Source: Mesorhizobium sp. AR10
GTDB taxonomy: Bacteria > Pseudomonadota > Alphaproteobacteria > Rhizobiales > Rhizobiaceae
Assembly (NCBI RefSeq): GCF_024746795.1
Contig: NZ_CP080524.1
Span: forward strand, 1,674,001 to 1,738,000
Length of the DNA: 64,000 nt
Reading direction: 5' to 3'
In this document: piece by piece, positions 1 to 64,000 of the stretch
Layout of the letters: every line of letters starts with the position of its first letter
Position numbering within the stretch: position 1 is the first letter of the stretch
Program-made: the position numbers and the translations under genes
The notes under the pieces: model-generated
What the model saw: only the letters and a program-made list of their open reading frames with translations
What the model was told of the DNA's origin: nothing
Database searches by the model: none

Positions 1-1367
1 CGCCAGGTCAGTATCAAGCGCCGCGCGCCTTTCTTGCCTTGTGTCTTCCAGTCGAGATCGACCTTCCCCGAAGCCACCGACAGCGATCCGTATTGCAGCG
101 CGTTGCTGGCCAATTCATGCAGGATCAGGCCGAGCCCCAATGCCTGGTCGGGCGAAAGCAGGAGGTCGGCGCCGGTGATCGCCATGCGCGGCTGCGAGGC
201 GGAGTCGAACGGTTTCACCTCGATCTGCACGAGTTCGCGAATACCGATGCCGCGCCATTCGCGATCTGACAATAGATTGTGGGCGGCGCCCAACGCCTGC
301 AACCTGGCGCCGAAAGCTTCGAGGAATTCGCTTGGCTGGCGGGCATGGCGAACGGTCTGCGTCGCCAGCGCTTGGACGGTCGCCAGTGTGTTCTTGACGC
401 GATGGTTCAGCTCGCGCAGCAACAGCCGTTGCCGCTCGTCACCGAGCTTGCGTTCGGTGATGTCGTAGTTGACGCCGAAGATCAGCGTCGGCTTGCCCTC
501 TCCATCGCGCTCGATGACACGGCCGCGCGTGGCAATCCATCGCGGCGGATTGAAGCCTTTGACGCGATACTCGCCGAAATAGTCGTCGCTGCCGGTCAGG
601 GCATCGCGGAAGCGCGTCTCGGTCTGGTAGACGTCGCGCGGGTCGATGGCGCCAAGAATGTCGCGTGCACGCAGCCGGTTCGAGGTCGGCAGGTTGAACA
701 GCTCGGGCAACAGGACATCGCATTCAATCATGTCGGTGCGGATATCCCATGCCCAGCTGGCGAGCGAGGCGGCATCGAGCGCAATGGCACGGCGCTTTTC
801 CTCGCGCACCAGCGCTGCCTCGGCGATGGCGCCGCTGCGGGTGGCGTCCTTCAGCGCGAACAGGCTGGCGGCGAGGCCGGCCAGGGCCTTCAGCTGATCG
901 AGTTGGGCAGGAGACGGAGTTGCGTGCGGCTTTCGATCGAGCACGCACACCGTGCCGATCCGGGCGCCGGCCACCACCATCGGTGCTCCGGCATAGAAGC
1001 GGATATGATGCTCGCCAGTAACCAGCGGATTGCCTGAAAAGCGCGGGTCGACACTTGCATTGGTCACCACCATAGGCTCGTCACCGGCAGCGATCGCATG
1101 CGCGCAAAAAGATATCTCGGTGGCGATTTCGGTCTCGTTCAGGCCGACACAGGATTTGAACCATTGCCGCTCGACATCGAGCAGCGTGACCAGCGCGATA
1201 GGCACTTGCATCAACGCAGCGGCAAGACTGCCAATGCGATCGAAATCGGGCTCTGCCATCGTGTCGAATGCGTCAAGACCGTGAAGCACCGCAAGCCGGT
1301 CCTGCGCCCTGACCGCGCGACGTACGTCGACCGGCAGACCCGGTGCCTTCCGTACCTTGTTATCCAC
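1..1367 (-). CDS. GAF-PAS sensor histidine kinase, HWE/HisKA_2 family (3' end outside window)
   Basis: This is a cytoplasmic sensor kinase read on the minus strand; its C-terminus is cut off by the left edge. From the N-terminus I read a GAF domain (about residues 30-170, with the stretch FCAHAI), a PAS domain (about 185-305) and the phospho-acceptor box RELNHRVKNTLATVQA, with the histidine at 402-404 (about residue 322). The N-box of the ATPase domain, LILHELASNALQYG, follows near the edge. The box and N-box are typical of the HWE/HisKA_2 group, whose members often feed the PhyR-NepR-EcfG stress pathway in alphaproteobacteria. I chose the GTG at 1367; an internal ATG lies at 1259 but would remove the conserved lead-in to the GAF domain. 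No transmembrane segment is visible. The link to the stress response is an inference, supported by the EcfG-type promoter at 1437 just upstream. Confidence 0.85.
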   Translation of the reverse strand, partial: MDNKVRKAPGLPVDVRRAVRAQDRLAVLHGLDAFDTMAEPDFDRIGSLAAALMQVPIALVTLLDVERQWFKSCVGLNETEIATEISFCAHAIAAGDEPMVVTNASVDPRFSGNPLVTGEHHIRFYAGAPMVVAGARIGTVCVLDRKPHATPSPAQLDQLKALAGLAASLFALKDATRSGAIAEAALVREEKRRAIALDAASLASWAWDIRTDMIECDVLLPELFNLPTSNRLRARDILGAIDPRDVYQTETRFRDALTGSDDYFGEYRVKGFNPPRWIATRGRVIERDGEGKPTLIFGVNYDITERKLGDERQRLLLRELNHRVKNTLATVQALATQTVRHARQPSEFLEAFGARLQALGAAHNLLSDREWRGIGIRELVQIEVKPFDSASQPRMAITGADLLLSPDQALGLGLILHELASNALQYGSLSVASGKVDLDWKTQGKKGARRLILTW

Positions 1368-1436
1368 CAAGCCCCCAAAGCCTTGCCTGCGTTCTTCCCC
1401 CACCGCGCCACCGGTTCGCCGATGCCCTCAGGATCC

Positions 1437-1461
1437 GGAACTTTTGTAATGGGCAATCGTT
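1437..1461 (+). promoter_or_regulatory. EcfG-type promoter, GGAAC-N16-CGTT
   Basis: GGAAC at 1437-1441 and CGTT at 1458-1461 are separated by exactly 16 bases, matching the consensus of the alphaproteobacterial general stress sigma factor EcfG. It points at the small gene starting at 1519. It is 70 bases upstream of the divergent kinase start, so kinase and small gene share the region. Confidence 0.6.
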
Positions 1462-1518
1462 ACCCGACCATGTTCTGCCGGACACGCCAGCCGGTGCCAA
1501 ACGATATGTAGGCCGACC

Positions 1519-1695
1519 ATGGTCAAGATCATTCCTGGAAACAAAGCCCGTCAGGGAGGGTGGGGGCGACATGGCCTTCGAATTCTGATTGCTGCGCTGC
1601 TTCTGATATTCGTCGCCTGGGGCATCGCCGAAATCTATGGCGAGATGATCGACACCAACACACCCGCCGACCAGGGGCAGACACCCGACAGCTAG
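1519..1695 (+). CDS. small single-span membrane protein, 58 aa
   Basis: A 58-residue open frame starts MVKIIPGNKARQGG and has one hydrophobic segment, about residues 22-39 (ILIAALLLIFVAWGIAEI), followed by an acidic, proline- and threonine-containing tail. The basic N-terminus predicts an N-in orientation. I recognise this type as a small conserved protein of Mesorhizobium-like genomes but know no function. A GGAAC-N16-CGTT promoter lies 58 bases upstream of the ATG, suggesting control by the general stress sigma factor. The ribosome binding site is weak. The gene is convergent with the diacylglycerol-kinase-like gene, with 26 bases between the stops. Confidence 0.6.
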   Translation: MVKIIPGNKARQGGWGRHGLRILIAALLLIFVAWGIAEIYGEMIDTNTPADQGQTPDS

Positions 1696-1721
1696 TGCTT
1701 GCGGCTTCATGACGCCAGGCA

Positions 1722-2648
1722 TCACGCGGCCTTGGCGTGTGCGGCACGCGCCGGCACCAGCACGTTCAGCGCGCCCGGATGGATTTCGATGATCGTTTCC
1801 CGATCAAGCCTAACCAGTTCGCCATCGATGACGGCGCGGAATTTCTTGGCTGCCGAATGGATTTTCAGGATTGCCCTGTCGGCCTGATGAATCTCGACAT
1901 GCTCGTTGTCGCGCCATTTGCCTCGCGCCACGTTGAAGAAGAATTTCATCAGCTCGCTGCGCTGCCGCGCCACAGTGACATAGATGCCGAGTACACCGCC
2001 GGCCGGATTGTCGGCATAGGGCAGATGGCCCTCGCCAAAAAGATTGTTGGTGATACCGATGCCGGTGATGCGCGTCTGGATCTCGGCTTTGCCGACGGTC
2101 AAAGTTACTCTCATTGCCGGCGGGTTTTTGATCGTCGCCCAGGCGGCCCGGACCGATGCGCGTATCTTTCCCAACCTCGAACCAAATTCCATGTTCTGGC
2201 GAAGCTGCACCATCCTGGCATGGATGCCGATCGAAAATTGATGGATGAAAGGCCGGCCGTTGGCGCTGGCCATGTCGACTGCGATGACCTGGCCGTCGGC
2301 GAATGATTTCAAGGCCGCGTCGAGGGTCTGCGGGATACCAAGCCCGCGGGCGAAAAGGTTCATGGTGCCCGCCGGCAGTATGGCCAAGGCCTTCTTGCCG
2401 TCCATCAGCCGAGCCGCGGCGGCCGAAATGGTGCCATCGCCGCCGCCGGCCAGCACGACGTCAACACCGCGCCGTGAAGCGACTGTGTCCAGCGTTGCGA
2501 CGATGTCCCTGCCGGCGACGATGTCGATATCGATAGAATGACCGGCCGCTTCAAGCGTCTGGCGCATACGGTCGGAGAAAGCGGAAAGATCGGTCGTACG
2601 CAAGGTGCCGCCGTCCCGGTTCAGCACCGCTGCAAATCGCATGTCCAC
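1722..2648 (-). CDS. diacylglycerol kinase family lipid kinase (YegS/DgkB-like)
   Basis: This 308-residue soluble protein has the ATP-binding motif GGGDGT at residues 68-73 and the following ILPAGTMN, both diagnostic of the diacylglycerol/sphingosine kinase catalytic domain. Proteins of this group phosphorylate diacylglycerol or a related lipid at the membrane face; the exact substrate is not evident. The C-terminal beta-sandwich half is present (ending in a segment rich in DGE/ETIIEIHPGALNV), so the gene looks complete. The start could be M1 or M3 (MRFAAVLN). It stands alone, convergent with the small membrane protein on one side and divergent from the PRC-barrel gene on the other. Confidence 0.85.
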   Translation of the reverse strand: MDMRFAAVLNRDGGTLRTTDLSAFSDRMRQTLEAAGHSIDIDIVAGRDIVATLDTVASRRGVDVVLAGGGDGTISAAAARLMDGKKALAILPAGTMNLFARGLGIPQTLDAALKSFADGQVIAVDMASANGRPFIHQFSIGIHARMVQLRQNMEFGSRLGKIRASVRAAWATIKNPPAMRVTLTVGKAEIQTRITGIGITNNLFGEGHLPYADNPAGGVLGIYVTVARQRSELMKFFFNVARGKWRDNEHVEIHQADRAILKIHSAAKKFRAVIDGELVRLDRETIIEIHPGALNVLVPARAAHAKAA

Positions 2649-2811
2649 TCCGTATTCTCAGCAACCATCGGGCCGGGACAAGCCCAGCCAAAGGCTGAAA
2701 CGGACCTACGGAAAAAAGGTTCCCGCAGGCGCCGCGAAATCTACTGCGATTTCACGGGGCGGGACGCCTCCGACTGGCAAAGTTGGGGACATGCATGGGT
2801 GCATTTTTGTC

Positions 2812-2836
2812 GGAACAACAGCGTGGTCACGACGTT
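2812..2836 (+). promoter_or_regulatory. EcfG-type promoter, GGAAC-N16-CGTT
   Basis: GGAAC at 2812-2816 and CGTT at 2833-2836 have a 16-base spacer. The predicted transcription start is near 2845, giving a leader of about 70 bases before the PRC-barrel gene at 2916. PRC-barrel proteins are frequent members of EcfG regulons in Rhizobiales, which supports the call. Confidence 0.7.
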
Positions 2837-2915
2837 GTGAACCTGTAGCAGATGCCGCGTCCGATGGTTCAACCGGGAGCGGCGTGCATGAGATCACGCA
2901 CGAGGAGACACCATC

Positions 2916-4253
2916 ATGATCCGCAATCTTTTAGCCACGACAGCACTCGCGACACTGATCGCAACCGGCGCCTGGGCGCAGACGGCAACGACCACGGCGC
3001 CTGCCGAGGCGCCCGCCGTCCAGGACGCCGCTCCGGCGGTTACGGTGCCGGCTGCCGAGGGCAGCATTGTCACCAACATCATCGGTGAATCGGTCTACAA
3101 TGGCACTGGTGACGATGCCGAGAATATCGGCATGGTCAGCGACGTTGTCTTTGACGCAAGCGGCCAGGCGAAGTCCGTTGTGATTGGCGTCGGCGGCTTT
3201 CTCGGCATCGGCGCGAAGAACGTCGCTTTCGACTACGGCAAGCTGCAATGGGCCGAGAAGAATGGCGACCGCTGGCTGGTCGCCCAGACGACCAAGGAAG
3301 AGTTGACGGCTCAGCCGGACTTCGACAGCAAACCATACGGTCCGGCCCCGGCAGCGGCGACAGACGCAACCGCGCCGGCTGCCACCGACACTGCACAAAA
3401 CGCACCACAGCAACCTGCCGACTTGAATGCCGCGCCGGCCGAACCTGTGGTCCGCGCCGACGGTAATCTCGCTACCAACATCGTCGGCGAAAGCGTTTAC
3501 AATGGCGCCGGTGACGACGCGCAGACTATCGGCGACGTCAACGATATCGTCCTGACCAAGGACGGCAAAGCGCAATCGCTGATCATCGGCGTCGGCGGTT
3601 TCCTCGGCATGGGTGAAAAGAGCGTTGCCTATGATTTCGCCAAGGCCGAGTGGGCCGAGAAGAACGGCGACCGCTGGCTGGTGGCCAAGGCCACCAAGGA
3701 GGAGCTGCAGGGGCTGCCGGACTTCGATCGCAAGGCCTATGATCCGGCCCCGCCGACCACGGCATCCAACGACGTCGCGGCGCCAGCGCCAATGACTGTT
3801 GCCCCCGCTGATACGGCTGCGCCGGCACCGGCGGATAAGACCGCGGAGGCTCCCGCTGCGACGACGCCTGATGCGAAAGCCACCGACCCGACTGAAACAG
3901 CAGCGATCGACAAATCGACGCTGACTGAAATGCCGGTCGGCGAAATCCGCGGTGACGATCTGAAAGGCACGACCGTCTACGGCGCCAACGATGTCAAGGT
4001 CGGCGAGATCGGCGATGTCGTGCTGGCGCCCGACAGCAAGCCCGACGCGGTGATCGTCGATGTCGGCGGCTTCCTCGGCATAGGCGAGAAGGAAGTGGCG
4101 GTCGGCATGGACAATCTCAAATTCATGACCGACAAGGACGGCAAGAAGTACCTCTACACGGCCTTCACCAAGGAACAGCTCCAGGCACAGGCCGCCTATG
4201 ACCAGGGCAGCTATGCCGAGAAGCGCGACGAGCAGCGTCTGCTCTTGCGGTAG
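2916..4253 (+). CDS. exported protein with three PRC-barrel domains
   Basis: The 445-residue product begins with a clear signal peptide (residues 1-21, ending AWA/Q). It then carries three PRC-barrel repeats at about residues 48-130, 180-265 and 340-430, joined by linkers rich in alanine, proline and threonine. The first two repeats are near copies (IIGESVYNGTGDD and IVGESVYNGAGDD; both have VGGFLG and EKNGDRWLVA), so a recent internal duplication is likely; the third is more diverged. PRC barrels bind proteins or RNA in other contexts; here a periplasmic or envelope stress role is plausible but not shown. The gene has its own stress-type promoter and a strong terminator, so it is monocistronic. 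Confidence 0.85.
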   Translation: MIRNLLATTALATLIATGAWAQTATTTAPAEAPAVQDAAPAVTVPAAEGSIVTNIIGESVYNGTGDDAENIGMVSDVVFDASGQAKSVVIGVGGFLGIGAKNVAFDYGKLQWAEKNGDRWLVAQTTKEELTAQPDFDSKPYGPAPAAATDATAPAATDTAQNAPQQPADLNAAPAEPVVRADGNLATNIVGESVYNGAGDDAQTIGDVNDIVLTKDGKAQSLIIGVGGFLGMGEKSVAYDFAKAEWAEKNGDRWLVAKATKEELQGLPDFDRKAYDPAPPTTASNDVAAPAPMTVAPADTAAPAPADKTAEAPAATTPDAKATDPTETAAIDKSTLTEMPVGEIRGDDLKGTTVYGANDVKVGEIGDVVLAPDSKPDAVIVDVGGFLGIGEKEVAVGMDNLKFMTDKDGKKYLYTAFTKEQLQAQAAYDQGSYAEKRDEQRLLLR

Positions 4254-4268
4254 TTAGTTTCAGCCACG

Positions 4269-4304
4269 AAAGGTCCGCGCCGCCACGGCGCGGACCTTTT
4301 ATTA
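4269..4304. terminator. bidirectional rho-independent terminator
   Basis: A perfect 13-bp stem (4269-4281 with 4287-4299) has a 5-base loop and a T run on the plus strand and an A run on the other side. It lies between the convergent PRC-barrel gene and the sulfatase gene and can serve both. Confidence 0.9.
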
Positions 4305-4312
4305 GGCGGCTA

Positions 4313-5905
4313 TCACGTGCCGGAAAATGACAGGCCCGCGATATGGCCGGCAACGCCGTCCCCGGTCAGCTCTGCCAGCGCCAGCGACTGGTCGAGATGC
4401 TCGGCCCGCCAGGCGAGCAGCCCTTCGGCAAACTCCAGCCGCACCGCGAGATAGGCCGGATCGGTCGCTACATTGTTCAGCTCGCCCGGGTCCTTCACCA
4501 GGTCGAAAAGCAGCGGCGGCAGGCCCCCGCCGAAATGCACATATTTGAATTCTTGCGTGCGGATGACGGCGAGGTTGCACTGGCGCGAAGCGATACCGAA
4601 ATGCCGCTCGGCGTCACCGTCGGCAATCGAGCGGAAATCGAACTCCCAATGCGCGGCGTCGCGCCAGGCTTGCGGCTTGCTGCCAAGCACAAACGGTTTC
4701 AATGAGCATCCGTCGAGATGCGGGGGCGGTTCCTCGCCAAGCAGGTCGAGCAAAGTTGGAAAAATGTCCACCGCCTCGGTGAAGTGGTCGATGCTGATAC
4801 CGGCCGCCTTGCCGTGGCGCGGGTCGCGGATGATCAGCGGGATGTGGAAACTGCCGTCGAAGAAGCCGCCCTTGCCCAGCATGAAATGATCGCCCATCAT
4901 CTCGGCATGGTCGGAGGTCAGGACGATGATGGTATCGTCCCACGCTCCCGCCGCCTTGACCGCTTGCCAGATGCGGCCGAGTTGCGCGTCGACCTCCGAG
5001 ATCATGCCGTAATAGAGCGCGCGGATGCGGCGGAAATTGTCGTCACCCCAGTCGCGCACCTTGCCCTCAGTGCCGGGGCGGAATTTGGCCCGCTGTTGCC
5101 GGTCCATATCGTAACTGAGATAGGGATGGCTCTCCGCCTCGCCCTGCCAGCTACCGGAACGGCGGAAGGCTGGACCATCGGCCGGATCGTATCTGGTGTT
5201 GTAGGGCTCAGGCACGATGAAGGGTGGGTGCGGACTGAGGAAGGAGATGTGCGCGAACCACCGCGCTTCACGCTCCTGTTCGCCGAGCCAGCGGGTGAAT
5301 TCGCCGGTCAGGAAAGCTGCTGGCGTTTCGTCCTTCGAATAGATCGGCGGTGCATTGGCAACCGGATTGGACTCGCTGCCGGCGACCTCGTCTACCGGGC
5401 GGTGGATGTCGGGAAAGCCGGCGCTGGCATTGACACCGCGCGCCTTGAGCCAGGACAGCCAGGGCTTCTGATGCTCGGGAAGAAGCTGTCGGACCGTAAA
5501 CCCCGGCAGCACGCCTTCATAGGTTTTCAACCGGGGATCGCCGGGCGCCAGCGTGCGCGGATCAAGCGATACGTCGGTGTAGCCGAACAGCGTCGGATCA
5601 TAGCCGAGGCTGCGTGCCTGGAGCGCGATGTTGTCATGGCGGGCATCGAGCGGTGTACCATTGCGGCAGACGCGGTTGTTCATCTGGTAGAGGCCGGTGT
5701 AGAGGCAAGCGCGCGCCGGCGAACACGGTGCTGCACCGCCATAGTGCTGTCGAAACAGCACGCCTTCGGCGGCCAACGCATCGGCATTCGGTGTCTTCAC
5801 CACAGGGTGACCGGCAACCGACAGGCAGTCGCCACGCCACTGGTCGCACGTGATCAGAAGAACATTCGGGCGTCTGTTTTTGTCAGCCAATCGCGGTATC
5901 CTCAT
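4313..5905 (-). CDS. sulfatase / phosphonate monoester hydrolase family protein
   Basis: The 530-residue protein belongs to the alkaline phosphatase superfamily. The catalytic motif CSPAR at residues 61-65 fits C-x-P-x-R, whose cysteine is converted to formylglycine. The metal-binding aspartate lies in the N-terminal NVLLITCDQWRGD and a second metal site in TSDHAEMMGDH. The stretch LYTGLYQMNNR and the general layout resemble rhizobial phosphonate monoester hydrolases more than arylsulfatases, so the enzyme may cleave phosphonate monoesters or phosphodiesters. There is no signal peptide, so it is probably cytoplasmic. It reads away from the dioxygenase operon; the 217-base gap between them has a strong inverted repeat at 5980-6014. 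Confidence 0.85.
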   Translation of the reverse strand: MRIPRLADKNRRPNVLLITCDQWRGDCLSVAGHPVVKTPNADALAAEGVLFRQHYGGAAPCSPARACLYTGLYQMNNRVCRNGTPLDARHDNIALQARSLGYDPTLFGYTDVSLDPRTLAPGDPRLKTYEGVLPGFTVRQLLPEHQKPWLSWLKARGVNASAGFPDIHRPVDEVAGSESNPVANAPPIYSKDETPAAFLTGEFTRWLGEQEREARWFAHISFLSPHPPFIVPEPYNTRYDPADGPAFRRSGSWQGEAESHPYLSYDMDRQQRAKFRPGTEGKVRDWGDDNFRRIRALYYGMISEVDAQLGRIWQAVKAAGAWDDTIIVLTSDHAEMMGDHFMLGKGGFFDGSFHIPLIIRDPRHGKAAGISIDHFTEAVDIFPTLLDLLGEEPPPHLDGCSLKPFVLGSKPQAWRDAAHWEFDFRSIADGDAERHFGIASRQCNLAVIRTQEFKYVHFGGGLPPLLFDLVKDPGELNNVATDPAYLAVRLEFAEGLLAWRAEHLDQSLALAELTGDGVAGHIAGLSFSGT

Positions 5906-5979
5906 CCCATCCGGCCCCCAGAAGCGCGCCGCTCATGGAGCCGAATTTTGACGGCGATGCAAGCCTGACGGATTTGCCA

Positions 5980-6014
5980 AATAGTGAACAAAAGATGCGA
6001 CATTGTTCACTATT
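5980..6014. promoter_or_regulatory. candidate operator: 11-bp inverted repeat, 13-bp spacer
   Basis: Arms AATAGTGAACA (5980-5990) and its exact complement (6004-6014) flank a 13-base spacer. The site sits in the divergent gap between the sulfatase and the dioxygenase operon. Arm spacing of about 24 bp fits a dimeric or double-dimer regulator such as a MarR or TetR protein. No regulator gene is adjacent, so the binding protein is unknown. Confidence 0.5.
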
Positions 6015-6122
6015 AAAGTACAGTCTATTCTGCGTTTGCCGCCTTTGCCTGGGGCGGTCGCGTTCTCATATTGGCGTGGACAGCGGCAAGGGCCGCACAA
6101 GCACCAAGGAAGGAGCAGGAAA

Positions 6123-7055
6123 ATGCTCGACCAGATCAAGGGCCTGCATCACGTCACCTCGATGGCCAGGGATGCGCGCCAGAACAATGAATTCTTCACA
6201 AGGAAACTCGGCCTGCGCCGGGTCAAGAAGACCGTCAATTTCGATGCGCCGGATGTCTACCACCTCTACTATGCCGACGAGCTCGGCACGCCCGGTTCGG
6301 TGATGACCTATTTTCCGTTCCCGAACATCGGCAAGGGTCGTCACGGCGTCGGCGAAGTCGGCACTACGGTCTACTCGGTGCCCGAAGGCACGCTCGCCTA
6401 TTGGGAAAAACGGTTTGCCGACGAGGGCGTCGCGGGGTTGTCCCGTGAGGAGACATTCGGTGAAAAGCGGCTTGCCTTCGCCGGTCCGGACGGTGACGGC
6501 TTTGCGCTGGTCGAAGATAAGGCGGACACCAGAGCACCATGGGTGAAAGGCGGCATCCCCTCCGACCAGGCGATCCGCGGCTTTCACTCGGTATCGCTAC
6601 GGCTGAAGGACGGCGGCGCCACCGAAGAGCTGTTGAAGTTCATGGGCTATGAGGAGATCGACCGGTCGGGAAGCGTCAGCCGGCTGGCGGTCAAGAACGG
6701 CAACGGCGCCGATGTCGTCGATATCGACTCGCTGCCGGGTGTCGGCTTTGCCAATCTCGGCGCCGGCTCCGTCCACCATGTCGCCTTCGCCGTCGAGAAC
6801 CGCGCCAAACAGCTCGAAGTGCGCAAGGCGCTGATGGACACAGGCTATCAGGTGACACCGGTGATCGACCGCGACTATTTCTGGGCGATCTATTTCCGTA
6901 CGCCCGGCGGCGTTCTGTTCGAAGTCGCCACCAACGAGCCGGGCTTCGACCGCGACGAGGATACAGCCCATCTCGGCGAGGCGCTCAAGCTGCCGTCACA
7001 GCACCAGCATCTGAGGCCCTATCTCGAACAACATCTGCAGAAGCTGGAAGATTGA
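6123..7055 (+). CDS. ring-cleaving dioxygenase of the glyoxalase (VOC) superfamily, MhqO-like
   Basis: I take the ATG at 6123 because an AAGGAAGGAG-type ribosome binding site precedes it; the frame stays open upstream but without homology. The 310-residue product has two vicinal-oxygen-chelate halves: residues 1-140 start LDQIKGLHHVTSMARD with the metal-binding histidine, and residues 150-300 start AIRGFHSVSLRLKD and continue to SVHHVAFAV. The terminal FRTPGGVLFEVATNEPGF carries the metal-binding glutamate. Family members open quinone or catechol-like rings and detoxify electrophiles. It leads a three-gene run with a carboxylesterase and a small acetyltransferase, an arrangement resembling the mhq genes of other bacteria. 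Confidence 0.85.
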   Translation: MLDQIKGLHHVTSMARDARQNNEFFTRKLGLRRVKKTVNFDAPDVYHLYYADELGTPGSVMTYFPFPNIGKGRHGVGEVGTTVYSVPEGTLAYWEKRFADEGVAGLSREETFGEKRLAFAGPDGDGFALVEDKADTRAPWVKGGIPSDQAIRGFHSVSLRLKDGGATEELLKFMGYEEIDRSGSVSRLAVKNGNGADVVDIDSLPGVGFANLGAGSVHHVAFAVENRAKQLEVRKALMDTGYQVTPVIDRDYFWAIYFRTPGGVLFEVATNEPGFDRDEDTAHLGEALKLPSQHQHLRPYLEQHLQKLED

Positions 7056-7065
7056 GGATCAGGTC

Positions 7066-7689
7066 ATGAGCAAGGACGCTTACATCCACAAAGTGCTGCC
7101 CGGTTCGCCCGGCGGCCCGCTGCTCTTTGTCTTCCACGGCACCGGGGCAGACGAGAGCCAGCTTCTGTCGCTGGGGCGCGATCTGGCGCCGCAAGCAACC
7201 ATCATCTCGCCGCGCGGCGATGTTTCGGAACAAGGTGCTGCGCGCTTCTTTCGCCGCACCGGCGAGGGCGTCTACGATATGGACGACCTGGCGCGGGCGA
7301 CGGAAAAGATGGCGGACTTCGTCAAGGCGCATGTCGAGGCGGCAAAGCCGTCGTCGGTGCTCGGCCTCGGCTATTCCAACGGTGCCAACATATTGGCCTC
7401 TGTGGTGTTTGCAGGGCCGGCATTGTTCGACGCGGTGGTGCTGATGCATCCGCTGATCCCGTTCGAGCCGGAAGTGAAGGGCAGTCTCGCCGGCCGCCGC
7501 ATCCTGATCACCGCCGGCAAGCGTGACCCGATCTGCCCGCCGAACCTGACGACGCGGCTTGAGGTCTATTTGCGTGCCGATGGCGCCGATGTCACAGTGG
7601 AATGGCATGAGGGTGGCCACGAAGTGCGGCCAAACGAGATCGAAGCGGCGCGGCGGTTCTTCGCCGCCGTGCCGGTTGAAGGAGCCTGA
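7066..7689 (+). CDS. alpha/beta hydrolase, carboxylesterase/phospholipase family (MhqD-like)
   Basis: This 207-residue cytoplasmic hydrolase has the oxyanion-hole segment LFVFHGTGADESQ, the nucleophile elbow GLGYSNGAN (serine) and the late acid/histidine region ITAGKRDPICPP and HEGGHEVRP. Length and layout match the short carboxylesterase group that includes MhqD. It starts 10 bases after the dioxygenase stop and is followed after 3 bases by the acetyltransferase, so the three are one operon. Within that operon it probably hydrolyses an ester or thioester product or a conjugate of an aromatic electrophile; the substrate cannot be read from sequence. Confidence 0.85.
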   Translation: MSKDAYIHKVLPGSPGGPLLFVFHGTGADESQLLSLGRDLAPQATIISPRGDVSEQGAARFFRRTGEGVYDMDDLARATEKMADFVKAHVEAAKPSSVLGLGYSNGANILASVVFAGPALFDAVVLMHPLIPFEPEVKGSLAGRRILITAGKRDPICPPNLTTRLEVYLRADGADVTVEWHEGGHEVRPNEIEAARRFFAAVPVEGA

Positions 7690-7692
7690 GCG

Positions 7693-7992
7693 ATGCCTGA
7701 CCAATTGCCGGAAATCGAACTCGAGGATCGCGGTTCCAAGGGCCGCTATGTCCTACGCGGGCCCGATGGTGCAGAGGCGGAGATGACCTTCACCAAGATC
7801 GGCGAACACCAGATCATCATCGATCACACCGAGGTGCCGGATGTGTTTCGCGGCCAGGGCGCGGGACTTCGCCTCGTCACCCGCGCCGTCGAGGATGCGC
7901 GCGCGGCAGGCAAGAAGATCATCCCGCTCTGTCCGTTCGCCAATGCCCAGTTCCGCCGCCACAGCGAATGGGCCGATGTGCTGAAACAGTAG
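7693..7992 (+). CDS. small GNAT-fold N-acetyltransferase (YjdJ/Acetyltransf_CG type)
   Basis: The 99-residue product has the short GNAT core of the Gcn5-related small acetyltransferase group: a beta hairpin with HTEVPDVFRGQGAGLRLV, where the RGQGAG stretch forms the acetyl-CoA pyrophosphate loop, then KKIIPLCPFANAQFRRH. Members are about 90-100 residues and most have no assigned substrate. It is the third gene of the dioxygenase operon, with 3 bases to the esterase stop. I see no terminator behind it. Confidence 0.8.
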   Translation: MPDQLPEIELEDRGSKGRYVLRGPDGAEAEMTFTKIGEHQIIIDHTEVPDVFRGQGAGLRLVTRAVEDARAAGKKIIPLCPFANAQFRRHSEWADVLKQ

Positions 7993-8143
7993 GTTCAATT
8001 CGCGCACCTTGGCGCTCGGATGCCGGTGGAGAGCGGACAGCCACAAAGGGGTAACGTCTCTGGCATTTGCGCAGCTCGCGCATCTTGCCTAATTAGACGT
8101 ATCGCCTACGGACTGGCTGTCCGTCTCCGGCCCACCACTTGAA

Positions 8144-9217
8144 ATGAATGGCTCCCTGATGACCGAATCCGATCTCGTCCCCGTCTTCGACGGCCACAAC
8201 GACACGCTGCTCAGGCTCTATCAGGCGAAAGACACCGATGTCGAAAAGCTGTTCATCGAGGGGACGCAGGGCGGCCATATCGACCTGCCGCGCGCCAGGA
8301 AGGGCGGCTTTGCCGGCGGCATGTTTGCGATCTTCCCGCCGCCGGTCGAGAAATCGAAGCGCACCGCGGTGCCACCGGCCCCAAGCGACAACGAGCCGTT
8401 GCCGCCCGAGCTTCCCCGCGCCGATGCGCTCGCTTCCACCATCGCCATGGCCTCGATCCTGTACAGGCTGGAGCGGGCTTCGGCGCTCACCGTTTGCCGC
8501 AGCGCCGGTGACGTGCGCAACGCCATGGCGAAAGGGTCGATCGCTGCGGTGTTCCACATCGAAGGCGTCGAGGCGATCGATCCCGAGCTCACCCTGCTCG
8601 ACGTGCTGCACGCCGCCGGCTTGCGCTCGCTCGGCATCGTCTGGAGTCGTCCGAACGCCTTCGGCAATGGCGTGCCGTTCCGCTTCCCGTCATCGCCCGA
8701 TACCGGGCCCGGCCTCACCGATGCCGGCAAGGCATTGGTGAAAGCCTGCAACCAACTCAAGATCATGATCGACCTCTCGCATCTCAACGAGAAGGGCTTT
8801 CGCGATGTCGCTGCGATCAGCGACGCGCCGCTGGTCGCCACGCATTCCAACGTGCATGCGATCTGCGGCCATTCGCGCAACCTCACCGACTGGCAGCTCG
8901 GCGCGATCCGCGAGTCCGGCGGCATGGTCGGGCTGAACTTTGCCACCGGCTTCCTGCGCGAAGACGGCAGGATGAACGCCGATACCAGCCTCGACATCAT
9001 GGTGCGCCACGTCGATTCGCTGCTGCAGGCGCTGGGCGAGGGCGGCGTCGGGCTGGGCTCGGATTTCGACGGCGCCATGATCCCGGCCGTCATCGGAGAC
9101 GTGGCCGGCCTGCCGAAGCTGATCGATGCGCTTGCCGCGCGCGGCTTTGGGCGCGCGCTGATCGAGAAGATCGCCTACCGCAATTGGCTCGGCATGCTGG
9201 AAAAGACGATTGGGTAG
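8144..9217 (+). CDS. membrane dipeptidase-type metallohydrolase, peptidase family M19
   Basis: The 357-residue enzyme has the M19 zinc ligands: the H-x-D pair in VFDGHNDTL, the bridging glutamate in FHIEGVEAI, and histidines in ATHSNVHAICGHSRN. The C-terminal GVGLGSDFDGA is also conserved. Bacterial members hydrolyse dipeptides, including D-containing ones, in the cytoplasm. There is no signal peptide. Two starts are possible: 8144 or the ATG at 8159 (MTESDLVP); neither has a clear ribosome binding site. It is a single gene ending 8 bases before the convergent small gene of the catabolic island. Confidence 0.85.
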   Translation: MNGSLMTESDLVPVFDGHNDTLLRLYQAKDTDVEKLFIEGTQGGHIDLPRARKGGFAGGMFAIFPPPVEKSKRTAVPPAPSDNEPLPPELPRADALASTIAMASILYRLERASALTVCRSAGDVRNAMAKGSIAAVFHIEGVEAIDPELTLLDVLHAAGLRSLGIVWSRPNAFGNGVPFRFPSSPDTGPGLTDAGKALVKACNQLKIMIDLSHLNEKGFRDVAAISDAPLVATHSNVHAICGHSRNLTDWQLGAIRESGGMVGLNFATGFLREDGRMNADTSLDIMVRHVDSLLQALGEGGVGLGSDFDGAMIPAVIGDVAGLPKLIDALAARGFGRALIEKIAYRNWLGMLEKTIG

Positions 9218-9225
9218 AGCCGACG

Positions 9226-9471
9226 CTATTCGAAACCCATACGCTTCAACCAGTACTGGCCGACGCCGCGATCGCGGACGATCGGCAATGGGTTTTCTGA
9301 ATCCAGCCGCGCGCAGATGCGATAGACCTCAAGCGTTTCGGCACTCATCTCGCCGCGCTTGTAGAAGAACATGGCGGCAGCATAGCGCGTGCGGCCCGAC
9401 CATTTTTCGCCGAGCGGCGTGTTGACCAGCTCCCACTGCTCGGCGGCTTCGCGTTCGGCCTCGTCGGTCAT
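9226..9471 (-). CDS. conserved small protein of the catabolic operon, 81 aa
   Basis: This 81-residue acidic and aromatic-rich soluble protein starts MTDEAEREAAEQWELV. I do not recognise a domain. It begins 2 bases after the stop of the GcvT-like gene and is the last gene of the four-gene minus-strand operon, so it is very probably translated. Such small partners next to GcvT-like oxidative demethylases can be accessory subunits, but that is only a guess here. Confidence 0.6.
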   Translation of the reverse strand: MTDEAEREAAEQWELVNTPLGEKWSGRTRYAAAMFFYKRGEMSAETLEVYRICARLDSENPLPIVRDRGVGQYWLKRMGFE

Positions 9472-9473
9472 GG

Positions 9474-10733
9474 TCAGAAATCCGCCGGCGGATTGGCGGT
9501 GCGGCGGTCGAGCTTGATGAATGGCCGCGCCACCACCTTGGCCCGCTTCATCAGCTTTTGGTACTGCAGCTCGCGCATGGCGTAGATCTCGACCCAGAGG
9601 TCTTCAACAATGGTATCACCGTATGGCCGCACCAGCGAGGCAATGGCGATGTTGCGCTTGGCCATCGGCGACCACATGGCGGCGCTGACCAGCCCGACCT
9701 CCTGGCTTTTCTTGTAGTAGACGATGGCGTGTTCGGCGGGGATGTTGCCTTCGATCTCCAGCCCGACCAGCACATGCCGCAGCTTGCGTTTTGCACGGGC
9801 TTCGAGGATGGCGCGGCGGCCGTTGAAATGGCCCTTTTCCAGGTCGATCATGAAGCCGAGACCGATCTCGTCCGGCATGCGCAGGCGGTCGGCGCGGATG
9901 GCATGCTCGGAGGTGGTGAAATCTGCATTGGCGACGATCAGCCCAGCCTCCAGCCGGGCGCGATTCAAGGCCGTGTAGCCGATGGCGCGGATGCCGCGCA
10001 ATTCGCCCGCCGCCATCAGCCGGTCCCACAGGCTCAGCGCTTTGCCCGAGGGCACGAACAGTTCGTAGCCGAGATCGCCGGTGAAGCCGGTACGCGAGAT
10101 GGTGACGGTACCGCCGTCATGCGGAAACTCGGCAAGGTCGAACACCCGGAGTTTTTCGACGCCGGCGAAGCCGGCATCGCGCAGCAAGGCGAATGACGTC
10201 GGCCCTTGCAATGCCAGACCGGCGACGGCCTCGGTTTCTTCCTCTACGACCACGTCGAAGCCGATGGCGCTGTCGAGCAGCCAGGGCAGATGCCGCTCCT
10301 GCGAACACAGCCGGAACCGTGTCGGCGACAGGCGGAACAGCGTGCCGTCATCGAGGACGAAACCCTCATCGTCGCACCAGGCGGTGTAATGGACGCGGCC
10401 GGGTTTGAGCTTCGCCACATCGCGCAGCGTGACCCGGTTGAGGAAGGCCTCGGCGTCCGGACCCTCGATGCGGTATTTGGTCATCGGCGAGATGTCGAAC
10501 AAAGCGGCCTGGCTGCGGATGGCGAAATATTCGAGCTCCTCGTCCCACAGCGAATGCGGGGCTCGGTAGCCGGCCCAATTGTACCAGTCCTGGGTCCTGG
10601 CCAGCGCGTCGATGCGCGGCTGGAACGGCGTGCCGAGCCGCAAGGTGCGGAAATGCGATTGCGCCGCGATGCGAGCGGGGACGATCGGGCTCGTCTTTGC
10701 CGCGCTGGGTTTCTTCCTGGTCGCTTGCGCCAT
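9474..10733 (-). CDS. GcvT-like aminomethyltransferase / tetrahydrofolate-dependent demethylase
   Basis: The 419-residue protein has the GcvT fold: residues 60-300 match the folate-binding domain (ALFDISPMTKYRIEGPDAEAFLNRV, RTGFTGDLGYELF, ARLEAGLIVANADF) and residues 320-410 form the C-terminal barrel domain. Family members move a methyl or methylene group from an amine or sulfonium substrate to tetrahydrofolate. With no gcvH or gcvP nearby, this is not the glycine cleavage T protein but a dedicated demethylase. It lies 3 bases from the upstream FAD oxidoreductase and 2 bases from the downstream small gene. Its neighbours suggest it demethylates an N-methylated intermediate. Confidence 0.8.
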   Translation of the reverse strand: MAQATRKKPSAAKTSPIVPARIAAQSHFRTLRLGTPFQPRIDALARTQDWYNWAGYRAPHSLWDEELEYFAIRSQAALFDISPMTKYRIEGPDAEAFLNRVTLRDVAKLKPGRVHYTAWCDDEGFVLDDGTLFRLSPTRFRLCSQERHLPWLLDSAIGFDVVVEEETEAVAGLALQGPTSFALLRDAGFAGVEKLRVFDLAEFPHDGGTVTISRTGFTGDLGYELFVPSGKALSLWDRLMAAGELRGIRAIGYTALNRARLEAGLIVANADFTTSEHAIRADRLRMPDEIGLGFMIDLEKGHFNGRRAILEARAKRKLRHVLVGLEIEGNIPAEHAIVYYKKSQEVGLVSAAMWSPMAKRNIAIASLVRPYGDTIVEDLWVEIYAMRELQYQKLMKRAKVVARPFIKLDRRTANPPADF

Positions 10734-10736
10734 GGC

Positions 10737-12299
10737 CTATCCCTTCATCGCGATGATGCGCTTGGCGGCGTTCAAGCCGGGTGCGCCGGAGACGCCGCCG
10801 CCCGGATGCGAGCCGGCGCCGGCCAGGAACAGCCCTTCGATCGGCGTGTCGTAGCCCGACCAGCCGGATACGGGCCGCGACATCAGCATCTGATCGGCCT
10901 GCAGTTCGCCGTGGTGCCAGTGACCGCCGGGCATCCGGTAGCGCGTCTCGATGTCGGCCGGCGTCAGCAGTTCGGCATGACGCACGCTCTTGCCGATCCC
11001 CGGTGCATAGGCCTCGAGCTGAGCCATGATCGCCCCAAGGAATTTCGGCTTGCCGGCGCTCCAGCCCTCTTTCAGCGCATAGGGCGCGTATTGCACGACG
11101 GCCGAAAGCACGCAGGCGCCAGCGGGCGCGAGCGACGGATCGGCGATGCTGGGCAACGTGATCTCCATCACCGGCTCAGGCGAGAACTCGCCATATTTCG
11201 ACGGGTTGAAGGCACGCTCGACGTGGTCGGGCGAGGGCGCGATGACGAGACGGCCCTTGTGGCCGGCGGCATCGACGCCAGTAAATTGCGGCGGCCCGTC
11301 AAGCGCCAGATTGAGCTTGGCCGCATCGCCTTTCATGCGGATGTTTTTCACCTTGCGAACGAAGCCGGTGTCGATCTCGCGCGGCCCGACAAGGTCGAGG
11401 ATGGTGGTCGCCGGATTGATGGTGGAGACGATCGCCCTGGCGCGCAGCGCCTCGCCGCTGTCGAGGGCGACGCCGACGGCGCGGCCTTTATCGACGATGA
11501 TCTCTGCCACCGGCGTCGCCGTGCGGATGGTGACGCCGGCCTGCTCCGCCGATGCACGGATGGCGCCGATGACTGCGCCCATACCGCCTTTCGGCAGGAT
11601 CTGTGCGCCGGCAGCGCCGCCGGTCTCGCCCGCCAGCCGATAGTAGAGGCCGAGCAGCGAGGTCGGCGAGTGGGGGCCGAGATGGCTGCCGAGAGTCGCA
11701 TCGAAGGCAAGCAGGCCCTTAAGCCTGATATCGGCAAGCTGCTCGTCGAGCAGGTCGGCGACGTTCATCAACAGCACGCGCAGGAAATCGCGCATGTCTT
11801 CCTTGCCGAGCTTCTTCAGCGCCAGCGCGGTCTGGCCGAGCGCCGCCGTCTCGGCGAGTGATATGCCTCCGAGATCGGGCGGGCGACGTGCGAGGAACGG
11901 CTTCAGTATACCGGCATAGCGCAACAGCTGGGCACGCAGTTCCTTCCAAGCGGAGTGCTCAGAGGGACTGGCGCCGGTCAGCACCTCGCCATAGGCGCCA
12001 TGCAGCACAAGTGGCGGGCCGTCCTTCGTCAGCGCGACCGACGGCACGAAGCCGCGCGTCATCTCCAGCCCGTGCTTTTCCAGCTCCAGCGTTTTCACCA
12101 CATCGGGATGCAGACGGTTCAGCACATGGGCGATTGAGGAGACCCGAAAGCCTGGTGCGAATTCCTCGGTGCGCGCGGCGCCACCGACATCGCCGGCGGC
12201 TTCCAATACCAGCACCTTGCGGCCGCTCTTTGCCAACGCGGCCGCGGCGACGAGGCCGTTGTGGCCGCCGCCGATTATGATGGCATCAAATGACGTCAT
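10737..12299 (-). CDS. NAD(P)/FAD-dependent oxidoreductase, phytoene-desaturase/PYROXD2-like
   Basis: The 520-residue protein begins with the FAD-binding Rossmann motif IIIGGGHNGLVAAAAL (residues 7-22) and ends with the family signature LFLAGAGSHPGGGVSGAPG. Members of this group use FAD to oxidise C-C or C-N bonds; substrates are mostly unknown. Its start overlaps the upstream paralogue by 14 bases, so the two are translationally coupled. The pair probably act on successive or related intermediates of the methylated amine. No signal peptide is present. Confidence 0.85.
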   Translation of the reverse strand: MTSFDAIIIGGGHNGLVAAAALAKSGRKVLVLEAAGDVGGAARTEEFAPGFRVSSIAHVLNRLHPDVVKTLELEKHGLEMTRGFVPSVALTKDGPPLVLHGAYGEVLTGASPSEHSAWKELRAQLLRYAGILKPFLARRPPDLGGISLAETAALGQTALALKKLGKEDMRDFLRVLLMNVADLLDEQLADIRLKGLLAFDATLGSHLGPHSPTSLLGLYYRLAGETGGAAGAQILPKGGMGAVIGAIRASAEQAGVTIRTATPVAEIIVDKGRAVGVALDSGEALRARAIVSTINPATTILDLVGPREIDTGFVRKVKNIRMKGDAAKLNLALDGPPQFTGVDAAGHKGRLVIAPSPDHVERAFNPSKYGEFSPEPVMEITLPSIADPSLAPAGACVLSAVVQYAPYALKEGWSAGKPKFLGAIMAQLEAYAPGIGKSVRHAELLTPADIETRYRMPGGHWHHGELQADQMLMSRPVSGWSGYDTPIEGLFLAGAGSHPGGGVSGAPGLNAAKRIIAMKG

Positions 12300-13905
12300 G
12301 GGCGGGGCTCATATGGGAGGTTGACTTGGCGAGGTCGCGCAGGATTTCGGCCGCGGCATTGCGGCCCGGTGCGCCCATGACGCCGCCGCCGGGATGGGTC
12401 GAGGAACCGCACATATAGAGCCCACCCACTGGCGAGCGGTATTGCGCGTAACCCGGCACGGGACGGTTGAACAGCAGCTGATCGAAGGTCAGCTCGCCCT
12501 GGAAGATGTTGCCTTCGGTGAGGCCGACCTCGGCCTCGATCTCGCGCGGCGTGCGCACCTCCATGTGGACGATGCGGTCGCGGAAGCCGGGCGAGTAGTC
12601 GGCGATCTGCGCAATCACGCTCTCGGCAAAGCCGTCGCGATCGGCGTCGGTCCAGTCGTGGCCGTTCACCTTCGGCGGCGCGTACTGCACGAAGCAGCTC
12701 ATGAAATGCTTGCCTGATGGAGCCATGGTCGGGTCGAGCGTCGTCGGGATCACCATGTCGAGGAAGGGGTCTGCCGACCAGCGCCCGACCTTCCAGTCGT
12801 CATAGGCGCGCTCCATGCGCTCCATCGAATCGGTGAAATGCATGTCGCCGCGATAGACCGGCGAATCCTTCGGCAGCGCCGGGAATTCGGGCAATGAATC
12901 GAGCGCGATGTTGACCTTGCCGGACGAGCCGCGGATCTTGAAGTTCTTCACCCGGCGCAGGAAGATTTCGGGCAGTTCCTTTTCCTCGACCAGCTTGAGG
13001 AAGGTTCGCTTCACGTCGGCGTTGGAGACGACCAGCTTGCCGTAGATCTCCTCGCCACCGGCCAGCACCACGCCTTTGGCCTTGCCGCGCCGGATCAACA
13101 CATGGTCGACCTCGGCGCCGGTGCGGATGGTGCCGCCCGAGGCCTGGAAGGAAGCGGCGAGCGCCTTGGTGACGGCGCCCATGCCGCCGCGCGCATAGCC
13201 CCAGGCGCCGACCGAGCCGTCGACCTCGCCCATATAGTGGTGCAGCAGCACATAGGCGGTGCCCGGCGACATGGGCCCGAGCGCCGTGCCGATGATGCCG
13301 GACAGCGCGAAATTCGCCTTGATGACATCGGTCTCGAAGTATTCGTCGAGGAATTCCGAGATCGACATGGTCCAGAAGCGCAGCGTCAGTGCCATTTCCT
13401 CGGCCGAAAGACCGGCGAACTTCCTGCCGAGATACAGCAGTTCTCCGATGTCGCGCGGCCGAAAGCTGGTCGGATCGGGTGCGGTGCGCATCAGTAGCGG
13501 CTGGATGAAGCGGCACTGCCGCGTCACGTCGCGGGCGTAGCGGTCATAGGCCTCGGCATCGCGCTTCGAGAAGCGGGCGAACTCGCGGCGGTGGGCGTCA
13601 TGGTCGCGGTAGTTGGCGAGGTAATCGCCGTCGCGGGTAAACACCGCGCCGCCCTCATAGGAGATCACCTGCAGGCCGAAGCGCGGCAGTTCGAGGTCGC
13701 GCATGATCTCGGGGCGAAACAGCGAACAGACATAGGAGCAGTTGGAGTAGAGAAAGCCGGGCGTCAATTCCCTGCTGGTGGCGGCACCGCCGACCCAGTC
13801 GTTCTTCTCGACCACCAGCACATCGAGCCCGGCGCGCTGCAGATAGCAGGCATTGACTAGCCCGTTGTGACCGCCGCCGATAATGATCGCGTCCCAAGCC
13901 TTCAT
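12286..13905 (-). CDS. NAD(P)/FAD-dependent oxidoreductase, phytoene-desaturase/PYROXD2-like (paralogue)
   Basis: This 539-residue paralogue of the gene that follows it starts with IIIGGGHNGLVNACYL, binding FAD, and ends with LYMCGSSTHPGGGVMGAPG. The N-terminal and C-terminal signatures are close to those of the partner but the middle is diverged, so this is an old duplication. It is the first gene of the minus-strand operon that continues with the second oxidoreductase, the GcvT-like protein and the small protein. The divergent promoter region upstream (13906-14104) contains one copy of the 16-bp box shared across the island. Confidence 0.85.
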   Translation of the reverse strand: MKAWDAIIIGGGHNGLVNACYLQRAGLDVLVVEKNDWVGGAATSRELTPGFLYSNCSYVCSLFRPEIMRDLELPRFGLQVISYEGGAVFTRDGDYLANYRDHDAHRREFARFSKRDAEAYDRYARDVTRQCRFIQPLLMRTAPDPTSFRPRDIGELLYLGRKFAGLSAEEMALTLRFWTMSISEFLDEYFETDVIKANFALSGIIGTALGPMSPGTAYVLLHHYMGEVDGSVGAWGYARGGMGAVTKALAASFQASGGTIRTGAEVDHVLIRRGKAKGVVLAGGEEIYGKLVVSNADVKRTFLKLVEEKELPEIFLRRVKNFKIRGSSGKVNIALDSLPEFPALPKDSPVYRGDMHFTDSMERMERAYDDWKVGRWSADPFLDMVIPTTLDPTMAPSGKHFMSCFVQYAPPKVNGHDWTDADRDGFAESVIAQIADYSPGFRDRIVHMEVRTPREIEAEVGLTEGNIFQGELTFDQLLFNRPVPGYAQYRSPVGGLYMCGSSTHPGGGVMGAPGRNAAAEILRDLAKSTSHMSPAHDVI

Positions 13906-14004
13906 CCGCGCCCAGCCTTCATTGTGCTCGACCCTTCATTTTTGTGTGATCGCTCCCCGAATGCGCGGAATTTGGCACGGCAACGGCCAATCTGTCCAGC
14001 CATT

Positions 14005-14020
14005 CTGAATGAATGTTCAA
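14005..14020. promoter_or_regulatory. shared 16-bp box, copy 1 (CTGAA-N6-TTCAA)
   Basis: On the minus strand this reads TTGAACATTCATTCAG, one mismatch from TTGAA-N6-TTCAA. It lies between the divergent FAD oxidoreductase operon and the methyltransferase/BetI-like operon. The same box occurs at 22215 and 26312. The BetI-like regulator encoded at 14912 is the natural candidate to bind it. Confidence 0.6.
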
Positions 14021-14104
14021 CAAATGATGTTGCGTTTTCCCTTTTATGCGCTAGGCTTTGCCAGCATTCCGACGTGGACTTTCGAGGGTTGGGACTGAGG
14101 TCTG

Positions 14105-14905
14105 ATGATCGAAACGGCAGATGCCGAGCCGGAGTATGACGACGCTGCCATCCGCTTCCTCGAGGCGCTGTGGGGCGACGGCTATCTGTCGCCGGGCGGG
14201 CCAGACGAGGTCGACCGAGTCGTCGAAGGCCTCGCGCTCAAGGGCAAGACGATCCTCGACATTGGCTGCGGCTCGGGCGGCATCACGCTGCATCTGATCG
14301 AGCGTCATGGCGCAGCGCACGCCACCGGTTTCGATGTCGAGCGGCCGGTGATCGACACGGCCAGGTCGCGGGCTGTGGCACGCGGGCTCGGCGACCGCGC
14401 CAGTTTTGTCCAGGCACCGCCAGGGCCGCTGCCTTTTGCCGGCGGTGCCTTCGATGCCGTCTTTTCCAAGGACGCGCTGTTGCATGTGCGCGACAAGGAC
14501 GCCATGTTCGCCGAGATCTTCCGCGTGCTGAAGCCGGGCGGCGCCTTTGCGGCGTCGAACTGGATGATCTCGCATGACGGTGAACCGTCGCCGGAGATGA
14601 AGGCCTATATCGCGGCGGAAGGGCTGTCCTTCGCCATGGCATCGCCTACACGCTATGCGCAGGCGATGCGCCGGGCCGGCTTTGCCGATGTCACCGTGCG
14701 CGACCGCAACCCCTGGTATCGCGACGTCGCGCGCGACGAGTTGAACCGCCTCAAAGGCCCGCTCTATTCGACGGTCGCGGCTGTGGTCGGGGCAGCTTAT
14801 GTCGACAAGAACATACGAACCTGGGAAGCCATGCAGAAGGTGCTTGACAGCGGTGAACACCGTCCCACTCATCTTCGCGGGTGGAAGCCGGATGCGATTG
14901 GCTAG
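14105..14905 (+). CDS. class I SAM-dependent methyltransferase
   Basis: The 266-residue protein has the S-adenosylmethionine pocket motif [15 protein letters not shown] (about residues 48-61), the acidic residue at GFDVERP, and motif III-like [14 protein letters not shown]. The pattern resembles small-molecule N-methyltransferases of the phosphoethanolamine or sarcosine methyltransferase type. It is the first gene of an operon with the BetI-like regulator (6 bases apart). Its presence in a cluster that otherwise demethylates is odd; it may recycle methyl groups or make the inducer. The start is supported by a GAGGT-type site just upstream. Confidence 0.8.
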
Positions 14906-14911
14906 CCGGCG

Positions 14912-15628
14912 ATGCTGGAGACCATCACGCCCATGAAGACAGCAGAGGCCAGGGAAGCCCTCCTTGAAGCAGCGCAGAAAAACGAATCCGAAAAACGCGG
15001 CCGCAAGGCGTCGAAGGAGGTCCGGCAGCTTCAGCTGATCGAGGCGACGATCGATTCGCTGGCCAAGCGCGGCTATGCGGAGACAACGATGGCCGATGTC
15101 GCCGACGGCGCGGGGCTATCGCGCGGCATCGTCAACTTCCATTTCGAGAGCAAGGAAAAGCTGCTCGTCGCTACCTTGCAGTACATGTATGACGAGTATT
15201 CGGCGCACTGGCGCAGCGCCCTGCAGAAGGCGGGCGATGATCCCGCCCGCCAATTGCGGGCTCTGGTCGCCGCTGATTTCGACCGCTCGATCTGCAACAA
15301 GCGCAAGCTGGCCGCCTGGTGCGCCTTCTGGGGCGAGGCCAAGTCGCGTCCGACCTATCAGGCGTTGTGCGGCGCGCGCGACGCGGCCTATCAGAACATC
15401 TTCATCGACCTCTGCGCGACGCTGAAACAGAGCGGTGGCTATGCCTATGAGCCGCAAGTCATGGCGCTGGCGCTCAGCGCCATGCTGGAGGGCCTGTGGC
15501 TGCGGTTGATGATGGGGACCGAAGACGTCACCCGCGAGACCGCGCTGCAGGCGGCAAACGAATTCCTGTCGGCGGCATTTCCGAACCACTATCCGTGGGC
15601 AACAGCCGGCGGTCCCAAGCCGGCATGA
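14912..15628 (+). CDS. TetR-family transcriptional repressor, BetI-like
   Basis: The 238-residue protein has an N-terminal TetR helix-turn-helix at about residues 40-90 (TTMADVADGAGLSRGIVNFHFESKEKLL). Its C-terminal domain resembles BetI, the choline-responsive repressor, with CNKRKLAAWCAFWGEA and ALSAMLEGLWLRLMMG matching the conserved BetI core. The N-terminal extension before the HTH is unusually basic. BetI proteins bind quaternary ammonium or related ligands, which fits a betaine-like substrate for the island. It is the likely ligand-sensing repressor of the three 16-bp boxes. The ATG at 14933 is an alternative start with a better ribosome binding site. Confidence 0.85.
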   Translation: MLETITPMKTAEAREALLEAAQKNESEKRGRKASKEVRQLQLIEATIDSLAKRGYAETTMADVADGAGLSRGIVNFHFESKEKLLVATLQYMYDEYSAHWRSALQKAGDDPARQLRALVAADFDRSICNKRKLAAWCAFWGEAKSRPTYQALCGARDAAYQNIFIDLCATLKQSGGYAYEPQVMALALSAMLEGLWLRLMMGTEDVTRETALQAANEFLSAAFPNHYPWATAGGPKPA

Positions 15629-15659
15629 AACAATCGAAGATAAAGAGGATGGAACGTCA

Positions 15660-16739
15660 ATGAAAATGACCCGACGCCTGACACTGACACTGGCACTGAC
15701 TGGCGCGCTGGCCGCTTCGGCGGCAGCGTTGGCGGTTGCCGCCGACAAGGACCTGATCGTGTTCGACTGGTCCGGTTATGAGGATCCCAGCTTCCATCCG
15801 AAATATGTCGAGAAGAACGGCGACTCGCCGACCTTCACCTTCTTCGGCGACGAGGAAGAGGCGTTCCAAAAAGTCCGCTCCGGCTTCAAGGCCGATCTCG
15901 GCCATCCCTGTTCGCAAAGCGTGGTGAAATGGCGTGAGGCGGGACTGCTGCAGCCGCTCGACACGTCGAAGATCACCGGCTGGAAAGACCTCAATCCCGG
16001 CATCATGGCGATGAAGAATCTGGCCACCACCGAAGACGGCAAGGCCTGGTTCATGCCGTGGGACTGGGGCAACACGCAGCTTACCTACAACTCCGACAAG
16101 ATCGACGCCAAGGACGTGCAGTCGCTGAAGGCCTTTGCCGATCCCAAGTTCCAGGGCCGGGTTTCGATCGGCGACAATGTCGACGATGCCTATGCGCTGG
16201 CCTCGCTGGCGATCGGGGTCAAGGACTGGACCAAGATGACGGACGACCAGTTCAAGCAGGCATCCGACTTCCTGCGCGAGGTGCACAAGAATGTGCGCAC
16301 CTATTGGACCGATACCACCGACATCGTCCAGGCGATGAGCGGCGGCGAGGTCGATCTCGCCTGGGCGTGGAACGACGCGACGGTGCAGGCGGTGGCTGCC
16401 GGCGCGCCGATCAAGGCCAAGAAGGACACCGACGAGGGCATTTCGACCTGGGTCTGCGGCTATGTGCTGTTCAAGGACGCGCCGGGCAATGTCGACAAAG
16501 CCTATGACTTTCTGAACGCGGTCGACGATCCGGAAATCGCCAAGGTGCTGGTCAAGGACTGGGGCTATGGCCAGGCCAACGCCAAGGGCATGGCCGGTGT
16601 CGACCAGGCCATACTGAAGGAAAAGGGCTACGACGACGTGGAGAAATTCGTCGACAAGACGCTGTTCCAGGCGCCGGTTCCGTCGGATCTCAAGCTCAAG
16701 ATGATCGCCGAATTCGAGAAGATCAAAGCTGGCTATTGA
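15660..16739 (+). CDS. ABC importer periplasmic binding protein, PotD/F-like (first copy)
   Basis: The 359-residue protein has a signal peptide (about residues 1-27, ending AVAA) and the spermidine/putrescine-type binding fold: LIVFDWSGYEDPSF at the mature N-terminus, GHPCSQSVVKWREAGLLQPLD, and FMPWDWGNTQLTYNSDKID. It delivers substrate to the permease encoded by the genes at 20310-22048, which is split off on the opposite strand. An AGAGGATGG-type ribosome binding site precedes the ATG. The next gene is a close paralogue, so two ligands or two affinities may be served. Confidence 0.88.
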   Translation: MKMTRRLTLTLALTGALAASAAALAVAADKDLIVFDWSGYEDPSFHPKYVEKNGDSPTFTFFGDEEEAFQKVRSGFKADLGHPCSQSVVKWREAGLLQPLDTSKITGWKDLNPGIMAMKNLATTEDGKAWFMPWDWGNTQLTYNSDKIDAKDVQSLKAFADPKFQGRVSIGDNVDDAYALASLAIGVKDWTKMTDDQFKQASDFLREVHKNVRTYWTDTTDIVQAMSGGEVDLAWAWNDATVQAVAAGAPIKAKKDTDEGISTWVCGYVLFKDAPGNVDKAYDFLNAVDDPEIAKVLVKDWGYGQANAKGMAGVDQAILKEKGYDDVEKFVDKTLFQAPVPSDLKLKMIAEFEKIKAGY

Positions 16740-16759
16740 CCTCTGTTTCGCCTGGCTTG

Positions 16760-16784
16760 TCTGCCTGCCGATATGGCGGGCGGA
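16760..16784. other. intercistronic hairpin between the two binding-protein genes
   Basis: A 10-bp stem (16760-16769 with 16775-16784, two G-T pairs) has a 5-base loop and no T run. It lies in the 112-base gap between tandem genes on the same strand. Such hairpins after binding-protein genes often stabilise the upstream message or partly attenuate the downstream one. Confidence 0.45.
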
Positions 16785-16851
16785 CGGGCTCGCCAAAGTC
16801 CCGGAATTTTCCTAACGTCGCATCGTCTCCCGTGATGAGGAGTTTCGCGCC

Positions 16852-17928
16852 ATGAATTCCATGCTTCGCCGCATTGTCCTTGCCGCCGCTTGCACGATTG
16901 GCGCCGGTGCGGTTTACGCGCTACCCGAAAGCGGTGGCGACCTCGTCGTGTTCGACTGGTCGGGCTATGAGGATCCGTTGCTTCATCCCGCTTACGCCGC
17001 CAAATACGGCACGGAACCGACCTTCGCTTTCTTCGGCGATGAGGACGAAGCCTTCCAGAAGATGCGGGCCGGCTTCAAGACCGATATCGCCCATCCTTGC
17101 TCGCAAAGCGTGGTGAAGTGGCGCGAGGCCGGCATGCTGCAGCCGCTCGACACCAGCCGCATCACCGGCTGGAAGGACCTCAATGCCGGCATCATGGCGA
17201 TGAAGGATCTCGCCACCACCGCCGACGGCAAGGCCTGGTTCATGCCGTTCGACTGGGGCAACACGTCGCTGCTCTATCGCACCGACACAGTGTCGCCGGA
17301 ACAGGCGCAGTCGCTGAGGATTTTTGCCGATCCGAAATTCAAGGGGCGCGTCACCATCGGCGACAATGTCGACGACGCCTATGCGCTGGCGAGCCTGGTC
17401 ATCGGCCTCAAGGACTGGACCAGGATGACCGATGCACAGTTCAAGGAGGCATCGGCTTTCCTGCGCGACGTGCACAAGAACATCCGCTTCTACTGGACCG
17501 ATGACACCGACATCAACCAGGCCTTCTCCGGCAATGAGGTCGACCTCGCCTGGGGCTGGAACGAGACCTTCGTCACGCTCAAGGGCCAGGGCGTGCCGAT
17601 CGCCATGAACCGCGACACCAAGGAAGGCATATCCACCTGGGTGTGCGGCTATGTGCTGATGAAGGATGCGCCGGGGCATCTCGACCAGGCCTATGATTTC
17701 CTGAGCTCGGTCAACGCGCCCGGTGTCTCGGACTATATGGTCAAGACATTCGGTTACGGACACGGCAACGGCGCCGGCATGGCGGCGATCGATTCCAAGA
17801 TCCTGACTGAGCGCGGTTTCGACAATCTCGACAGGTTCCTCGACAAGACATTGTTCCAGCAGCCGGTGGCGCCGGAGCTCAAGCAGCGGATGATCGACGA
17901 ATTCGAGAAGATCAAGGCCGGCTATTGA
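16852..17928 (+). CDS. ABC importer periplasmic binding protein, PotD/F-like (second copy)
   Basis: The 358-residue product has a signal peptide of about 23 residues (ending VYALP) and follows the first copy almost motif for motif: LVVFDWSGYEDPLL, AHPCSQSVVKWREAGMLQPLD, FMPFDWGNTSLLYR. By eye about two thirds of residues are identical, so this is a tandem duplication. Differences cluster after the hinge, for instance AWGWNETFVTLKGQ here against AWAWNDATVQAVAA in the first copy, which may change ligand preference. A GAGGAG-type site precedes the ATG. Its stop overlaps the TTG start of the amine oxidase gene. Confidence 0.88.
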   Translation: MNSMLRRIVLAAACTIGAGAVYALPESGGDLVVFDWSGYEDPLLHPAYAAKYGTEPTFAFFGDEDEAFQKMRAGFKTDIAHPCSQSVVKWREAGMLQPLDTSRITGWKDLNAGIMAMKDLATTADGKAWFMPFDWGNTSLLYRTDTVSPEQAQSLRIFADPKFKGRVTIGDNVDDAYALASLVIGLKDWTRMTDAQFKEASAFLRDVHKNIRFYWTDDTDINQAFSGNEVDLAWGWNETFVTLKGQGVPIAMNRDTKEGISTWVCGYVLMKDAPGHLDQAYDFLSSVNAPGVSDYMVKTFGYGHGNGAGMAAIDSKILTERGFDNLDRFLDKTLFQQPVAPELKQRMIDEFEKIKAGY

Positions 17929-19235
17929 AGAGCGGGGACGAGACAACCGATGTCGTCATTGTCGGCGCCGGCTTCACTGGCCTGTCGGCGGCGCTCGAGC
18001 TGAAGAAAGCCGGCATCGATTTTCTGCTGCTAGAAGCGCGCGACCGTGTCGGTGGGCGCGTAGAGTCCAGACACAACAGGCTTGGTGAGCGCATCGACAG
18101 CGGCGGCCAGTTTCTGTGCGAAGATATGCCCGAGCTGATGGCGCTTGTGCACGCGCGCGGCAAGACGCTGGTCGAAGCCCATATCGAAGGCGAGTTCGTG
18201 GCGCAGCCGCAGATGAGCGGCATGCAAGCCGAGCGAACCTATCTCGCCTCGATGGCGATCCGCGATCGGATGAACATGATCGCCCCTGACGATCCAGCCA
18301 TTGCCGGTTTGACGGTCGCCGCATGGCTCGATGGCCAGAATGACGCCGACGAGGTCAAGGCGGTCTTCCGATCGATGATCGAGGGCCTGTGGTGCCAGGC
18401 GCTGGAAAAGATGCCGCTGTGGCACCTGATCGACAATGACCGCCGGATCACCAACGAAGTGTCGGAACTGCAGTATTTCGTCCGCGAAACCATGCACTCG
18501 CTGGCCGACGATCTGGCGCGCGATCTCGGCGACCGGGTACGCTTGAATGTGCCGGTCACAGCGATCGAGCATGGGCCGGGAGGGGTTCGTGTTGCGTCAG
18601 TGGCGGGCGCCATCGAAGCCCAGACGGTGTTGATCGCCGTGCCGCCGATGATGGCCTCGAAGCTGGATTTCGCGCCGCCCTTGCCGATGCCCCTGAGGAG
18701 CGCGCTCGACGTCTGGGAAAGCGGCGCGGTGATCAAGGTGCTGGTGCGCTATGGCAAGGCGTTCTGGCGCGCCAGGGGGTTGAGCGGCATGGTGATGTGG
18801 CGCGATCTGCCGGGCCTGTTTGCATGCGACGTCAGCAAGGACGACGATCATGCCGCGCTGGTGGTTTTCGTCGGCGGGCCGCTGGCCCTGCGCTGGCGTG
18901 ACCTGGGCGATGCGGCGTTGCGCGCCGAGCTGACGGCAAGGCTGGCGGAAGCGCTCGGCACCGAGGCCGCCGGCATTCTCGATCTCAGCTATCGCGACTG
19001 GACGCATGATCGCTGGAGCGGCGGCGCCTATAGCGACCTCATCACCGATGTGACGGCCGTCGACGCCGAGCCGACAATCCTGGCCGGTTCACCGCCAATG
19101 TATTTTGCTGCGTCGGAACTGTCGCCGTCATTTCCCGGCTATATCGAAGGCGCCATCGTCGCCGGGCGCTTCGCCGCGCGAAGGATCATCGCCGAGCTTC
19201 AGTCCGCCATCGCCACCAAAGCCTCGGGGTCGTAG
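17925..19235 (+). CDS. FAD-dependent amine oxidase (flavin monoamine oxidase family)
   Basis: The 436-residue protein begins with the FAD motif DVVIVGAGFTGLSAALEL and LLEARDRVGGRVES, typical of monoamine and polyamine oxidases, and ends with the C-terminal flavin motif AASELSPSFPGYIEGAIVAG. It would oxidise an amine to an imine or aldehyde with reduction of oxygen. Translation starts at a TTG that overlaps the TGA of the upstream binding-protein gene by 4 bases (TTGA), so the two are coupled. Its 3' end overlaps the convergent ATPase gene by 37 bases. Confidence 0.85.
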   Translation: MKSGDETTDVVIVGAGFTGLSAALELKKAGIDFLLLEARDRVGGRVESRHNRLGERIDSGGQFLCEDMPELMALVHARGKTLVEAHIEGEFVAQPQMSGMQAERTYLASMAIRDRMNMIAPDDPAIAGLTVAAWLDGQNDADEVKAVFRSMIEGLWCQALEKMPLWHLIDNDRRITNEVSELQYFVRETMHSLADDLARDLGDRVRLNVPVTAIEHGPGGVRVASVAGAIEAQTVLIAVPPMMASKLDFAPPLPMPLRSALDVWESGAVIKVLVRYGKAFWRARGLSGMVMWRDLPGLFACDVSKDDDHAALVVFVGGPLALRWRDLGDAALRAELTARLAEALGTEAAGILDLSYRDWTHDRWSGGAYSDLITDVTAVDAEPTILAGSPPMYFAASELSPSFPGYIEGAIVAGRFAARRIIAELQSAIATKASGS

Positions 19236-20317
19236 GCGAGGCGGATCGAGGTGCCGACCGGGATGTCGTCGGCGCCGAAATCGTTGGTTTCGGTCACCGA
19301 CAGCGGTTTTTCCAGCCCCGGTATCTCGACGATCAAATGGGTGATCTCGCCGAAATAATGGCGCTCGACCACCTTGCCGGCGACCTCGAATTTGGCCGTC
19401 GCATTGTCCCATAGCACACGCAGTCGCTCTGGCCGGATGCCCAGCGTCGCTGCGCCGCCATTGCGGACGAACACTTTGGGTTTGTCCGTTTTGATCCGGC
19501 CGAAGCCGAGCGTGTCGACGACCAGCGATGCGCCGTTCTCCTCGACGATTTGGGCCTTGACGAAATTCATGCCGCCGAGAAAGTCGGCCACCTGGCGGTT
19601 GACTGGCCGTTGGTAAATTTCCTTGGGCGAGGCGACCTGCGCGATCCTGCCGCCGAACATCACCGCGATGCGGTCGGACATGGCCAGCGCCTCATACTGG
19701 TCGTGGGTGACCAGGACGAAGGTGATGCCGACGGCTTGTTGCAGTCGGCGCAATTCGACCTGCATCTGTTCGCGCAGCTTCTTGTCCAGCGCCGACAGCG
19801 GCTCGTCAAGCAAAAGCACCTTGGGGCGCATCACCAGCGCCCGAGCCAAGGCGACGCGCTGCCGCTGGCCGCCGGAAAGCTCGGTGGCGAGACGCTTGCC
19901 GAGGCCGCTCAGGGAAACTTGCGCCAGTGCTTCCTCGACGCGACGCTTTTCCTCCGATCCCTCCAGCCTCAGCCGCTTCAGCCCATAGGCAACGTTCTGC
20001 TCGACATTGAGATGCGGGAAGATGGCATAGCTCTGGAACACCATGTTGGTCGGCCGGCGATTGGCCGGGATGCCTTCCATCGACTGGCCGCCGACCGAGA
20101 TCGAACCGGTGGTCGTATTGTCGAAGCCGGCAATCATGCGCAACAGCGTGGTCTTGCCGCAGCCGGACGGGCCGAGCAGCGAGAAGAACTCGCCCTCCTT
20201 TATGATCAGCGAGGCGTCGTCCAGCGCCTTGAACGCACCGTAGCTGCGGGTAACGCTCTTGATCTCGATCATTGGTCGCTCGGATTGGAGCCGTTCGGCT
20301 TGGGGCCGCTCAGGCAT
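19199..20317 (-). CDS. ABC importer ATPase, PotA-like
   Basis: The 372-residue ATPase has Walker A GPSGCGKTT, the Q-loop in NMVFQSYAIFPHL, the signature LSGGQRQRVALARAL and Walker B VLLLDEPLSALD, followed by a C-terminal TOBE domain (about residues 290-360). It energises uptake through the two permeases encoded upstream. I keep the first ATG because a GGGAGG site lies 6 bases before it; this overlaps the permease stop by 8 bases. An alternative ATG at 20272 has no such site. The last 37 bases overlap the convergent amine oxidase gene. Confidence 0.9.
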   Translation of the reverse strand: MPERPQAERLQSERPMIEIKSVTRSYGAFKALDDASLIIKEGEFFSLLGPSGCGKTTLLRMIAGFDNTTTGSISVGGQSMEGIPANRRPTNMVFQSYAIFPHLNVEQNVAYGLKRLRLEGSEEKRRVEEALAQVSLSGLGKRLATELSGGQRQRVALARALVMRPKVLLLDEPLSALDKKLREQMQVELRRLQQAVGITFVLVTHDQYEALAMSDRIAVMFGGRIAQVASPKEIYQRPVNRQVADFLGGMNFVKAQIVEENGASLVVDTLGFGRIKTDKPKVFVRNGGAATLGIRPERLRVLWDNATAKFEVAGKVVERHYFGEITHLIVEIPGLEKPLSVTETNDFGADDIPVGTSIRLAYDPEALVAMAD

Positions 20318-21134
20318 AAAGGCCTCCCTCGTTCTGGGTGCGTTTTGCCGCGCGGCGGCGCAGGATTTCGGCGACGGTCATCAGCAGGAAGGAGGCAATC
20401 AGCAAAAGCGTGCCCAGCGCCAGCACGCCAGGCAGCTTCGCCGCAAAGCGCAACTGGCCCCAGATGTAGATCGGCAGCGTCGTCTCGGTGCCGGTGAGGA
20501 AGAAGGAGATGACGAATTCATCCAGCGAAATGGTGAAACAGACAAGCAGGCTGGAAATGATGGCCGGCGCCACCATCGGCAGCGTCACGCGTCGAAAAGT
20601 GCCGAAGGCACTTTCGCCGAGGTCAGCGGAGGCTTCTTCCAGACTGCGGTCGAAACCTTCGAAGCCGGAGGTGAGTACCGTCATCGAATAGGGAATGCAG
20701 ACCAGGACATGGCCGAGCACCACGGTGAACAGCGACAGGCTCAAACCCAGTTGCAGCATCACCAAAAGCATGGAGATGGCGACGATGATTTCCGGCAGCA
20801 CCAGCGGCGCCATGATCAGGCCGTTGATGGCGCGGCGGCCGGGATAGCGGTAGCGGGTTATCGAGCGGGCGGCGAGGATGCCAAGAACGGTAGCCAGGAT
20901 GGAGGCCGACACACCGACGATCAGGCTGTTCCAGGCGGCGTCGAGCAGTGCCGGGGTGCGCGGCAGGTCCTGATACCATTTGAGCGTGAAGCCGGAGAGC
21001 GGAAATTTCGGCGTCGCGGAGGTGTTGAGCGAGAAGATCGGCAGGAAGATTACCGGCAGATAGAGGAAGACGACGTAGAGAAACGCATAGGTCGACAGCC
21101 AGCCACTGGCCAGGAAACGCCGCGCCGCTGTCAT
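20310..21134 (-). CDS. ABC importer permease, PotC-like
   Basis: The 274-residue inner-membrane protein has about six transmembrane segments and the permease EAA loop (LEEASADLGESAFGTFRRVTLPMVAPAI) that docks to the ATPase. It is the second permease of the importer, overlapping the upstream permease by 4 bases (ATGA) and the ATPase gene by 8 bases. Family members import polyamines or related amines, and the binding proteins encoded nearby are of the same type. Confidence 0.9.
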   Translation of the reverse strand: MTAARRFLASGWLSTYAFLYVVFLYLPVIFLPIFSLNTSATPKFPLSGFTLKWYQDLPRTPALLDAAWNSLIVGVSASILATVLGILAARSITRYRYPGRRAINGLIMAPLVLPEIIVAISMLLVMLQLGLSLSLFTVVLGHVLVCIPYSMTVLTSGFEGFDRSLEEASADLGESAFGTFRRVTLPMVAPAIISSLLVCFTISLDEFVISFFLTGTETTLPIYIWGQLRFAAKLPGVLALGTLLLIASFLLMTVAEILRRRAAKRTQNEGGLYA

Positions 21135-22048
21135 CGCGCCAGCCTCTGGGCGGCGCGGATGATCAGCACGGTGGCGCCCGCCATCAGTGTCACGATCAGC
21201 ATGGTGGTGACGGAAAGTGCCGCGCCCAGCGGCCAGTTGGACGCCTTGCCGAACTGCGCCTGGATGGCGTTGGCGATCATGACGCCGTCCTTGCCGCCGA
21301 CAAGCTTCGGCGTGACATAGTCGCCGACCGTCGGGATCATGACGATCAGCGCCGCCGAGATGATGCCGGGTACCGACAAGGGCAGCGTGACGCGCAGGAA
21401 GGAGCGCAAGGGTCCGTCGCCGAGGTCCTTGGCCGCCTCGACCAGCGTCCGGTCGATCTTTTCCAGCGAGACGAAGATCGGCAGGATGGCGAACGCCGCC
21501 CAGGCGTGGGTCAGCGTGATGATGACTGCGGTCGAATTGTAAAGCAGCGCGGTCGACGGCTCGTCAATGACGCCAAGGCCCATCAGGCCGGAATTGAGCA
21601 CGCCGTTGTAGCCGAGGATGACCTTCCACGACATCACGCGCAGCAGGTAGCTGGTCCAGAACGGGATGGTGATGAGGAACAGCCACAGGCTCTTGTGGCG
21701 GCCGCCGTGGAACGAGATGAAGTAGGCGATCGGGTAGGCGAGCACCACCGTGAAGAAGCTCACCGTCAGCGAGATGTAGAGCGAGCGCCACAAGAGGTCG
21801 CGATAGATCGGTTCGGTCAGCGCGACCCGGTAGTTTTCCAGCGTGAAGGTGTGGTCGATGGTGAGGTAGTTCTGGGTCCAGAAAGAGTGGGCGATGACCA
21901 CCAGGATCGGCGCCACCAGAAGGATAAGTGCATAGAGGAAAGTCGGGCTGATCAGGGCCAAGCCCTGGACGGGTTCGGACTGCAGAAGGGCGTTTCGCTT
22001 GGCCCGCGTCATGCGCAACGGGGGCGCCCCTTCAGCCGCCGCCGTCAT
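21131..22048 (-). CDS. ABC importer permease, PotB-like
   Basis: I place the start at 22048 (MTAAAEGAPPLR), because an AGGAG site precedes it; the frame runs on to 22168 without homology. The 305-residue protein has about six transmembrane segments and the EAA loop (VEAAKDLGDGPLRSFLRVTLPLSVPGI). It is the first gene of the potBCA-like minus-strand operon. The promoter region between it and the divergent aminotransferase gene carries the second copy of the shared 16-bp box, which links the importer to the BetI-like regulator. Confidence 0.9.
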   Translation of the reverse strand: MTAAAEGAPPLRMTRAKRNALLQSEPVQGLALISPTFLYALILLVAPILVVIAHSFWTQNYLTIDHTFTLENYRVALTEPIYRDLLWRSLYISLTVSFFTVVLAYPIAYFISFHGGRHKSLWLFLITIPFWTSYLLRVMSWKVILGYNGVLNSGLMGLGVIDEPSTALLYNSTAVIITLTHAWAAFAILPIFVSLEKIDRTLVEAAKDLGDGPLRSFLRVTLPLSVPGIISAALIVMIPTVGDYVTPKLVGGKDGVMIANAIQAQFGKASNWPLGAALSVTTMLIVTLMAGATVLIIRAAQRLAR

Positions 22049-22214
22049 TGCAGGGCTCCTGGCGTGATTGCGGTTGCTGGCTCGAACTGTCCCGCCATGC
22101 GGTTCCCATTGTCTAGAACAGGCTCTGGCGCCGGCCATTCCCCATGCTTGCCGGCTTTCTTTTATCATGCGCGCATCCGTGGATTGAAATCAAGCGCTAA
22201 TTCTGCAATATTGA

Positions 22215-22230
22215 TTGAACGGACATTCAA
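22215..22230. promoter_or_regulatory. shared 16-bp box, copy 2 (TTGAA-N6-TTCAA)
   Basis: TTGAACGGACATTCAA has perfect TTGAA/TTCAA arms. It lies in the 269-base gap between the divergent importer operon and the aminotransferase gene, where a bound repressor could control both. No other feature is recognisable in this gap. Confidence 0.65.
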
Positions 22231-22317
22231 AATGAAGTGAAGAAAGGCTGCTTTTCTGCCGCTTGGCGCTTCGATTCGTGTCCGACGAAAATTACTCCGA
22301 AATGATGCGAGGCGAAG

Positions 22318-23736
22318 ATGGCGGCTGCAAGAGATTTGAGGGCGACTGAAACGGCTGGGGCTGGCACCGAGGATGCCGTCGAACTGGCCAAGCGCCATCT
22401 CGTCCAGCCCTGGCCGTTCGCCGGCTCGGTCGGCGCCGAGGCGCGTGCGCTGATCGGCGAGGGCGACGGCATCTACATCACTGACGCTTCAGGCAAAAGG
22501 CTGATCGACGGGCCGGCCGGCATGTGGTGCATCAATGTCGGCCACCGCCGCGAGGAACTGGCCAAGGTGATGTACGACCAGGCGATGACGCTGTCCTACA
22601 ATACCCCTTGGTACACGATGAACGCGCCGTCGGCGGAACTTGCCATGCGCATCGCCGGCCATGCGCCGGGCGATCTCAGCCATGTCTTCTTCACCACCGG
22701 CGGCTCTTCCGCCGTAGAGACAGCGCTGCGGTTCATGCAGTTCTACAACAATGTGCGGGGACGGCCGGAAAAGAAGCTGATCCTGAGCCGGGGCGGCGCC
22801 TATCATGGCTCGACCTATCTGTCGGCCTCGCTCAACGGACGTCCACGCGACCGCGACTGGATGGACGGCGCCGACGATCTGGTCGTCAAACTGTCCTCGC
22901 CCGATCCGTTCCGCCGGCCGAAAGACATGAGCATTGCCGCCTTCACCGATTTCCTGGTCGATCAATTCCGCGATACGGTTGCCCGCGTCGGCGCCGACAA
23001 GATAGGCGCTTTCGTCGGCGAACCGGTGCAGGCATCGGGTGGCGTCATCGTGCCACCGGACGGCTATCTCAAGCGCATCCGCGAGATCTGCCGCGACAAC
23101 GACATCCTCTATGTCTCCGACGAGGTGGTGACCGCCTTCGGCCGGCTTGGCCATGTCTTTGCTTCCGGCGAGGTGTTCGGCATCGATCCGGACATGATCA
23201 CGTTCGCCAAGGGCGTGACGTCAGGCTATTTTCCGCTCGGCGGCGTCATCATCTCTGAACGGCTGCTGACGGAAATACGCCGCTCCAACCATCCGGACGC
23301 CATGTTCGGTCACGGCCTGACCTACACCAGCCACCCGGTCGGCTGCGCGGTGGCGCTGAAGAACCTCGACATCCTCGAAGAAGGCGTGCTCGCCCATACA
23401 CGCGCGGTCGCGCCCTATTTCCAGGCGCAACTGAAGACGCTGGAGGAATTGCCACTGGTCGGCGAGGTGCGCGGCATGGGGTTGATGGGTTGCGTCGAAT
23501 GTGTCGCCGACCGTGAAAGCAGGGATCCGCTGCAGTTGGACAAGGATGTAGGCAAACGCATCGATGCGCATTGCCATGAACTCGGCCTGCTGGTCCGGCC
23601 GCTGATCAACATGTGCGTGATGTCGCCGCCGTTGATCATCTCGCGAGAGCAGATCGACGATATCGTCGCGATCCTGCGCGAAGGCATTTCGCGGACAATG
23701 GACGATCTGCGCCGGGAAGGCGTGTGGCGGGGGTGA
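22318..23736 (+). CDS. class III (omega) aminotransferase, PLP-dependent
   Basis: The 472-residue enzyme carries the class III signatures: GMWCINVGHRREELAKVMYD, TTGGSSAVETALRFMQFY for cofactor binding, SDEVVTAFGRLG, and the lysine in ITFAKGVTSGYFPLGG (about residue 298) that forms the Schiff base with pyridoxal phosphate. Family members move the amino group from omega-amino acids, taurine or polyamine-derived amines to pyruvate or a keto acid. In this island it would act on the primary amine left after demethylation, giving an aldehyde. It is monocistronic and divergent from the importer. Confidence 0.88.
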   Translation: MAAARDLRATETAGAGTEDAVELAKRHLVQPWPFAGSVGAEARALIGEGDGIYITDASGKRLIDGPAGMWCINVGHRREELAKVMYDQAMTLSYNTPWYTMNAPSAELAMRIAGHAPGDLSHVFFTTGGSSAVETALRFMQFYNNVRGRPEKKLILSRGGAYHGSTYLSASLNGRPRDRDWMDGADDLVVKLSSPDPFRRPKDMSIAAFTDFLVDQFRDTVARVGADKIGAFVGEPVQASGGVIVPPDGYLKRIREICRDNDILYVSDEVVTAFGRLGHVFASGEVFGIDPDMITFAKGVTSGYFPLGGVIISERLLTEIRRSNHPDAMFGHGLTYTSHPVGCAVALKNLDILEEGVLAHTRAVAPYFQAQLKTLEELPLVGEVRGMGLMGCVECVADRESRDPLQLDKDVGKRIDAHCHELGLLVRPLINMCVMSPPLIISREQIDDIVAILREGISRTMDDLRREGVWRG

Positions 23737-23956
23737 GCAACGTCCGGCTTCGGTCGGCAAAGAGCCAACGATTCGGCCTTTTTGAGTTGCGAACACCCGG
23801 AGCCAGCGGAGGGCATGGCAGCGATGCTGCTTAGTGCCAGGCCATAAATCTGATGGGTGGACGGCTTGCCAGAGTCCGCTATCCCGACCAAATTCCGATT
23901 GGGCGTCCGTCAAGGCACCCGCCGCGCTGCTGCTTCGATGAGATCTGGACAGAGAA

Positions 23957-25022
23957 ATGAGCCGTTTCTGGAGCCGCTTGACGCACGATCTGAGGCCCTA
24001 CGTGCCAGGCGAACAGCCCCGCATGGTGGAGCTGGTCAAGCTCAACACCAATGAAAGTCCATTTGGCCCTTCCCCACGCGTGTTGGAAGCGATTCGCGAC
24101 GAGGCGACTGATACGCTGCGTCTATATCCGGACCCACAGGCCACTGCGCTGCGAGCTGCTTTGGCCACCTACCACCAAGTGCGACCCGAACAAGTGTTCG
24201 TCGGCAACGGCTCGGACGAGGTGCTAGCCCATGTCTTCACCGCTCTGCTGAAGCATGATGCGCCGTTGCTCTTCCCGGACATTACCTACAGTTTCTACCC
24301 GGTCTATTGCTGCCTGTTTGGCATCACCTACGAGGCCGTGCCGCTCGATCAAGCGATGCAAATCCGCGTTGCCGACTATCGCCGGCCGGCCGGCGCGCTC
24401 ATCGTACCCAATCCGAATGCGCCAACAGGGGTTGCGCTGTCACGGGCTGAGATCACTACCCTGCTGGAGGAACATCCCGACGCTCCCGTGGTGATCGACG
24501 AGGCCTATGTCGATTTCGGCGCCGAGACCGCGATTCCGCTAGTCGCCTCCCACCCGAACCTTTTGGTCGTTCAGACAATGTCCAAGTCGCGGGCTTTGGC
24601 CGGGCTGCGGGTTGGCTATGCGATCGGCGACGCCGACCTGATCGAGGCGCTCACCCGGGTGAAGGACAGCTTCAATTCCTATCCTCTTGGCCGACCCGCC
24701 CAAGCCGGCGCCATCGCCTCCCTTGAGGACGAAGTCTATTTTCAACAGAGCCGAGTTCGCGTGATCGAAGCCCGAGAGCGGCTTAACCGCGGACTGGTCC
24801 GGCTTGGCTTCGAAGTGCTGCCGTCTTCCGCCAACTTTGTCTTCGCGCGTCATCCGGCGTATGAGGGCGCGGCGCTGGCCGCCGCGCTTCGCCAACGGGC
24901 AGTGATCGTCCGCCATTTTCCCGCGCATCTCCGACTATCTGCGGATAACCGTGGGCACAGACGGGCAAATTGACCGGCTGTTGTCGACCCTATCGGACAT
25001 CTTGGAGAGCGAGCCTGCCTGA
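23957..25022 (+). pseudogene. hisC: histidinol-phosphate aminotransferase, frameshifted near the 3' end
   Basis: The reading frame from 23957 encodes a good His[17 protein letters not shown] at the N-terminus, [28 protein letters not shown] and the cofactor lysine in [16 protein letters not shown] (residue 210). At about 24922, inside CATTTTCCCGCGC, one extra C shifts the frame; it then ends at 24973 with an unrelated tail. The other frame continues the expected C-terminus, [17 protein letters not shown] and on to ILESEPA, stopping at 25022. Without the extra base the protein would be about 354 residues. This is a recent inactivation or a sequencing error in a C run. It is separate from any histidine operon, so it is probably a second copy. 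Confidence 0.8.
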
Positions 25023-25090
25023 TCCACCGCATCTGGCGTCCATCAAGCTCGCATCAATCCGCACCCCGCCACTAGAGAAGCTAAAGTTGC

Positions 25091-26293
25091 CTACACCTGC
25101 GACCGCATGGCCTCATTGAGGTTCCACATCTCCTTCTCATCCGGCGCCGTCTCAAGTCCCAGAACCGGGATCTGCTTGCGCAGATGGTCGTGGTGGGTGC
25201 GCACGCCATATTCGAGATCGGAGAGGTAGAACCCCTCGAACGCTTCGGACAGCATGGATTCGTTCGACCACACCGAAAGCTGAACGTCCTCGTTCATGGT
25301 GTCGCGATCGATGCGGTAGGCGAGGTAGCGTGCCGCCGCCTGTTCCCTGGTCTCGTCGGGATAGCGGTAGATGGCGCCGCGCAGCAGCGTCTCGCCGGTC
25401 GACAGCGGGAACTCCTGGTAGAACTGCACCGATTCCGGCATGATCGACAGCGCGTTGTTCGGGAACATGCCGTAGTAGATCCAGGCCTTGCGCAGGTGCT
25501 CCGGCAGGTGCTCCGCCGCCGGCGCGTGCTTGATGTACTGGCCGACGCTCCAGCGCCGTCCGGCATGTGGGTTGTAGGTTGCAAAGGAACGCGACACGCC
25601 GTTGATGAACGGCTCGTCGAAATAGGTCGCGCCATAGAGATCCTGCAGTGCCGGATGCGCCATGGCGACGTGGTAGCCTTCATTGTCGACGTCGCGCACC
25701 GACTTCCAGTTGACCGGGGTCTTCTGGGTCCAGATGCCCCAGGACGGCACCATGTCGGCGACGCCGTAGTGGGCCATCTCGGCTTCGATCGGCTTCAGCA
25801 GCTCTGCCACGGACGGCTGCGGGCCGCCCTTGCGGAAACGAATGAAGATGAAGCCCATCCAGATTTCGAGGTCGAGCGGCATCAGGCCGAATTCGGTCTT
25901 GTCGAGATCGGGGAAGGAGCGCGGACGCGCCGCTCCGCGCAGCGTGCCGTCGAGATTGTAGACCCAGCCATGGAACGGGCAGACCAATGCGTTCTTGCAG
26001 TTGCCGTGGCTGTCGGCGACCACGCGGCTGCCGCGATGACGGCACATGTTGTTGAAGGCGCGCACGACGCCGTCCTTGCCGCGCACGATCAAGGCCCGTT
26101 CGCCAACCACGTCCATGGTCAGATAATCGCCGGCGTTCGGCACGTCGGAGACATGACCGGCGATCTGCCAATGGTTGCGGAAGACGTATTCCTTCTCGAG
26201 TTCGAGAAGGGCGTCGGAGTGATAACTCCAGCCCGGCAAGCCCCGCCGGTCCCAATCGTTGGGGATCGCCACGTCACGGAGATGCGGGTTCAT
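25091..26293 (-). CDS. Rieske [2Fe-2S] oxygenase, terminal oxygenase (quaternary amine demethylase type)
   Basis: The 400-residue protein has an N-terminal Rieske cluster (C-R-H in NNMCRHRGSRV and C-P-F-H in CPFHGWVYNLDG) and a mononuclear iron site (DVDNEGYHVAMAHPAL). The layout is like that of GbcA/CntA-type oxygenases acting on betaines and carnitine rather than aromatic dioxygenases. It would oxidatively remove a methyl group or split a quaternary amine. No reductase gene is adjacent, so electrons must come from elsewhere. I choose the ATG at 26293 (MNPHLRD); an upstream in-frame ATG at 26323 lies inside the putative operator. Confidence 0.85.
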   Translation of the reverse strand: MNPHLRDVAIPNDWDRRGLPGWSYHSDALLELEKEYVFRNHWQIAGHVSDVPNAGDYLTMDVVGERALIVRGKDGVVRAFNNMCRHRGSRVVADSHGNCKNALVCPFHGWVYNLDGTLRGAARPRSFPDLDKTEFGLMPLDLEIWMGFIFIRFRKGGPQPSVAELLKPIEAEMAHYGVADMVPSWGIWTQKTPVNWKSVRDVDNEGYHVAMAHPALQDLYGATYFDEPFINGVSRSFATYNPHAGRRWSVGQYIKHAPAAEHLPEHLRKAWIYYGMFPNNALSIMPESVQFYQEFPLSTGETLLRGAIYRYPDETREQAAARYLAYRIDRDTMNEDVQLSVWSNESMLSEAFEGFYLSDLEYGVRTHHDHLRKQIPVLGLETAPDEKEMWNLNEAMRSQV

Positions 26294-26311
26294 GGATAGC
26301 TCTTCTTTTTG

Positions 26312-26327
26312 TTGAATACTCATTCAA
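26312..26327. promoter_or_regulatory. shared 16-bp box, copy 3 (TTGAA-N6-TTCAA)
   Basis: TTGAATACTCATTCAA has perfect TTGAA/TTCAA arms and, like the other two copies, reads CATTCA at its right end. It lies 19 bases upstream of the chosen start of the Rieske oxygenase gene, a position where a repressor would block transcription. Confidence 0.65.
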
Positions 26328-26339
26328 TATAATCATATT

Positions 26340-26355
26340 TTGCATTGAAATGCAA
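26340..26355. promoter_or_regulatory. 16-bp palindrome TTGCATT-GA-AATGCAA
   Basis: Perfect 7-bp arms with a 2-base centre lie 12 bases from the third shared box, upstream of the Rieske gene. It may be a second operator or part of the promoter. No matching copy was seen at the other two boxes. Confidence 0.35.
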
Positions 26356-26801
26356 TGGCTTGTGGAAATTGGCGATCTTCAGCCCGTCAGCTTTGCGTGC
26401 GTTCGGCACCGGTGCGGCAGCAGAAAATCCGGGGATTTCCGAGCGTTAACTCGGGTTGTGAAACGGGCGTATTGCGTGAGGAACGGCATTCGCCGTGACG
26501 GCAAAATGACCCCCGCTTTGCACAGAAAAATGGATGCCATCCCGCGATTTTTTCAGGAGTGTGAGATGGGTCATATTCGAGCGAGCGGATGCGGGCTTTG
26601 CTGCCTGTGACCGCGACAACATGCTGATCGCGCACGCGAAACAGTTTTGAGAACGAACCCCGACCATCGGCGCATGGCCGAACATGCCCGTTGTCTTGTT
26701 TCTTGACTGTTACAGGGGCCGGCGATGCGCATCATTCGTTCGTTACCAAGCGCGATTAAGTTCGCTTCATAGAAGAAAAGAAAAAACGAAGGGAAACCAC
26801 G

Positions 26802-27212
26802 ATGCACGCGAAAGTTCAGACCGCCAACAGCGACCGCCGCTTCCAGGCTCCGGAGCGCAACGACCGACGCCCGAAGCTGGCGCTGCGCCAGCGCGCCAGC
26901 GACCATCCGATGGCGATGTTCATGATGCTGGGCGCTTGCGCTTTCGTCGGCATGGCCTTCACGCCGACGGTCGGTCCGGCCTTCGCTTCGCTCAACCCGC
27001 CCGCGAACGTCGTCGATGGCGCGACGACCACCGTCAAGACCGCGCGTCTGCCGATGCCGGAGATCGATTTTGCCTGCAAGGGTCAGGCTTGGGGCGCCGA
27101 GAGCGCGGATTGCCTGCGCGTCATCGCCGCGCAGTCCGGCAAGCACAAGGACCGCGCGATCCGCATGATCGCGAATGCCACACCGATGAGCAACACGCCG
27201 AACGTCTTCTGA
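26802..27212 (+). CDS. conserved hypothetical protein with one membrane segment, 136 aa
   Basis: The 136-residue protein has a polar, arginine-rich N-terminus (residues 1-33), one hydrophobic segment (about 36-62, MAMFMMLGACAFVGMAFTPTVGPAFA) that may act as a signal anchor, and a C-terminal part with two cysteines (FACKGQAWGAESADCL) that could form a disulfide outside the membrane. I do not recognise a domain; the type is common in Mesorhizobium-like genomes. A GAAGGGA ribosome binding site precedes the ATG, and a palindromic repeat and then a strong terminator follow the stop. Confidence 0.65.
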   Translation: MHAKVQTANSDRRFQAPERNDRRPKLALRQRASDHPMAMFMMLGACAFVGMAFTPTVGPAFASLNPPANVVDGATTTVKTARLPMPEIDFACKGQAWGAESADCLRVIAAQSGKHKDRAIRMIANATPMSNTPNVF

Positions 27213-27220
27213 TCTTGTTG

Positions 27221-27263
27221 AAGCATGATCTGCGAAACATTTCCCTGCTTCGCGATCATGCTT
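27221..27263. repeat. palindromic element with AGCATGATC / GATCATGCT arms
   Basis: AAGCATGATCTGCGAA and TTCGC-GATCATGCTT pair with one bulged base around an 18-base centre. The element belongs with the right halves of the two composite repeats at 27345 and 29562, which share the CATGATC...GATCATG arms and a TTCG core. Confidence 0.6.
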
Positions 27264-27297
27264 TGACCTCCCCGGGGCGCGCCTCCAGCGCTCAGTC

Positions 27298-27335
27298 AGG
27301 CTCCCGCCGCATCGTCGGTCGGGAGCCTCTTTTTT
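27298..27335 (+). terminator. rho-independent terminator
   Basis: AGGCTCCCG (27298-27306) pairs with CGGGAGCCT (27320-27328), followed by six T. It ends transcription of the 136-residue membrane protein gene. Confidence 0.8.
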
Positions 27336-27344
27336 GGGATACTG

Positions 27345-27431
27345 GAGCCTGATCCATCCTACTGTGTCGGAATGGACCCTATTTCCATCTGACCATGATC
27401 TTTTCCGAACCCAAGGTTCGGGATCATGGTC
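27345..27431. repeat. composite palindromic repeat, copy A
   Basis: The left half starts GAGCCTGATCCATCC and the right half is an inverted repeat, GACCATGATC...GATCATGGTC around TTCCGAACC/GGTTCGG. The same two-part element recurs at 29562-29665. Copy A overlaps the last 8 bases of the hybrid kinase gene and supplies its stop codon. Confidence 0.65.
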
Positions 27432-29514
27432 TGTCTGCCGCGGCCTGCTCGGCAATGGCCGAGAGCACGCCGCGGACGTCCAGCGTGCTGAAAGGCTTTT
27501 CCAGGATTTGCGGTCGCTGCGGCGCCGGCAATGCCTCGATCTCGGCTTTCGCGCCGATCAGATCGCCGGTGACCAGCACGAAGCGCCGCGCCAGGGCCGG
27601 CCGTTCGGCGAGCAGTTCACGATAGACGGCGATGCCGCTGGTACCGGGCATGCGCAGGTCGGAAAAGACGATGTCGGGCGGCATGTGGCCGGTCAAGATC
27701 GCAGTAGCCGATGTCCAGGCCGCCACGATCCGCGACTTGATGCCCATCAATTCCAGTATGTCGGAAAGCGAGGCAGCGACATCCGGCTCGTCGTCGATGA
27801 TCAAAGCGTGGCGCAATCCGCTCGACCGGGCCGGATTGTCGCCGGCAGCGGCGACGCCCGCTGTGATCGCCGGCAACTGGACGACGAAACGCGCGCCCTT
27901 CGGCGACACCTCCTCGAACCAGACATTGCCATTGTGGCGCTCGATGATCGATTTCGAGATCGACAAGCCTATGCCTGTGCCGACGCCGACCGGCTTGGTG
28001 GTGAAATAGGATTCGAATATGCGCGAGCGGATCGCTTCCGGCACGCCCGGTCCGTTGTCTTCGACCGAAAATCCGGGATTGCCGCGGTCGCTGCGGAATG
28101 TCCGCACCTTGATCAGCCGGTCGCCGGCAATGCCGGCCAGGGCGTGCTGGCTGTTGATGAGGAAGTTGGCGGCCACCTGTGTCACGTGGTCGGCATCGGC
28201 CATGGCCAGCAGCGGGCCGCTGGCGAAATCGGTGTCGATGATGATGCCGCTTGATCTGGCGCCATAGGCGGTCACTTCGAGTGCGGCGCGGATTACCTGG
28301 TTGAGATCGGTCTCGGCCTGGGTCGCGGGATGCAGGCGGACCATCGACAGGAAGCTCTTGACGATGCGGCCGCAGCGCTCGGCGGCGGCGCGCACTTTCT
28401 CGGCGCGCACCTTGGTCTGGGGGTCGGAAGCGAATTCGTGCAACAGCGTCGATTGGGCGACGACCACGGCCAGTGGGTTGTTGAGCTCGTGCGACACGCC
28501 GGCAAGCAGCGAGCCCATTGCCGCCATCTTCTCGTTCTGGTGCAGCTTTTCGCGCTGGCGGCCGATCTCTTCCTCGGCGCGCAGCTTGTCGCGCAGGTCG
28601 CGGATCGAGCCGAAGATCAGGCGGCGATCGGCGACCCGCATCTCGGTTGCCGTCAACTCGATCGGAAACACTTCGCCGGCGGCATTCTGGGTAACGGTTT
28701 CGAGCCGCTGGCCGACCATCGGCGCGCCACGGCCCGTCATGTACTCGGCGCCCGACGCATAGCCCTTGCGATAGTATTCCGGCACGACCGTATCGAGGAG
28801 ATCCTTGCCGAGGATGTCGTTGCGCTGGAAACCGAACATCTTTTCGGCAGCCGGATTGAATTCGATGATCGAGCCGGTCTCGTCGATGACGATGATGGCG
28901 TCGAGCGAGGCCTGCAACATGGTGCGGCGGATGACTTCGCTGGCATGGGCATCGGACGGCGACCGTTCGATGGCATCCCCGATGGCCAGCGCAATGATGT
29001 GCAGGGTCGCCTCTTCCTCTTCGCTCCATTGGCGCTCGTCCACACAGTCGTTGACGGCGAGCGTGCCCCACAGATGGCCGTGCGCGAAGACCGACACCGA
29101 CAGGAACGACTTGATGTGCTGCTTTTCAAAATCCGTTCTCAAGAAACCTTCGAGATCGCGTGTATGTCCGGCGAAGACCTTGCCTTGCCGCTCATCTTCC
29201 GCCAGTCGCTCCAGCAGCGGGTCCGTATTGACGATCGACTGCATGATGACCGTCGGTGCTGCCAGCTCGCCGCCAAAACGGGGATCGATCCAATAGGCTG
29301 AGACCGACTGGGCGAATCCCTGGCCGGGCAATTCGCGCAGCCGGAACAGGATGCCGCGCTGGCAGTCCATGGCGCTGCAGAGCGTCTCGAGGATGCCTTC
29401 CATGTCGCGCTGCCAATCGCCGGCCTCACGGAGCCGGCGCACGACACGGACGGCCGCCATCGCCGCGCCCTGCCGGGCGCCTTGCGTATCCGTGCGTGCT
29501 GGTTCAGCAGTCAT
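27424..29514 (-). CDS. hybrid sensor histidine kinase (GAF-PAS-HisKA-HATPase-REC)
   Basis: The 696-residue soluble kinase has a GAF domain (about residues 35-190), a PAS domain (205-320, with ASLDAIIVIDETGSIIEFN), a HisKA dimerisation helix with the phospho-histidine in GVSHELNNPLAVV, an ATPase domain (DNGPGVP, FTTKPVGVGTGIGLSI) and a C-terminal receiver. The receiver keeps the acid pair in IIDDEPD, the acceptor aspartate in VFSDLRMPG and the lysine in LEKPF. No membrane segment is seen, so it senses a cytoplasmic signal. It is followed downstream by nothing on its strand; the OmpR gene lies upstream after 168 bases containing repeat copy B, so co-transcription is possible but not assured. 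Confidence 0.88.
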   Translation of the reverse strand: MTAEPARTDTQGARQGAAMAAVRVVRRLREAGDWQRDMEGILETLCSAMDCQRGILFRLRELPGQGFAQSVSAYWIDPRFGGELAAPTVIMQSIVNTDPLLERLAEDERQGKVFAGHTRDLEGFLRTDFEKQHIKSFLSVSVFAHGHLWGTLAVNDCVDERQWSEEEEATLHIIALAIGDAIERSPSDAHASEVIRRTMLQASLDAIIVIDETGSIIEFNPAAEKMFGFQRNDILGKDLLDTVVPEYYRKGYASGAEYMTGRGAPMVGQRLETVTQNAAGEVFPIELTATEMRVADRRLIFGSIRDLRDKLRAEEEIGRQREKLHQNEKMAAMGSLLAGVSHELNNPLAVVVAQSTLLHEFASDPQTKVRAEKVRAAAERCGRIVKSFLSMVRLHPATQAETDLNQVIRAALEVTAYGARSSGIIIDTDFASGPLLAMADADHVTQVAANFLINSQHALAGIAGDRLIKVRTFRSDRGNPGFSVEDNGPGVPEAIRSRIFESYFTTKPVGVGTGIGLSISKSIIERHNGNVWFEEVSPKGARFVVQLPAITAGVAAAGDNPARSSGLRHALIIDDEPDVAASLSDILELMGIKSRIVAAWTSATAILTGHMPPDIVFSDLRMPGTSGIAVYRELLAERPALARRFVLVTGDLIGAKAEIEALPAPQRPQILEKPFSTLDVRGVLSAIAEQAAADRP

Positions 29515-29561
29515 GGTCAGCAGTCATCCAGGGTCGCGCTGGTGTGGTCAACCCCCACATA

Positions 29562-29665
29562 GAGCCTGATCCATCCCGATGGAACCGGGATGGGGCTCTA
29601 TCTTGCTTCTTGTTTGGCCCATGATCTTTTCCGAAAACCGGGTTCCACTTTTCGGGATCATGGTC
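29562..29665. repeat. composite palindromic repeat, copy B
   Basis: The left half is an inverted repeat, GAGCCTGATCCATCCCGATGG paired with the later GGGATGGGGCTCT; the right half is CCATGATCTTTTCCGAAAACC paired with CACTTTTCGGGATCATGG. It lies between the hybrid kinase gene and the OmpR regulator gene and may end or stabilise the regulator transcript. Copy A is at 27345. Confidence 0.65.
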
Positions 29666-29682
29666 CAGGCGCGTCGCGCCGC

Positions 29683-30468
29683 TCAGTGCCCGTCACCGGT
29701 CGGCAGCGAGAAGATATAGCCTTCGCCGCGCACCGTGCGCAGGAATTTCGGATTGGCCGGATCCGCCTCGATCTTCTTTCTCAGCCGCATGATGCGGATG
29801 TCGACCGCGCGTGACGATTCCGGGTCTTCGACGAAGCCGATCGCCTCGGAGATGGCCGCCCGCGTCAACAGCCGGTTGGCGCGGGTCAGGAAAACCTCCA
29901 GCACGTCGAACTCGCTCTTGGCCATGTCGATGACCGCGCCGTTCACGCCGGTGACAAGCCTGCCGTCGAGATCGGCCTGGAACGAGCCGAAGGTCATGAA
30001 ACGGCGGCCGGCGCCTGTATCGGCCTTGGCGCCCTGTGGTGGCTCGGTCGGTTGCGGAACGCGGCGCAGCACGCTGCGCACCCGCGCCAGCACTTCACGC
30101 AATTCGTAGGGCTTGACGATATAATCGTCGGCACCAAGTTCCAGCCCGACGATGCGGTCGAGCGCGGTGCCGGCGGCGGTGGCATAGATGATGCCGATCG
30201 GCATTTTCGAGCGCAGCCAGCGGCCGAACGAAAGTCCGTCCTCGCCAGGCATGGCGATGTCGAGTATGGCCAGGTGAAACGACTGTGTTTCCAGCAAGGT
30301 CCGGGCTTCTGCGGCGCTTTCCGCCGTGGCCACATCGTAGCCGCTGGCGCCGAGATATTCGGCAACCGCGTCCCTCAGATCGGGCTCGTCCTCGACGATG
30401 ACAATTCGTGCCCGCACTATGCTCTCGCTCCCACTTTCAGCGGAAAGTAGATTGGGTATAAACATCAT
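29683..30468 (-). CDS. OmpR-family response regulator
   Basis: The 261-residue protein has a receiver domain with the acid cluster VIVEDEPD, the phospho-aspartate in AILDIAMPGEDG, and the lysine in YIVKPYELRE, then a winged-helix DNA-binding domain (about residues 155-250, ending IRTVRGEGYIFS). All receiver residues are intact, in contrast to the divergent regulator at 30512. The likely partner is the hybrid kinase encoded next on the same strand. A GTG near 30417 with a GGAG site is an alternative start that would trim the non-conserved first 17 residues. Confidence 0.88.
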   Translation of the reverse strand: MMFIPNLLSAESGSESIVRARIVIVEDEPDLRDAVAEYLGASGYDVATAESAAEARTLLETQSFHLAILDIAMPGEDGLSFGRWLRSKMPIGIIYATAAGTALDRIVGLELGADDYIVKPYELREVLARVRSVLRRVPQPTEPPQGAKADTGAGRRFMTFGSFQADLDGRLVTGVNGAVIDMAKSEFDVLEVFLTRANRLLTRAAISEAIGFVEDPESSRAVDIRIMRLRKKIEADPANPKFLRTVRGEGYIFSLPTGDGH

Positions 30469-30511
30469 GTCCAGTACTCATCTCGGGTTGCGAGGGGAAC
30501 AGTAGGAAAAT

Positions 30512-31198
30512 ATGGCTGCACGATCCGTCATCGCGCTTGTTTCCGTCGCCGAAACGGTGGCCACCGATCTCGCCGATCATCTCGAGCGGCGCGGCCATGA
30601 CGTGCGCGAGGCGCGTCAGCCGTGGGAGGCCGAATCGCTGCTTTCGGCAAAGGGCATCGACATCGTCATTGTCGGCGACAGCCTCAGCCAGGCGGAGGGA
30701 CGAGACCTGCTCAGACGGCATGGCGGCGAAGGCGGGCCCGATTTCATCCTGATCTGCCGGCCGGCCGACCTGGTCGACAAGGTGCTGGCGCTTGAACTCG
30801 GCGCCGCCGACGTCATTGAGAGCCCGCTCAATGTCAGGGAACTCGCTGCCCGCATCGGCGGCCTGCTGGCGCGGCGCGGCAGGAGCAGCCAGGAGTTGAT
30901 CGTGCTGGAAAATGCGACCGTCGACCTCCGGTCGGCCATTGTCATGCACCGCTCGGGCACGGAAGAGCAGCTGTCGCCGGGCCAGGTGGCGTTGCTGAGA
31001 TTGTTCCTGGCCAGTCCGCGCAAGGTGCTGACGCGCGACGACATCATCGCCGCCGCGCCCGCCGAAAATGCCGATGCCTTCGACCGCTCGATCGATTCGC
31101 GCATCGTGCGGTTGCGCCGCAAGCTCGACACCGAAACCATCACCACCATACGCGGCGCCGGCTACCGGTTCGATCCGCCGACGCAGCGCGCCGACTGA
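30512..31198 (+). CDS. OmpR-like winged-helix regulator with degenerate receiver
   Basis: The 228-residue protein keeps the receiver fold length (residues 1-125) and a C-terminal winged helix (about 135-222, with SPGQVALLRLFLASPRKVLTRDD and TIRGAGYRFD). The receiver is broken: the N-terminal acid pair is replaced by ALVSVAETV, the acceptor position reads IVIVGDSLSQ with glycine where aspartate belongs, and the conserved lysine is replaced in VIESPLNVRE. It is therefore unlikely to be phosphorylated and probably works without a kinase or by protein contact. It is divergent from the intact regulator, 43 bases apart, and starts after a TAGGAAAA site. Confidence 0.8.
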   Translation: MAARSVIALVSVAETVATDLADHLERRGHDVREARQPWEAESLLSAKGIDIVIVGDSLSQAEGRDLLRRHGGEGGPDFILICRPADLVDKVLALELGAADVIESPLNVRELAARIGGLLARRGRSSQELIVLENATVDLRSAIVMHRSGTEEQLSPGQVALLRLFLASPRKVLTRDDIIAAAPAENADAFDRSIDSRIVRLRRKLDTETITTIRGAGYRFDPPTQRAD

Positions 31199-31205
31199 CG
31201 GCAAC

Positions 31206-31373
31206 TCAGCGCACCACGAGCAGCGATGGTCCCGATGGCAATTCGCTGGCTACGACGATCTCGCTGGCATGGGCGCGGTCTCTCAGCAGCACGGTGGCGA
31301 GACCAGCAAAGCCGAGCAGGCCTTGCGCGTAGAGCAGTGCTGAAAGTACTGAAACAGCAAATTTCGTGTTCAT
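31206..31373 (-). CDS. small membrane protein, 55 aa
   Basis: I start at the second methionine (31373, MNTKFAVSVLS); the frame opens at 31388. The product has one hydrophobic stretch, about residues 6-29, followed by a short polar tail. No domain is recognised. It lies directly downstream of the 127-residue gene, so the two may be one operon. Convergence with the winged-helix regulator leaves only 7 bases between the stops. Confidence 0.4.
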   Translation of the reverse strand: MNTKFAVSVLSALLYAQGLLGFAGLATVLLRDRAHASEIVVASELPSGPSLLVVR

Positions 31374-31390
31374 CTGTCCGTTCCCCAAAA

Positions 31391-31774
31391 TCAGATTTGT
31401 CGGTGCTTCAGGATATCCTCGAAGCGCCCGCGCCGCTCAACGGAGCCCCCCGTCGCGGCGCGGGCCTTCGGTCCTCTCGGCAGCAAGTAGCCGGAGGGGT
31501 CGCGCATCCTCTTCAGTCCAAAGCCGACCCGCCAGAGGGCCTTGAGCCGGTTGATGCGCAGACTGGAAACAATCCAGACCATGGCGATGAACAGCGCCGC
31601 ATGCAGCGTTGAAACCTCACCCGTGCTCAGGGTCGCAAGCGTCGTCATCGGATTGCCAGCGACCGTGCCGACGCTGCCCGCGATGACTGCGACGATGCCT
31701 ATCCTGAGGAGCCAGAAAGGGGCGTTCGATTTCATGTTCATCTTCGTTTGGTGTGGCTGTTTTCGTTGGGTCAA
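31391..31774 (-). CDS. hypothetical membrane protein, up to 127 aa
   Basis: Two hydrophobic segments (about residues 20-42, FWLLRIGIVAVIAGSVGTVAG, and 56-72, ALFIAMVWIVSSL) are followed by a basic C-terminal tail. Starts at 31774, 31741 or 31735 are all possible; the last two give a compact two-span protein. I do not recognise it. It is upstream of a second small membrane protein on the same strand. Codon usage looks normal but evidence beyond the open frame is thin. Confidence 0.45.
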   Translation of the reverse strand: MTQRKQPHQTKMNMKSNAPFWLLRIGIVAVIAGSVGTVAGNPMTTLATLSTGEVSTLHAALFIAMVWIVSSLRINRLKALWRVGFGLKRMRDPSGYLLPRGPKARAATGGSVERRGRFEDILKHRQI

Positions 31775-32085
31775 CTGTGCCGTCGGCCCGTATCCAGATC
31801 ATGCCGCCCAGGCCCCGCTGTGTTGCAGCTTGGTTTCGAGCCAACTCAAATGTCTTTCATACAAGAGAGATTCGCACCCTCGTTTCATGGCAATCGGGCT
31901 TTTGATCATGGGAGGTCGACGGTAATTGTGCTGGCTTGCCCCTCCTTTACGGACCTTTCTCGTTAACCTTAGGAAACAGATTCGAAACACAAACGAGCAT
32001 CAAGCGAAGTCAGCTCGAAACACGACCTTGGGATAAGCCGGTCATCGAATTGGAGCCGGCCGGGCCGGCAAAACAGGGGGACATC
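31775..32085. other. non-coding gap
   Basis: This 311-base gap separates the hypothetical membrane gene from the L,D-transpeptidase gene. It must hold divergent promoters, but I see no clear operator, repeat or RNA element. Confidence 0.4.
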
Positions 32086-32544
32086 ATGTACACTGCCATT
32101 TCCGCCAAGCTCATCAACGTCGCCGCCGCCCTGATGGGCGCAACGCTTCTTGTCGGTGCCGGCAATGGCGCTGCCCACGCCGCCAATCAGATCGTGGCGC
32201 GTGTCTCGCTTTCGCAGCAGACCATGGAAGTGATGGTCGACGGCCGGCCGACCTTCGCCTGGAAGGTCTCGACCGGCGACAAGGCGCATGTCACGCCAAC
32301 CGGCTCGTTCAAGCCGACCCGCATGCATGAAATGTGGTTCTCGAAGAAATACGACAACGCGCCGATGCCGCACTCGGTCTTCTTCAGCGGCGGTTACGCC
32401 GTGCATGCGACCAATGCCATCAAGCGTCTCGGACAGCCGGCGTCGCATGGCTGCGTGCGGCTGCATCCGGTCCACGCCGCCGACTTCTATCAGCTGGTCG
32501 AGGTCTTCGGCCCGGCCAACACGAGCATCGTCATCGTCAAGTAG
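32086..32544 (+). CDS. L,D-transpeptidase, YkuD domain
   Basis: I use the ATG at 32086, preceded by an AGGGGG site; this gives a 152-residue protein with a signal peptide (about residues 1-33, ending AHAA). The YkuD core follows, with the motif HATNAIKRLGQPASHGCVRL carrying the catalytic cysteine (residue 123) and histidines at 107 and 121. These periplasmic enzymes make 3-3 cross-links in peptidoglycan or attach proteins to it; Rhizobiales have many copies. It is monocistronic and ends before a strong bidirectional terminator. Confidence 0.88.
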   Translation: MYTAISAKLINVAAALMGATLLVGAGNGAAHAANQIVARVSLSQQTMEVMVDGRPTFAWKVSTGDKAHVTPTGSFKPTRMHEMWFSKKYDNAPMPHSVFFSGGYAVHATNAIKRLGQPASHGCVRLHPVHAADFYQLVEVFGPANTSIVIVK

Positions 32545-32648
32545 GCTGTGGTTGGAGCCGGCCGGGAAGCGTCAACAAGCTGTTGCGCACTTCGGTTTCG
32601 GCTCCCGTCAGAAGCACCAATCGGCTTTTGCGGTAAGTCAACTCAGCC

Positions 32649-32684
32649 AAAAAAAGAGGCCGGGAAATCCCGGCCTCTTTTTTT
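32649..32684. terminator. bidirectional rho-independent terminator
   Basis: A perfect 16-bp stem (32649-32664 with 32669-32684), including A and T runs at its base, has an AAAT loop. It serves the transpeptidase gene on the plus strand and the RND operon on the minus strand; its T run overlaps the RND stop codon. Confidence 0.92.
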
Positions 32685-35600
32685 AGTCCACCGGCACCGG
32701 CATGAGCTTCGGGTCCGGCTTTTCAGCGTGATGCGGCAGGTCCTTGCTGGCGATGATGGTGTAGAACATCGGCACCACGAACAGCGTGAACATGGTTCCC
32801 ACCAGGATGCCGGTGAAGATCACCAGACCCATCGAATAGCGCGCCGCAGCACCTGCGCCGCTGGAGGTGATCAGCGGCACCACGCCGAGCGCCATCGCCG
32901 CCGTCGTCATCAGGATCGGCCGCAGCCGGACCTTGGCCGAGGCGATAATCGCCTCGCTGCGCGACATCTTGTGCTTCTCGCGCTGCTGGTTGGCAAACTC
33001 GACCAGCAGGATGCCGTGCTTGGTGATCAGGCCGATCAGCGTGATCAGGCCGACCTGCGTGTAGATGTTCAGCGTCCCCAGCCCCAGATTGAGCGGCACG
33101 ATCGCACCGAAGATCGACAGCGGCACCGCCATCATGATGATCAGCGGGTCACGGAAGCTTTCGAACTGCGCCGCAAGCACCAGGTAGATGACGAGGATGG
33201 CGGCCGCGAAGGCGATCATGATCGTGCTGCCCTGTTCCTTCTCCTGCCGCGACTGGCCCGAATAGTCGATGAAGAAGGTGTCGGGCAGGCTCTCCTTGGC
33301 GATGTCCTCGATAGCTTTCAACCCGTCGCCGGTGGTGACGCCGGGCAACGGAAGTGCTGAAATCGTCGCTGAGTTCAGCTGGTTGAACTGCTCGATGGCG
33401 GCCGGTGATGCGTTGGTCGAGATCTTCACCACGGAAGAAAGCGGCACCATCTCGTCAGAGGCGCTGCGCACGAAATACTGGGCCAGCTTCTCGGGATTGT
33501 CACGGAACTCCTGCGGCACCTGCGGGATGATGTCGTAACTGTTGGAATCGCGGTCGAACTGCGCCACTTCGGCGCCACCGACCAGAAGTGTCAGCGTGCG
33601 GCCTATTTCCGCGATCGGCAGGTTGAGTGCCGCGGCACGGTCGCGGTCAATGGTCACCGTCACCTGCGGCGCATCAAAGGACATTGAATTCTGCACGACG
33701 ATGAAGCGGCCGGAGGCCTGCGCCTTGTTCTTGATCTGCTCGGCCGCCTCGTACACCTCGGAAGCACTTCCGGTCGAACGCACCACCATGGTGATCGGCA
33801 GGCCGCCGCCGGAGCCGGGCAGCGTTGGTGGCGCGAAGACGAAAGCCTCTACGCCGGCGACCTTGCCGAGCCGGCCCTGAATGTCCTCCTGGATCTCCTT
33901 CGAACTGCGCGCGCGCTCGGCCCAGTCCTTGAAGGCAAAGCCGACGAATGCGCCGTTGGTCTGGCCGCCGAACGCGACAGCCGAGAATTGCGCCCGCGTT
34001 TCGGGTATGTCCTTGACCAGGCCGAGGATCTGATTGACGTAGGTCTCGGTATAGTCCGACGTCGCATAGCGCGGCGCGGTGACAATCGACAGCAGGAAGC
34101 CCTGATCTTCCTCCGGCGCCAGTTCGCTAGAAGTCTTGGTGAAGGCAAAGCCGGTCACGGCGACCAGAGCGATGACGATCATCAGCGTCACCGGGCGATA
34201 TTTCAGCGAACCGCTGACCAGCCGCTCGTAGACGCGCTCGACGCGCCCGAAGGTGTTGTCGACTATGCGCTGGAAGCGGCCGGGCGCGCCGGCCTTGAGC
34301 AGGCGTGCCGACATCATCGGCGTGATGGTGATGGCAACGATACCCGATAACACCACCGAGCCGGCAAGCGTCACCGCGAATTCGCGGAACAACGCGCCTG
34401 TCAGGCCACCGGTGAAGGCCAGCGGCGCGAACACGGCGGCCAGCGTCACCGTCATGGCGACGATGGCAGACGCAATCTCGCGCATGCCGTTGAAGGCTGC
34501 CTGCATCGGCGACATGTGATCTTCTTCCATGTGGCGATGAATGTTTTCCACCACCACAATGGCGTCGTCGACAACCAGGCCGATCGCCAACACCATGGCG
34601 AGCAATGACAAGAGGTTGATCGAGTAACCGAGCGAATACAGGAGGAAGCAGACGCCGATCAGCGACAGCGGAATGGTGACGATCGGCATCAGCACCGAGC
34701 GGAACGAGCCAAGGAAGAGCAGGATGACGACGATGACGATGGCGACCGCCTCGGCGATGGTCTTGAACACCTCTTCGATCGAAGCGCTGATCTGTTCGGT
34801 CGAATCGTAGACGATCTCGATCGTCATGCCTTTCGGCAGCGTCTCTTGTATCGTCGGCACGATCTTGTGGATCGCTGCCGCTGTGGTCAGCGGGTTGGCG
34901 GCCGGCGTCGGGAAGATAGCGAGAAACGTGCCCGGTTTGCCGTTGAAGCTGACCCTGGTATCGGTGTTCGCCGCGGCAAGCTTGACAATCGCGACGTCGC
35001 GCAACCTTACCACATTGCCGTCCTTCGAACGCAGCGGGAGCTCGGCGAAAGCCTCCGGCGTCTGCAGCGTCGAGCGCACGGTGATCGAGGAGACGACGTA
35101 TTCGTTCTGGGTATTGCCGGGGGCAGAGAGGAAATTCGAATCATTGATGGCGGTCAGCACGTCCGCCGCGGTTACGCCGCGCGCGGCAAGCTTCACCGGG
35201 TCGATCCAGACGCGCATCGAATATTCCTGGGCGCCGAATATCTGTACGTCGGCAACGCCTTCGACCGTGGACATGCGGGGTCGGATGACGCGCTCGATAT
35301 ATTCGGTCAACTGCTCCTTCGTCATGTTCGGATTCTGCATCGAGATGTACATCATCGCGAACTGATCGCCGGTACCCTTGACGATCACCGGGTCCTTGGC
35401 TGCGTCCGGCAAGGTGCCGCGCACGCCCTGCACCTTCGACAGCACTTCGGTCAGCGCGACATCGGGATTGGAGCCGAGTTTCATCTGCACCGTCACGGTG
35501 CTCGAGGATGGACGGCTGGCCGAGGTGACGTAATCGATGTTCTCGGTCGAGGCGACGGCGCGGGCGATCGGCGCTGAAATGAAGCCCTGGATCAGATCGG

Positions 35601-35766
35601 CACTGGCTCCCGGATAGGCAGTCGTGATCGTGATGGCCGTTTCCTCGACCTTCGGATACTGCCGGATCGAAAGGTTGAAGATGCCCTGGAAGCCCAGGAG
35701 CAGGATCATGCAGGCGAGCACGGTCGAGAGGACCGGACGGCGGATGAAGATGTCGGAGAAGCTCAT
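32683..35766 (-). CDS. RND efflux pump inner-membrane transporter (AcrB/MexF family)
   Basis: The 1027-residue protein has the full RND layout: a first membrane helix (residues 11-29), a large periplasmic loop, helices 2-6 with the paired aspartates in AIGLVVDDAIVVVENIHRHMEED that carry protons, a second periplasmic loop, and a C-terminal helix set ending TLFVVPMFYTII. Length matches functional members. It exports drugs, solvents or plant compounds across both membranes with a periplasmic adaptor and an outer-membrane channel; no channel gene is adjacent. It overlaps the adaptor gene by 4 bases and is probably controlled by the divergent TetR protein. Confidence 0.92.
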   Translation of the reverse strand: MSFSDIFIRRPVLSTVLACMILLLGFQGIFNLSIRQYPKVEETAITITTAYPGASADLIQGFISAPIARAVASTENIDYVTSASRPSSSTVTVQMKLGSNPDVALTEVLSKVQGVRGTLPDAAKDPVIVKGTGDQFAMMYISMQNPNMTKEQLTEYIERVIRPRMSTVEGVADVQIFGAQEYSMRVWIDPVKLAARGVTAADVLTAINDSNFLSAPGNTQNEYVVSSITVRSTLQTPEAFAELPLRSKDGNVVRLRDVAIVKLAAANTDTRVSFNGKPGTFLAIFPTPAANPLTTAAAIHKIVPTIQETLPKGMTIEIVYDSTEQISASIEEVFKTIAEAVAIVIVVILLFLGSFRSVLMPIVTIPLSLIGVCFLLYSLGYSINLLSLLAMVLAIGLVVDDAIVVVENIHRHMEEDHMSPMQAAFNGMREIASAIVAMTVTLAAVFAPLAFTGGLTGALFREFAVTLAGSVVLSGIVAITITPMMSARLLKAGAPGRFQRIVDNTFGRVERVYERLVSGSLKYRPVTLMIVIALVAVTGFAFTKTSSELAPEEDQGFLLSIVTAPRYATSDYTETYVNQILGLVKDIPETRAQFSAVAFGGQTNGAFVGFAFKDWAERARSSKEIQEDIQGRLGKVAGVEAFVFAPPTLPGSGGGLPITMVVRSTGSASEVYEAAEQIKNKAQASGRFIVVQNSMSFDAPQVTVTIDRDRAAALNLPIAEIGRTLTLLVGGAEVAQFDRDSNSYDIIPQVPQEFRDNPEKLAQYFVRSASDEMVPLSSVVKISTNASPAAIEQFNQLNSATISALPLPGVTTGDGLKAIEDIAKESLPDTFFIDYSGQSRQEKEQGSTIMIAFAAAILVIYLVLAAQFESFRDPLIIMMAVPLSIFGAIVPLNLGLGTLNIYTQVGLITLIGLITKHGILLVEFANQQREKHKMSRSEAIIASAKVRLRPILMTTAAMALGVVPLITSSGAGAAARYSMGLVIFTGILVGTMFTLFVVPMFYTIIASKDLPHHAEKPDPKLMPVPVD

Positions 35767-37043
35767 TGCTGGGCTGCCTGTAGATTGACCGGCTTGGTCG
35801 GGTCGATCGTGTTGTCGACGGCGACGGACATGCCGTTGTAGAGCCGGTTCTGGCCGGCGGTGACGACTTCGTCACCGGGGGCAATGCCTTCCAGAATCTC
35901 GACCAGGCCAGCGTTGCGGCGACCCGGCTTGACGAACACCTGCGCCAGCACCAGTTCCGGCTTCTGTTCTTCCGCTCCCGGTTTGGCAGGGTCGGCCGCC
36001 GGCTTTTCCTCGGGCTTTGCCGCGGGAGCATCTGTAGCGGGTTTTGCAGCATCCGCTGCCGGCTTGGCAGCCTCCGCCGCAGGTTTTTCTTCCGGCTTGG
36101 CCGCGGGTGCTGCGCCGCCGACCTCGGCGGCCTTGGCCGGACGCACGACAAAGACGAAGTCGCCATAGAGGCTGGACGTCAGCGCCGTCTGCGGCACCGC
36201 CACCACGTTGTTTTCCTCGGGCAATTCGACGCGCACCTGCACGAACTGGCCAGGCGTCAGCTTGCCTTCGGTGTTGGCGACCTCTGCCCGGATGGTGACA
36301 AGCCGGCTCGCGGGATCGATCTTGGGGTCGATGCCGCGGATCTTGCCGGCGAAGGGCATGTCGCCGCCACCAATGCCCAGCCGCACTATCTGATCGATCT
36401 TGAGCAACGGAAGCTGCTGTTCTGGAACCGAGAAATCGACCCGCATCGTGTCCAGGTCCTGCAAGGTTACCACCGCGGTACCTGGCGCGAGATACTGGCC
36501 GAGGTCAATTTTCGGGATACCTACCGTGCCGCTGAAAGGCGCCGTCAACCGCTTCTGGTCGAGCACAGCCTGCAGTTTGGCCACTTGGGCTTCGGTGGCG
36601 GCTGCGGTTGCACGCGCCGTGTCGAGCGTAGCTTCCGGATTAACGCCGCGCCGCTGCAGTTCGATGGCGCGCGTCAGCGCCGTCTGGACGACCGCCACTT
36701 GCGCCTTCGTCGCTTCTAGATCTGCCCGCTCGACGGCGTCGTCGAGTTGCAGGAGGACCGCGCCGTCGGCAACCTTCTGATTGGCGTGGAAGAGGATCTG
36801 CCTGACGATGCCGGTGGTTTCGACGGTCAGATCCACGCCGCGTACGGCACTGACCGTGCCGATCGCCTCGATGCCCGGCGTCCACTCTGTCGGCTTGACG
36901 ACGACTGTCGACACCGTCGCCGCCGGCGGCTTCATGGTAGCAAAGTACTGCTTGATGCCGTTGTCACGCAGTATGTTGAAGCCGACGATGCCGCCGCACA
37001 CCAGCACGAGTAGAATGAAGGCGATAATAAAGCGCTTGATCAC
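35763..37043 (-). CDS. RND periplasmic adaptor (membrane fusion protein)
   Basis: The 426-residue adaptor has an N-terminal membrane anchor (residues 4-24), a biotinyl-lipoyl-like half motif (VETTGIVRQILFHANQKVADG), a short coiled hairpin and beta-barrel domains (LTAPFSGTVGIPKIDLGQYL). Between about residues 297 and 356 it carries an inserted tract built from AKPEEKPAA-type repeats rich in alanine, proline and lysine; it interrupts the C-terminal membrane-proximal domain, which resumes at LVLAQVFVKPG. The insert is probably a flexible loop. First gene of the pump operon. Confidence 0.9.
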   Translation of the reverse strand: MIKRFIIAFILLVLVCGGIVGFNILRDNGIKQYFATMKPPAATVSTVVVKPTEWTPGIEAIGTVSAVRGVDLTVETTGIVRQILFHANQKVADGAVLLQLDDAVERADLEATKAQVAVVQTALTRAIELQRRGVNPEATLDTARATAAATEAQVAKLQAVLDQKRLTAPFSGTVGIPKIDLGQYLAPGTAVVTLQDLDTMRVDFSVPEQQLPLLKIDQIVRLGIGGGDMPFAGKIRGIDPKIDPASRLVTIRAEVANTEGKLTPGQFVQVRVELPEENNVVAVPQTALTSSLYGDFVFVVRPAKAAEVGGAAPAAKPEEKPAAEAAKPAADAAKPATDAPAAKPEEKPAADPAKPGAEEQKPELVLAQVFVKPGRRNAGLVEILEGIAPGDEVVTAGQNRLYNGMSVAVDNTIDPTKPVNLQAAQQ

Positions 37044-37139
37044 GAGCAGTCCCCTCGGCCGGCACCCGACATAACGGTCGGATATCGGGACACATATCGC
37101 TAGAAGGTCCCGATTTCAAATTGACGGCGATCTTACTGT

Positions 37140-37153
37140 ACCGTCTGGACGGT
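37140..37153. promoter_or_regulatory. candidate TetR operator ACCGTC-TG-GACGGT
   Basis: Perfect 6-bp arms with a 2-base centre lie between the divergent RND pump operon and the TetR gene, 42 bases before the TetR start. This is the usual place for autoregulation and pump repression. Confidence 0.55.
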
Positions 37154-37194
37154 CTTGTCAATTCCGCCTAGGCTAATGTAAGGGGGACGGATCG

Positions 37195-37731
37195 ATGAAA
37201 GCTCGCAGAACCAATTCGCGTGACAGGATACTCGCCGCCGCCGCCGACGTGGCGCGCGTGACCGGTCCCGGCAGCCTGTCGCTGGACGCAGTCGCCAGCC
37301 GCGCTGGCGTGTCGAAAGGCGGCCTGTTGTACAATTTCCCGACCAAGGCGAAGTTGCTGCAGGCGTTGGTGCAGGACTATCTGCACGAGTTCGAAGCGGC
37401 GCTGGAAACCACTGCCGAGGGTGGCACCAGCGGCGAAAGCCTGCTTGCCGCCTATATCAGGCTGTCGGCCAAGGATTGCGAAGATACGCAGCCGTCGGCG
37501 TCCTGGATCTTTTCGGCGATCGCCGAGGATCCCGATTTCATGACGCCGATAAAAACCTTCAAGCGGCAGCTGTTCGAGCGGCTGAAGGGAGAGACGCCGG
37601 ACCTCAAGGCACTGCTGATCTGCTTCCTCGCCATCGAGGGGCTGCGCAGCATGAACCTGTTCGATGCGGATGTTCTCTCGGCCGACGAACGCCGGCTGGT
37701 CGTATCGTCCCTGCTGGAGATTGCGGGATGA
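37195..37731 (+). CDS. TetR-family repressor of the RND pump
   Basis: The 178-residue protein has an N-terminal TetR helix-turn-helix (about residues 10-55, LSLDAVASRAGVSKGGLLYNFPTKAKLLQAL) and a short C-terminal ligand domain of the TetR_C_37 style (SASWIFSAIAEDPDFMTPI). It is divergent from the adaptor gene and very probably represses it through the palindrome at 37140. The ligand is unknown. An AGGGGGA ribosome binding site precedes the ATG. Confidence 0.85.
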   Translation: MKARRTNSRDRILAAAADVARVTGPGSLSLDAVASRAGVSKGGLLYNFPTKAKLLQALVQDYLHEFEAALETTAEGGTSGESLLAAYIRLSAKDCEDTQPSASWIFSAIAEDPDFMTPIKTFKRQLFERLKGETPDLKALLICFLAIEGLRSMNLFDADVLSADERRLVVSSLLEIAG

Positions 37732-37950
37732 ATTGCCGCGCCAGCCAGCCGAATGTGTGGCTGCAAGGCGTATCGCGACCTTCCCACACCGCGATCGTGA
37801 TCACGGCGTAACACTACCTGGAGCGTAGCTCCTTCCTTGACAATCGCAGGCGATCGATCCAGCATTATGGCAAGGGGTTCCTTCGCGACGACCCCGTGAG
37901 GCGTCAGCCCAACGATCGCGTCCAAACTCTCATTTCAGGAGGTGGACGCC

Positions 37951-38769
37951 ATGCCATCAACAACCGCAATCACCGTACCGCAGCTTTCACGACTCGTCGG
38001 CCTGCCGGACGCGCCAGTCCTCGTCGATGTCCGCATCGACGAGGATTATGATGCCGATCCGCGCCTGCTGCCGGCGTCGTGCCGGCGCGATTTCAAGACC
38101 GTTTCGACCTGGGCGGCCGAGTTCACCGGGGCCCGGGTCGTTGTCATCTGTCAGAAAGGGCAAAAGCTTTCGCAAGGCGTCGCCGCTTGGCTGCGCCACG
38201 AGGGCATCGCCGCTGAATCGCTCGAAGGCGGCTTCGAGGCCTGGCTCGCGGCCAAAGGGCTTCTGGTCAAGACCGACAAGATACCGCGCCGCGACGACAA
38301 GGGTAGCACGGTCTGGGTGACGCGCGCTCGGCCCAAGATCGACCGCGTTGCCTGCCCCTGGCTGATCCGTCGTTTCGTTGATCCTTCGGCGGTGTTTCTG
38401 TTCGTCGAACCCGCCGAGGTGGTGGTGGTCGCCGATCGGTTCGGGGCGGTTGCCTTCGACATCGACAATGTGTTCTGGAGCCATCGCGGCGAGCGCTGCA
38501 CGTTCGACACGATGATCGAGGAGTTCGGGCTGCGGTCCGAGGCGCTCGACCACTTCGCCTTGATCGTGCGTGCGGCCGACACCGCACGCCTCGACCTCAT
38601 ACCGCAAGCGGCGGGATTTCTCGCCGCTTCGCTCGGTCTGTCGCGGATGTTTCGCGACGACCTCGAACAGCTTGAGGCCGGCATGCTGCTTTACGACGCG
38701 TTTTTCAGATGGTGTCGCGATGCCACCGATGAAACGCACAATTGGCCAAGCCTGGGCAAAGCACCATGA
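37951..38769 (+). CDS. rhodanese-ChrB fusion, chromate resistance protein
   Basis: An AGGAGG site 8 bases before the ATG at 37951 fixes the start; the GTG at 37942 lies within that site. The 272-residue protein fuses an N-terminal rhodanese domain (about residues 8-105, loop cysteine in VVVICQKGQKLSQG) to a ChrB C-terminal domain (about 115-270, starting WVTRARPKIDRVACPWLIRRFVDP). ChrB is an accessory or regulatory protein of chromate resistance. The ATGA overlap with chrA downstream shows translational coupling. Classical ChrB has a different N-terminal part, so the regulatory role may not carry over. Confidence 0.82.
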   Translation: MPSTTAITVPQLSRLVGLPDAPVLVDVRIDEDYDADPRLLPASCRRDFKTVSTWAAEFTGARVVVICQKGQKLSQGVAAWLRHEGIAAESLEGGFEAWLAAKGLLVKTDKIPRRDDKGSTVWVTRARPKIDRVACPWLIRRFVDPSAVFLFVEPAEVVVVADRFGAVAFDIDNVFWSHRGERCTFDTMIEEFGLRSEALDHFALIVRAADTARLDLIPQAAGFLAASLGLSRMFRDDLEQLEAGMLLYDAFFRWCRDATDETHNWPSLGKAP

Positions 38770-40157
38770 ACGCCATTGTCGCAGACAACAACGCGCAGGC
38801 CACTGAGGCTCCAGCCACACCGACCCTCAGGCAGGCGGCGAGACTGTGGGCGAAGATCGGCCTGCTCTCCTTCGGCGGGCCGGCCGGGCAGATCGCGCTG
38901 ATGCACAAGGAGCTGGTCGAGGAGCGCCGCTGGATCGGCGAGCAGCGATTCCTGCATGCGCTCAACTATTGCATGCTGCTGCCCGGTCCGGAGGCGCAGC
39001 AGCTCGCCATCTATATCGGCTGGCTGCTGCACAGGACCGTTGGCGGCCTCGTTGCCGGCATCCTGTTCGTGTTGCCGGGCGCTTTCGTCATGCTGGGGCT
39101 GAGCATCTTCTACGTGCTCTATAACGATGCGCCTGTCATCGAAGCGCTGTTCTTCGGCGTCAAGGCGGCCGTGCTTGCCGTCGTCGTCGAGGCGGTCATC
39201 CGCATCGGCAAGCGGGCGCTCAAGAACCGGGTCATGGTAGCGATCGCGGTGGCCGCCTTCCTCGCCATCTATGTCGTCAAGCTGCCGTTTCCGCTCATCA
39301 TTCTGGCTGCAGGCCTGACTGGCTGGATCGGCAACCGCTTCGCGCCGGTGCCATTTTCCGGAGCGGCGCACGGCAAAGGCAATTTGCCCGATGTCCGCGG
39401 GGCGGTCGACCTGATGTTCGAGCGTGGCGAACTCGCCCACACCAGGCCCACGAAATGGCATGCGCCGCGCACAATCGCGATCTGGCTGCCGATCTGGCTC
39501 GGACCCGTCGTGCTGATCTCAGCGCTGACCGGCTCTGCCAGTGTGTGGACGCAGATAGGCGGGTTCTTCAGTCTCATGGCGGTCGTCACCTTCGGCGGCG
39601 CCTATGCGGCTCTCTCCTATGTCGCGCAAGCCGCCGTGTCGTCGTTCGGCTGGCTCGCCCCTGGCGAAATGGTCGACGGCCTCGGCCTTGCCGAGACGAC
39701 GCCGGGCCCGCTCATCCTGGTGCTGCAATTCGTCGGTTTTGTCGCCGCCTACCGGCACGCCGGTGCAATGAGCCCGCTGCTCGCCGGATCGCTCGGCGCG
39801 ATGCTGACGATCTGGGTGACGTTTGTGCCGTGCTTCTTCTGGATATTTCTCGGCGCCCCCTACATCGAAGCGCTGCGCGAGAACAAGGCGATCTCGGCAG
39901 CCTTGAGCGCGATCACGGCGGCTGTCGTCGGCGTCGTGTTGAACCTTGCTTTGTGGTTTGCGCTGCATGTCATCTTCGGCGAGGTACGGAGCATCGGTCT
40001 TGGAACCGAGATCCCGGTGTTCTCCTCTATCGATTGGCGCGCCGCGCTGCTGGCGGCCGCCGCGATGGTTGCCATGCTGAGGTTGAAGATCGGCATGCTG
40101 CCGACGCTGGCGGGATCGGCGCTGGCGGGGATGGCCCTGCTGGCTCTGCCTGGGTAG
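38766..40157 (+). CDS. chrA: chromate efflux transporter ChrA
   Basis: I start at 38766, where ATGA overlaps the stop of the rhodanese-ChrB gene. The 463-residue inner-membrane protein has the two-domain CHR layout: the first half has LLSFGGPAGQIALMHKELVEE and the second half VVTFGGAYAALSYVAQAAV with ETTPGPLILVLQFVGF. About ten to twelve transmembrane segments are predicted. It expels chromate using the membrane potential. Sulfate handling is a possible alternative but the adjacent ChrB domain supports chromate. Confidence 0.92.
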   Translation: MNAIVADNNAQATEAPATPTLRQAARLWAKIGLLSFGGPAGQIALMHKELVEERRWIGEQRFLHALNYCMLLPGPEAQQLAIYIGWLLHRTVGGLVAGILFVLPGAFVMLGLSIFYVLYNDAPVIEALFFGVKAAVLAVVVEAVIRIGKRALKNRVMVAIAVAAFLAIYVVKLPFPLIILAAGLTGWIGNRFAPVPFSGAAHGKGNLPDVRGAVDLMFERGELAHTRPTKWHAPRTIAIWLPIWLGPVVLISALTGSASVWTQIGGFFSLMAVVTFGGAYAALSYVAQAAVSSFGWLAPGEMVDGLGLAETTPGPLILVLQFVGFVAAYRHAGAMSPLLAGSLGAMLTIWVTFVPCFFWIFLGAPYIEALRENKAISAALSAITAAVVGVVLNLALWFALHVIFGEVRSIGLGTEIPVFSSIDWRAALLAAAAMVAMLRLKIGMLPTLAGSALAGMALLALPG

Positions 40158-40568
40158 CGGTCGCGCCGCTGGGCACTGCCGCGGCGCGTCCGATGTTCTC
40201 GAAAGCTGCCCACGGAGAAGACGCCAACGGAGCCGACCATTCTGGTGCCGTCGACCACCTGATCAAATGAGAAGACACGATCCTGCCCCGTTCGGACAAG
40301 CGGCGTTAGCCGAAAGGTGTAGGGCGTTGGCGCCTCAAGACCGGTGAGGTGCGTATCTGAGGACAGAACGGCCCCAAATTCAAAGTATAGAGCCGACGTT
40401 GTCGGCGTACTCGGCAGCGCGGTAGCAATTAATTCCCATCTATTGTCCTATCTGAGTAGCCGAAGCTTCATCGGGCTACGTCATTGTGCTTCGTTCCTGT
40501 GGGGTAAGACGCCTCCTATTCTCTGTCCGGAGATGCCGTCGAGATTTGCCATCGGACCGGAGTTCGTC
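40158..40568. other. non-coding gap before the exopolysaccharide cluster
   Basis: This 411-base gap separates chrA from the polysaccharide export gene. The frame of the export gene stays open back to 40344 but its upstream part has no family resemblance. I see no terminator, repeat or attachment site. Confidence 0.4.
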
Positions 40569-41804
40569 ATGCGCCTGCTACCCAGTCTTCTGGGATTGAT
40601 CCCTGCCTTGATCAGCTTTTGTGCTTCCGCACAGGAGCTTTATCGGATCGAAGCCAACGACCGGATCGAGGTCTGGACTTCGGTTGAGCCGAGCCTGCGC
40701 CGTACCGCGACGATCGGCCCGGACGGCTGGCTGTCGCTTCCGCTCGTCGGTCATCTGAAGGCGGCGGGCATGACGGCCCCTGAACTGGAACAGACGCTGC
40801 AGGAGCACCTGAAGAAATACTTCAAGGAAGGCATAGACCTCACTGTCATGCTGCAGCCCAGTGAGGAGCGTACCCAAACGGTCTATGTTACCGGCGAAGT
40901 GGCCACCCCGGGCGCCTATCCATTCCGACCGGGTATGATCGTTCTTCACGGTGTCAGCGTAGCGGGTGGACTCCAGCGCGATGCGGATACGGCTTCCAAC
41001 GAGGAGCGGATTGTGTCGATCCGGGGCGAGATCGCGCGCGACACCGCGCGCCTGGAGGCGCTTGCGGCGCAGGCCGCGCGGATCAAGGCGGAAATTGACG
41101 GCAAGGATCTCGTGGGGGAGGTGGGTAAAGAGTCCCCCTCTCTGTTGCGTGAGCGCCAGATTCTCGCGGCAAGGCGGTCCGAAGCCGCGATCCTGCGCAC
41201 GGCGCATGAGCAAGACATTCAAATTCGCCGACAGGCTATCACGGCCCAGCGCCAACAGGCGGAGACATTGAGCCGGCGCGTCGAGATCGCCGAGCACCGC
41301 TTCAACGCCGTGACAAAACTCGTCTCACGGGGCTACGCCAACGAGGCCCAGGCGCTTGAACTGGAAGGCGGGATCACGGAGCTGCGCGGCGATCAGCTCG
41401 AGCTCAATGTCGATATCCTGACAACGCAACTCGAACTGTCCGCCGAACTGTCCCGTTTCGACACCAGTCTTCAGGAGCGGAAGACCAGCCTCGAGGTCGA
41501 AGGGCGAGATGTCGAGCGCGACTGGGAGGCAGTCTCATCGCGGCTCGCTGACAACAACCGGATCCTGCGGCTCGTCGCCTCGGGTCCGTCGACCGCTGCC
41601 GAGGCAACAACACGCCCGCCAACCTTCAGCATCGTCCGGTCCGTCGACAACAGGCCAGTCGAGTTCGAGGCGACGGAACGGACAGCCGTCGAACCCGGCG
41701 ATATCATTCGCGTGGGCTACGGGGGCGCGACTGCCCCGATGGCCAGCGGGGTGTCCACATCGAGTATCGACGATGCAGGGTTGCAAAACGAGATAGTCCA
41801 GTGA
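40569..41804 (+). CDS. polysaccharide export protein, ExoF/Wza-like
   Basis: The start at 40569 gives a signal peptide (MRLLPSLLGLIPALISFCASA) and a GGAG site upstream. The 411-residue product has a Poly_export domain (about residues 20-110: YRIEANDRIEVW, TIGPDGWLSLPLVGHL), an SLBB domain (VYVTGEVATPGAYPFRPG) and then a long coiled-coil region (about 180-340), like ExoF of rhizobial succinoglycan export. It is expected in the periplasm or outer membrane, working with the chain-length protein that follows with a 4-base overlap (GTGA). Confidence 0.85.
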   Translation: MRLLPSLLGLIPALISFCASAQELYRIEANDRIEVWTSVEPSLRRTATIGPDGWLSLPLVGHLKAAGMTAPELEQTLQEHLKKYFKEGIDLTVMLQPSEERTQTVYVTGEVATPGAYPFRPGMIVLHGVSVAGGLQRDADTASNEERIVSIRGEIARDTARLEALAAQAARIKAEIDGKDLVGEVGKESPSLLRERQILAARRSEAAILRTAHEQDIQIRRQAITAQRQQAETLSRRVEIAEHRFNAVTKLVSRGYANEAQALELEGGITELRGDQLELNVDILTTQLELSAELSRFDTSLQERKTSLEVEGRDVERDWEAVSSRLADNNRILRLVASGPSTAAEATTRPPTFSIVRSVDNRPVEFEATERTAVEPGDIIRVGYGGATAPMASGVSTSSIDDAGLQNEIVQ

Positions 41805-43333
41805 GCGGCGCGCCATCGAACCCCGATCTGCATGCGACGACGCAACAGCCTATGATCGACCAGATCCTTCGAAACGCGATCTATTATATCGAGGCTTTCC
41901 TGAAACGACCGCTTTGGGTCATCGGTCCTGCTGTAGCCACCGTGGCGATCGGGGCTGGCGCGTTCCTCGCTCTGCCCCGCAGCTACCAGTCCGAGGCGCA
42001 GATTCTCATCGAGGCGCCCCAGTCGCCGACGTCCCTTGTTCCCTCGACCGTCGCAACCGAGCACCTGCAGTTTGTCGAACAGCGCGTGCTTGCGCGCGAC
42101 AAGCTCCTTGCGCTTGCGGAGAAGATCCACCTGTTTCCCGGACTGCGAAACACCATGTCGGAGACCAAGCTGGCTCAGTTGATACGCCAGAATATCTCTA
42201 TCAACACCATGGTGACCGAGCCATCGGACCGTTACTCGGGAACGGCCGCAATGCGGATCGGTTTTACTGGCGCGACAGCCGAACAGGCTTCGGCGACCGT
42301 CGCCGAACTGGTCAGCATGATCATCCAGGAAAGCCGTGGGCTGCGCATCCAGCGCGCATCCGAGATGTCGGAGTTCCTGTCCCGTGAGGTCGACAACATG
42401 GCCGGCATGATGAAAGCGCGCGCGGCCGACTGGAACGCCTTCTTTGAGCAGAACTCCGACGCCCTGCCGGCGCGGGTAGAAGGCGTGGAAAACGAAATCC
42501 AGGAAAAGGATCGCGAACTGACAAGCCTCGACCAGTCTATCGCCACGCTCGATCAGGAGCTGCGTCTTCTGGAGGCAGAGCTCCGCCTACAGCGCCCGGA
42601 AGCGGCCGTGCGCGATCGGACCCAGCTGGCGGAGCTGGAGTCGGAACTGGCCACGAAGTCATTGACCTATTCGGACGCACACCCGGAGATCCGCGCACTT
42701 TCGAAAAAGATCGAAGGCATGCGCCAAAAAATCGCAAGCGCGTCGGTACCCAGCCCGGAAGTCGTCGATCAGAATCTCACACCGGAAATGGCTCTCGTCG
42801 CGGAACGGGTCAAGATCGCGAAGGCTCGTCACGGATCCCTCGTCGCCAAGCGAGCCGAAGTGAACGAGCGGATCGCGTTGCTGCAGGCGATCATCGCCCG
42901 CGCACCCGCCGTTGGCGCGCGGCTCGAAGCGATCGAACGGGAACGCGAAACGCTGCAGCGCAATCTCGACGAGATGCGAGGCAGACTTTCGACCGCGCGC
43001 ACCGGTGAACGGCTGGAGCGCGACAATTCCACAGGCCATGTCCAGGTTCTCGAAGAACCTGAAACGCCGCGATATCCGTCGTCTCCAAGCCGCACGCGCC
43101 TGCTGCTTCTCGTGATGGGTGGCGCCCTCGCCATGGGTGCAGGTGGTCTCTATCTCGGCGACAACCTGCAGCGGACGATCCGGGGGACGTTCGACCTGAA
43201 GGCGGCGCTAGCCGGATCCACCCTCGTGGTCATTCCCAACTGGGTTCCGGCGAAGACGCCGATGTCGCGCCTGGAAACGGTGCTCAGCTATATCGCCCGC
43301 GCGATTGGGATCGACCGCAGGGCCACTACATGA
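41801..43333 (+). CDS. polysaccharide chain-length determinant, Wzz/ExoP N-terminal type
   Basis: The 510-residue inner-membrane protein starts at a GTG overlapping the export gene. It has two membrane segments, about residues 36-55 and 430-450, flanking a long periplasmic coiled-coil domain. The segment before the second helix (PETPRYPSSPSRTR) is the proline-rich motif of this family. Unlike rhizobial ExoP it lacks a fused kinase; the P-loop protein encoded next is the likely partner. It sets chain length and gates export of the polysaccharide. Confidence 0.85.
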   Translation: MSGAPSNPDLHATTQQPMIDQILRNAIYYIEAFLKRPLWVIGPAVATVAIGAGAFLALPRSYQSEAQILIEAPQSPTSLVPSTVATEHLQFVEQRVLARDKLLALAEKIHLFPGLRNTMSETKLAQLIRQNISINTMVTEPSDRYSGTAAMRIGFTGATAEQASATVAELVSMIIQESRGLRIQRASEMSEFLSREVDNMAGMMKARAADWNAFFEQNSDALPARVEGVENEIQEKDRELTSLDQSIATLDQELRLLEAELRLQRPEAAVRDRTQLAELESELATKSLTYSDAHPEIRALSKKIEGMRQKIASASVPSPEVVDQNLTPEMALVAERVKIAKARHGSLVAKRAEVNERIALLQAIIARAPAVGARLEAIERERETLQRNLDEMRGRLSTARTGERLERDNSTGHVQVLEEPETPRYPSSPSRTRLLLLVMGGALAMGAGGLYLGDNLQRTIRGTFDLKAALAGSTLVVIPNWVPAKTPMSRLETVLSYIARAIGIDRRATT

Positions 43334-43371
43334 AGTTCGGGTCGCTTGCATAAGGATGTAGCAGGAAGTCC

Positions 43372-44148
43372 ATGGATACGATCACGAGAGCCCTGCAGCG
43401 GGCCAAGGAAAGCACTCCGGTCCCGGGCTTCCGCGGATCGCTGGCCCACGACTTTGCCCTTCGGCGCGAGAAAAAGCCGAGGCCTGCGAACGACTCGCAG
43501 ACGAACCTGGGCAACCCAGACGTCACAAAGCTGGACGAAGATCTGCTCAGCCGGAATCGTGTCGTCGCGTTCGAACCAAATGCCACTCCGACGCGCTACT
43601 ACGACATCCTTCGCAACCAGCTCACGCAGCATCAGCACAAGTCCGGCCGGCACATCGTGGCGGTCTGTGGTCCGACACGCGGATGCGGTGCCACTGCAAT
43701 GGCGGTCAACCTTGCCTTCAGCTTCAGCCGCATCCGTGCACAGCGGGTGATCCTGCTCGACGCCAACACTCAGAACCCGGCCGTGCGACGCTACCTGGGT
43801 CTTCCGGAACAGGGATTGCTCGAGTCCTCCTTCCTGACGTCGGTTCAGGTGCGCGATGTCCCCCTCCAGGTGATGACGCTTGCAAATGCCGAGCAAGAGG
43901 GCCGCGAAGCGTTGCTAAACCTTCTGCGCGGGGGCTTCGAAGACGAGGCAACTGTCCTGGTCGTCGACCTGTCGCCGCTGCTGACATCGGACAACGGGAT
44001 GTCCTACCTGCGCCTTGCGGATTCGTTCGTCGTGGTGCTTGCCGAAGGACTGACGACCCTTGCCGACGTAGAGTTCTGCAAACGTTTCATTGGTAGCCGC
44101 GATGGTGTGCAGTTCGTCTTGAACAAAGGCGGGAGGCACGGACTTTGA
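43372..44148 (+). CDS. BY-kinase-like P-loop protein with degenerate Walker A
   Basis: The 258-residue protein aligns with the cytoplasmic kinase half of ExoP/CpsD proteins: IVAVCGPTRGCGATAMAVNLA at the Walker A site, VILLDANTQNPAV at Walker A' and VLVVDLSPLLTSDNG at Walker B. At Walker A the usual GEGK-S/T reads GCGA-T, so the catalytic lysine is missing. There is no tyrosine cluster at the C-terminus. The protein therefore may bind but not hydrolyse nucleotide, or act only as a partner of the chain-length protein. An AGGAAG site precedes the ATG, 38 bases after the upstream stop. Confidence 0.75.
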   Translation: MDTITRALQRAKESTPVPGFRGSLAHDFALRREKKPRPANDSQTNLGNPDVTKLDEDLLSRNRVVAFEPNATPTRYYDILRNQLTQHQHKSGRHIVAVCGPTRGCGATAMAVNLAFSFSRIRAQRVILLDANTQNPAVRRYLGLPEQGLLESSFLTSVQVRDVPLQVMTLANAEQEGREALLNLLRGGFEDEATVLVVDLSPLLTSDNGMSYLRLADSFVVVLAEGLTTLADVEFCKRFIGSRDGVQFVLNKGGRHGL

Positions 44149-44215
44149 GGTGCCTTGGCTCCAGCTTCCGTCTGCCCTTCTCGGCACTCGCTTGAACTGA
44201 ATTTCGGAGACTGGG

Positions 44216-45052
44216 ATGTACGCCTCTTACTTCAACTTTCGTGAGATGCCATTCTCGATCGTTCCCGATCCGAGATTTCTCTATTTTAGCCGTGCCCATT
44301 CGATGGCGCTGTCGATGCTCGAATATGGGATCGTCAACCAGGCCGGCTTCACAGTAGTCACCGGTGCGATCGGCTCAGGCAAGACCACGCTGATCCAGCA
44401 CCTTCTGGGCAATGTCGCCCAACACCTGCATGTGGCCGTCATAAGCCACACGCCGCGCAGCGACGACAATCTGTTCGAGTGGCTACTGCTGGCCTTCAAC
44501 CAGCCGATCACAGGGTCGTCCTACGCAGCCATGTACAAGAGCTTCTGCGACTTCGTACGGGACGTGGCCGAAAGCGGCGGTCGCGTCGTCCTGATCATCG
44601 ACGAGGCGCAGAACCTGCAGCCGGCCCGGCTCGAAGAGCTTCGGATGCTGTCCAACATCAATTCTGCATCAATGATGATGCAACTGATCCTCGTTGGGCA
44701 GCCTGAATTGAGCGAGACGCTCAGCTCGGCCCAACTCCGACAGTTCGCGCAGCGCGTCTCGTCTGACTTTCATCTCCCCAAGCTCATGCTGTCGGAGGTC
44801 AACGACTATATCGACCATCGGCTTTGCTTCGTCGGTGGCGATCCGGCGATCATCAATGAGGGAGCGCGTCGACTGATCGCGCAGTCGACCGAGGGCATCC
44901 CGCGGCAGATCAACATCCTCGCCGATCGTTGCCTGGCATATGCCTATGGACGCGGAGGGGCCGCGGTGAACTTGAGTCTCGTGCGAGAAGTGGTCAAGGA
45001 TCGCAGCCGCCACGGCGTGTTTCGGAGCGAGCCGCAGCTTGCCCTCACGTAG
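44216..45052 (+). CDS. ExeA-like AAA ATPase of the polysaccharide cluster
   Basis: The 278-residue ATPase begins MYASYFNFREMPFSIVPDPRF, the standard lead of the ExeA/GspA and PEP-CTERM-associated ATPase group. It has Walker A TGAIGSGKTTLIQ, Walker B VVLIIDEAQNL, and a sensor-like region GIPRQINILADRCL. Members occur in exopolysaccharide clusters with Wza/Wzc-type proteins, sometimes with exosortase; no exosortase gene is seen here. It probably drives assembly or regulation of the export machine. A GGAGAC site precedes the ATG. Confidence 0.82.
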   Translation: MYASYFNFREMPFSIVPDPRFLYFSRAHSMALSMLEYGIVNQAGFTVVTGAIGSGKTTLIQHLLGNVAQHLHVAVISHTPRSDDNLFEWLLLAFNQPITGSSYAAMYKSFCDFVRDVAESGGRVVLIIDEAQNLQPARLEELRMLSNINSASMMMQLILVGQPELSETLSSAQLRQFAQRVSSDFHLPKLMLSEVNDYIDHRLCFVGGDPAIINEGARRLIAQSTEGIPRQINILADRCLAYAYGRGGAAVNLSLVREVVKDRSRHGVFRSEPQLALT

Positions 45053-45122
45053 CGCTGCGTCGGTCCGTTGTACAGGAGCATCACATTTGTGACAGAAGTC
45101 TTCAAACTCGCCACCCGTTCGA

Positions 45123-45557
45123 GTGGACTGGGTCTCCGGGGCGTGCATGATCGTAAGATCACAAGTGCTGCGTGACGTCGGCGTCTTCGATGAAGACTAT
45201 TTCCTCTACTACGAAGTCGATCTCTGCATGCGGGCGGCGAAGGCCGGTTGGTCCAGCCACCATTTCCCCCAAAGCCGCGTCGTCCATCTGGTCGGGAGAT
45301 CGACGGGGGTCACATCACGCAATGTCGCCCTACCACGCCGCCCGGCCTACTGGTTCCAGTCGCGCAGTCGCTATTTCCTGAAGCACTACGGAAAGAACTA
45401 TCGGGTGCTGACAGACATCGCGTGGTTAGTCGGCCACATCATATCCCGCACCAAGCACCTAGTGCGGGGTCGCGTGAGCGGCGCGCCGCCGCACGTCTTC
45501 GGAGACTTCATCCGACACAGCATCAGCGCGCACAGGTTGCCCGGCGTGCGGGGATGA
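45123..45557 (+). pseudogene. 3' fragment of a family 2 glycosyltransferase
   Basis: The frame opens at a GTG without a ribosome binding site and reads VDWVSGACMIVRSQVL, then GVFDEDYFLYYEVDLCMRA. This matches the middle and C-terminal part of rhamnosyl-type family 2 glycosyltransferases, which normally have an N-terminal nucleotide-binding domain of about 150 more residues. In frame upstream there are only ten codons before a TGA (45090-45092). The gene is thus truncated at its 5' end, probably by a deletion. Its last 99 bases overlap the convergent family 4 gene. Confidence 0.75.
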
Positions 45558-46778
45558 AGGCTCCCGAGCGATGCTTCCTACTCTGCCGCGGATGATGTGC
45601 CGCTCAATGAGGCTGGCGGACAGCGCCACATCATGGCGGGCGATAACCCTCTGCCGGGCCTGCTCACCCATACATCGCAACGTCGCCTCATCGGCGGTGG
45701 CCGCAGCATGCATCGCGTCGCACAGCGCCGCCGGGTCGCCGGCCGGGATCAGCCAGCCGGCGTCGCTGCGCACAAGTTCTGGAATGCCCGCGACATAGGT
45801 CGAGATGACGGGCCGACGCAGCGCCATGCTCTCCATCAGGACGACGGGCAGGCCCTCGGCAAAGCTCGGCAGCACCATCGCCCGCGACATGTGGATCTGT
45901 TGGCGTATTTCCGCCTGACCCATCCAGCCCGTGAGCCTGACGATATCACCAAGATCGAGGTCGCGGATTGCCGCCTCGATCGCGCCACGCAGAGGGCCGT
46001 CACCGGCGAGGGTCAAGCGAAATGGCACGCCGCGATCGCGCAGCATGGCGGCAGCCTTCAGCAGCACGAAATGGCCTTTCTGCTCCGAGAGGCGAGCCAC
46101 GCAGAGAAAGGCAGGCGCACTCAAGATCGGGACGCCCGGTTCATCGAGATAGGCCCGGTCCAGCCCGCAATGGACGACATGGATCTTGGCCCAGTCGTCG
46201 AACGCGGCCCACCGCATAAGTTGGCTGCGCCCGAAACTGCTGACGGCGGCCACGAAGCAGGCCTTCGCTATCTTCGCCCCAAGACTGTGCTCCTGCGCGC
46301 GGTCGAACTCCTCGGGACCGTGAACCGTGAAGCTGAATGGAATGCGGGTCAGCTCACTGACGAGCGCCCCCACCGTCGCCGGATTGGTGCCGAAATGCAC
46401 ATGCAGATGTTCGGCCCCTGCCTGTCGGCACCACGCCGCGATCACGAGCGCTTCGATATAGTACGCCAAGTGACGTAGAACACCGCGCTTCGAGGCGGAA
46501 GAAAAGCGCAGAGCCGAGAACGCGGCGTCGATCGCGCGGCGCGGGCTGGCGAATGCACTCTTTGTTGCGAGCGCAATCAAAGAGATTGAGTCCAGGGAAA
46601 GGACATGGAGGGTCTTCGCCAACTCCTCTACGTCTGCTGGGTCATTGAGGATTTGGGGTGCGCGCCGGACCGCATAGCGCAGAACCGAATGGCCATTCGC
46701 CTCCAGCGCAGCGATCTCACGCCTTATGAAAGTGTGGCTCGTCGCCGGATACTGGTTCGTTAGGTACGCGATCCGCAT
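45459..46778 (-). CDS. family 4 glycosyltransferase
   Basis: The start at 46778 (MRIAYLTNQYPATSHTFIRRE) is chosen because the family's N-terminal strand begins there; the frame runs on to 46865. The 439-residue protein has the GT-B fold with the C-terminal donor-binding motif PSFAEGLPVVLMESMALRRPV and a preceding GDGPLRGAIE. It would add a sugar to the growing polysaccharide at the cytoplasmic face. The last 35 or so residues (after ERHIIRGRV) look like antisense of the neighbouring fragment and are unusual for the family, suggesting the native stop was lost. Confidence 0.85.
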   Translation of the reverse strand: MRIAYLTNQYPATSHTFIRREIAALEANGHSVLRYAVRRAPQILNDPADVEELAKTLHVLSLDSISLIALATKSAFASPRRAIDAAFSALRFSSASKRGVLRHLAYYIEALVIAAWCRQAGAEHLHVHFGTNPATVGALVSELTRIPFSFTVHGPEEFDRAQEHSLGAKIAKACFVAAVSSFGRSQLMRWAAFDDWAKIHVVHCGLDRAYLDEPGVPILSAPAFLCVARLSEQKGHFVLLKAAAMLRDRGVPFRLTLAGDGPLRGAIEAAIRDLDLGDIVRLTGWMGQAEIRQQIHMSRAMVLPSFAEGLPVVLMESMALRRPVISTYVAGIPELVRSDAGWLIPAGDPAALCDAMHAAATADEATLRCMGEQARQRVIARHDVALSASLIERHIIRGRVGSIAREPSSPHAGQPVRADAVSDEVSEDVRRRAAHATPH

Positions 46779-47097
46779 ATGTTTCCCGTTCTGCCACGTC
46801 GGCGCGTCCGACAGCCACGGCCAGACCATTGAATTATCAGACTGAATCATGTGCCGCCGATTCATCCAAAGGGATTACCTGACGGCAATTGTCCGGTGCG
46901 GTCATGTTGGGCGATGACGGACCTAGTTTCCGGCATTGGGAGTCCGCGTGGATGCCGCCGGTTGCCGCATGAGTGATCGATGAAGAAGACGCGACGTTCT
47001 GAAACTGCTCCCTGCTCTCGGGCTGCCGATGGCTTTCTCGTTGCAGTCGAGAGCCGGTTACGCGGCAAGTCCAGCGAATCGACCCAATGTGGATGGC
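46779..47097. other. non-coding gap
   Basis: Open frames in this 319-base gap show no recognisable protein and no ribosome binding site. I see no terminator or repeat. It may be remnant DNA of the rearranged polysaccharide region. Confidence 0.4.
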
Positions 47098-47346
47098 CTA
47101 CTTGTCCAGGGGATCCGTGCCGGACGGTCGGGAACGGCACCAGGCCAGCAACGCGCCGGCCAGATAACCAATGTTGATGGCAATGACCGCGAACAATGAT
47201 GCCGACACCGGCGAAAGGCCGAACTCGGGACCGAACACGAAGAGGGCTGCAACAAACACGCCGGCGAACGCGACGACCACCAAGGAGCGGAAGAACAGCC
47301 CGAGGATCAGCGCGGCGACAAACGCGAGGATCGTCAAGATGTGCAT
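47098..47346 (-). CDS. small polytopic membrane protein, 82 aa
   Basis: The ATG at 47346 starts an 82-residue hydrophobic protein with three likely membrane segments (about residues 3-18, 21-39 and 50-70), ending in a polar tail. I do not recognise a family. Small membrane proteins of this kind occur in rhizobial exopolysaccharide clusters, but a role is not readable. It is divergent from the family 2 glycosyltransferase gene at 47467. Confidence 0.5.
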   Translation of the reverse strand: MHILTILAFVAALILGLFFRSLVVVAFAGVFVAALFVFGPEFGLSPVSASLFAVIAINIGYLAGALLAWCRSRPSGTDPLDK

Positions 47347-47466
47347 TGTACCTCTACATCGGTCGAAGTGGACGCCTGCCGTATACATGCTTGCGGCAGG
47401 CCACAACAGCGTCTGGTGCGCAAGGCCGGGGGAAAGGGTGCCAATCTTGGCGAGGTGGCTTTTCGC

Positions 47467-48504
47467 ATGAACGCAATCGCTGATTCCGATAGATTGCAGT
47501 CCTGCCGGCCAAGCCCGGAGAACCATCCGTCGCAACCGGTTTTCGCGGTGGTGGTGATCGGCCGTAACGAAGGGCAGCGTTTGGTCGATTGCCTGAAGTC
47601 GCTCGGTCCCCATGCATGGAATACGGTGTATGTTGACTCAGGGTCGCGAGACGGCAGCCCCGCCATGGCCGCATGTTTGAACGCGCATGTCGTCAGACTC
47701 GACATGCAAGAGCCCTTTACCGCGGGTCGCGCCCGGAACGCGGGCTGGCGTGCCGCCTTGAAGTGCTGGCCGGGACTGCAGTTCATTCAGTTCATAGACG
47801 GTGATTGTCTGCTCGATAGCGCTTGGATCAATAGAGCAAACCGCTTTTTGGAGTCGCGCAACGACGTTGCCGGGGTCTTCGGACGCCGTCGCGAGCGCCG
47901 GATTGAACGGTCAGTCTACAACGCTTTGTGCGACCGCGAGTGGGACGGAGCGCCGGGACCCGTCCTCGAGTGCGGAGGCGACGTCTTCATGCGTGTTTCC
48001 GCGCTGCGTGATGCTGGCGGTTATGCAAGTTCATTGATTGCTGGCGAGGAGCCAGAGCTATGCGTGCGGCTTCGCGCCCGTGGCTGGATCATTTGGCGGT
48101 TGGAGGCGGAGATGACGCTGCACGACGCCGACATGACCCGCATCCATCAGTGGTGGCGTCGCAACATGCGCGCAGGATATGCCTTCGCCGAAGTCTCGAC
48201 GCTCCACTGGGCATCGCCTTTTGGCATCTGGCGCCGGAACCTGTGGAGATCACTCGGTTGGGGAGGGGTTCTCCCGTTGGCAATGCTAGCCGGATTCACA
48301 CTGCACCCGGCAGCGCTTGGAATCCTTGTGCTCTACCCGATCCAGGTCATCCGGATCGCAGCACGGGAGGGTGGCGTGAGCAGAGAGAGCTGGCGCAACG
48401 CTTTCTTCGACGTGCTCGGCAAGTTTGCCGAGTTCAAGGGTGCAGCGACATTCTTTTCCAACCGCGCCCTGGGCCGTCACCAGCGGATCATTGAATACAA
48501 ATAG
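47467..48504 (+). CDS. family 2 glycosyltransferase
   Basis: The start at 47467 (MNAIADSDRLQ) is the first that fits the family; the frame is open from 47341. The 345-residue enzyme has the GT-A nucleotide-binding strand VFAVVVIGRNEGQRLVDCL, the DSGSRDGS loop and the D-x-D motif in FIDGDCLLD, and later GEEPELCVRLRARGW, the usual catalytic acid region. A hydrophobic C-terminal stretch (about residues 265-300) may hold it at the membrane. It would add one sugar of the repeat unit. Confidence 0.85.
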   Translation: MNAIADSDRLQSCRPSPENHPSQPVFAVVVIGRNEGQRLVDCLKSLGPHAWNTVYVDSGSRDGSPAMAACLNAHVVRLDMQEPFTAGRARNAGWRAALKCWPGLQFIQFIDGDCLLDSAWINRANRFLESRNDVAGVFGRRRERRIERSVYNALCDREWDGAPGPVLECGGDVFMRVSALRDAGGYASSLIAGEEPELCVRLRARGWIIWRLEAEMTLHDADMTRIHQWWRRNMRAGYAFAEVSTLHWASPFGIWRRNLWRSLGWGGVLPLAMLAGFTLHPAALGILVLYPIQVIRIAAREGGVSRESWRNAFFDVLGKFAEFKGAATFFSNRALGRHQRIIEYK

Positions 48505-48530
48505 ACAGTGATCGCGGACGCCTGGTCTTC

Positions 48531-48548
48531 AAGCCGCCGAAGCGGCTT
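48531..48548. other. hairpin after the glycosyltransferase gene
   Basis: AAGCCGC and GCGGCTT form a 7-bp stem with a CGAA loop 26 bases after the stop at 48504. TTCAAGCCGCC is also repeated directly here. Without a T run it is at best a weak terminator. Confidence 0.35.
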
Positions 48549-48677
48549 CAAGCCGCCTTGTCGATCCGCTTGTGCGGGGAAAGGCCTCGTCCTGAACGCT
48601 GCATCTTCTCGTTGTTTCAGGCACGATTTCGACTATGCTGAAAACGTCCTGACCGCCGGGATGCGCCCTTCGTCCAC

Positions 48678-50105
48678 TCAGGCTCCGCGCAGCGTGAAGA
48701 TCGTCCGCACCACGATTTTGATATCAAGCCAGAACGACCAGTTGTCCATGTACCAGAGGTCGTGAAACACTCTCTGTTCCATCGCTTCGACAGTTGGCGT
48801 CTCGCCCCTGTATCCCCTGGTCTGAGCCCACCCAGTGATACCGGGCTTGACATGGCGCCGTGCGGCATACTCCTCGATGAGCCGGTCGTAGACGTCATCG
48901 TGGACGACAGCATGCGGGCGGGGTCCAACAACCGACATCTCCCCGCGCAGGACATTCCAGAACTGCGGCAATTCGTCGATGCTCAAGGCCCGGATAAATG
49001 CGCCGACACGAGTGACGCGCAGGTCCAAGCGTGTAGCCTGTCGTATCTCGTCACCGTCTTCCATCACGGTCATACTGCGGAACTTCACGATTCGGAACAG
49101 CCGGTTCGCGTGGCCCCGCCGGCGTTGCAGGAAGAATACGGGACCGGCACTGTCGATCTTGATTGCCGCCGCGACGATCAGGAACACGGGGGACAGAAGT
49201 ACGAGCGCGACCAGCGAGAAGGTGATGTCGAAGATGCGCTTCGCTGCGCGTTCCGCAAGGTAGAGCGGTGGGCTCTGCACCTGGAACGCGATGACGGAGC
49301 CGATGCTCTCGGAATGGCAGGAGACGACCGAGCCGGTGAAGCTATCGAACACGACCTTAACGGGAAGCGGCAGTCGCCGCAGCTCGAGAAGCATCTCCTC
49401 CAGGTGATGCTCGGGAGCGTCCCGCCAGACGATCACAATTTCGTCGATGTCGCTGGAGCCATTGATCGTCGAGAAGCGATCGCGCAGTTGGCTTATCGGT
49501 TCGTCAGCCGTTGGAAACCGTGTGACTTGCGCGATCCGCAATCCACCGTTCTGCGTGAACCTCTGCAGTCCGTCGAGCGACATGCTTTCTGGACAGATGA
49601 AGAAGGCGTTCTTCGGACGTAGCCATGCGGCCGAGACGGCAGTTGAAAGGCATCGTCGCCAGACGATCCGTATGCCGATGAGCGATACGATCGACAGCGT
49701 GGCGAGATGCAGGATCGCTCCGCGTGAGAAGGTATCGCCAAGCTTGAGAAAGAAGATGACCGCCAAGAGGAAGGCAAGCACGGTCGGAACGAGAAGGCAG
49801 ATCAGCAATACCTGGTGGCTGACGGAGGAAAACTCGGCATAGGCGTACGCGTGCAGGCAACTCATGGCGAGCACGAAGATTGCGGCAGTCAGCAAGCCGA
49901 TCCCAACATTCATGGTTGGATCCGAGAACACGCCAAAAGCCGCATAGTGGTAGGTGAAGACGCCGACGACCGAGCAAGCGAGTACGATCACGAAATCGAT
50001 CAGGGCGATGGTATAGGCCATGGAGCCATGGCTGAATCCACGACGCCGTTTCGCGTTCCTAGAAGAAATTAAGTACCGGCGGGCCAATTCGACAGTAGTT
50101 GACAT
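48678..50105 (-). CDS. exopolysaccharide polyprenyl glycosylphosphotransferase
   Basis: The 475-residue membrane enzyme has four to five N-terminal membrane segments (about residues 28-150), a CoA-binding-like middle domain and a C-terminal bacterial sugar transferase domain (about 285-475) with KRIFDITFSLVALVLLSPVF, FLQRRRGHANRLFRIVKFRSM, LSIDELPQFWNVLRGEMS and PGITGWAQTRGYRGET. It transfers a sugar phosphate from a nucleotide sugar to undecaprenyl phosphate, the first step of repeat-unit assembly. WbaP/ExoY-type enzymes use galactose or glucose; the sugar cannot be chosen here. Confidence 0.9.
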   Translation of the reverse strand: MSTTVELARRYLISSRNAKRRRGFSHGSMAYTIALIDFVIVLACSVVGVFTYHYAAFGVFSDPTMNVGIGLLTAAIFVLAMSCLHAYAYAEFSSVSHQVLLICLLVPTVLAFLLAVIFFLKLGDTFSRGAILHLATLSIVSLIGIRIVWRRCLSTAVSAAWLRPKNAFFICPESMSLDGLQRFTQNGGLRIAQVTRFPTADEPISQLRDRFSTINGSSDIDEIVIVWRDAPEHHLEEMLLELRRLPLPVKVVFDSFTGSVVSCHSESIGSVIAFQVQSPPLYLAERAAKRIFDITFSLVALVLLSPVFLIVAAAIKIDSAGPVFFLQRRRGHANRLFRIVKFRSMTVMEDGDEIRQATRLDLRVTRVGAFIRALSIDELPQFWNVLRGEMSVVGPRPHAVVHDDVYDRLIEEYAARRHVKPGITGWAQTRGYRGETPTVEAMEQRVFHDLWYMDNWSFWLDIKIVVRTIFTLRGA

Positions 50106-50201
50106 TTTTAGGCAGTCCCAATTTCAAGAATCCCACCACACATAACTTTCGACAACACCAATCGCCCCATCGCGTCGCAACCAGATGCATTGATCCACAA
50201 T

Positions 50202-51392
50202 CTAGACACGCGTTCGATCCGTCCTGACCCAAACTTGTTCCATCCGACCGGATACCAGGCGGTAATAAATTCGGGCCTTTCCCACCATGTAGCCAGGGAT
50301 TTTGAGAACGGCCTCGACAGGCACGACATCGCGGCCATGTGCAGCCCATGCGATGGCGGTGGACGTGGCGAGGAGAAACGCGCTTGCGATCCCGATCGTG
50401 AGAGGCCCTCGGCCGAATTCGAACAGCGCAACGAGCAGTCCAGCCGCGATCGCGAAGGCCTGCGCGTATGCGAGCAGGGTCAGCGGCGGCACCAGGATGT
50501 CGAGCGTCATGACAAGGCAATCGCGGTTGCCAAGGGTCCGACGGGTGAAGAGGCGAGGCAGGCAGGCCATCACCATCGAAAGGTGACCACTCTCCCAGCG
50601 ACTTCGTTGCGAGAACGTACCGGAGACAGTCTCGGGGAAGAAACTGCGCACTCCGGCAGTCTCGCAGCAGACAGGCGCGTGTCCAGCCGCGGCGAGATCG
50701 AGGCCGAGCTTCATATCCTCGACGAGGTGGTGATGGGCAAACTGCACCTTCCCGACCAACGCCCAAGGCAGCGCCATGCCAGTTCCGGTAAGCAGGCATG
50801 GCAGCCCGAACCGGCTCAGGCCGCGCGGACGGACGAGATTCTTCACGCGAAATGCGAACTCGGCAATGCCAAGATTGCCTTTTTGTCCGGCCGGCGTGGA
50901 CATCAGGTAGCAGGACTGGACCGGTCGTCCGGTCGTAGAGACGAGGCGAGCAAGTTCGTCGAGAGTGCCGTCGACGAGCGTGCAATCCGCGTCGACGAAG
51001 ACAACCACGGGGGGGGGCGAGAGCGCCAGATACACCAGTCCGAAGTCGACTGCATAGCCTTTGCCGCGATTCACTGAATCGGACCGCTCCAAGACCTCTG
51101 CGCCCGCCGCACGCGCAATCGCTGCCGTATTGTCCGTGCAATTGTCGGCGACGACAAGCAGCCTATCGCCTTCGCGCATCTGGTTGAGGATGCTCTTCAG
51201 CGTCGCGTCGATGCCGGACATCTCATCATGCGCTGGAACCAGGATGGCGACGAGCGGCCGCAACGTATCGGCTTTCCGCAGCTTGGGCCGCACCGGCAAG
51301 CTGCCTGCGATACATTCCACCGCGTAGATGACGGTTGGAATCGCCAGCAGTGCAGAAAGGCTGAAGGCCAGAAGCCACAGTACGAGTTGCAT
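50202..51392 (-). CDS. family 2 glycosyltransferase, membrane-bound (cellulose-synthase-like)
   Basis: The start at 51392 (MQLVLWLLAFSLSAL) has a GAGGTGAC site upstream. The 396-residue protein has an N-terminal membrane helix, the GT-A domain with LVAILVPAHDEMSGID, the D-x-D in VVFVDADCTLVDG, EDMKLGLDLAAAG as catalytic base region and QRSRWESGHL (Q-x-x-R-W), then two or three C-terminal membrane segments. This is the layout of processive or ExoU-like transferases. A run of nine C on its coding strand (51009-51017) encodes SPPPV and is a potential slippage site. Confidence 0.85.
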   Translation of the reverse strand: MQLVLWLLAFSLSALLAIPTVIYAVECIAGSLPVRPKLRKADTLRPLVAILVPAHDEMSGIDATLKSILNQMREGDRLLVVADNCTDNTAAIARAAGAEVLERSDSVNRGKGYAVDFGLVYLALSPPPVVVFVDADCTLVDGTLDELARLVSTTGRPVQSCYLMSTPAGQKGNLGIAEFAFRVKNLVRPRGLSRFGLPCLLTGTGMALPWALVGKVQFAHHHLVEDMKLGLDLAAAGHAPVCCETAGVRSFFPETVSGTFSQRSRWESGHLSMVMACLPRLFTRRTLGNRDCLVMTLDILVPPLTLLAYAQAFAIAAGLLVALFEFGRGPLTIGIASAFLLATSTAIAWAAHGRDVVPVEAVLKIPGYMVGKARIYYRLVSGRMEQVWVRTDRTRV

Positions 51393-51677
51393 AGACAATG
51401 TCACCTCGGAACCGATTGTTCGACAAGCATCTGACAAGCACGCGCACATTGCGGAAAGCTCTCAATTCTTTCTCGTCCTCCGGAATTTGGCGCAGTCCCC
51501 ATAAGCGCGACCGCCGTTCGGCGGGGGAGTTTCGATGTGCCCTACCCCTTTTTGATGCCCGCGACTTGCTTGTTGCCCGCAAGACAAAGATGGTTAACTC
51601 ACGATTAAGTGAAAGTGAAACCAATCGCGCGGGACGGCATTCTTCGCTCGTTCAGAAAGTCTTATTGAAGAAGATCG

Positions 51678-52487
51678 GTGACGAGTATGGATATTGATCA
51701 TCATCCGGCCGGACTGGGGCAGCGTCAATATTTTCTCAACGCGCCTTTCGACCAGATCGAGCGAGTCGCCGTCGTAGATCTGGTTGCAAGGGCCGATCCG
51801 AACAGTCGGTTCCGCTACATCGTCACGCCGAACGCCGACCACGTGGTAAGGCTAAATCGCGAACCATATTTGCGGCCTTACTACGAGGACGCCTGGTTGG
51901 CCCTCTGCGACAGCAAGCCCATCTCCCTCTTCGCGCACGCCCGGTCGCGGGAGATGACGCATGTGACGGGGTCGGACCTTACGGTCAGTCTGTTCAGGAC
52001 CGTCATCCAGAAGGCTGACAGGATCTCGCTCATCGTGGGAAACAGGGAGATCGGAGAGGCCGTTCGCGCCGGATATCCGGGTGTGGACTTCAGGATCCAT
52101 GTGCCACCCCTGGGCCTCTTGAAGAATTCACAGGCGCAGCGGGACTGCGTCGAGTTCGCCTTACGCGAAAAAGCAAGCTTCATCTTCATCGCCGTTGGCA
52201 GCCCGCAATCCGAGAAGATCGCCCACATGCTGTCCAGAGAGTCTTCGGCGACGGGCATCGGACTCTGCGTCGGGGCCTCCTTGGAGTTCCTCGTCGGCGC
52301 CAAGAAGCGGGCGCCAATGTGGATGCAAAAGCTCAGCCTCGAATGGCTTTATCGTATGATCACAGACCCGAAGCGGCTGTGGCGTCGCTACGTCTTCGGC
52401 GCCTTGCCGTTGACTATGCTCTTCTGGCGAGAAGTCATGGGACGCCACTCCAGCGCAAAGCTTTTCCGAGCGTCACCGCACCGCTAA
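51678..52487 (+). CDS. WecB/TagA/CpsF family glycosyltransferase
   Basis: The 269-residue protein has the family core: FRYIVTPNADHVVRLNREP, ALCDSKPISLFAHAR, TGSDLTVSLFRTV, VPPLGLLKN, FIFIAVGSPQSEKIA and VGASLEFLVGAKKRAPMWMQKLSLEWLYRMITDPKRLWRRY are all in order. Members add N-acetylmannosaminuronate or other sugars to a lipid-linked acceptor. It starts at a GTG or at an ATG 9 bases later. It is divergent from the cellulose-synthase-like transferase and its 3' end overlaps the convergent phosphopantetheinyl transferase by 15 bases. Confidence 0.88.
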   Translation: MTSMDIDHHPAGLGQRQYFLNAPFDQIERVAVVDLVARADPNSRFRYIVTPNADHVVRLNREPYLRPYYEDAWLALCDSKPISLFAHARSREMTHVTGSDLTVSLFRTVIQKADRISLIVGNREIGEAVRAGYPGVDFRIHVPPLGLLKNSQAQRDCVEFALREKASFIFIAVGSPQSEKIAHMLSRESSATGIGLCVGASLEFLVGAKKRAPMWMQKLSLEWLYRMITDPKRLWRRYVFGALPLTMLFWREVMGRHSSAKLFRASPHR

Positions 52488-53198
52488 CGCTGCAACAATG
52501 TGACCCGCTGAGATCCAGATTCGACCGACCAGTCTGTCCCTGACAGCAAAGGGGGCGACCTCCTCCAGAAAATATGCCGAAAAGCGATGTTGTGGCAGGT
52601 CGAGTTCTACACGGAGCGCCGCGAACTCCAATATCTGCCGGCTGAGCGAATATTGGCATTTGTAGGACGCCTCTTTCGCGCAGAATATCGCCTTGGCGAG
52701 CAGGCCTCGCTCGGAAGGCGGACGGGTCGCCAGCCAGGCACGCTCCTCTTCGACACAGATCTCCGGATAGAGCTCCTCGTCGAGCGGTAGCAATTCTTCG
52801 ATGTCCAGGCCGATGGCACGGATGCCGCTGGAGCGCAAGGCAACCGATGCGCCGGCGATGCTCCCCGAATGGCTGATCGACCCGACGATGCCCTCCGGCC
52901 AGACGGGGCTTCGATCGGTGGCGGTACCGATGGGCTCGAGAGGCAGTCCGAGCGCCTTCATGGCCTCGGCAGCGCAGGCTCGACCGGCAGCGAACTCCCG
53001 CCGCCGGCTTTCAACGGCCGTCGCCGGCAAGCACGCTGCCTCGGCGGGATGGACAGAGCCAGGCTCGACCGAGGCGATCGCACAGGAGCGAAATCGGACT
53101 GCTGGATCAAGAAGCCCGGCGCTAGCCGAAAGCGTGTCGCTGTCGTTGGGCGAACGCACCGTCCGCGACGATTCTCGCTGCAGGTGTCGATCCATCAA
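52473..53198 (-). CDS. 4'-phosphopantetheinyl transferase, Sfp/EntD type
   Basis: The 241-residue enzyme carries the EntD-like motifs: GRACAAEAMKALG, SISHSGSIAGA, the magnesium-binding GLDIEELLPL and FCAKEASYKCQYS. It transfers the phosphopantetheine arm of coenzyme A to the serine of carrier proteins, here those of the adjacent NRPS (serine in GGHSLLAV) and PKS (serine in GGHSLIAV). Its start overlaps the NRPS stop by 4 bases (ATGA), so it is translationally coupled and dedicated to this cluster. Confidence 0.9.
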   Translation of the reverse strand: MMDRHLQRESSRTVRSPNDSDTLSASAGLLDPAVRFRSCAIASVEPGSVHPAEAACLPATAVESRRREFAAGRACAAEAMKALGLPLEPIGTATDRSPVWPEGIVGSISHSGSIAGASVALRSSGIRAIGLDIEELLPLDEELYPEICVEEERAWLATRPPSERGLLAKAIFCAKEASYKCQYSLSRQILEFAALRVELDLPQHRFSAYFLEEVAPFAVRDRLVGRIWISAGHIVAALAVR

Positions 53199-56100
53199 GC
53201 CGAAATCGATGTCCGGGCGAAGGCGGATCGCCGGGTCTCAAGCGCTGCCCGTCGAGCTGCCGCTCGCTCGGCCACCTTGTCTAGCTGGCGGCCCGTGTCG
53301 GCGCGCCCAGCGATGTGGTTGGCGAGACCGGCGACCGTGGGGAACCGAAACAGGTCGGTGATCGTCAAGGCGGGCGCCGCACCGGCCTTCAACTCGCGAT
53401 GCATCTGAACCGCGAGAAGAGAATGGCCGCCAAGGGCAAAGAAATTATCGTGTCGACCAACGCGAGGTAGCCCGAGAGTCCGCTGGAATGCATCAGCGAT
53501 CACCGACTCGAACTCGCCATGGATTGCTCTGTCGTCATCGATATTCGTTTCTATCAAGACGGCCTTGGCGTCCGGCTTCGGCAGCTTGGCCCGGTCGACC
53601 TTGGCGTTGGGCGTTAGCGGAAACGCGTCGAGCAAAACGTAGTGCGAGGGAATCATGTATTCGGGCAGTTCGGTCGCGAGATAGTTGCGCAGCGCGTCGA
53701 TCGGTACGGAACTGGTCGCCCGGAGGTAGGCGACGACGCTCTTGTCGCCCGGCCGGTCCTCGCGCACGGTAACTACCGCATCGCACACCCCCGGAAATGC
53801 CGCGATTCTCGCCTCGATCTCGCCGAGTTCGATCCTGTTGCCGCGGATCTTCACCTGATTGTCGGTACGGCCGATGAACTCGAAACTGTCGTCCTTTGCA
53901 AGCCGGACGAGGTCGCCGGTGCGGTAAATGTGTCCGTCCGCAAACGGGTTGGGAAGAAACCGTTCGCGAGTCAGTTCGTCGCGATTGAGGTAGCCGCGCG
54001 TAACGCCGTCGCCGCCGATGTAAAGCTCGCCCGGCGTACCGGGCGGCACCGGCTGGCTGAACTTGTCGAGCACGTAGAATTGTGTATTCGCGATCGGTAT
54101 GCCGAGCGGCACAACGTCGCCACTAGTCGTAGCCCTAACAGTGGATGACCATATCGTCGTCTCGGTGGGACCGTACATGTTCTCGACTGTCGCCGACGTT
54201 GCCTGACGAAGCTCAGATACTAGCGACCTTTTGAGTGGTTCTCCGCCGATGAAGAGATGACGCACCTGACGGAGGGCCGAATGGTCCTCGGGATCACCCA
54301 GGAACATGCTCGCCATCGACGGTGTGCACTGGAGATGGGTAACCCCCTCGCGGTGGATGTCGGTGGCCAGGCTATGATGAATGGAATCGGCGACACCCAC
54401 TGTGCGCGAACTCGATACCACTTGAGCAAGCGGTGTGAGCGCGTCCAGGACGGTCTGCGATGGCAGGCCGAAATCGATGAGACAGGCGATCTCGTCAACT
54501 CCAATAGCATCGAGTTGCTCGACGCGGGCGACCGCATCCTCGACTGTTCCGAACAGGCCGCTGTCTTCGAAGTAGCGCTCAAAGGCGAACTCCAGGATCG
54601 CGTCCATCTCATCGGAAGACAATGTCTGCAGGTCGATCTCCATCGGATTGGCGATCCCGGACGGTTTCTTGAATGCGGGGAAAGCCCAGGCGTACTGTTT
54701 GATGAGAGCCGCCGCGCTGCGCAGATATTCCTTCATGGGACCTCGCGCGAGACCGCGGACCTGCTCGCGGTCGCTGCCGACCAGCGTGTGCAGCATGACC
54801 GTGACCTTGTAGTCCGCCGGATTTCGGCCCGCCTCCTCCAGTGCTTTGCGGTAGATCCTGATCTTCTCCGCCAGTTCGTCGATCGACTGTCCGAGCAGAT
54901 GGGTGAGAACATGGGCTCCCAGTCGGGCGGCGTCGCGATAGGTGTCCGGATTGCCGGCGGTGGTCACCCAGACCGGCAGCTCCTTGCTCATCGGACGTGG
55001 CTGAGTCACAACGTCCACTTTGCCGGCGCCGTACTCGAAGGTCACCGTCTCGCCGCGCCAGAGCTTTCGGACCGTTTCGATGTCGCGCAGCAGCGCTGCC
55101 TTGTTGTTCGGTGGAGCATTCTCGGGGCGGAGCACAAAATCTTCTGGCATCCATCCGGAGGCGAAAGCGATGCCTACGCGCCCGTTGCTGAGGTTGTCCA
55201 CAACTGCCCATTCCTCAGCGACGCGAGCGGGATGATGCAGCGGTAGCACGCAGCTTCCGGCGCGGATTGCAAGATTTCTGGTAACGGCCGCAACGGCGGC
55301 ACCAGTCACGGCAGGGTTTGGATATGGTCCGCCGAAGGCATGGAAATGCCGCTCGGGAGTCCAGATTGCCTGGAACCCGTTGCTGTCCGCGAAACGCGCG
55401 CCGTCGAGCAGGGTCCGATATTTTTCAGGTCCGACGCCGTCGTCGTTGCCCCAATAGAACAGGGAGAAATCCATCGGGGTGGAGAGCTTCGCTTTCGCCA
55501 ACTTTGCATGGTCGAGCTCACTGGAATGGACTACGACCTTGAAGCCGCGCGAAAGCGTCCAGAAGATCTCGAGCACCGAGATGTCGAAGGACAAGCTCGT
55601 CACGGCCAGCCAGGCGTCCTGCCGATCCTGCGAACGCGGGATTAGGTCGTCCATCCCAGCAAAGAAGTTGACGACGTTTCGGTGCTCGACCATCACCCCC
55701 TTGGGGCGCCCAGTCGAGCCGGAAGTGTAGATCACATAGGCGAGGTTCTGCGAGACGGTATGATTGCGTGTCTCGGCCGTAGCATTTGTTTCTCTGGCGA
55801 GGTCCTCGATGCAGACGAAGCGTGCTGGGCCGCCGGCTAGATTGCCATCGAGGGCGTGGCTGGTCACAACCAGTTCCGTTGCGCTATCCTCCACCATGAG
55901 CTTTAGCCGATTTGAGGGGAACGCCGGATCGAGCGGAAGATACGCCCCGCCCGACTTGAGGATCGCATAGGCTCCAACCACGAGGTCGATCCCGCGGGGC
56001 AGATGGAGTCCGATGATGACGTCCGGACCGGCGCCGCGTGCGACGAGGGCGTTCGCGATGCGATCCGAACGGTTCTCGAGTTCGCGATACGTGATCCCTG

Positions 56101-57820
56101 ACCCGCGAAAACTTACCGCGATTGCATCGGGTGTAAGTGCAGACTGACGCTTGACAAGGTCATGTATGCAGATCGTGCTATCGTAGGTGCGTTCGGTTCT
56201 GTTGAGGTCGTAGAGGACTTTCTGCAGCTCGACGTCCGTCATGACCGGCATGGCGCTGAGCGGGGCTTGCCTGTCGAGCAATGATGCGCAGATGTCGAGG
56301 CGGCTCGCAATCTCGCGCGCTCTGTCCCCTGATAGTCTCGCTGGATCATAGACAAGGCGATTTTCGCCGTCAGCAATCACGAACGTCAGGGCGCATCCGC
56401 TTATCGCTCCGGCCTGTTCCGGCTTGGCTGTCAGCCGGAGGCCGACAGAAAGATGAGGCACAACGAGGTTCGGAGTGCGCTCGATGAGGTCGGCAGGATA
56501 AGTGAGCCGTCTACCCGCCTCGGCAATTGCCTCGGCCATTTCTGCTAAAAAGAGACCGGCGCCGCTATCTTGCCCAACCTCGACGCGAAGGGGAACAGTC
56601 TGGGCGAAGTATCCCCTATGGGCGTCGCAGAACGCCAGCAGATCGTCGTTCGTGAAAGCGACGTCAAAAGCGGGTTGGCCGGATATCCGGGCCAGATAGG
56701 CGAGCGCAAGCCCCGCTCGCTCTTCGGGTGTCGATCCTTCTGGAAGCCGAAGGGGGATCGAACCGTATCGTGGCTCGGCTGTCGCATCGGCGCGGCCAAT
56801 TCCATCGAGATCGATATCCTGCGCGCGAGCGATCCATTTTCGGAACACGTGCTCATGCGGGAGGACCCGCGATAGGGCAACGCCGAGTGTGGCGCGCCAG
56901 TCCTCATCGAGCAACGGGAGCAAGTCACCCGGCCTCACCGCGTCACTGATCGGCATGACGCCATTTGAAGTCAGCGCCGAGGCCTCGATGAGGACCGCCG
57001 CATCGGCGGTGGCGATCACCGCGCCCTTGTCACGTATCGCGATCACCTCGCCAGGTCGTGCCGCCACACCTTCGTCGACAATGGTCAGCGCCGACACCGT
57101 GTAGGGCCCGCTCGATGTCAGGACCTTTGGCGTCACGAGCGGATTGGCGTAGCCATGCCCGAAGCTAAGAGCGCGAACCAGTCGCGACAGCCGTTCCGCG
57201 GGTTCGCTGAAGCAGAGGGTGCCTGCCGCGGGAGGGCGGCTGTTGCGAGCGTAGTACGACCGCCGGGAAAGATCCTGCCTGCTGCGGGGCATCGTCCCAG
57301 CGGCAATGTTCTGGGTAAGCTGCGTGAAGGTGGAGATCCCTGCCTCAAAGCATTTTGCGTTCAAGGTCAGGACCGTCTCGTCCGGGGAGGTCTCGAACGC
57401 TTGGGCCGCCAATATGTCTCCTTCGTCGACGCCGGAGGTGATCTCGTGCCAGGTCACACCGTGCATCGGGCGGCCTTCCAGGAGACTCCAACTGGGCGTG
57501 TTCAGACCGGCGAGTTCGGGCAGCTCGCCGTCATGAAAGTTGACGGCGCCGCACCGAGCACGCCCCCATACACTGTCAGGAAGCATTCTCAGATAGCCGA
57601 TACTGAAAAGCCAATCGTACTCGAAAGGTACGATCCGGGATGCGAGATCGGCGCCGGAATCGATCACCACGATATCCCGCCCCACGGCCCAGTCCCTCAC
57701 GACGACCGATTCCGTAGCGATCGCGACGATGCTGCCGCCGTCGCGAAGCAGGGTTTCAGCGCATTGAACAAGAAGTGCATTCTCGCCGACAAGCAGACTG
57801 CTGAATTTTCTCATGGACAC
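53195..57820 (-). CDS. NRPS module: formyltransferase - half C - A (glycine code, luciferase-like monooxygenase insert) - PCP
   Basis: The 1541-residue protein starts with a formyltransferase domain (1-300) with its catalytic triad intact: N94 and H96 in VNFHDGELP and D132 in GVDEGDIL. Residues about 345-535 resemble only the C-terminal half of a condensation domain; no HHxxxDG is present. The adenylation domain has A1 ITYREL, A3 YTSGSTGRPKG and A4 SFDIS, is then interrupted by a flavin luciferase-like monooxygenase (about 780-1130), and resumes with A5 MYGPTE to A10 NAKVDR. Specificity positions read D-I-L-Q-F-G-M-I-W-K, close to the glycine code DILQLGLIWK. A carrier domain (serine about 1463) and a charged tail end it. 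There is no thioesterase. Upstream is a 17-bp tandem repeat; the divergent PKS starts 347 bases away. Confidence 0.9.
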   Translation of the reverse strand: MSMRKFSSLLVGENALLVQCAETLLRDGGSIVAIATESVVVRDWAVGRDIVVIDSGADLASRIVPFEYDWLFSIGYLRMLPDSVWGRARCGAVNFHDGELPELAGLNTPSWSLLEGRPMHGVTWHEITSGVDEGDILAAQAFETSPDETVLTLNAKCFEAGISTFTQLTQNIAAGTMPRSRQDLSRRSYYARNSRPPAAGTLCFSEPAERLSRLVRALSFGHGYANPLVTPKVLTSSGPYTVSALTIVDEGVAARPGEVIAIRDKGAVIATADAAVLIEASALTSNGVMPISDAVRPGDLLPLLDEDWRATLGVALSRVLPHEHVFRKWIARAQDIDLDGIGRADATAEPRYGSIPLRLPEGSTPEERAGLALAYLARISGQPAFDVAFTNDDLLAFCDAHRGYFAQTVPLRVEVGQDSGAGLFLAEMAEAIAEAGRRLTYPADLIERTPNLVVPHLSVGLRLTAKPEQAGAISGCALTFVIADGENRLVYDPARLSGDRAREIASRLDICASLLDRQAPLSAMPVMTDVELQKVLYDLNRTERTYDSTICIHDLVKRQSALTPDAIAVSFRGSGITYRELENRSDRIANALVARGAGPDVIIGLHLPRGIDLVVGAYAILKSGGAYLPLDPAFPSNRLKLMVEDSATELVVTSHALDGNLAGGPARFVCIEDLARETNATAETRNHTVSQNLAYVIYTSGSTGRPKGVMVEHRNVVNFFAGMDDLIPRSQDRQDAWLAVTSLSFDISVLEIFWTLSRGFKVVVHSSELDHAKLAKAKLSTPMDFSLFYWGNDDGVGPEKYRTLLDGARFADSNGFQAIWTPERHFHAFGGPYPNPAVTGAAVAAVTRNLAIRAGSCVLPLHHPARVAEEWAVVDNLSNGRVGIAFASGWMPEDFVLRPENAPPNNKAALLRDIETVRKLWRGETVTFEYGAGKVDVVTQPRPMSKELPVWVTTAGNPDTYRDAARLGAHVLTHLLGQSIDELAEKIRIYRKALEEAGRNPADYKVTVMLHTLVGSDREQVRGLARGPMKEYLRSAAALIKQYAWAFPAFKKPSGIANPMEIDLQTLSSDEMDAILEFAFERYFEDSGLFGTVEDAVARVEQLDAIGVDEIACLIDFGLPSQTVLDALTPLAQVVSSSRTVGVADSIHHSLATDIHREGVTHLQCTPSMASMFLGDPEDHSALRQVRHLFIGGEPLKRSLVSELRQATSATVENMYGPTETTIWSSTVRATTSGDVVPLGIPIANTQFYVLDKFSQPVPPGTPGELYIGGDGVTRGYLNRDELTRERFLPNPFADGHIYRTGDLVRLAKDDSFEFIGRTDNQVKIRGNRIELGEIEARIAAFPGVCDAVVTVREDRPGDKSVVAYLRATSSVPIDALRNYLATELPEYMIPSHYVLLDAFPLTPNAKVDRAKLPKPDAKAVLIETNIDDDRAIHGEFESVIADAFQRTLGLPRVGRHDNFFALGGHSLLAVQMHRELKAGAAPALTITDLFRFPTVAGLANHIAGRADTGRQLDKVAERAAARRAALETRRSAFARTSISA

Positions 57821-58167
57821 CGTGCTCGGAAGGTCTGGGTGCTCGGAAGGTCTGGCTCACTGTGAAGACGATACAAGACGGTAGAGCCGGAGACGGTCAA
57901 TCCGCGGGTTTTTCCAACATAAGGATGACGAGTTCGGGCAGCTTGGGCCACTCGTCTTGGGCCATACCCATTTTGGGGGGCGGGTGTTCACGCAATCTCG
58001 CCGAAAGGAGTAATTGTGATTGCAAGTCTGCGAGGGACAAATCGGGAGGTGCTGCCACTGTTGCCACTGCCTTCTCGCACGGCTGACGCGCAGTGCGGGG
58101 CACGTTTCCAGGGCAGCGTACACCCGTTCGCGCCTAACAGCACGCAAAGCAGTCCGGCGATCTCGTT
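57821..58167. other. divergent NRPS/PKS promoter region
   Basis: This 347-base gap must contain both promoters. It holds a 17-bp tandem repeat next to the NRPS start and a small open frame with a strong ribosome binding site near the PKS start. I looked for iron-responsive sites and found none convincing. Confidence 0.5.
57822..57855. repeat. 17-bp perfect tandem direct repeat
   Basis: GTGCTCGGAAGGTCTGG occurs twice without a gap (57822-57838, 57839-57855), starting 2 bases before the NRPS start codon on the minus strand. It lies in the NRPS leader and may be a recent duplication or a regulatory repeat. Confidence 0.8.
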
Positions 58168-58213
58168 ATGCTCAACAACACTGACGGAAATGGTCCCAAT
58201 GACATCGCCATAG
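58016..58213 (+). CDS. possible 65-aa leader open frame overlapping the PKS start
   Basis: A GTG start follows AAAGGAG with 5 intervening bases, the best ribosome binding site in the region. The 65-residue product has no recognisable domain and reads past the PKS start codon (58168) in another frame, overlapping it by 46 bases. Since the PKS start itself has no good binding site, translation of this frame could couple to it. It may equally be chance. Confidence 0.3.
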   Translation: MIASLRGTNREVLPLLPLPSRTADAQCGARFQGSVHPFAPNSTQSSPAISLCSTTLTEMVPMTSP

Positions 58214-61200
58214 TCGGCATGGCGCTGCGCGTGCCAGGTGCGCGCACCGTCGACGAGTTCTGGAACAATCTTCGCTCGGGTACCGAGTCGATCCGGACCC
58301 TGAGCGCCGAGGAGCTTGCCGCCGCCGGGGAGCGGGCCGAGCGTATCCATCATCCCCACTACGTGCCTCGAACGGCTGAACTGCCGGACATGGAAATGTT
58401 CGACGCGGAGTTCTTCGGACTTAGCCCGAAGGAAGCTGCAATCATGGACCCCCAGCATCGCCAGTTCCTTGAATGCGCCTGGGAAGCAATTGAGGATGCG
58501 GGGCGCGTCCCGGAGACCGCCTCCGGACCGATCGGCGTCTTTGCCGGCTGCGGCATGGGCAGCTACTTCTACTTTAACGTCTGCGCAAACCGCACGCTGG
58601 TCGACCAAGTGGGCATGTTCCTGCTCAGGCACACCGGAAACGACAAGGACTTCCTCGCCACTCGCGCGTCCTTCATGTTCGACCTGTGCGGCCCAAGCGT
58701 GAACGTTCAAACCGCTTGCTCGACCTCGCTCGTAGCAGTCCATTTTGCCTGCCAGAGCTTGCTCAATGGCGAATGCGACATGGCGCTTGCCGGAGGCGTC
58801 ACCATAGAATTGCCCCACAGGCGGGGCTATCTGTACCAAGAGGGTGAGATCCTTTCGCCCGACGGCCACTGCCGTGCCTTTGACCATCGTGCGGGCGGCA
58901 CCGTGTTCGGCAGCGGCGTCGGCGTCGTTGCGTTGCGCCGGCTTGCCGATGCGCTCGAGCAAGGCGACCAAATCCATGCCGTCATCAAGGCGACGGCAAT
59001 CAACAACGATGGTGGTAGCAAGGCCAGCTATCTGGCGCCGAGCGTCGGCGGCCAAGCCGCAGCGATCGTCGAAGCTCAGGCGCTGGCCGGCATTAGCGCC
59101 GACATGATCCAGTACGTGGAATGCCACGGCACAGGCACGGCGCTAGGAGATCCAATCGAAATCGAAGCGCTGACTCAGGCGTTCCGACAGAGCACCGACC
59201 GTCGCAGCTTCTGCCACATTGGGTCCGTCAAGTCGAACATCGGTCATCTCGATACGGCTGCGGGCGTCGTCAGCCTGATCAAGACCGCGCTTGCGATAAA
59301 GCATGGAGAGATACCGCCGACGCTCGGCTTCGAGCGCCCCAATCCGGCGATCAACTTCGCTTCGAACCCATTCGTCGTCTGCAGTGAACTCACAAAGTGG
59401 CCGCAGATCGAAGGCCGTCGTCGCGCAGCAGTCAACTCGCTGGGCGTCGGCGGTACGAACGCCCATGCTATTCTTGAGCAGTCTCCGTATCGTTCTTCGG
59501 GCGAGCCGAGTTCCGGCGGGCCGGTGTTGCTGGCGCTGTCGGCCCGCCAGCAGTCGACCCTGGAGCGATCCGCGACGACGCTGTCGCACTGGCTTCAAAC
59601 AAACCCCGAGATACCGATCGGAGACGTCGCCTATACCCTTTGGGCTGGCCGGAAGCGCTTCGAGCATAACCGCCTGATAGCAGTACGCGACCGCGAGAAC
59701 GCAATCGCGGCACTTGCCGAGTCACAACGCTCGATCTCTCAGAGAAAGCTCGAAGCCGATGCCGATGCCGATGCCGGGGCAGTGTTCCTTTTCCCCGGAG
59801 GCGGCGTGCAGCACAAAAAGATGGCAGCCGACCTCTACCGACTCGACGCCTTCTTCAGGGCGACGGTCGACGAGGGGCTTGCGTATCTAGCGGACGACGC
59901 TGCGGGGGAGATACGCGAGGCGTGGTTCGGTGACCAGGATCCGAGCGGGAACGTAGACCCCTTTCTCAAACCTTCGGTGCAACTGCCTGCCATTCTCATC
60001 GTCGAGGTGGCAATTGCTCGGCTATGGATGCGCGCCGGCGTGAAGCCGTCTGCGCTGATTGGCCACTCGATGGGCGAGAACGCTGCCGCCTGCATTGCCG
60101 GCGTCTTCGATTTCAGGGACGCGGTGCGTCTTGTTCGTCTGCGCGGTGAACTCTTTGACGCGGTTCCCCGCGGAGGGATGCTGAGCGTGCCGCTTTCCGG
60201 CGATGACCTGCGTGCCATCTTGCCCGATACACTGGACATTGCGGCGCTCAACGCGCCCGGCCTGTCGGTCGTCTCAGGACCGGACAACCTCCTCGAAAGC
60301 TTCGCGGCCACGCTTGAAGCACGCGACATCAGCCCGTCGCGTATACCCATCGATATCGCCGCGCATTCGCGCATGCTGGACGCGATCCTGCCGCGGTGGG
60401 AGGCATTTCTTCGCTCGTTGACGCTGCGCGCGCCGAAGCTCCCAGTCGTCTCCAACCTGACTGGCGAATGGCTGACGAACGAGCAGGCGACGGATCCCAT
60501 CTACTGGGTTCGCCACCTGCGCTCGACTGTGCTTTTCGCCGAGGGCATGTCAAAGGTGACGAAGAGTCCGGGGCGCGTCTATATCGACGTCGGGCCCGGC
60601 AAGACATTGTCGTCGCTTGCAAAGGCACAAGGATCGCTGTCAGGCGATCAGATCATCAACAGCCTGCCTCATCCGGGCGAGGCGTGCGATGACAGACTTC
60701 ATTTCCTGTCTGCTCTGGGACGAGCCGCATTGTGCGGACTGCCGGTCGAACACTCGCTCTTCTGGGATGGTGGTCCTCGGCAACGCCAGAGCCTTCCGAC
60801 ATATTCGTTCCAGCGAAATCGCTACTTTATCGATCCACCCAAGCCGACAAAGGCAACCGAGTCCGAACCCGAGTTCGTCAAGGAACCGGATATGGTCCGC
60901 TGGGGCTATCGCCCGGTGTGGAAACAATCGCTGCCGGACCTGGACCCGGGGATCGAACCGACGCAACGGAACTGGCTGGTCTTCCTCGACGATCACGGAA
61001 CCGGAGCGCGCCTTGTCGACAAGCTTCGAAAACACGGCCACGAGGTCACGACCGTCTCGTGCGGCGATGCGTTCGTCCGGCGTTCCGCCGCGGACTATGT
61101 AATCTGTCCCGAGCACGGCCTGGCCGGATATGGAGCCCTTCTGCAGAGCCTGGCGTCGGATGATCGCCTGCCCTCGCGCCTCGTCCATCTGTGGTTGCTG

Positions 61201-64000
61201 ACGCCGACCAAAGCGGCGCGAGCAGGCTCGAACCTCTTCCACCGCAACCAGGAGCACGGCTTCTACAGTCTGCTCCATCTCGCGCAAGCCTTCGGCGAGA
61301 TCGAAATCAAGGACCAGATACACTTCACCGTCGTCACCGACGGCATGCAGCGGGTGGCAGGGGAGCCCCTGCCGCACCCGGAAAAAGCCACGGTGCTCGG
61401 TCCGGGCCTGGTTATACCGCGCGAGATCCCCGGAGCGACGGTGAGGCTTATCGACATCGAGGCTGTTGCAGAGGCCGGCCCCGCGTGGCGCCGAGCCTTC
61501 CGGAAGGCGCACCCAGGCGCCTTCGAGGTTGGTGTTGACGAGTTGCTGTGGTCCGATCTCGTCGGCGAACCAGCGTCGGAAGTGGTCGCATACCGCAACG
61601 CCAAGCGTTGGACCCGCTCGCATGGCCGCCTTCCCTTGTGTCACCCCGCCGCAGGAGTGGACCTCGTCAAACAGGGTGGGGTCTATCTCTTCACAGGTGG
61701 ACTAGGCGGTATCGCGACGGCGCTCGCAGGCGATCTCGCCAGACGGTTCGGTGCAAAGTCGGTGCTTGTCGGCCGCACGAGCCTGCCTCCGCGCGAGAAG
61801 TGGCAAGCCTATCGGCATCAGAACGAACCAGACCAGGTCAGGCGCGGAATCGAGACTATTCTCGACCTCGAGGCGGGAGGCGCCGAGCTGATGTATCTCC
61901 AGGCAGACGCGACAAATGCCGAATCCATGGCGGCCGCGGTAGCCGACGCGATCCGGTGTTTCGGCCGGCTCGACGGCGTCTTCCATACGGCTGGCTTGGT
62001 CGACGACGCGCTGATGCAGATGAAATCGATGGAGCGGATCGAGGCGGTGCTTGCTCCAAAGCTGCTGGGGACCCGCGTGCTCGACGAGGTTCTGCGCGAC
62101 ATCGACATCGATTTTCTCGTGCTGTTCTCGTCGACAAGTACGATTACCGCGCCGCCTGGCCAGGCCGACTACGTCGCCGCCAATGCCTATCTTGACGCTT
62201 ACGCAGAGAGTTGCGCGGGGCTGTCCCGACGCAAAACCATTGCCCTTCACTGGGGCATTTGGAACGAGGTCGGCCTTGCGGCTCGCGGTACGGGTCTTCA
62301 GAACCGGCGCAGAGTAGAGACAGATACGCCCGCGAACGGACCGTTCCACGATCGTTGGGTGCAGGACGATAGCGGCGATTTCTGGCTTGAGGCCGAGATT
62401 GGTCCGCAGACGCATTGGATGCTCGACGAGCATCGGCTGGTCTCGGGCGAGGCAATCCTTCCAGGGACCGCTTACTTCGAACTCATCGCCCAAGCGGCGC
62501 GAGAGCATGGGCTCGGCGATGGGCTTCTGTTGAAAAATCTCGTCATGCTGAAGCCGCTTGTCGTGCCGGACGGAACGACCAGGGTCGTGCAGACAGCTCT
62601 CCGGCGCGATGGCGACGGTTGGCGCGTCACCGTCAGGGCCGGCGTGCCAGGCGTGCCCGCAAGTTTTGCAAAGCATGCGGAGGCGGCGCTCGAACTGCAC
62701 TCGGGAACTCCGTCTCTCCGACTCGATATCGCAGCCGTTCGGAAACGGCTGGCCGAACCGCTTGTCGCTGCTGACAATACGAATCTTCCGTCGGCCCAGG
62801 AGCGTCACATCCGCTTCGGAGAGCGTTGGCAGGTCCTTCGCTCAACAAGTTTCGGCCCATCCGAAGCGCTCGCCGAAGTGAGCCTCCGACCCGAGCACCG
62901 TGCGGATATTGTGGACGGCACGCTCATTCATCCGGCACTCCTGGACATCGCGACAGGGTTCGCCATGCAACTGGTCGAGACCTTCGGCAGTTCCGACGTG
63001 TTGTGGGCGCCGGTTTCCTATGGGACTGCCCAATTTTACGGACAATTGCCCGAACGGCTTTTCAGCCATGTCTCACTCGTCCAAAGCAGCGACTATGGGA
63101 CGGACTATGCGGCTTTCGACATAGTGATCTCGGACGAGAACGGGAATGTCGTGTTTGTCGCCGAACGCTTCTTGATGAAGAAGCTCGATGGAGACAGCGC
63201 ATTCGTGGAGACCAAGTCCACAAGTGTCGCACCTGCCTCTATCGAGGCTAGCCGGGCACCTTCCGCAGCGATGTTGAAGCTGGCATCGCAGGTCAGGCAG
63301 GGGATCCTTCCGACCGAAGGCACGGATGCACTTCTGCGCGCACTCGGATCGGGGCAGACCCAGCCGATCATCAGCTCTATCGATCTGGCGACACTCTGTG
63401 CCGGCGTATCCTCGGTCGCGATCAAGGCCGTCGAGACCGGTACTGCGTTCGAGCGCCCCGACGTGTCCTCGGAATTCATTGCGCCCAGAAATTCAGTTGA
63501 AGCCACGCTCGCGGGATTCTGGCAAGATCTGCTCGGCGTCGCAAAGGTCGGCATGGACGACAGCTTCTTCGATCTCGGCGGGCATTCCCTCATTGCCGTA
63601 CGACTGTTCCGCATGATCAAGAAGTCGTTCGGCGTCGACCTGCCGATCTCTATCCTGTTCTCTGCACCTACGATCGCACAATGCGCTCAGTTGATTGCCG
63701 AACAGGCGCCGACGCTTCGTGACGGAGTCGAATTGGAAACGGCGCCGACGACTGCAACCACGCGATGCGTCCACCTGACCACAATGCATCCGGGCAGGAA
63801 CCCCGACGCCGTCCCGCTCTTTATCTGCGCGGGCATGTTCGGCAATGTCCTGAACCTGCGCTACCTCGCTCTCCATCTCGGCGCTGATCGCCCGGTCTAC
63901 GGGTTACAGGCGCGCGGTCTCTACGGAGACATGGCGCCGCACGAGGCCTTCGAAGATATGGCGGCGGACTACATCGCAGAAATCCGCACGGTCCGCCCCC
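58168..64000 (+). CDS. type I polyketide synthase, KS-AT-KR-DH-ACP-TE (3' end outside window)
   Basis: At least 1944 codons are present from the ATG at 58168; an in-frame stop at 58135 excludes an earlier start. KS (1-425) has the active cysteine in VQTACSTSLVAVH and histidines in ECHGTGT and SNIGHLDTAAG. AT (about 535-830) has GHSMGENAA and an AAHS motif that does not clearly separate malonyl from methylmalonyl. KR (about 1170-1370) has TGGLGGIATALAG and the tyrosine in ADYVAANAY; VDD suggests B-type stereochemistry. A DH-like domain follows (DEHRLVSGEAILPG, with one residue more than HxxxGxxxxP). ACP serine is in GGHSLIAV (about 1804), and a thioesterase begins near 1880. It likely extends the glycine-derived starter from the divergent NRPS. 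Confidence 0.9.
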   Translation, partial: MLNNTDGNGPNDIAIVGMALRVPGARTVDEFWNNLRSGTESIRTLSAEELAAAGERAERIHHPHYVPRTAELPDMEMFDAEFFGLSPKEAAIMDPQHRQFLECAWEAIEDAGRVPETASGPIGVFAGCGMGSYFYFNVCANRTLVDQVGMFLLRHTGNDKDFLATRASFMFDLCGPSVNVQTACSTSLVAVHFACQSLLNGECDMALAGGVTIELPHRRGYLYQEGEILSPDGHCRAFDHRAGGTVFGSGVGVVALRRLADALEQGDQIHAVIKATAINNDGGSKASYLAPSVGGQAAAIVEAQALAGISADMIQYVECHGTGTALGDPIEIEALTQAFRQSTDRRSFCHIGSVKSNIGHLDTAAGVVSLIKTALAIKHGEIPPTLGFERPNPAINFASNPFVVCSELTKWPQIEGRRRAAVNSLGVGGTNAHAILEQSPYRSSGEPSSGGPVLLALSARQQSTLERSATTLSHWLQTNPEIPIGDVAYTLWAGRKRFEHNRLIAVRDRENAIAALAESQRSISQRKLEADADADAGAVFLFPGGGVQHKKMAADLYRLDAFFRATVDEGLAYLADDAAGEIREAWFGDQDPSGNVDPFLKPSVQLPAILIVEVAIARLWMRAGVKPSALIGHSMGENAAACIAGVFDFRDAVRLVRLRGELFDAVPRGGMLSVPLSGDDLRAILPDTLDIAALNAPGLSVVSGPDNLLESFAATLEARDISPSRIPIDIAAHSRMLDAILPRWEAFLRSLTLRAPKLPVVSNLTGEWLTNEQATDPIYWVRHLRSTVLFAEGMSKVTKSPGRVYIDVGPGKTLSSLAKAQGSLSGDQIINSLPHPGEACDDRLHFLSALGRAALCGLPVEHSLFWDGGPRQRQSLPTYSFQRNRYFIDPPKPTKATESEPEFVKEPDMVRWGYRPVWKQSLPDLDPGIEPTQRNWLVFLDDHGTGARLVDKLRKHGHEVTTVSCGDAFVRRSAADYVICPEHGLAGYGALLQSLASDDRLPSRLVHLWLLTPTKAARAGSNLFHRNQEHGFYSLLHLAQAFGEIEIKDQIHFTVVTDGMQRVAGEPLPHPEKATVLGPGLVIPREIPGATVRLIDIEAVAEAGPAWRRAFRKAHPGAFEVGVDELLWSDLVGEPASEVVAYRNAKRWTRSHGRLPLCHPAAGVDLVKQGGVYLFTGGLGGIATALAGDLARRFGAKSVLVGRTSLPPREKWQAYRHQNEPDQVRRGIETILDLEAGGAELMYLQADATNAESMAAAVADAIRCFGRLDGVFHTAGLVDDALMQMKSMERIEAVLAPKLLGTRVLDEVLRDIDIDFLVLFSSTSTITAPPGQADYVAANAYLDAYAESCAGLSRRKTIALHWGIWNEVGLAARGTGLQNRRRVETDTPANGPFHDRWVQDDSGDFWLEAEIGPQTHWMLDEHRLVSGEAILPGTAYFELIAQAAREHGLGDGLLLKNLVMLKPLVVPDGTTRVVQTALRRDGDGWRVTVRAGVPGVPASFAKHAEAALELHSGTPSLRLDIAAVRKRLAEPLVAADNTNLPSAQERHIRFGERWQVLRSTSFGPSEALAEVSLRPEHRADIVDGTLIHPALLDIATGFAMQLVETFGSSDVLWAPVSYGTAQFYGQLPERLFSHVSLVQSSDYGTDYAAFDIVISDENGNVVFVAERFLMKKLDGDSAFVETKSTSVAPASIEASRAPSAAMLKLASQVRQGILPTEGTDALLRALGSGQTQPIISSIDLATLCAGVSSVAIKAVETGTAFERPDVSSEFIAPRNSVEATLAGFWQDLLGVAKVGMDDSFFDLGGHSLIAVRLFRMIKKSFGVDLPISILFSAPTIAQCAQLIAEQAPTLRDGVELETAPTTATTRCVHLTTMHPGRNPDAVPLFICAGMFGNVLNLRYLALHLGADRPVYGLQARGLYGDMAPHEAFEDMAADYIAEIRTVRP

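Follow-up and report, generated by a model that had tools for sequence, protein, structure and literature searches.

A conserved NRPS-PKS gene pair of exopolysaccharide clusters and its possible product, a glycine-derived acyl group

The NRPS gene in the window (the whole 64,000-nucleotide stretch of Mesorhizobium sp. AR10 DNA analyzed here) encodes the first half of a conserved assembly line of two proteins, an NRPS starter and a PKS; in the exopolysaccharide (EPS)-linked clade of its family this line lies within EPS clusters. Judging from its sequence, the NRPS module likely loads glycine onto the carrier and there modifies it by formylation and alpha-hydroxylation. We tentatively favor the view that the line within EPS clusters makes a small glycine-derived acyl group that likely decorates the exopolysaccharide. 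The more specific form of this proposal, in which a polyketide acyl group primed with N-formyl-alpha-hydroxyglycine is joined to exopolysaccharide across Rhizobiales, Rhodobacterales and Hydrogenophaga, is possible and less secure. If true, non-ribosomal and polyketide chemistry would help to finish the outer polysaccharide of many soil and marine bacteria, the unusual acyl group could alter adhesion, metal binding or host recognition, and a widespread orphan gene pair, labeled by annotation pipelines only via its monooxygenase, would be accounted for.

The NRPS gene (53195..57820, minus strand) has 1541 codons from a GTG; the likelier start is an ATG two codons inside the open reading frame (ORF), giving 1539 aa, because the database record is of that length. 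The domain order is formyltransferase (F), C-terminal half of a condensation (C) domain, first part of an adenylation (A) domain, luciferase-like monooxygenase (LLM), second part of the A domain and peptidyl carrier domain (PCP). On the minus strand, these parts occupy 56915..57814 (F; residues 3–302, with N94, H96 and D132), 56186..56914 (C half; residues 303–545, without the HHxxxDG half), 55496..56185 (A1–A4), 54419..55468 (an FMN-type LLM, identified by Pfam and NCBIfam), 53582..54376 (A5–A10, with the glycine-like code) and 53312..53503 (PCP, with the motif LGGHSL). A domain search, which the preliminary description of this DNA had proposed as a check, recovered by Pfam the formyltransferase, A, luciferase-like and carrier domains claimed there: Formyl_trans_N at residues 59–164, Formyl_trans_C at 199–293, AMP-binding in two stretches (best 557–770), Bac_luciferase at 794–1109, AMP_C at 1334–1407 and PP-binding at 1440–1503. 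The same description had called the N-H-D formyltransferase residues intact and had noted the carrier domain, and both points held: among 195 homologues, all chosen by similarity to the window NRPS (189 distinct over residues 51–1400), N94-x-H96 was kept in 194 and D132 in at least 97%, and the LGGHSL serine was conserved.

No whole C domain was detected in the NRPS by Pfam. A 39-member family profile of residues 300–545 matched solved C domains in their later portions (nine sequences at E ≤ 0.001), for example 246–336 of EntF and 395–467 of McyB, which bears out the earlier reading of a C domain cut to its C-terminal half. The predicted fold of residues 1–560 had a mean pLDDT of 94.3; its structure matches covered mainly residues 3–302 and barely probed the C half, so that this assignment rests on the profile match and the sequence. 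The C half was the least conserved part of the NRPS (mean identity to the window 30%), and the LLM the most conserved (73.5% over 75 loci). The half domain would persist as a structural remnant and take no part in condensation.

The specificity residues of the A domain read D-I-L-Q-F-G-M-I-W-K, which had been described as two residues from the glycine code. Against the solved DhbF (5u89), with Q, L, G, L, I and W at six positions from 278 to 331, two indeed differ; the position numbering, the remaining DhbF positions and the glycine specificity of DhbF are background. The code was less like that of LgrA module 2, presumably also a glycine module, than like that of DhbF. From this glycine-like code, we infer that the split A domain adenylates glycine.

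The LLM matched TIGR04020 at 484.4 bits (cut-off 244.45), and the NRPS belongs to a conserved family that carries the NCBI name MupA/Atu3671. Its insertion between A4 and A5, claimed earlier, is borne out by the motif positions: A4 (FDISVLE) at 745, the LLM from 785 and A5 (ENMYGPTE) at 1213. In the full model of the A domain with the LLM, mean pLDDT was 85.7 and pTM only 0.58, so nothing is drawn from it on the placing of the LLM against the A domain. According to PMC10204066, a flavin monooxygenase at the same a4–a5 position hydroxylates the glycine alpha carbon in myxothiazol and melithiazol, in agreement with the MtaG-type activity that the preliminary description had named. The shared a4–a5 position would also suit a different outcome, in which formamide is lost from the hydroxylated N-formylglycyl thioester, leaving a glyoxylyl thioester for the PKS to extend, and the formyl group serves only as a disposable amide handle for the monooxygenase. 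We regard this as unlikely: in PMC10204066, the glyoxyl thioester of myxothiazol and melithiazol is hydrolysed rather than extended and alpha-hydroxyglycine is kept in solanimycin B and skyllamycin, and spending formyl-THF on formamide would be costly.

Among solved structures, LgrA was the best whole-protein match to the NRPS. Both have an N-terminal formyltransferase with N-x-H...D residues ahead of the A domain and PCP. In the alignment, however, F of LgrA runs straight into A, with neither a C remnant nor an LLM, whereas about 240 residues of a C-terminal C domain lie between F and A in the window NRPS; LgrA also continues as an NRPS, and the window line continues into a PKS. The first A domain of LgrA loads valine. 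Formylglycine-starting F-A-PCP modules that load glycine and feed a PKS are known from oxazolomycin and conglobatin, with no known LLM in the A domain and no known EPS setting. RkpA, a type I PKS-like protein of rhizobial capsule loci, is tied to surface polysaccharide and is not known to have an NRPS starter, a formyltransferase or an LLM. To our knowledge, PuwE has no formyltransferase or EPS link. Among solved LLMs, the Ox domain of PuwE (6ket) came closest (367 bits over residues 785–1131, 48% identity in the fold match), and the title of the 6ket entry makes PuwE part of a hybrid PKS/NRPS. As described in PMC10204066, MtaG and MelG resemble the window NRPS in carrying a flavin monooxygenase between a4 and a5 that acts on a glycyl residue; in those modules, the monooxygenase step sets the upstream chain free as an amide, and the remainder is hydrolysed by a thioesterase (TE) that comes next. 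By that description the window NRPS is set apart as a starter with its own formyltransferase, not a terminal module followed by a TE. SolF (solanimycin), in the same source, also has a flavin monooxygenase embedded in its A domain, linked to an alpha-hydroxyglycine that is kept, but its insert lies between a8 and a9, within a chain-extending module.

The partner is a type I PKS (KS-AT-KR-DH-ACP-TE; 58168..64000, plus strand) that diverges from the NRPS and extends past the window end; the whole ORF (L086:2169-8663) encodes 2164 aa. A 4'-phosphopantetheinyl transferase gene (52473..53198, minus strand, TTG start as listed) overlaps the 3' end of the NRPS ORF by 4 bases. By tblastn, 73 of the 80 homologue loci carried the PKS and 70 the phosphopantetheinyl transferase. 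Of 11 loci drawn from genome samples, 10 carried the PKS; two of the 11, L153 and L154, duplicate L016 and L007 of the 80. Among 71 PKSs, the KS, AT, ACP and TE active residues were kept wherever letters were present, and the KR and DH motifs were present and more variable. The AT motif, IAAHS, is one that we take to differ from both the malonyl and the methylmalonyl signatures. NRPS and PKS divergence were correlated (r = 0.95 over 64 loci), as vertical descent alone would also give. The NRPS has no TE; the TE sits in the partner PKS. The starter role described earlier holds as the best reading of the module, which is, beyond that description, one member of a conserved NRPS-PKS pair. A candidate RNA locus downstream, in a region of short ORFs without Pfam hits, was rejected: there was no Rfam match at gathering scores over 52000–64000, and the region is the opposite-strand PKS.

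On the other side of the NRPS, an initiating sugar transferase, glycosyltransferases and an export gene occur together at 40344–52487, all above curated cut-offs. They comprise a Wza-like polysaccharide export gene (40344..41804, plus; Poly_export PF02563, 56 bits, cut-off 28), an EpsE-like family 4 glycosyltransferase (45459..46865, minus; Pfam, NCBIfam), a family 2 glycosyltransferase (47341..48504, plus; Pfam), an EPS polyprenyl glycosylphosphotransferase (48678..50105, minus; TIGR03025, 386.5 bits, cut-off 295.6; PF02397), a second family 2 glycosyltransferase, assigned to EPS (50202..51449, minus; Pfam), and an EPS glycosyltransferase of the WecG/TagA/CpsF type (51678..52487, plus; TIGR00696, 85.4 bits, cut-off 69). 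Also on the plus strand are a Wzz-like chain-length-determinant-like gene (41801..43333; TIGR03007 at 141 bits, below the cut-off of 279, no Pfam Wzz match), a tyrosine-autokinase-like gene (43372–44148; NCBIfam below cut-off, without a Pfam match) and an XrtA-type ATPase-like gene (44216–45052; NCBIfam below cut-off, Pfam AAA_22). A full-length Wzx flippase was not found at the locus; a Wzx-like gene downstream of the PKS (L086) matches only residues 54–233 of a 513-residue relative. This partial neighbor and the remnant C half would both fit a module in decay with at least one inactive domain, which we consider very improbable, given an intact open frame, retained active residues and an LLM that is better conserved than any other part.

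EPS or glycosyltransferase genes were found by tblastn, self-matches left out, in 79 of 80 homologue loci and in one of 20 control stretches; at least two core EPS classes occurred in 51/80 loci and again in one control of the 20. The contrast is inflated, since these loci also supplied the EPS reference set and a single genome supplied 14 of the controls. The core-EPS count was zero in 12 loci of the 80, and a family 2 glycosyltransferase gene lay between the PKS and the NRPS in 27/80. The ORF caller, which recovered the family NRPS ORF in 75/80 loci, had earlier given lower counts (PKS 72/80, at least one core EPS class 62/80) because antisense ORFs were picked in GC-rich loci (L060, L082); the tblastn counts were used instead. 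In the tree, the EPS-linked members (81 of 85 sequences) formed one clade with a support of 1.0 that reaches Rhizobiales, Rhodobacterales and Hydrogenophaga.

Four relatives outside this clade had the PKS, but nothing in their loci matched the EPS reference set. Their loci hold an epimerase gene and a DegT aminotransferase gene (L144); zinc-uptake ABC genes (ZnuA, ABC-3), a GDT1 antiporter gene and a thiamine-diphosphate enzyme gene (L145); a Wzz gene (L151); and an epimerase gene beside an NRPS with a full C domain, a methyltransferase and no F (L152). These relatives suggest that the pair can also function away from EPS clusters, perhaps in connection with metals. A related Streptomyces A-LLM protein (74% coverage) lies among amino-acid genes without a glycosyltransferase. 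The gene is patchily distributed: of 297 genomes of the order, 7 have it, AR10 and the F-less L152 included, and it was absent from the seven other genomes of the genus that were searched. Four of 11 sampled genomes above the TIGR04020 cut-off were left out; their frames do not resemble the window NRPS. Plasmid copies covering at least 80% of the NRPS protein occur in 15 records, and in all eight annotated records examined at that coverage glycosyltransferase or sugar transferase genes lie beside the pair. The pair might make a free small molecule, such as a signal, metal ligand or antibiotic, its EPS neighbors merely sharing plasmids or islands. The out-of-clade relatives, the plasmid copies and the patchy spread make this a real possibility, if a doubtful one: EPS or glycosyltransferase genes flank nearly every homologue, a glycosyltransferase can sit inside the pair, and the EPS link holds across the 81-sequence clade. 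The zinc-uptake genes beside the diverged pair of L145 slightly raise the standing of this alternative and of a further metal-ligand one, and slightly lower that of the favored explanation. In the latter alternative, the LLM would oxidize nitrogen rather than the alpha carbon to give an N-formyl-N-hydroxyglycine hydroxamate, which would account for the pairing of formyltransferase and oxygenase; Atu3671, the namesake of TIGR04020, also belongs to a siderophore cluster. We hold it to be improbable, since the characterized relatives covered in PMC10204066 act on the carbon alpha to the thioester and the annotations of the eight plasmid records include no gene for uptake of a siderophore or metal ligand.

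A formylated and/or alpha-hydroxylated glycyl starter, as first suggested, still appears the best reading of the conserved catalytic residues, the glycine-like code and the MtaG analogy. In the pathway that we propose, the A domain, split by the LLM, would adenylate glycine and the F domain would formylate its amino group, as happens in linear gramicidin synthesis. The formyl amide would replace the upstream peptide acted on by myxothiazol-type monooxygenases, and the LLM would put oxygen on the alpha carbon. N-formyl-alpha-hydroxyglycine would pass to the PKS as the starter of a short polyketide, to which the PKS may add one malonate-type unit, followed by reduction and dehydration. The PKS thioesterase would then release the acyl group, with water or a sugar as acceptor, and the group would end up on the polysaccharide. 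Attachment to the polysaccharide is the least certain of these proposed steps; no transferase dedicated to this acyl group was recognized.

The domain combination had been presented as one not seen described. It already occurs in databases: formyltransferase, AMP-binding, luciferase, AMP_C and carrier domains occurred together in 118 of the best 120 of 7969 matches, the window NRPS included (the two others lacked a formyltransferase call), and a lone combination is thus ruled out. In the titles and abstract openings of the papers listed, which covered few subscription papers, we found no description of an F-A(LLM)-PCP module or of the NRPS-PKS pair in EPS clusters. PMC10204066 describes alpha-hydroxyglycine residues as very unusual. 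For Phaeobacter inhibens, PMC4062626 lists the PKS Inhi_1972, and Inhi_1974 among three NRPSs.

The larger finding is a conserved NRPS-PKS pair set in exopolysaccharide (EPS) clusters. The type I PKS, which is divergent from the NRPS (53195-57820, minus strand), begins at 58168 and is cut off by the end of the window; its whole ORF (2164 aa, with KS, AT, KR, DH, ACP and TE domains) lies at L086:2169-8663, in the same-genome locus that continues past the window end. By tblastn, relatives of this PKS were found in 73 of the 80 loci carrying NRPS homologues, the seven loci without one being contigs of 7.1, 7.5 and 9.9 kb and four loci of 16-25 kb. Relatives were also present in 10 of 11 loci drawn from genome samples, two of which are identical to loci among the 80 (L153 to L016 and L154 to L007); the single one without a PKS was L153. 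Across 71 PKSs, the active residues of KS, AT (motif IAAHS), ACP and TE were retained in every pattern listed, each based on 67-70 sequences ungapped at the site, whereas the KR and DH motifs were more variable. In the window, the PPTase and NRPS ORFs share 4 bases, and 70 of the 80 loci contain a PPTase relative.

The EPS genes of the window span 40344-52487, where the sugar transferase, WecG-type and other glycosyltransferases and the polysaccharide export gene exceeded Pfam or NCBIfam cut-offs, and the chain-length, kinase and ATPase-like genes scored under the NCBIfam cut-offs. When self-matches were excluded, tblastn detected at least one EPS or glycosyltransferase class in 79 of the 80 homologue loci and in only 1 of 20 control stretches (14 from the same genome and 6 from two other genomes), and at least two core EPS classes in 51/80 and 1/20, respectively, a contrast inflated by the use of EPS reference proteins from the same homologue loci. 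The lone homologue locus without any class is a 7.1-kb contig. In accord with this contrast, glycosyltransferase or sugar-transferase genes adjoined the pair in all eight annotated plasmid records examined (at least 80% coverage), whose RefSeq-style annotation is free of the reference bias. The PKS was named type I PKS in seven of them; in the eighth, from Paracoccus marcusii, a gene of equal place and size bears a different name. A Streptomyces record covering 74% showed none of these neighbours. In 27 of the 80 loci, the PKS and NRPS genes are separated by a family 2 glycosyltransferase gene.

Several other genes were noted near the pair and elsewhere in the window. After the PKS, a Wzx-like flippase gene (L086:8764-9435, window-equivalent 64763-65434) looks truncated: its match to a relative of 513 residues is limited to residues 54-233 (52% identity). 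A VanZ-like frame comes next. Adjacent GMC oxidoreductase and short-chain dehydrogenase genes, possibly with the same sugar or acyl group as substrate, recur near the pair (L086:11754-14122, L156:25750-28121 and L157:2541-4855), and one GMC-type cluster was found in 13 loci. In Ruegeria sp. SCSIO 43209, a run of UbiA prenyltransferase, GtrA, FAD oxidoreductase and SDR genes (L161:18311-22225), which we liken to a polyprenyl-phosphate pentose pathway, adjoins the pair. In the window, rhodanese-type ChrE-like and chromate-transporter genes (37942-40157) adjoin the EPS cluster, and a TetR-type regulator gene neighbours RND efflux permease and adaptor genes (32683-37731).

The domain make-up proposed in the preliminary description, namely a formyltransferase (F), the C-terminal half of a condensation (C) domain, an adenylation (A) domain split by a luciferase-like monooxygenase (LLM) and a carrier domain, was borne out. 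Among 195 aligned relatives, all chosen by similarity to the window NRPS (75 from the loci, one from the window and 119 from databases; 189 of them differ from one another over residues 51-1400), the formyltransferase N-F-H was present in 194, D132 was conserved in at least 97%, and the carrier serine was found in all 194 sequences ungapped at that site. The A4 motif D-I-S/A-V-L-E (195/195) and the A5 stretch N-M-Y-G-P-T-E-T-T-I-W (each position at least 97%) are likewise conserved; the specificity code D-I-L-Q-F-G-M-I-W-K is thus largely a family-wide property. Compared with DhbF (5u89), its closest solved counterpart over this A-domain stretch, the window NRPS differs at two of six aligned code positions, and the code of module 2 of the linear gramicidin synthetase LgrA is further away; we take both to be glycine-loading. 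Over the 75 loci, mean identity to the NRPS of the window was highest in the LLM (73.5%) and lowest in the C half (30%), indicating that the strongest constraint within the NRPS, as judged from sequence identity, falls on the monooxygenase.

The glycine-like code and conserved residues make the claimed formylated and/or alpha-hydroxylated glycyl starter plausible. The A domain is predicted to adenylate and load glycine, and the F domain to formylate its amine. Amides are the kind of substrate described for a4-a5 monooxygenases of the myxothiazol type in PMC10204066; by likeness, the formyl amide would suit the LLM, which is predicted to hydroxylate the glycine alpha carbon. The KS would then accept an N-formyl-alpha-hydroxyglycyl unit or, alternatively, the glyoxylyl unit remaining after loss of formamide. 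From this starter unit, the PKS is predicted to carry out one extension, followed by reduction and dehydration, and the TE would free the product or transfer it to an acceptor, likely a sugar or lipid-linked glycan because of the EPS setting. The claim of an undescribed domain combination does not hold for sequence databases, where the combination occurs; a published function for it was not found within the incomplete literature searched.

When a tree of the NRPS proteins was rooted on L152, 81 of the 85 sequences formed one clade (support 1.0) that holds the EPS-linked members, and L144, L145 and L151 were placed outside it. These three and L152 all retain the PKS and gave no tblastn match to the EPS reference set; thus, the pair seems to be the older element, with the EPS link as a feature of a single clade. 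Pfam analysis of their neighbours (six in L145, four in L144 and two each in L151 and L152) identified genes for an epimerase and a DegT aminotransferase in L144, for Wzz in L151 and for an epimerase in L152. The L152 protein (L152:7542-13121), a C-A(LLM)-methyltransferase-PCP protein adjoining a related PKS, has a complete condensation domain and no formyltransferase. It is possibly an ancestor-like form, and the F domain may have taken the place of the N-terminal condensation half, turning an extension module into a starter. In L145, the diverged pair (L145:774-7378) is adjoined by zinc-uptake ABC genes (ZnuA, ABC-3 and an ATPase), a GDT1 antiporter gene and a thiamine-diphosphate enzyme gene, a possible metal-ligand setting whose product might bind metal.

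At E <= 1e-200, matches were found in 7 of 297 genomes of the order, counting the source genome and that of L152, and in none of seven other genomes of the same genus; this patchy presence is a sign of horizontal spread. In the tree, sequences from Hydrogenophaga (Betaproteobacteria) were nested within Rhodobacteraceae.
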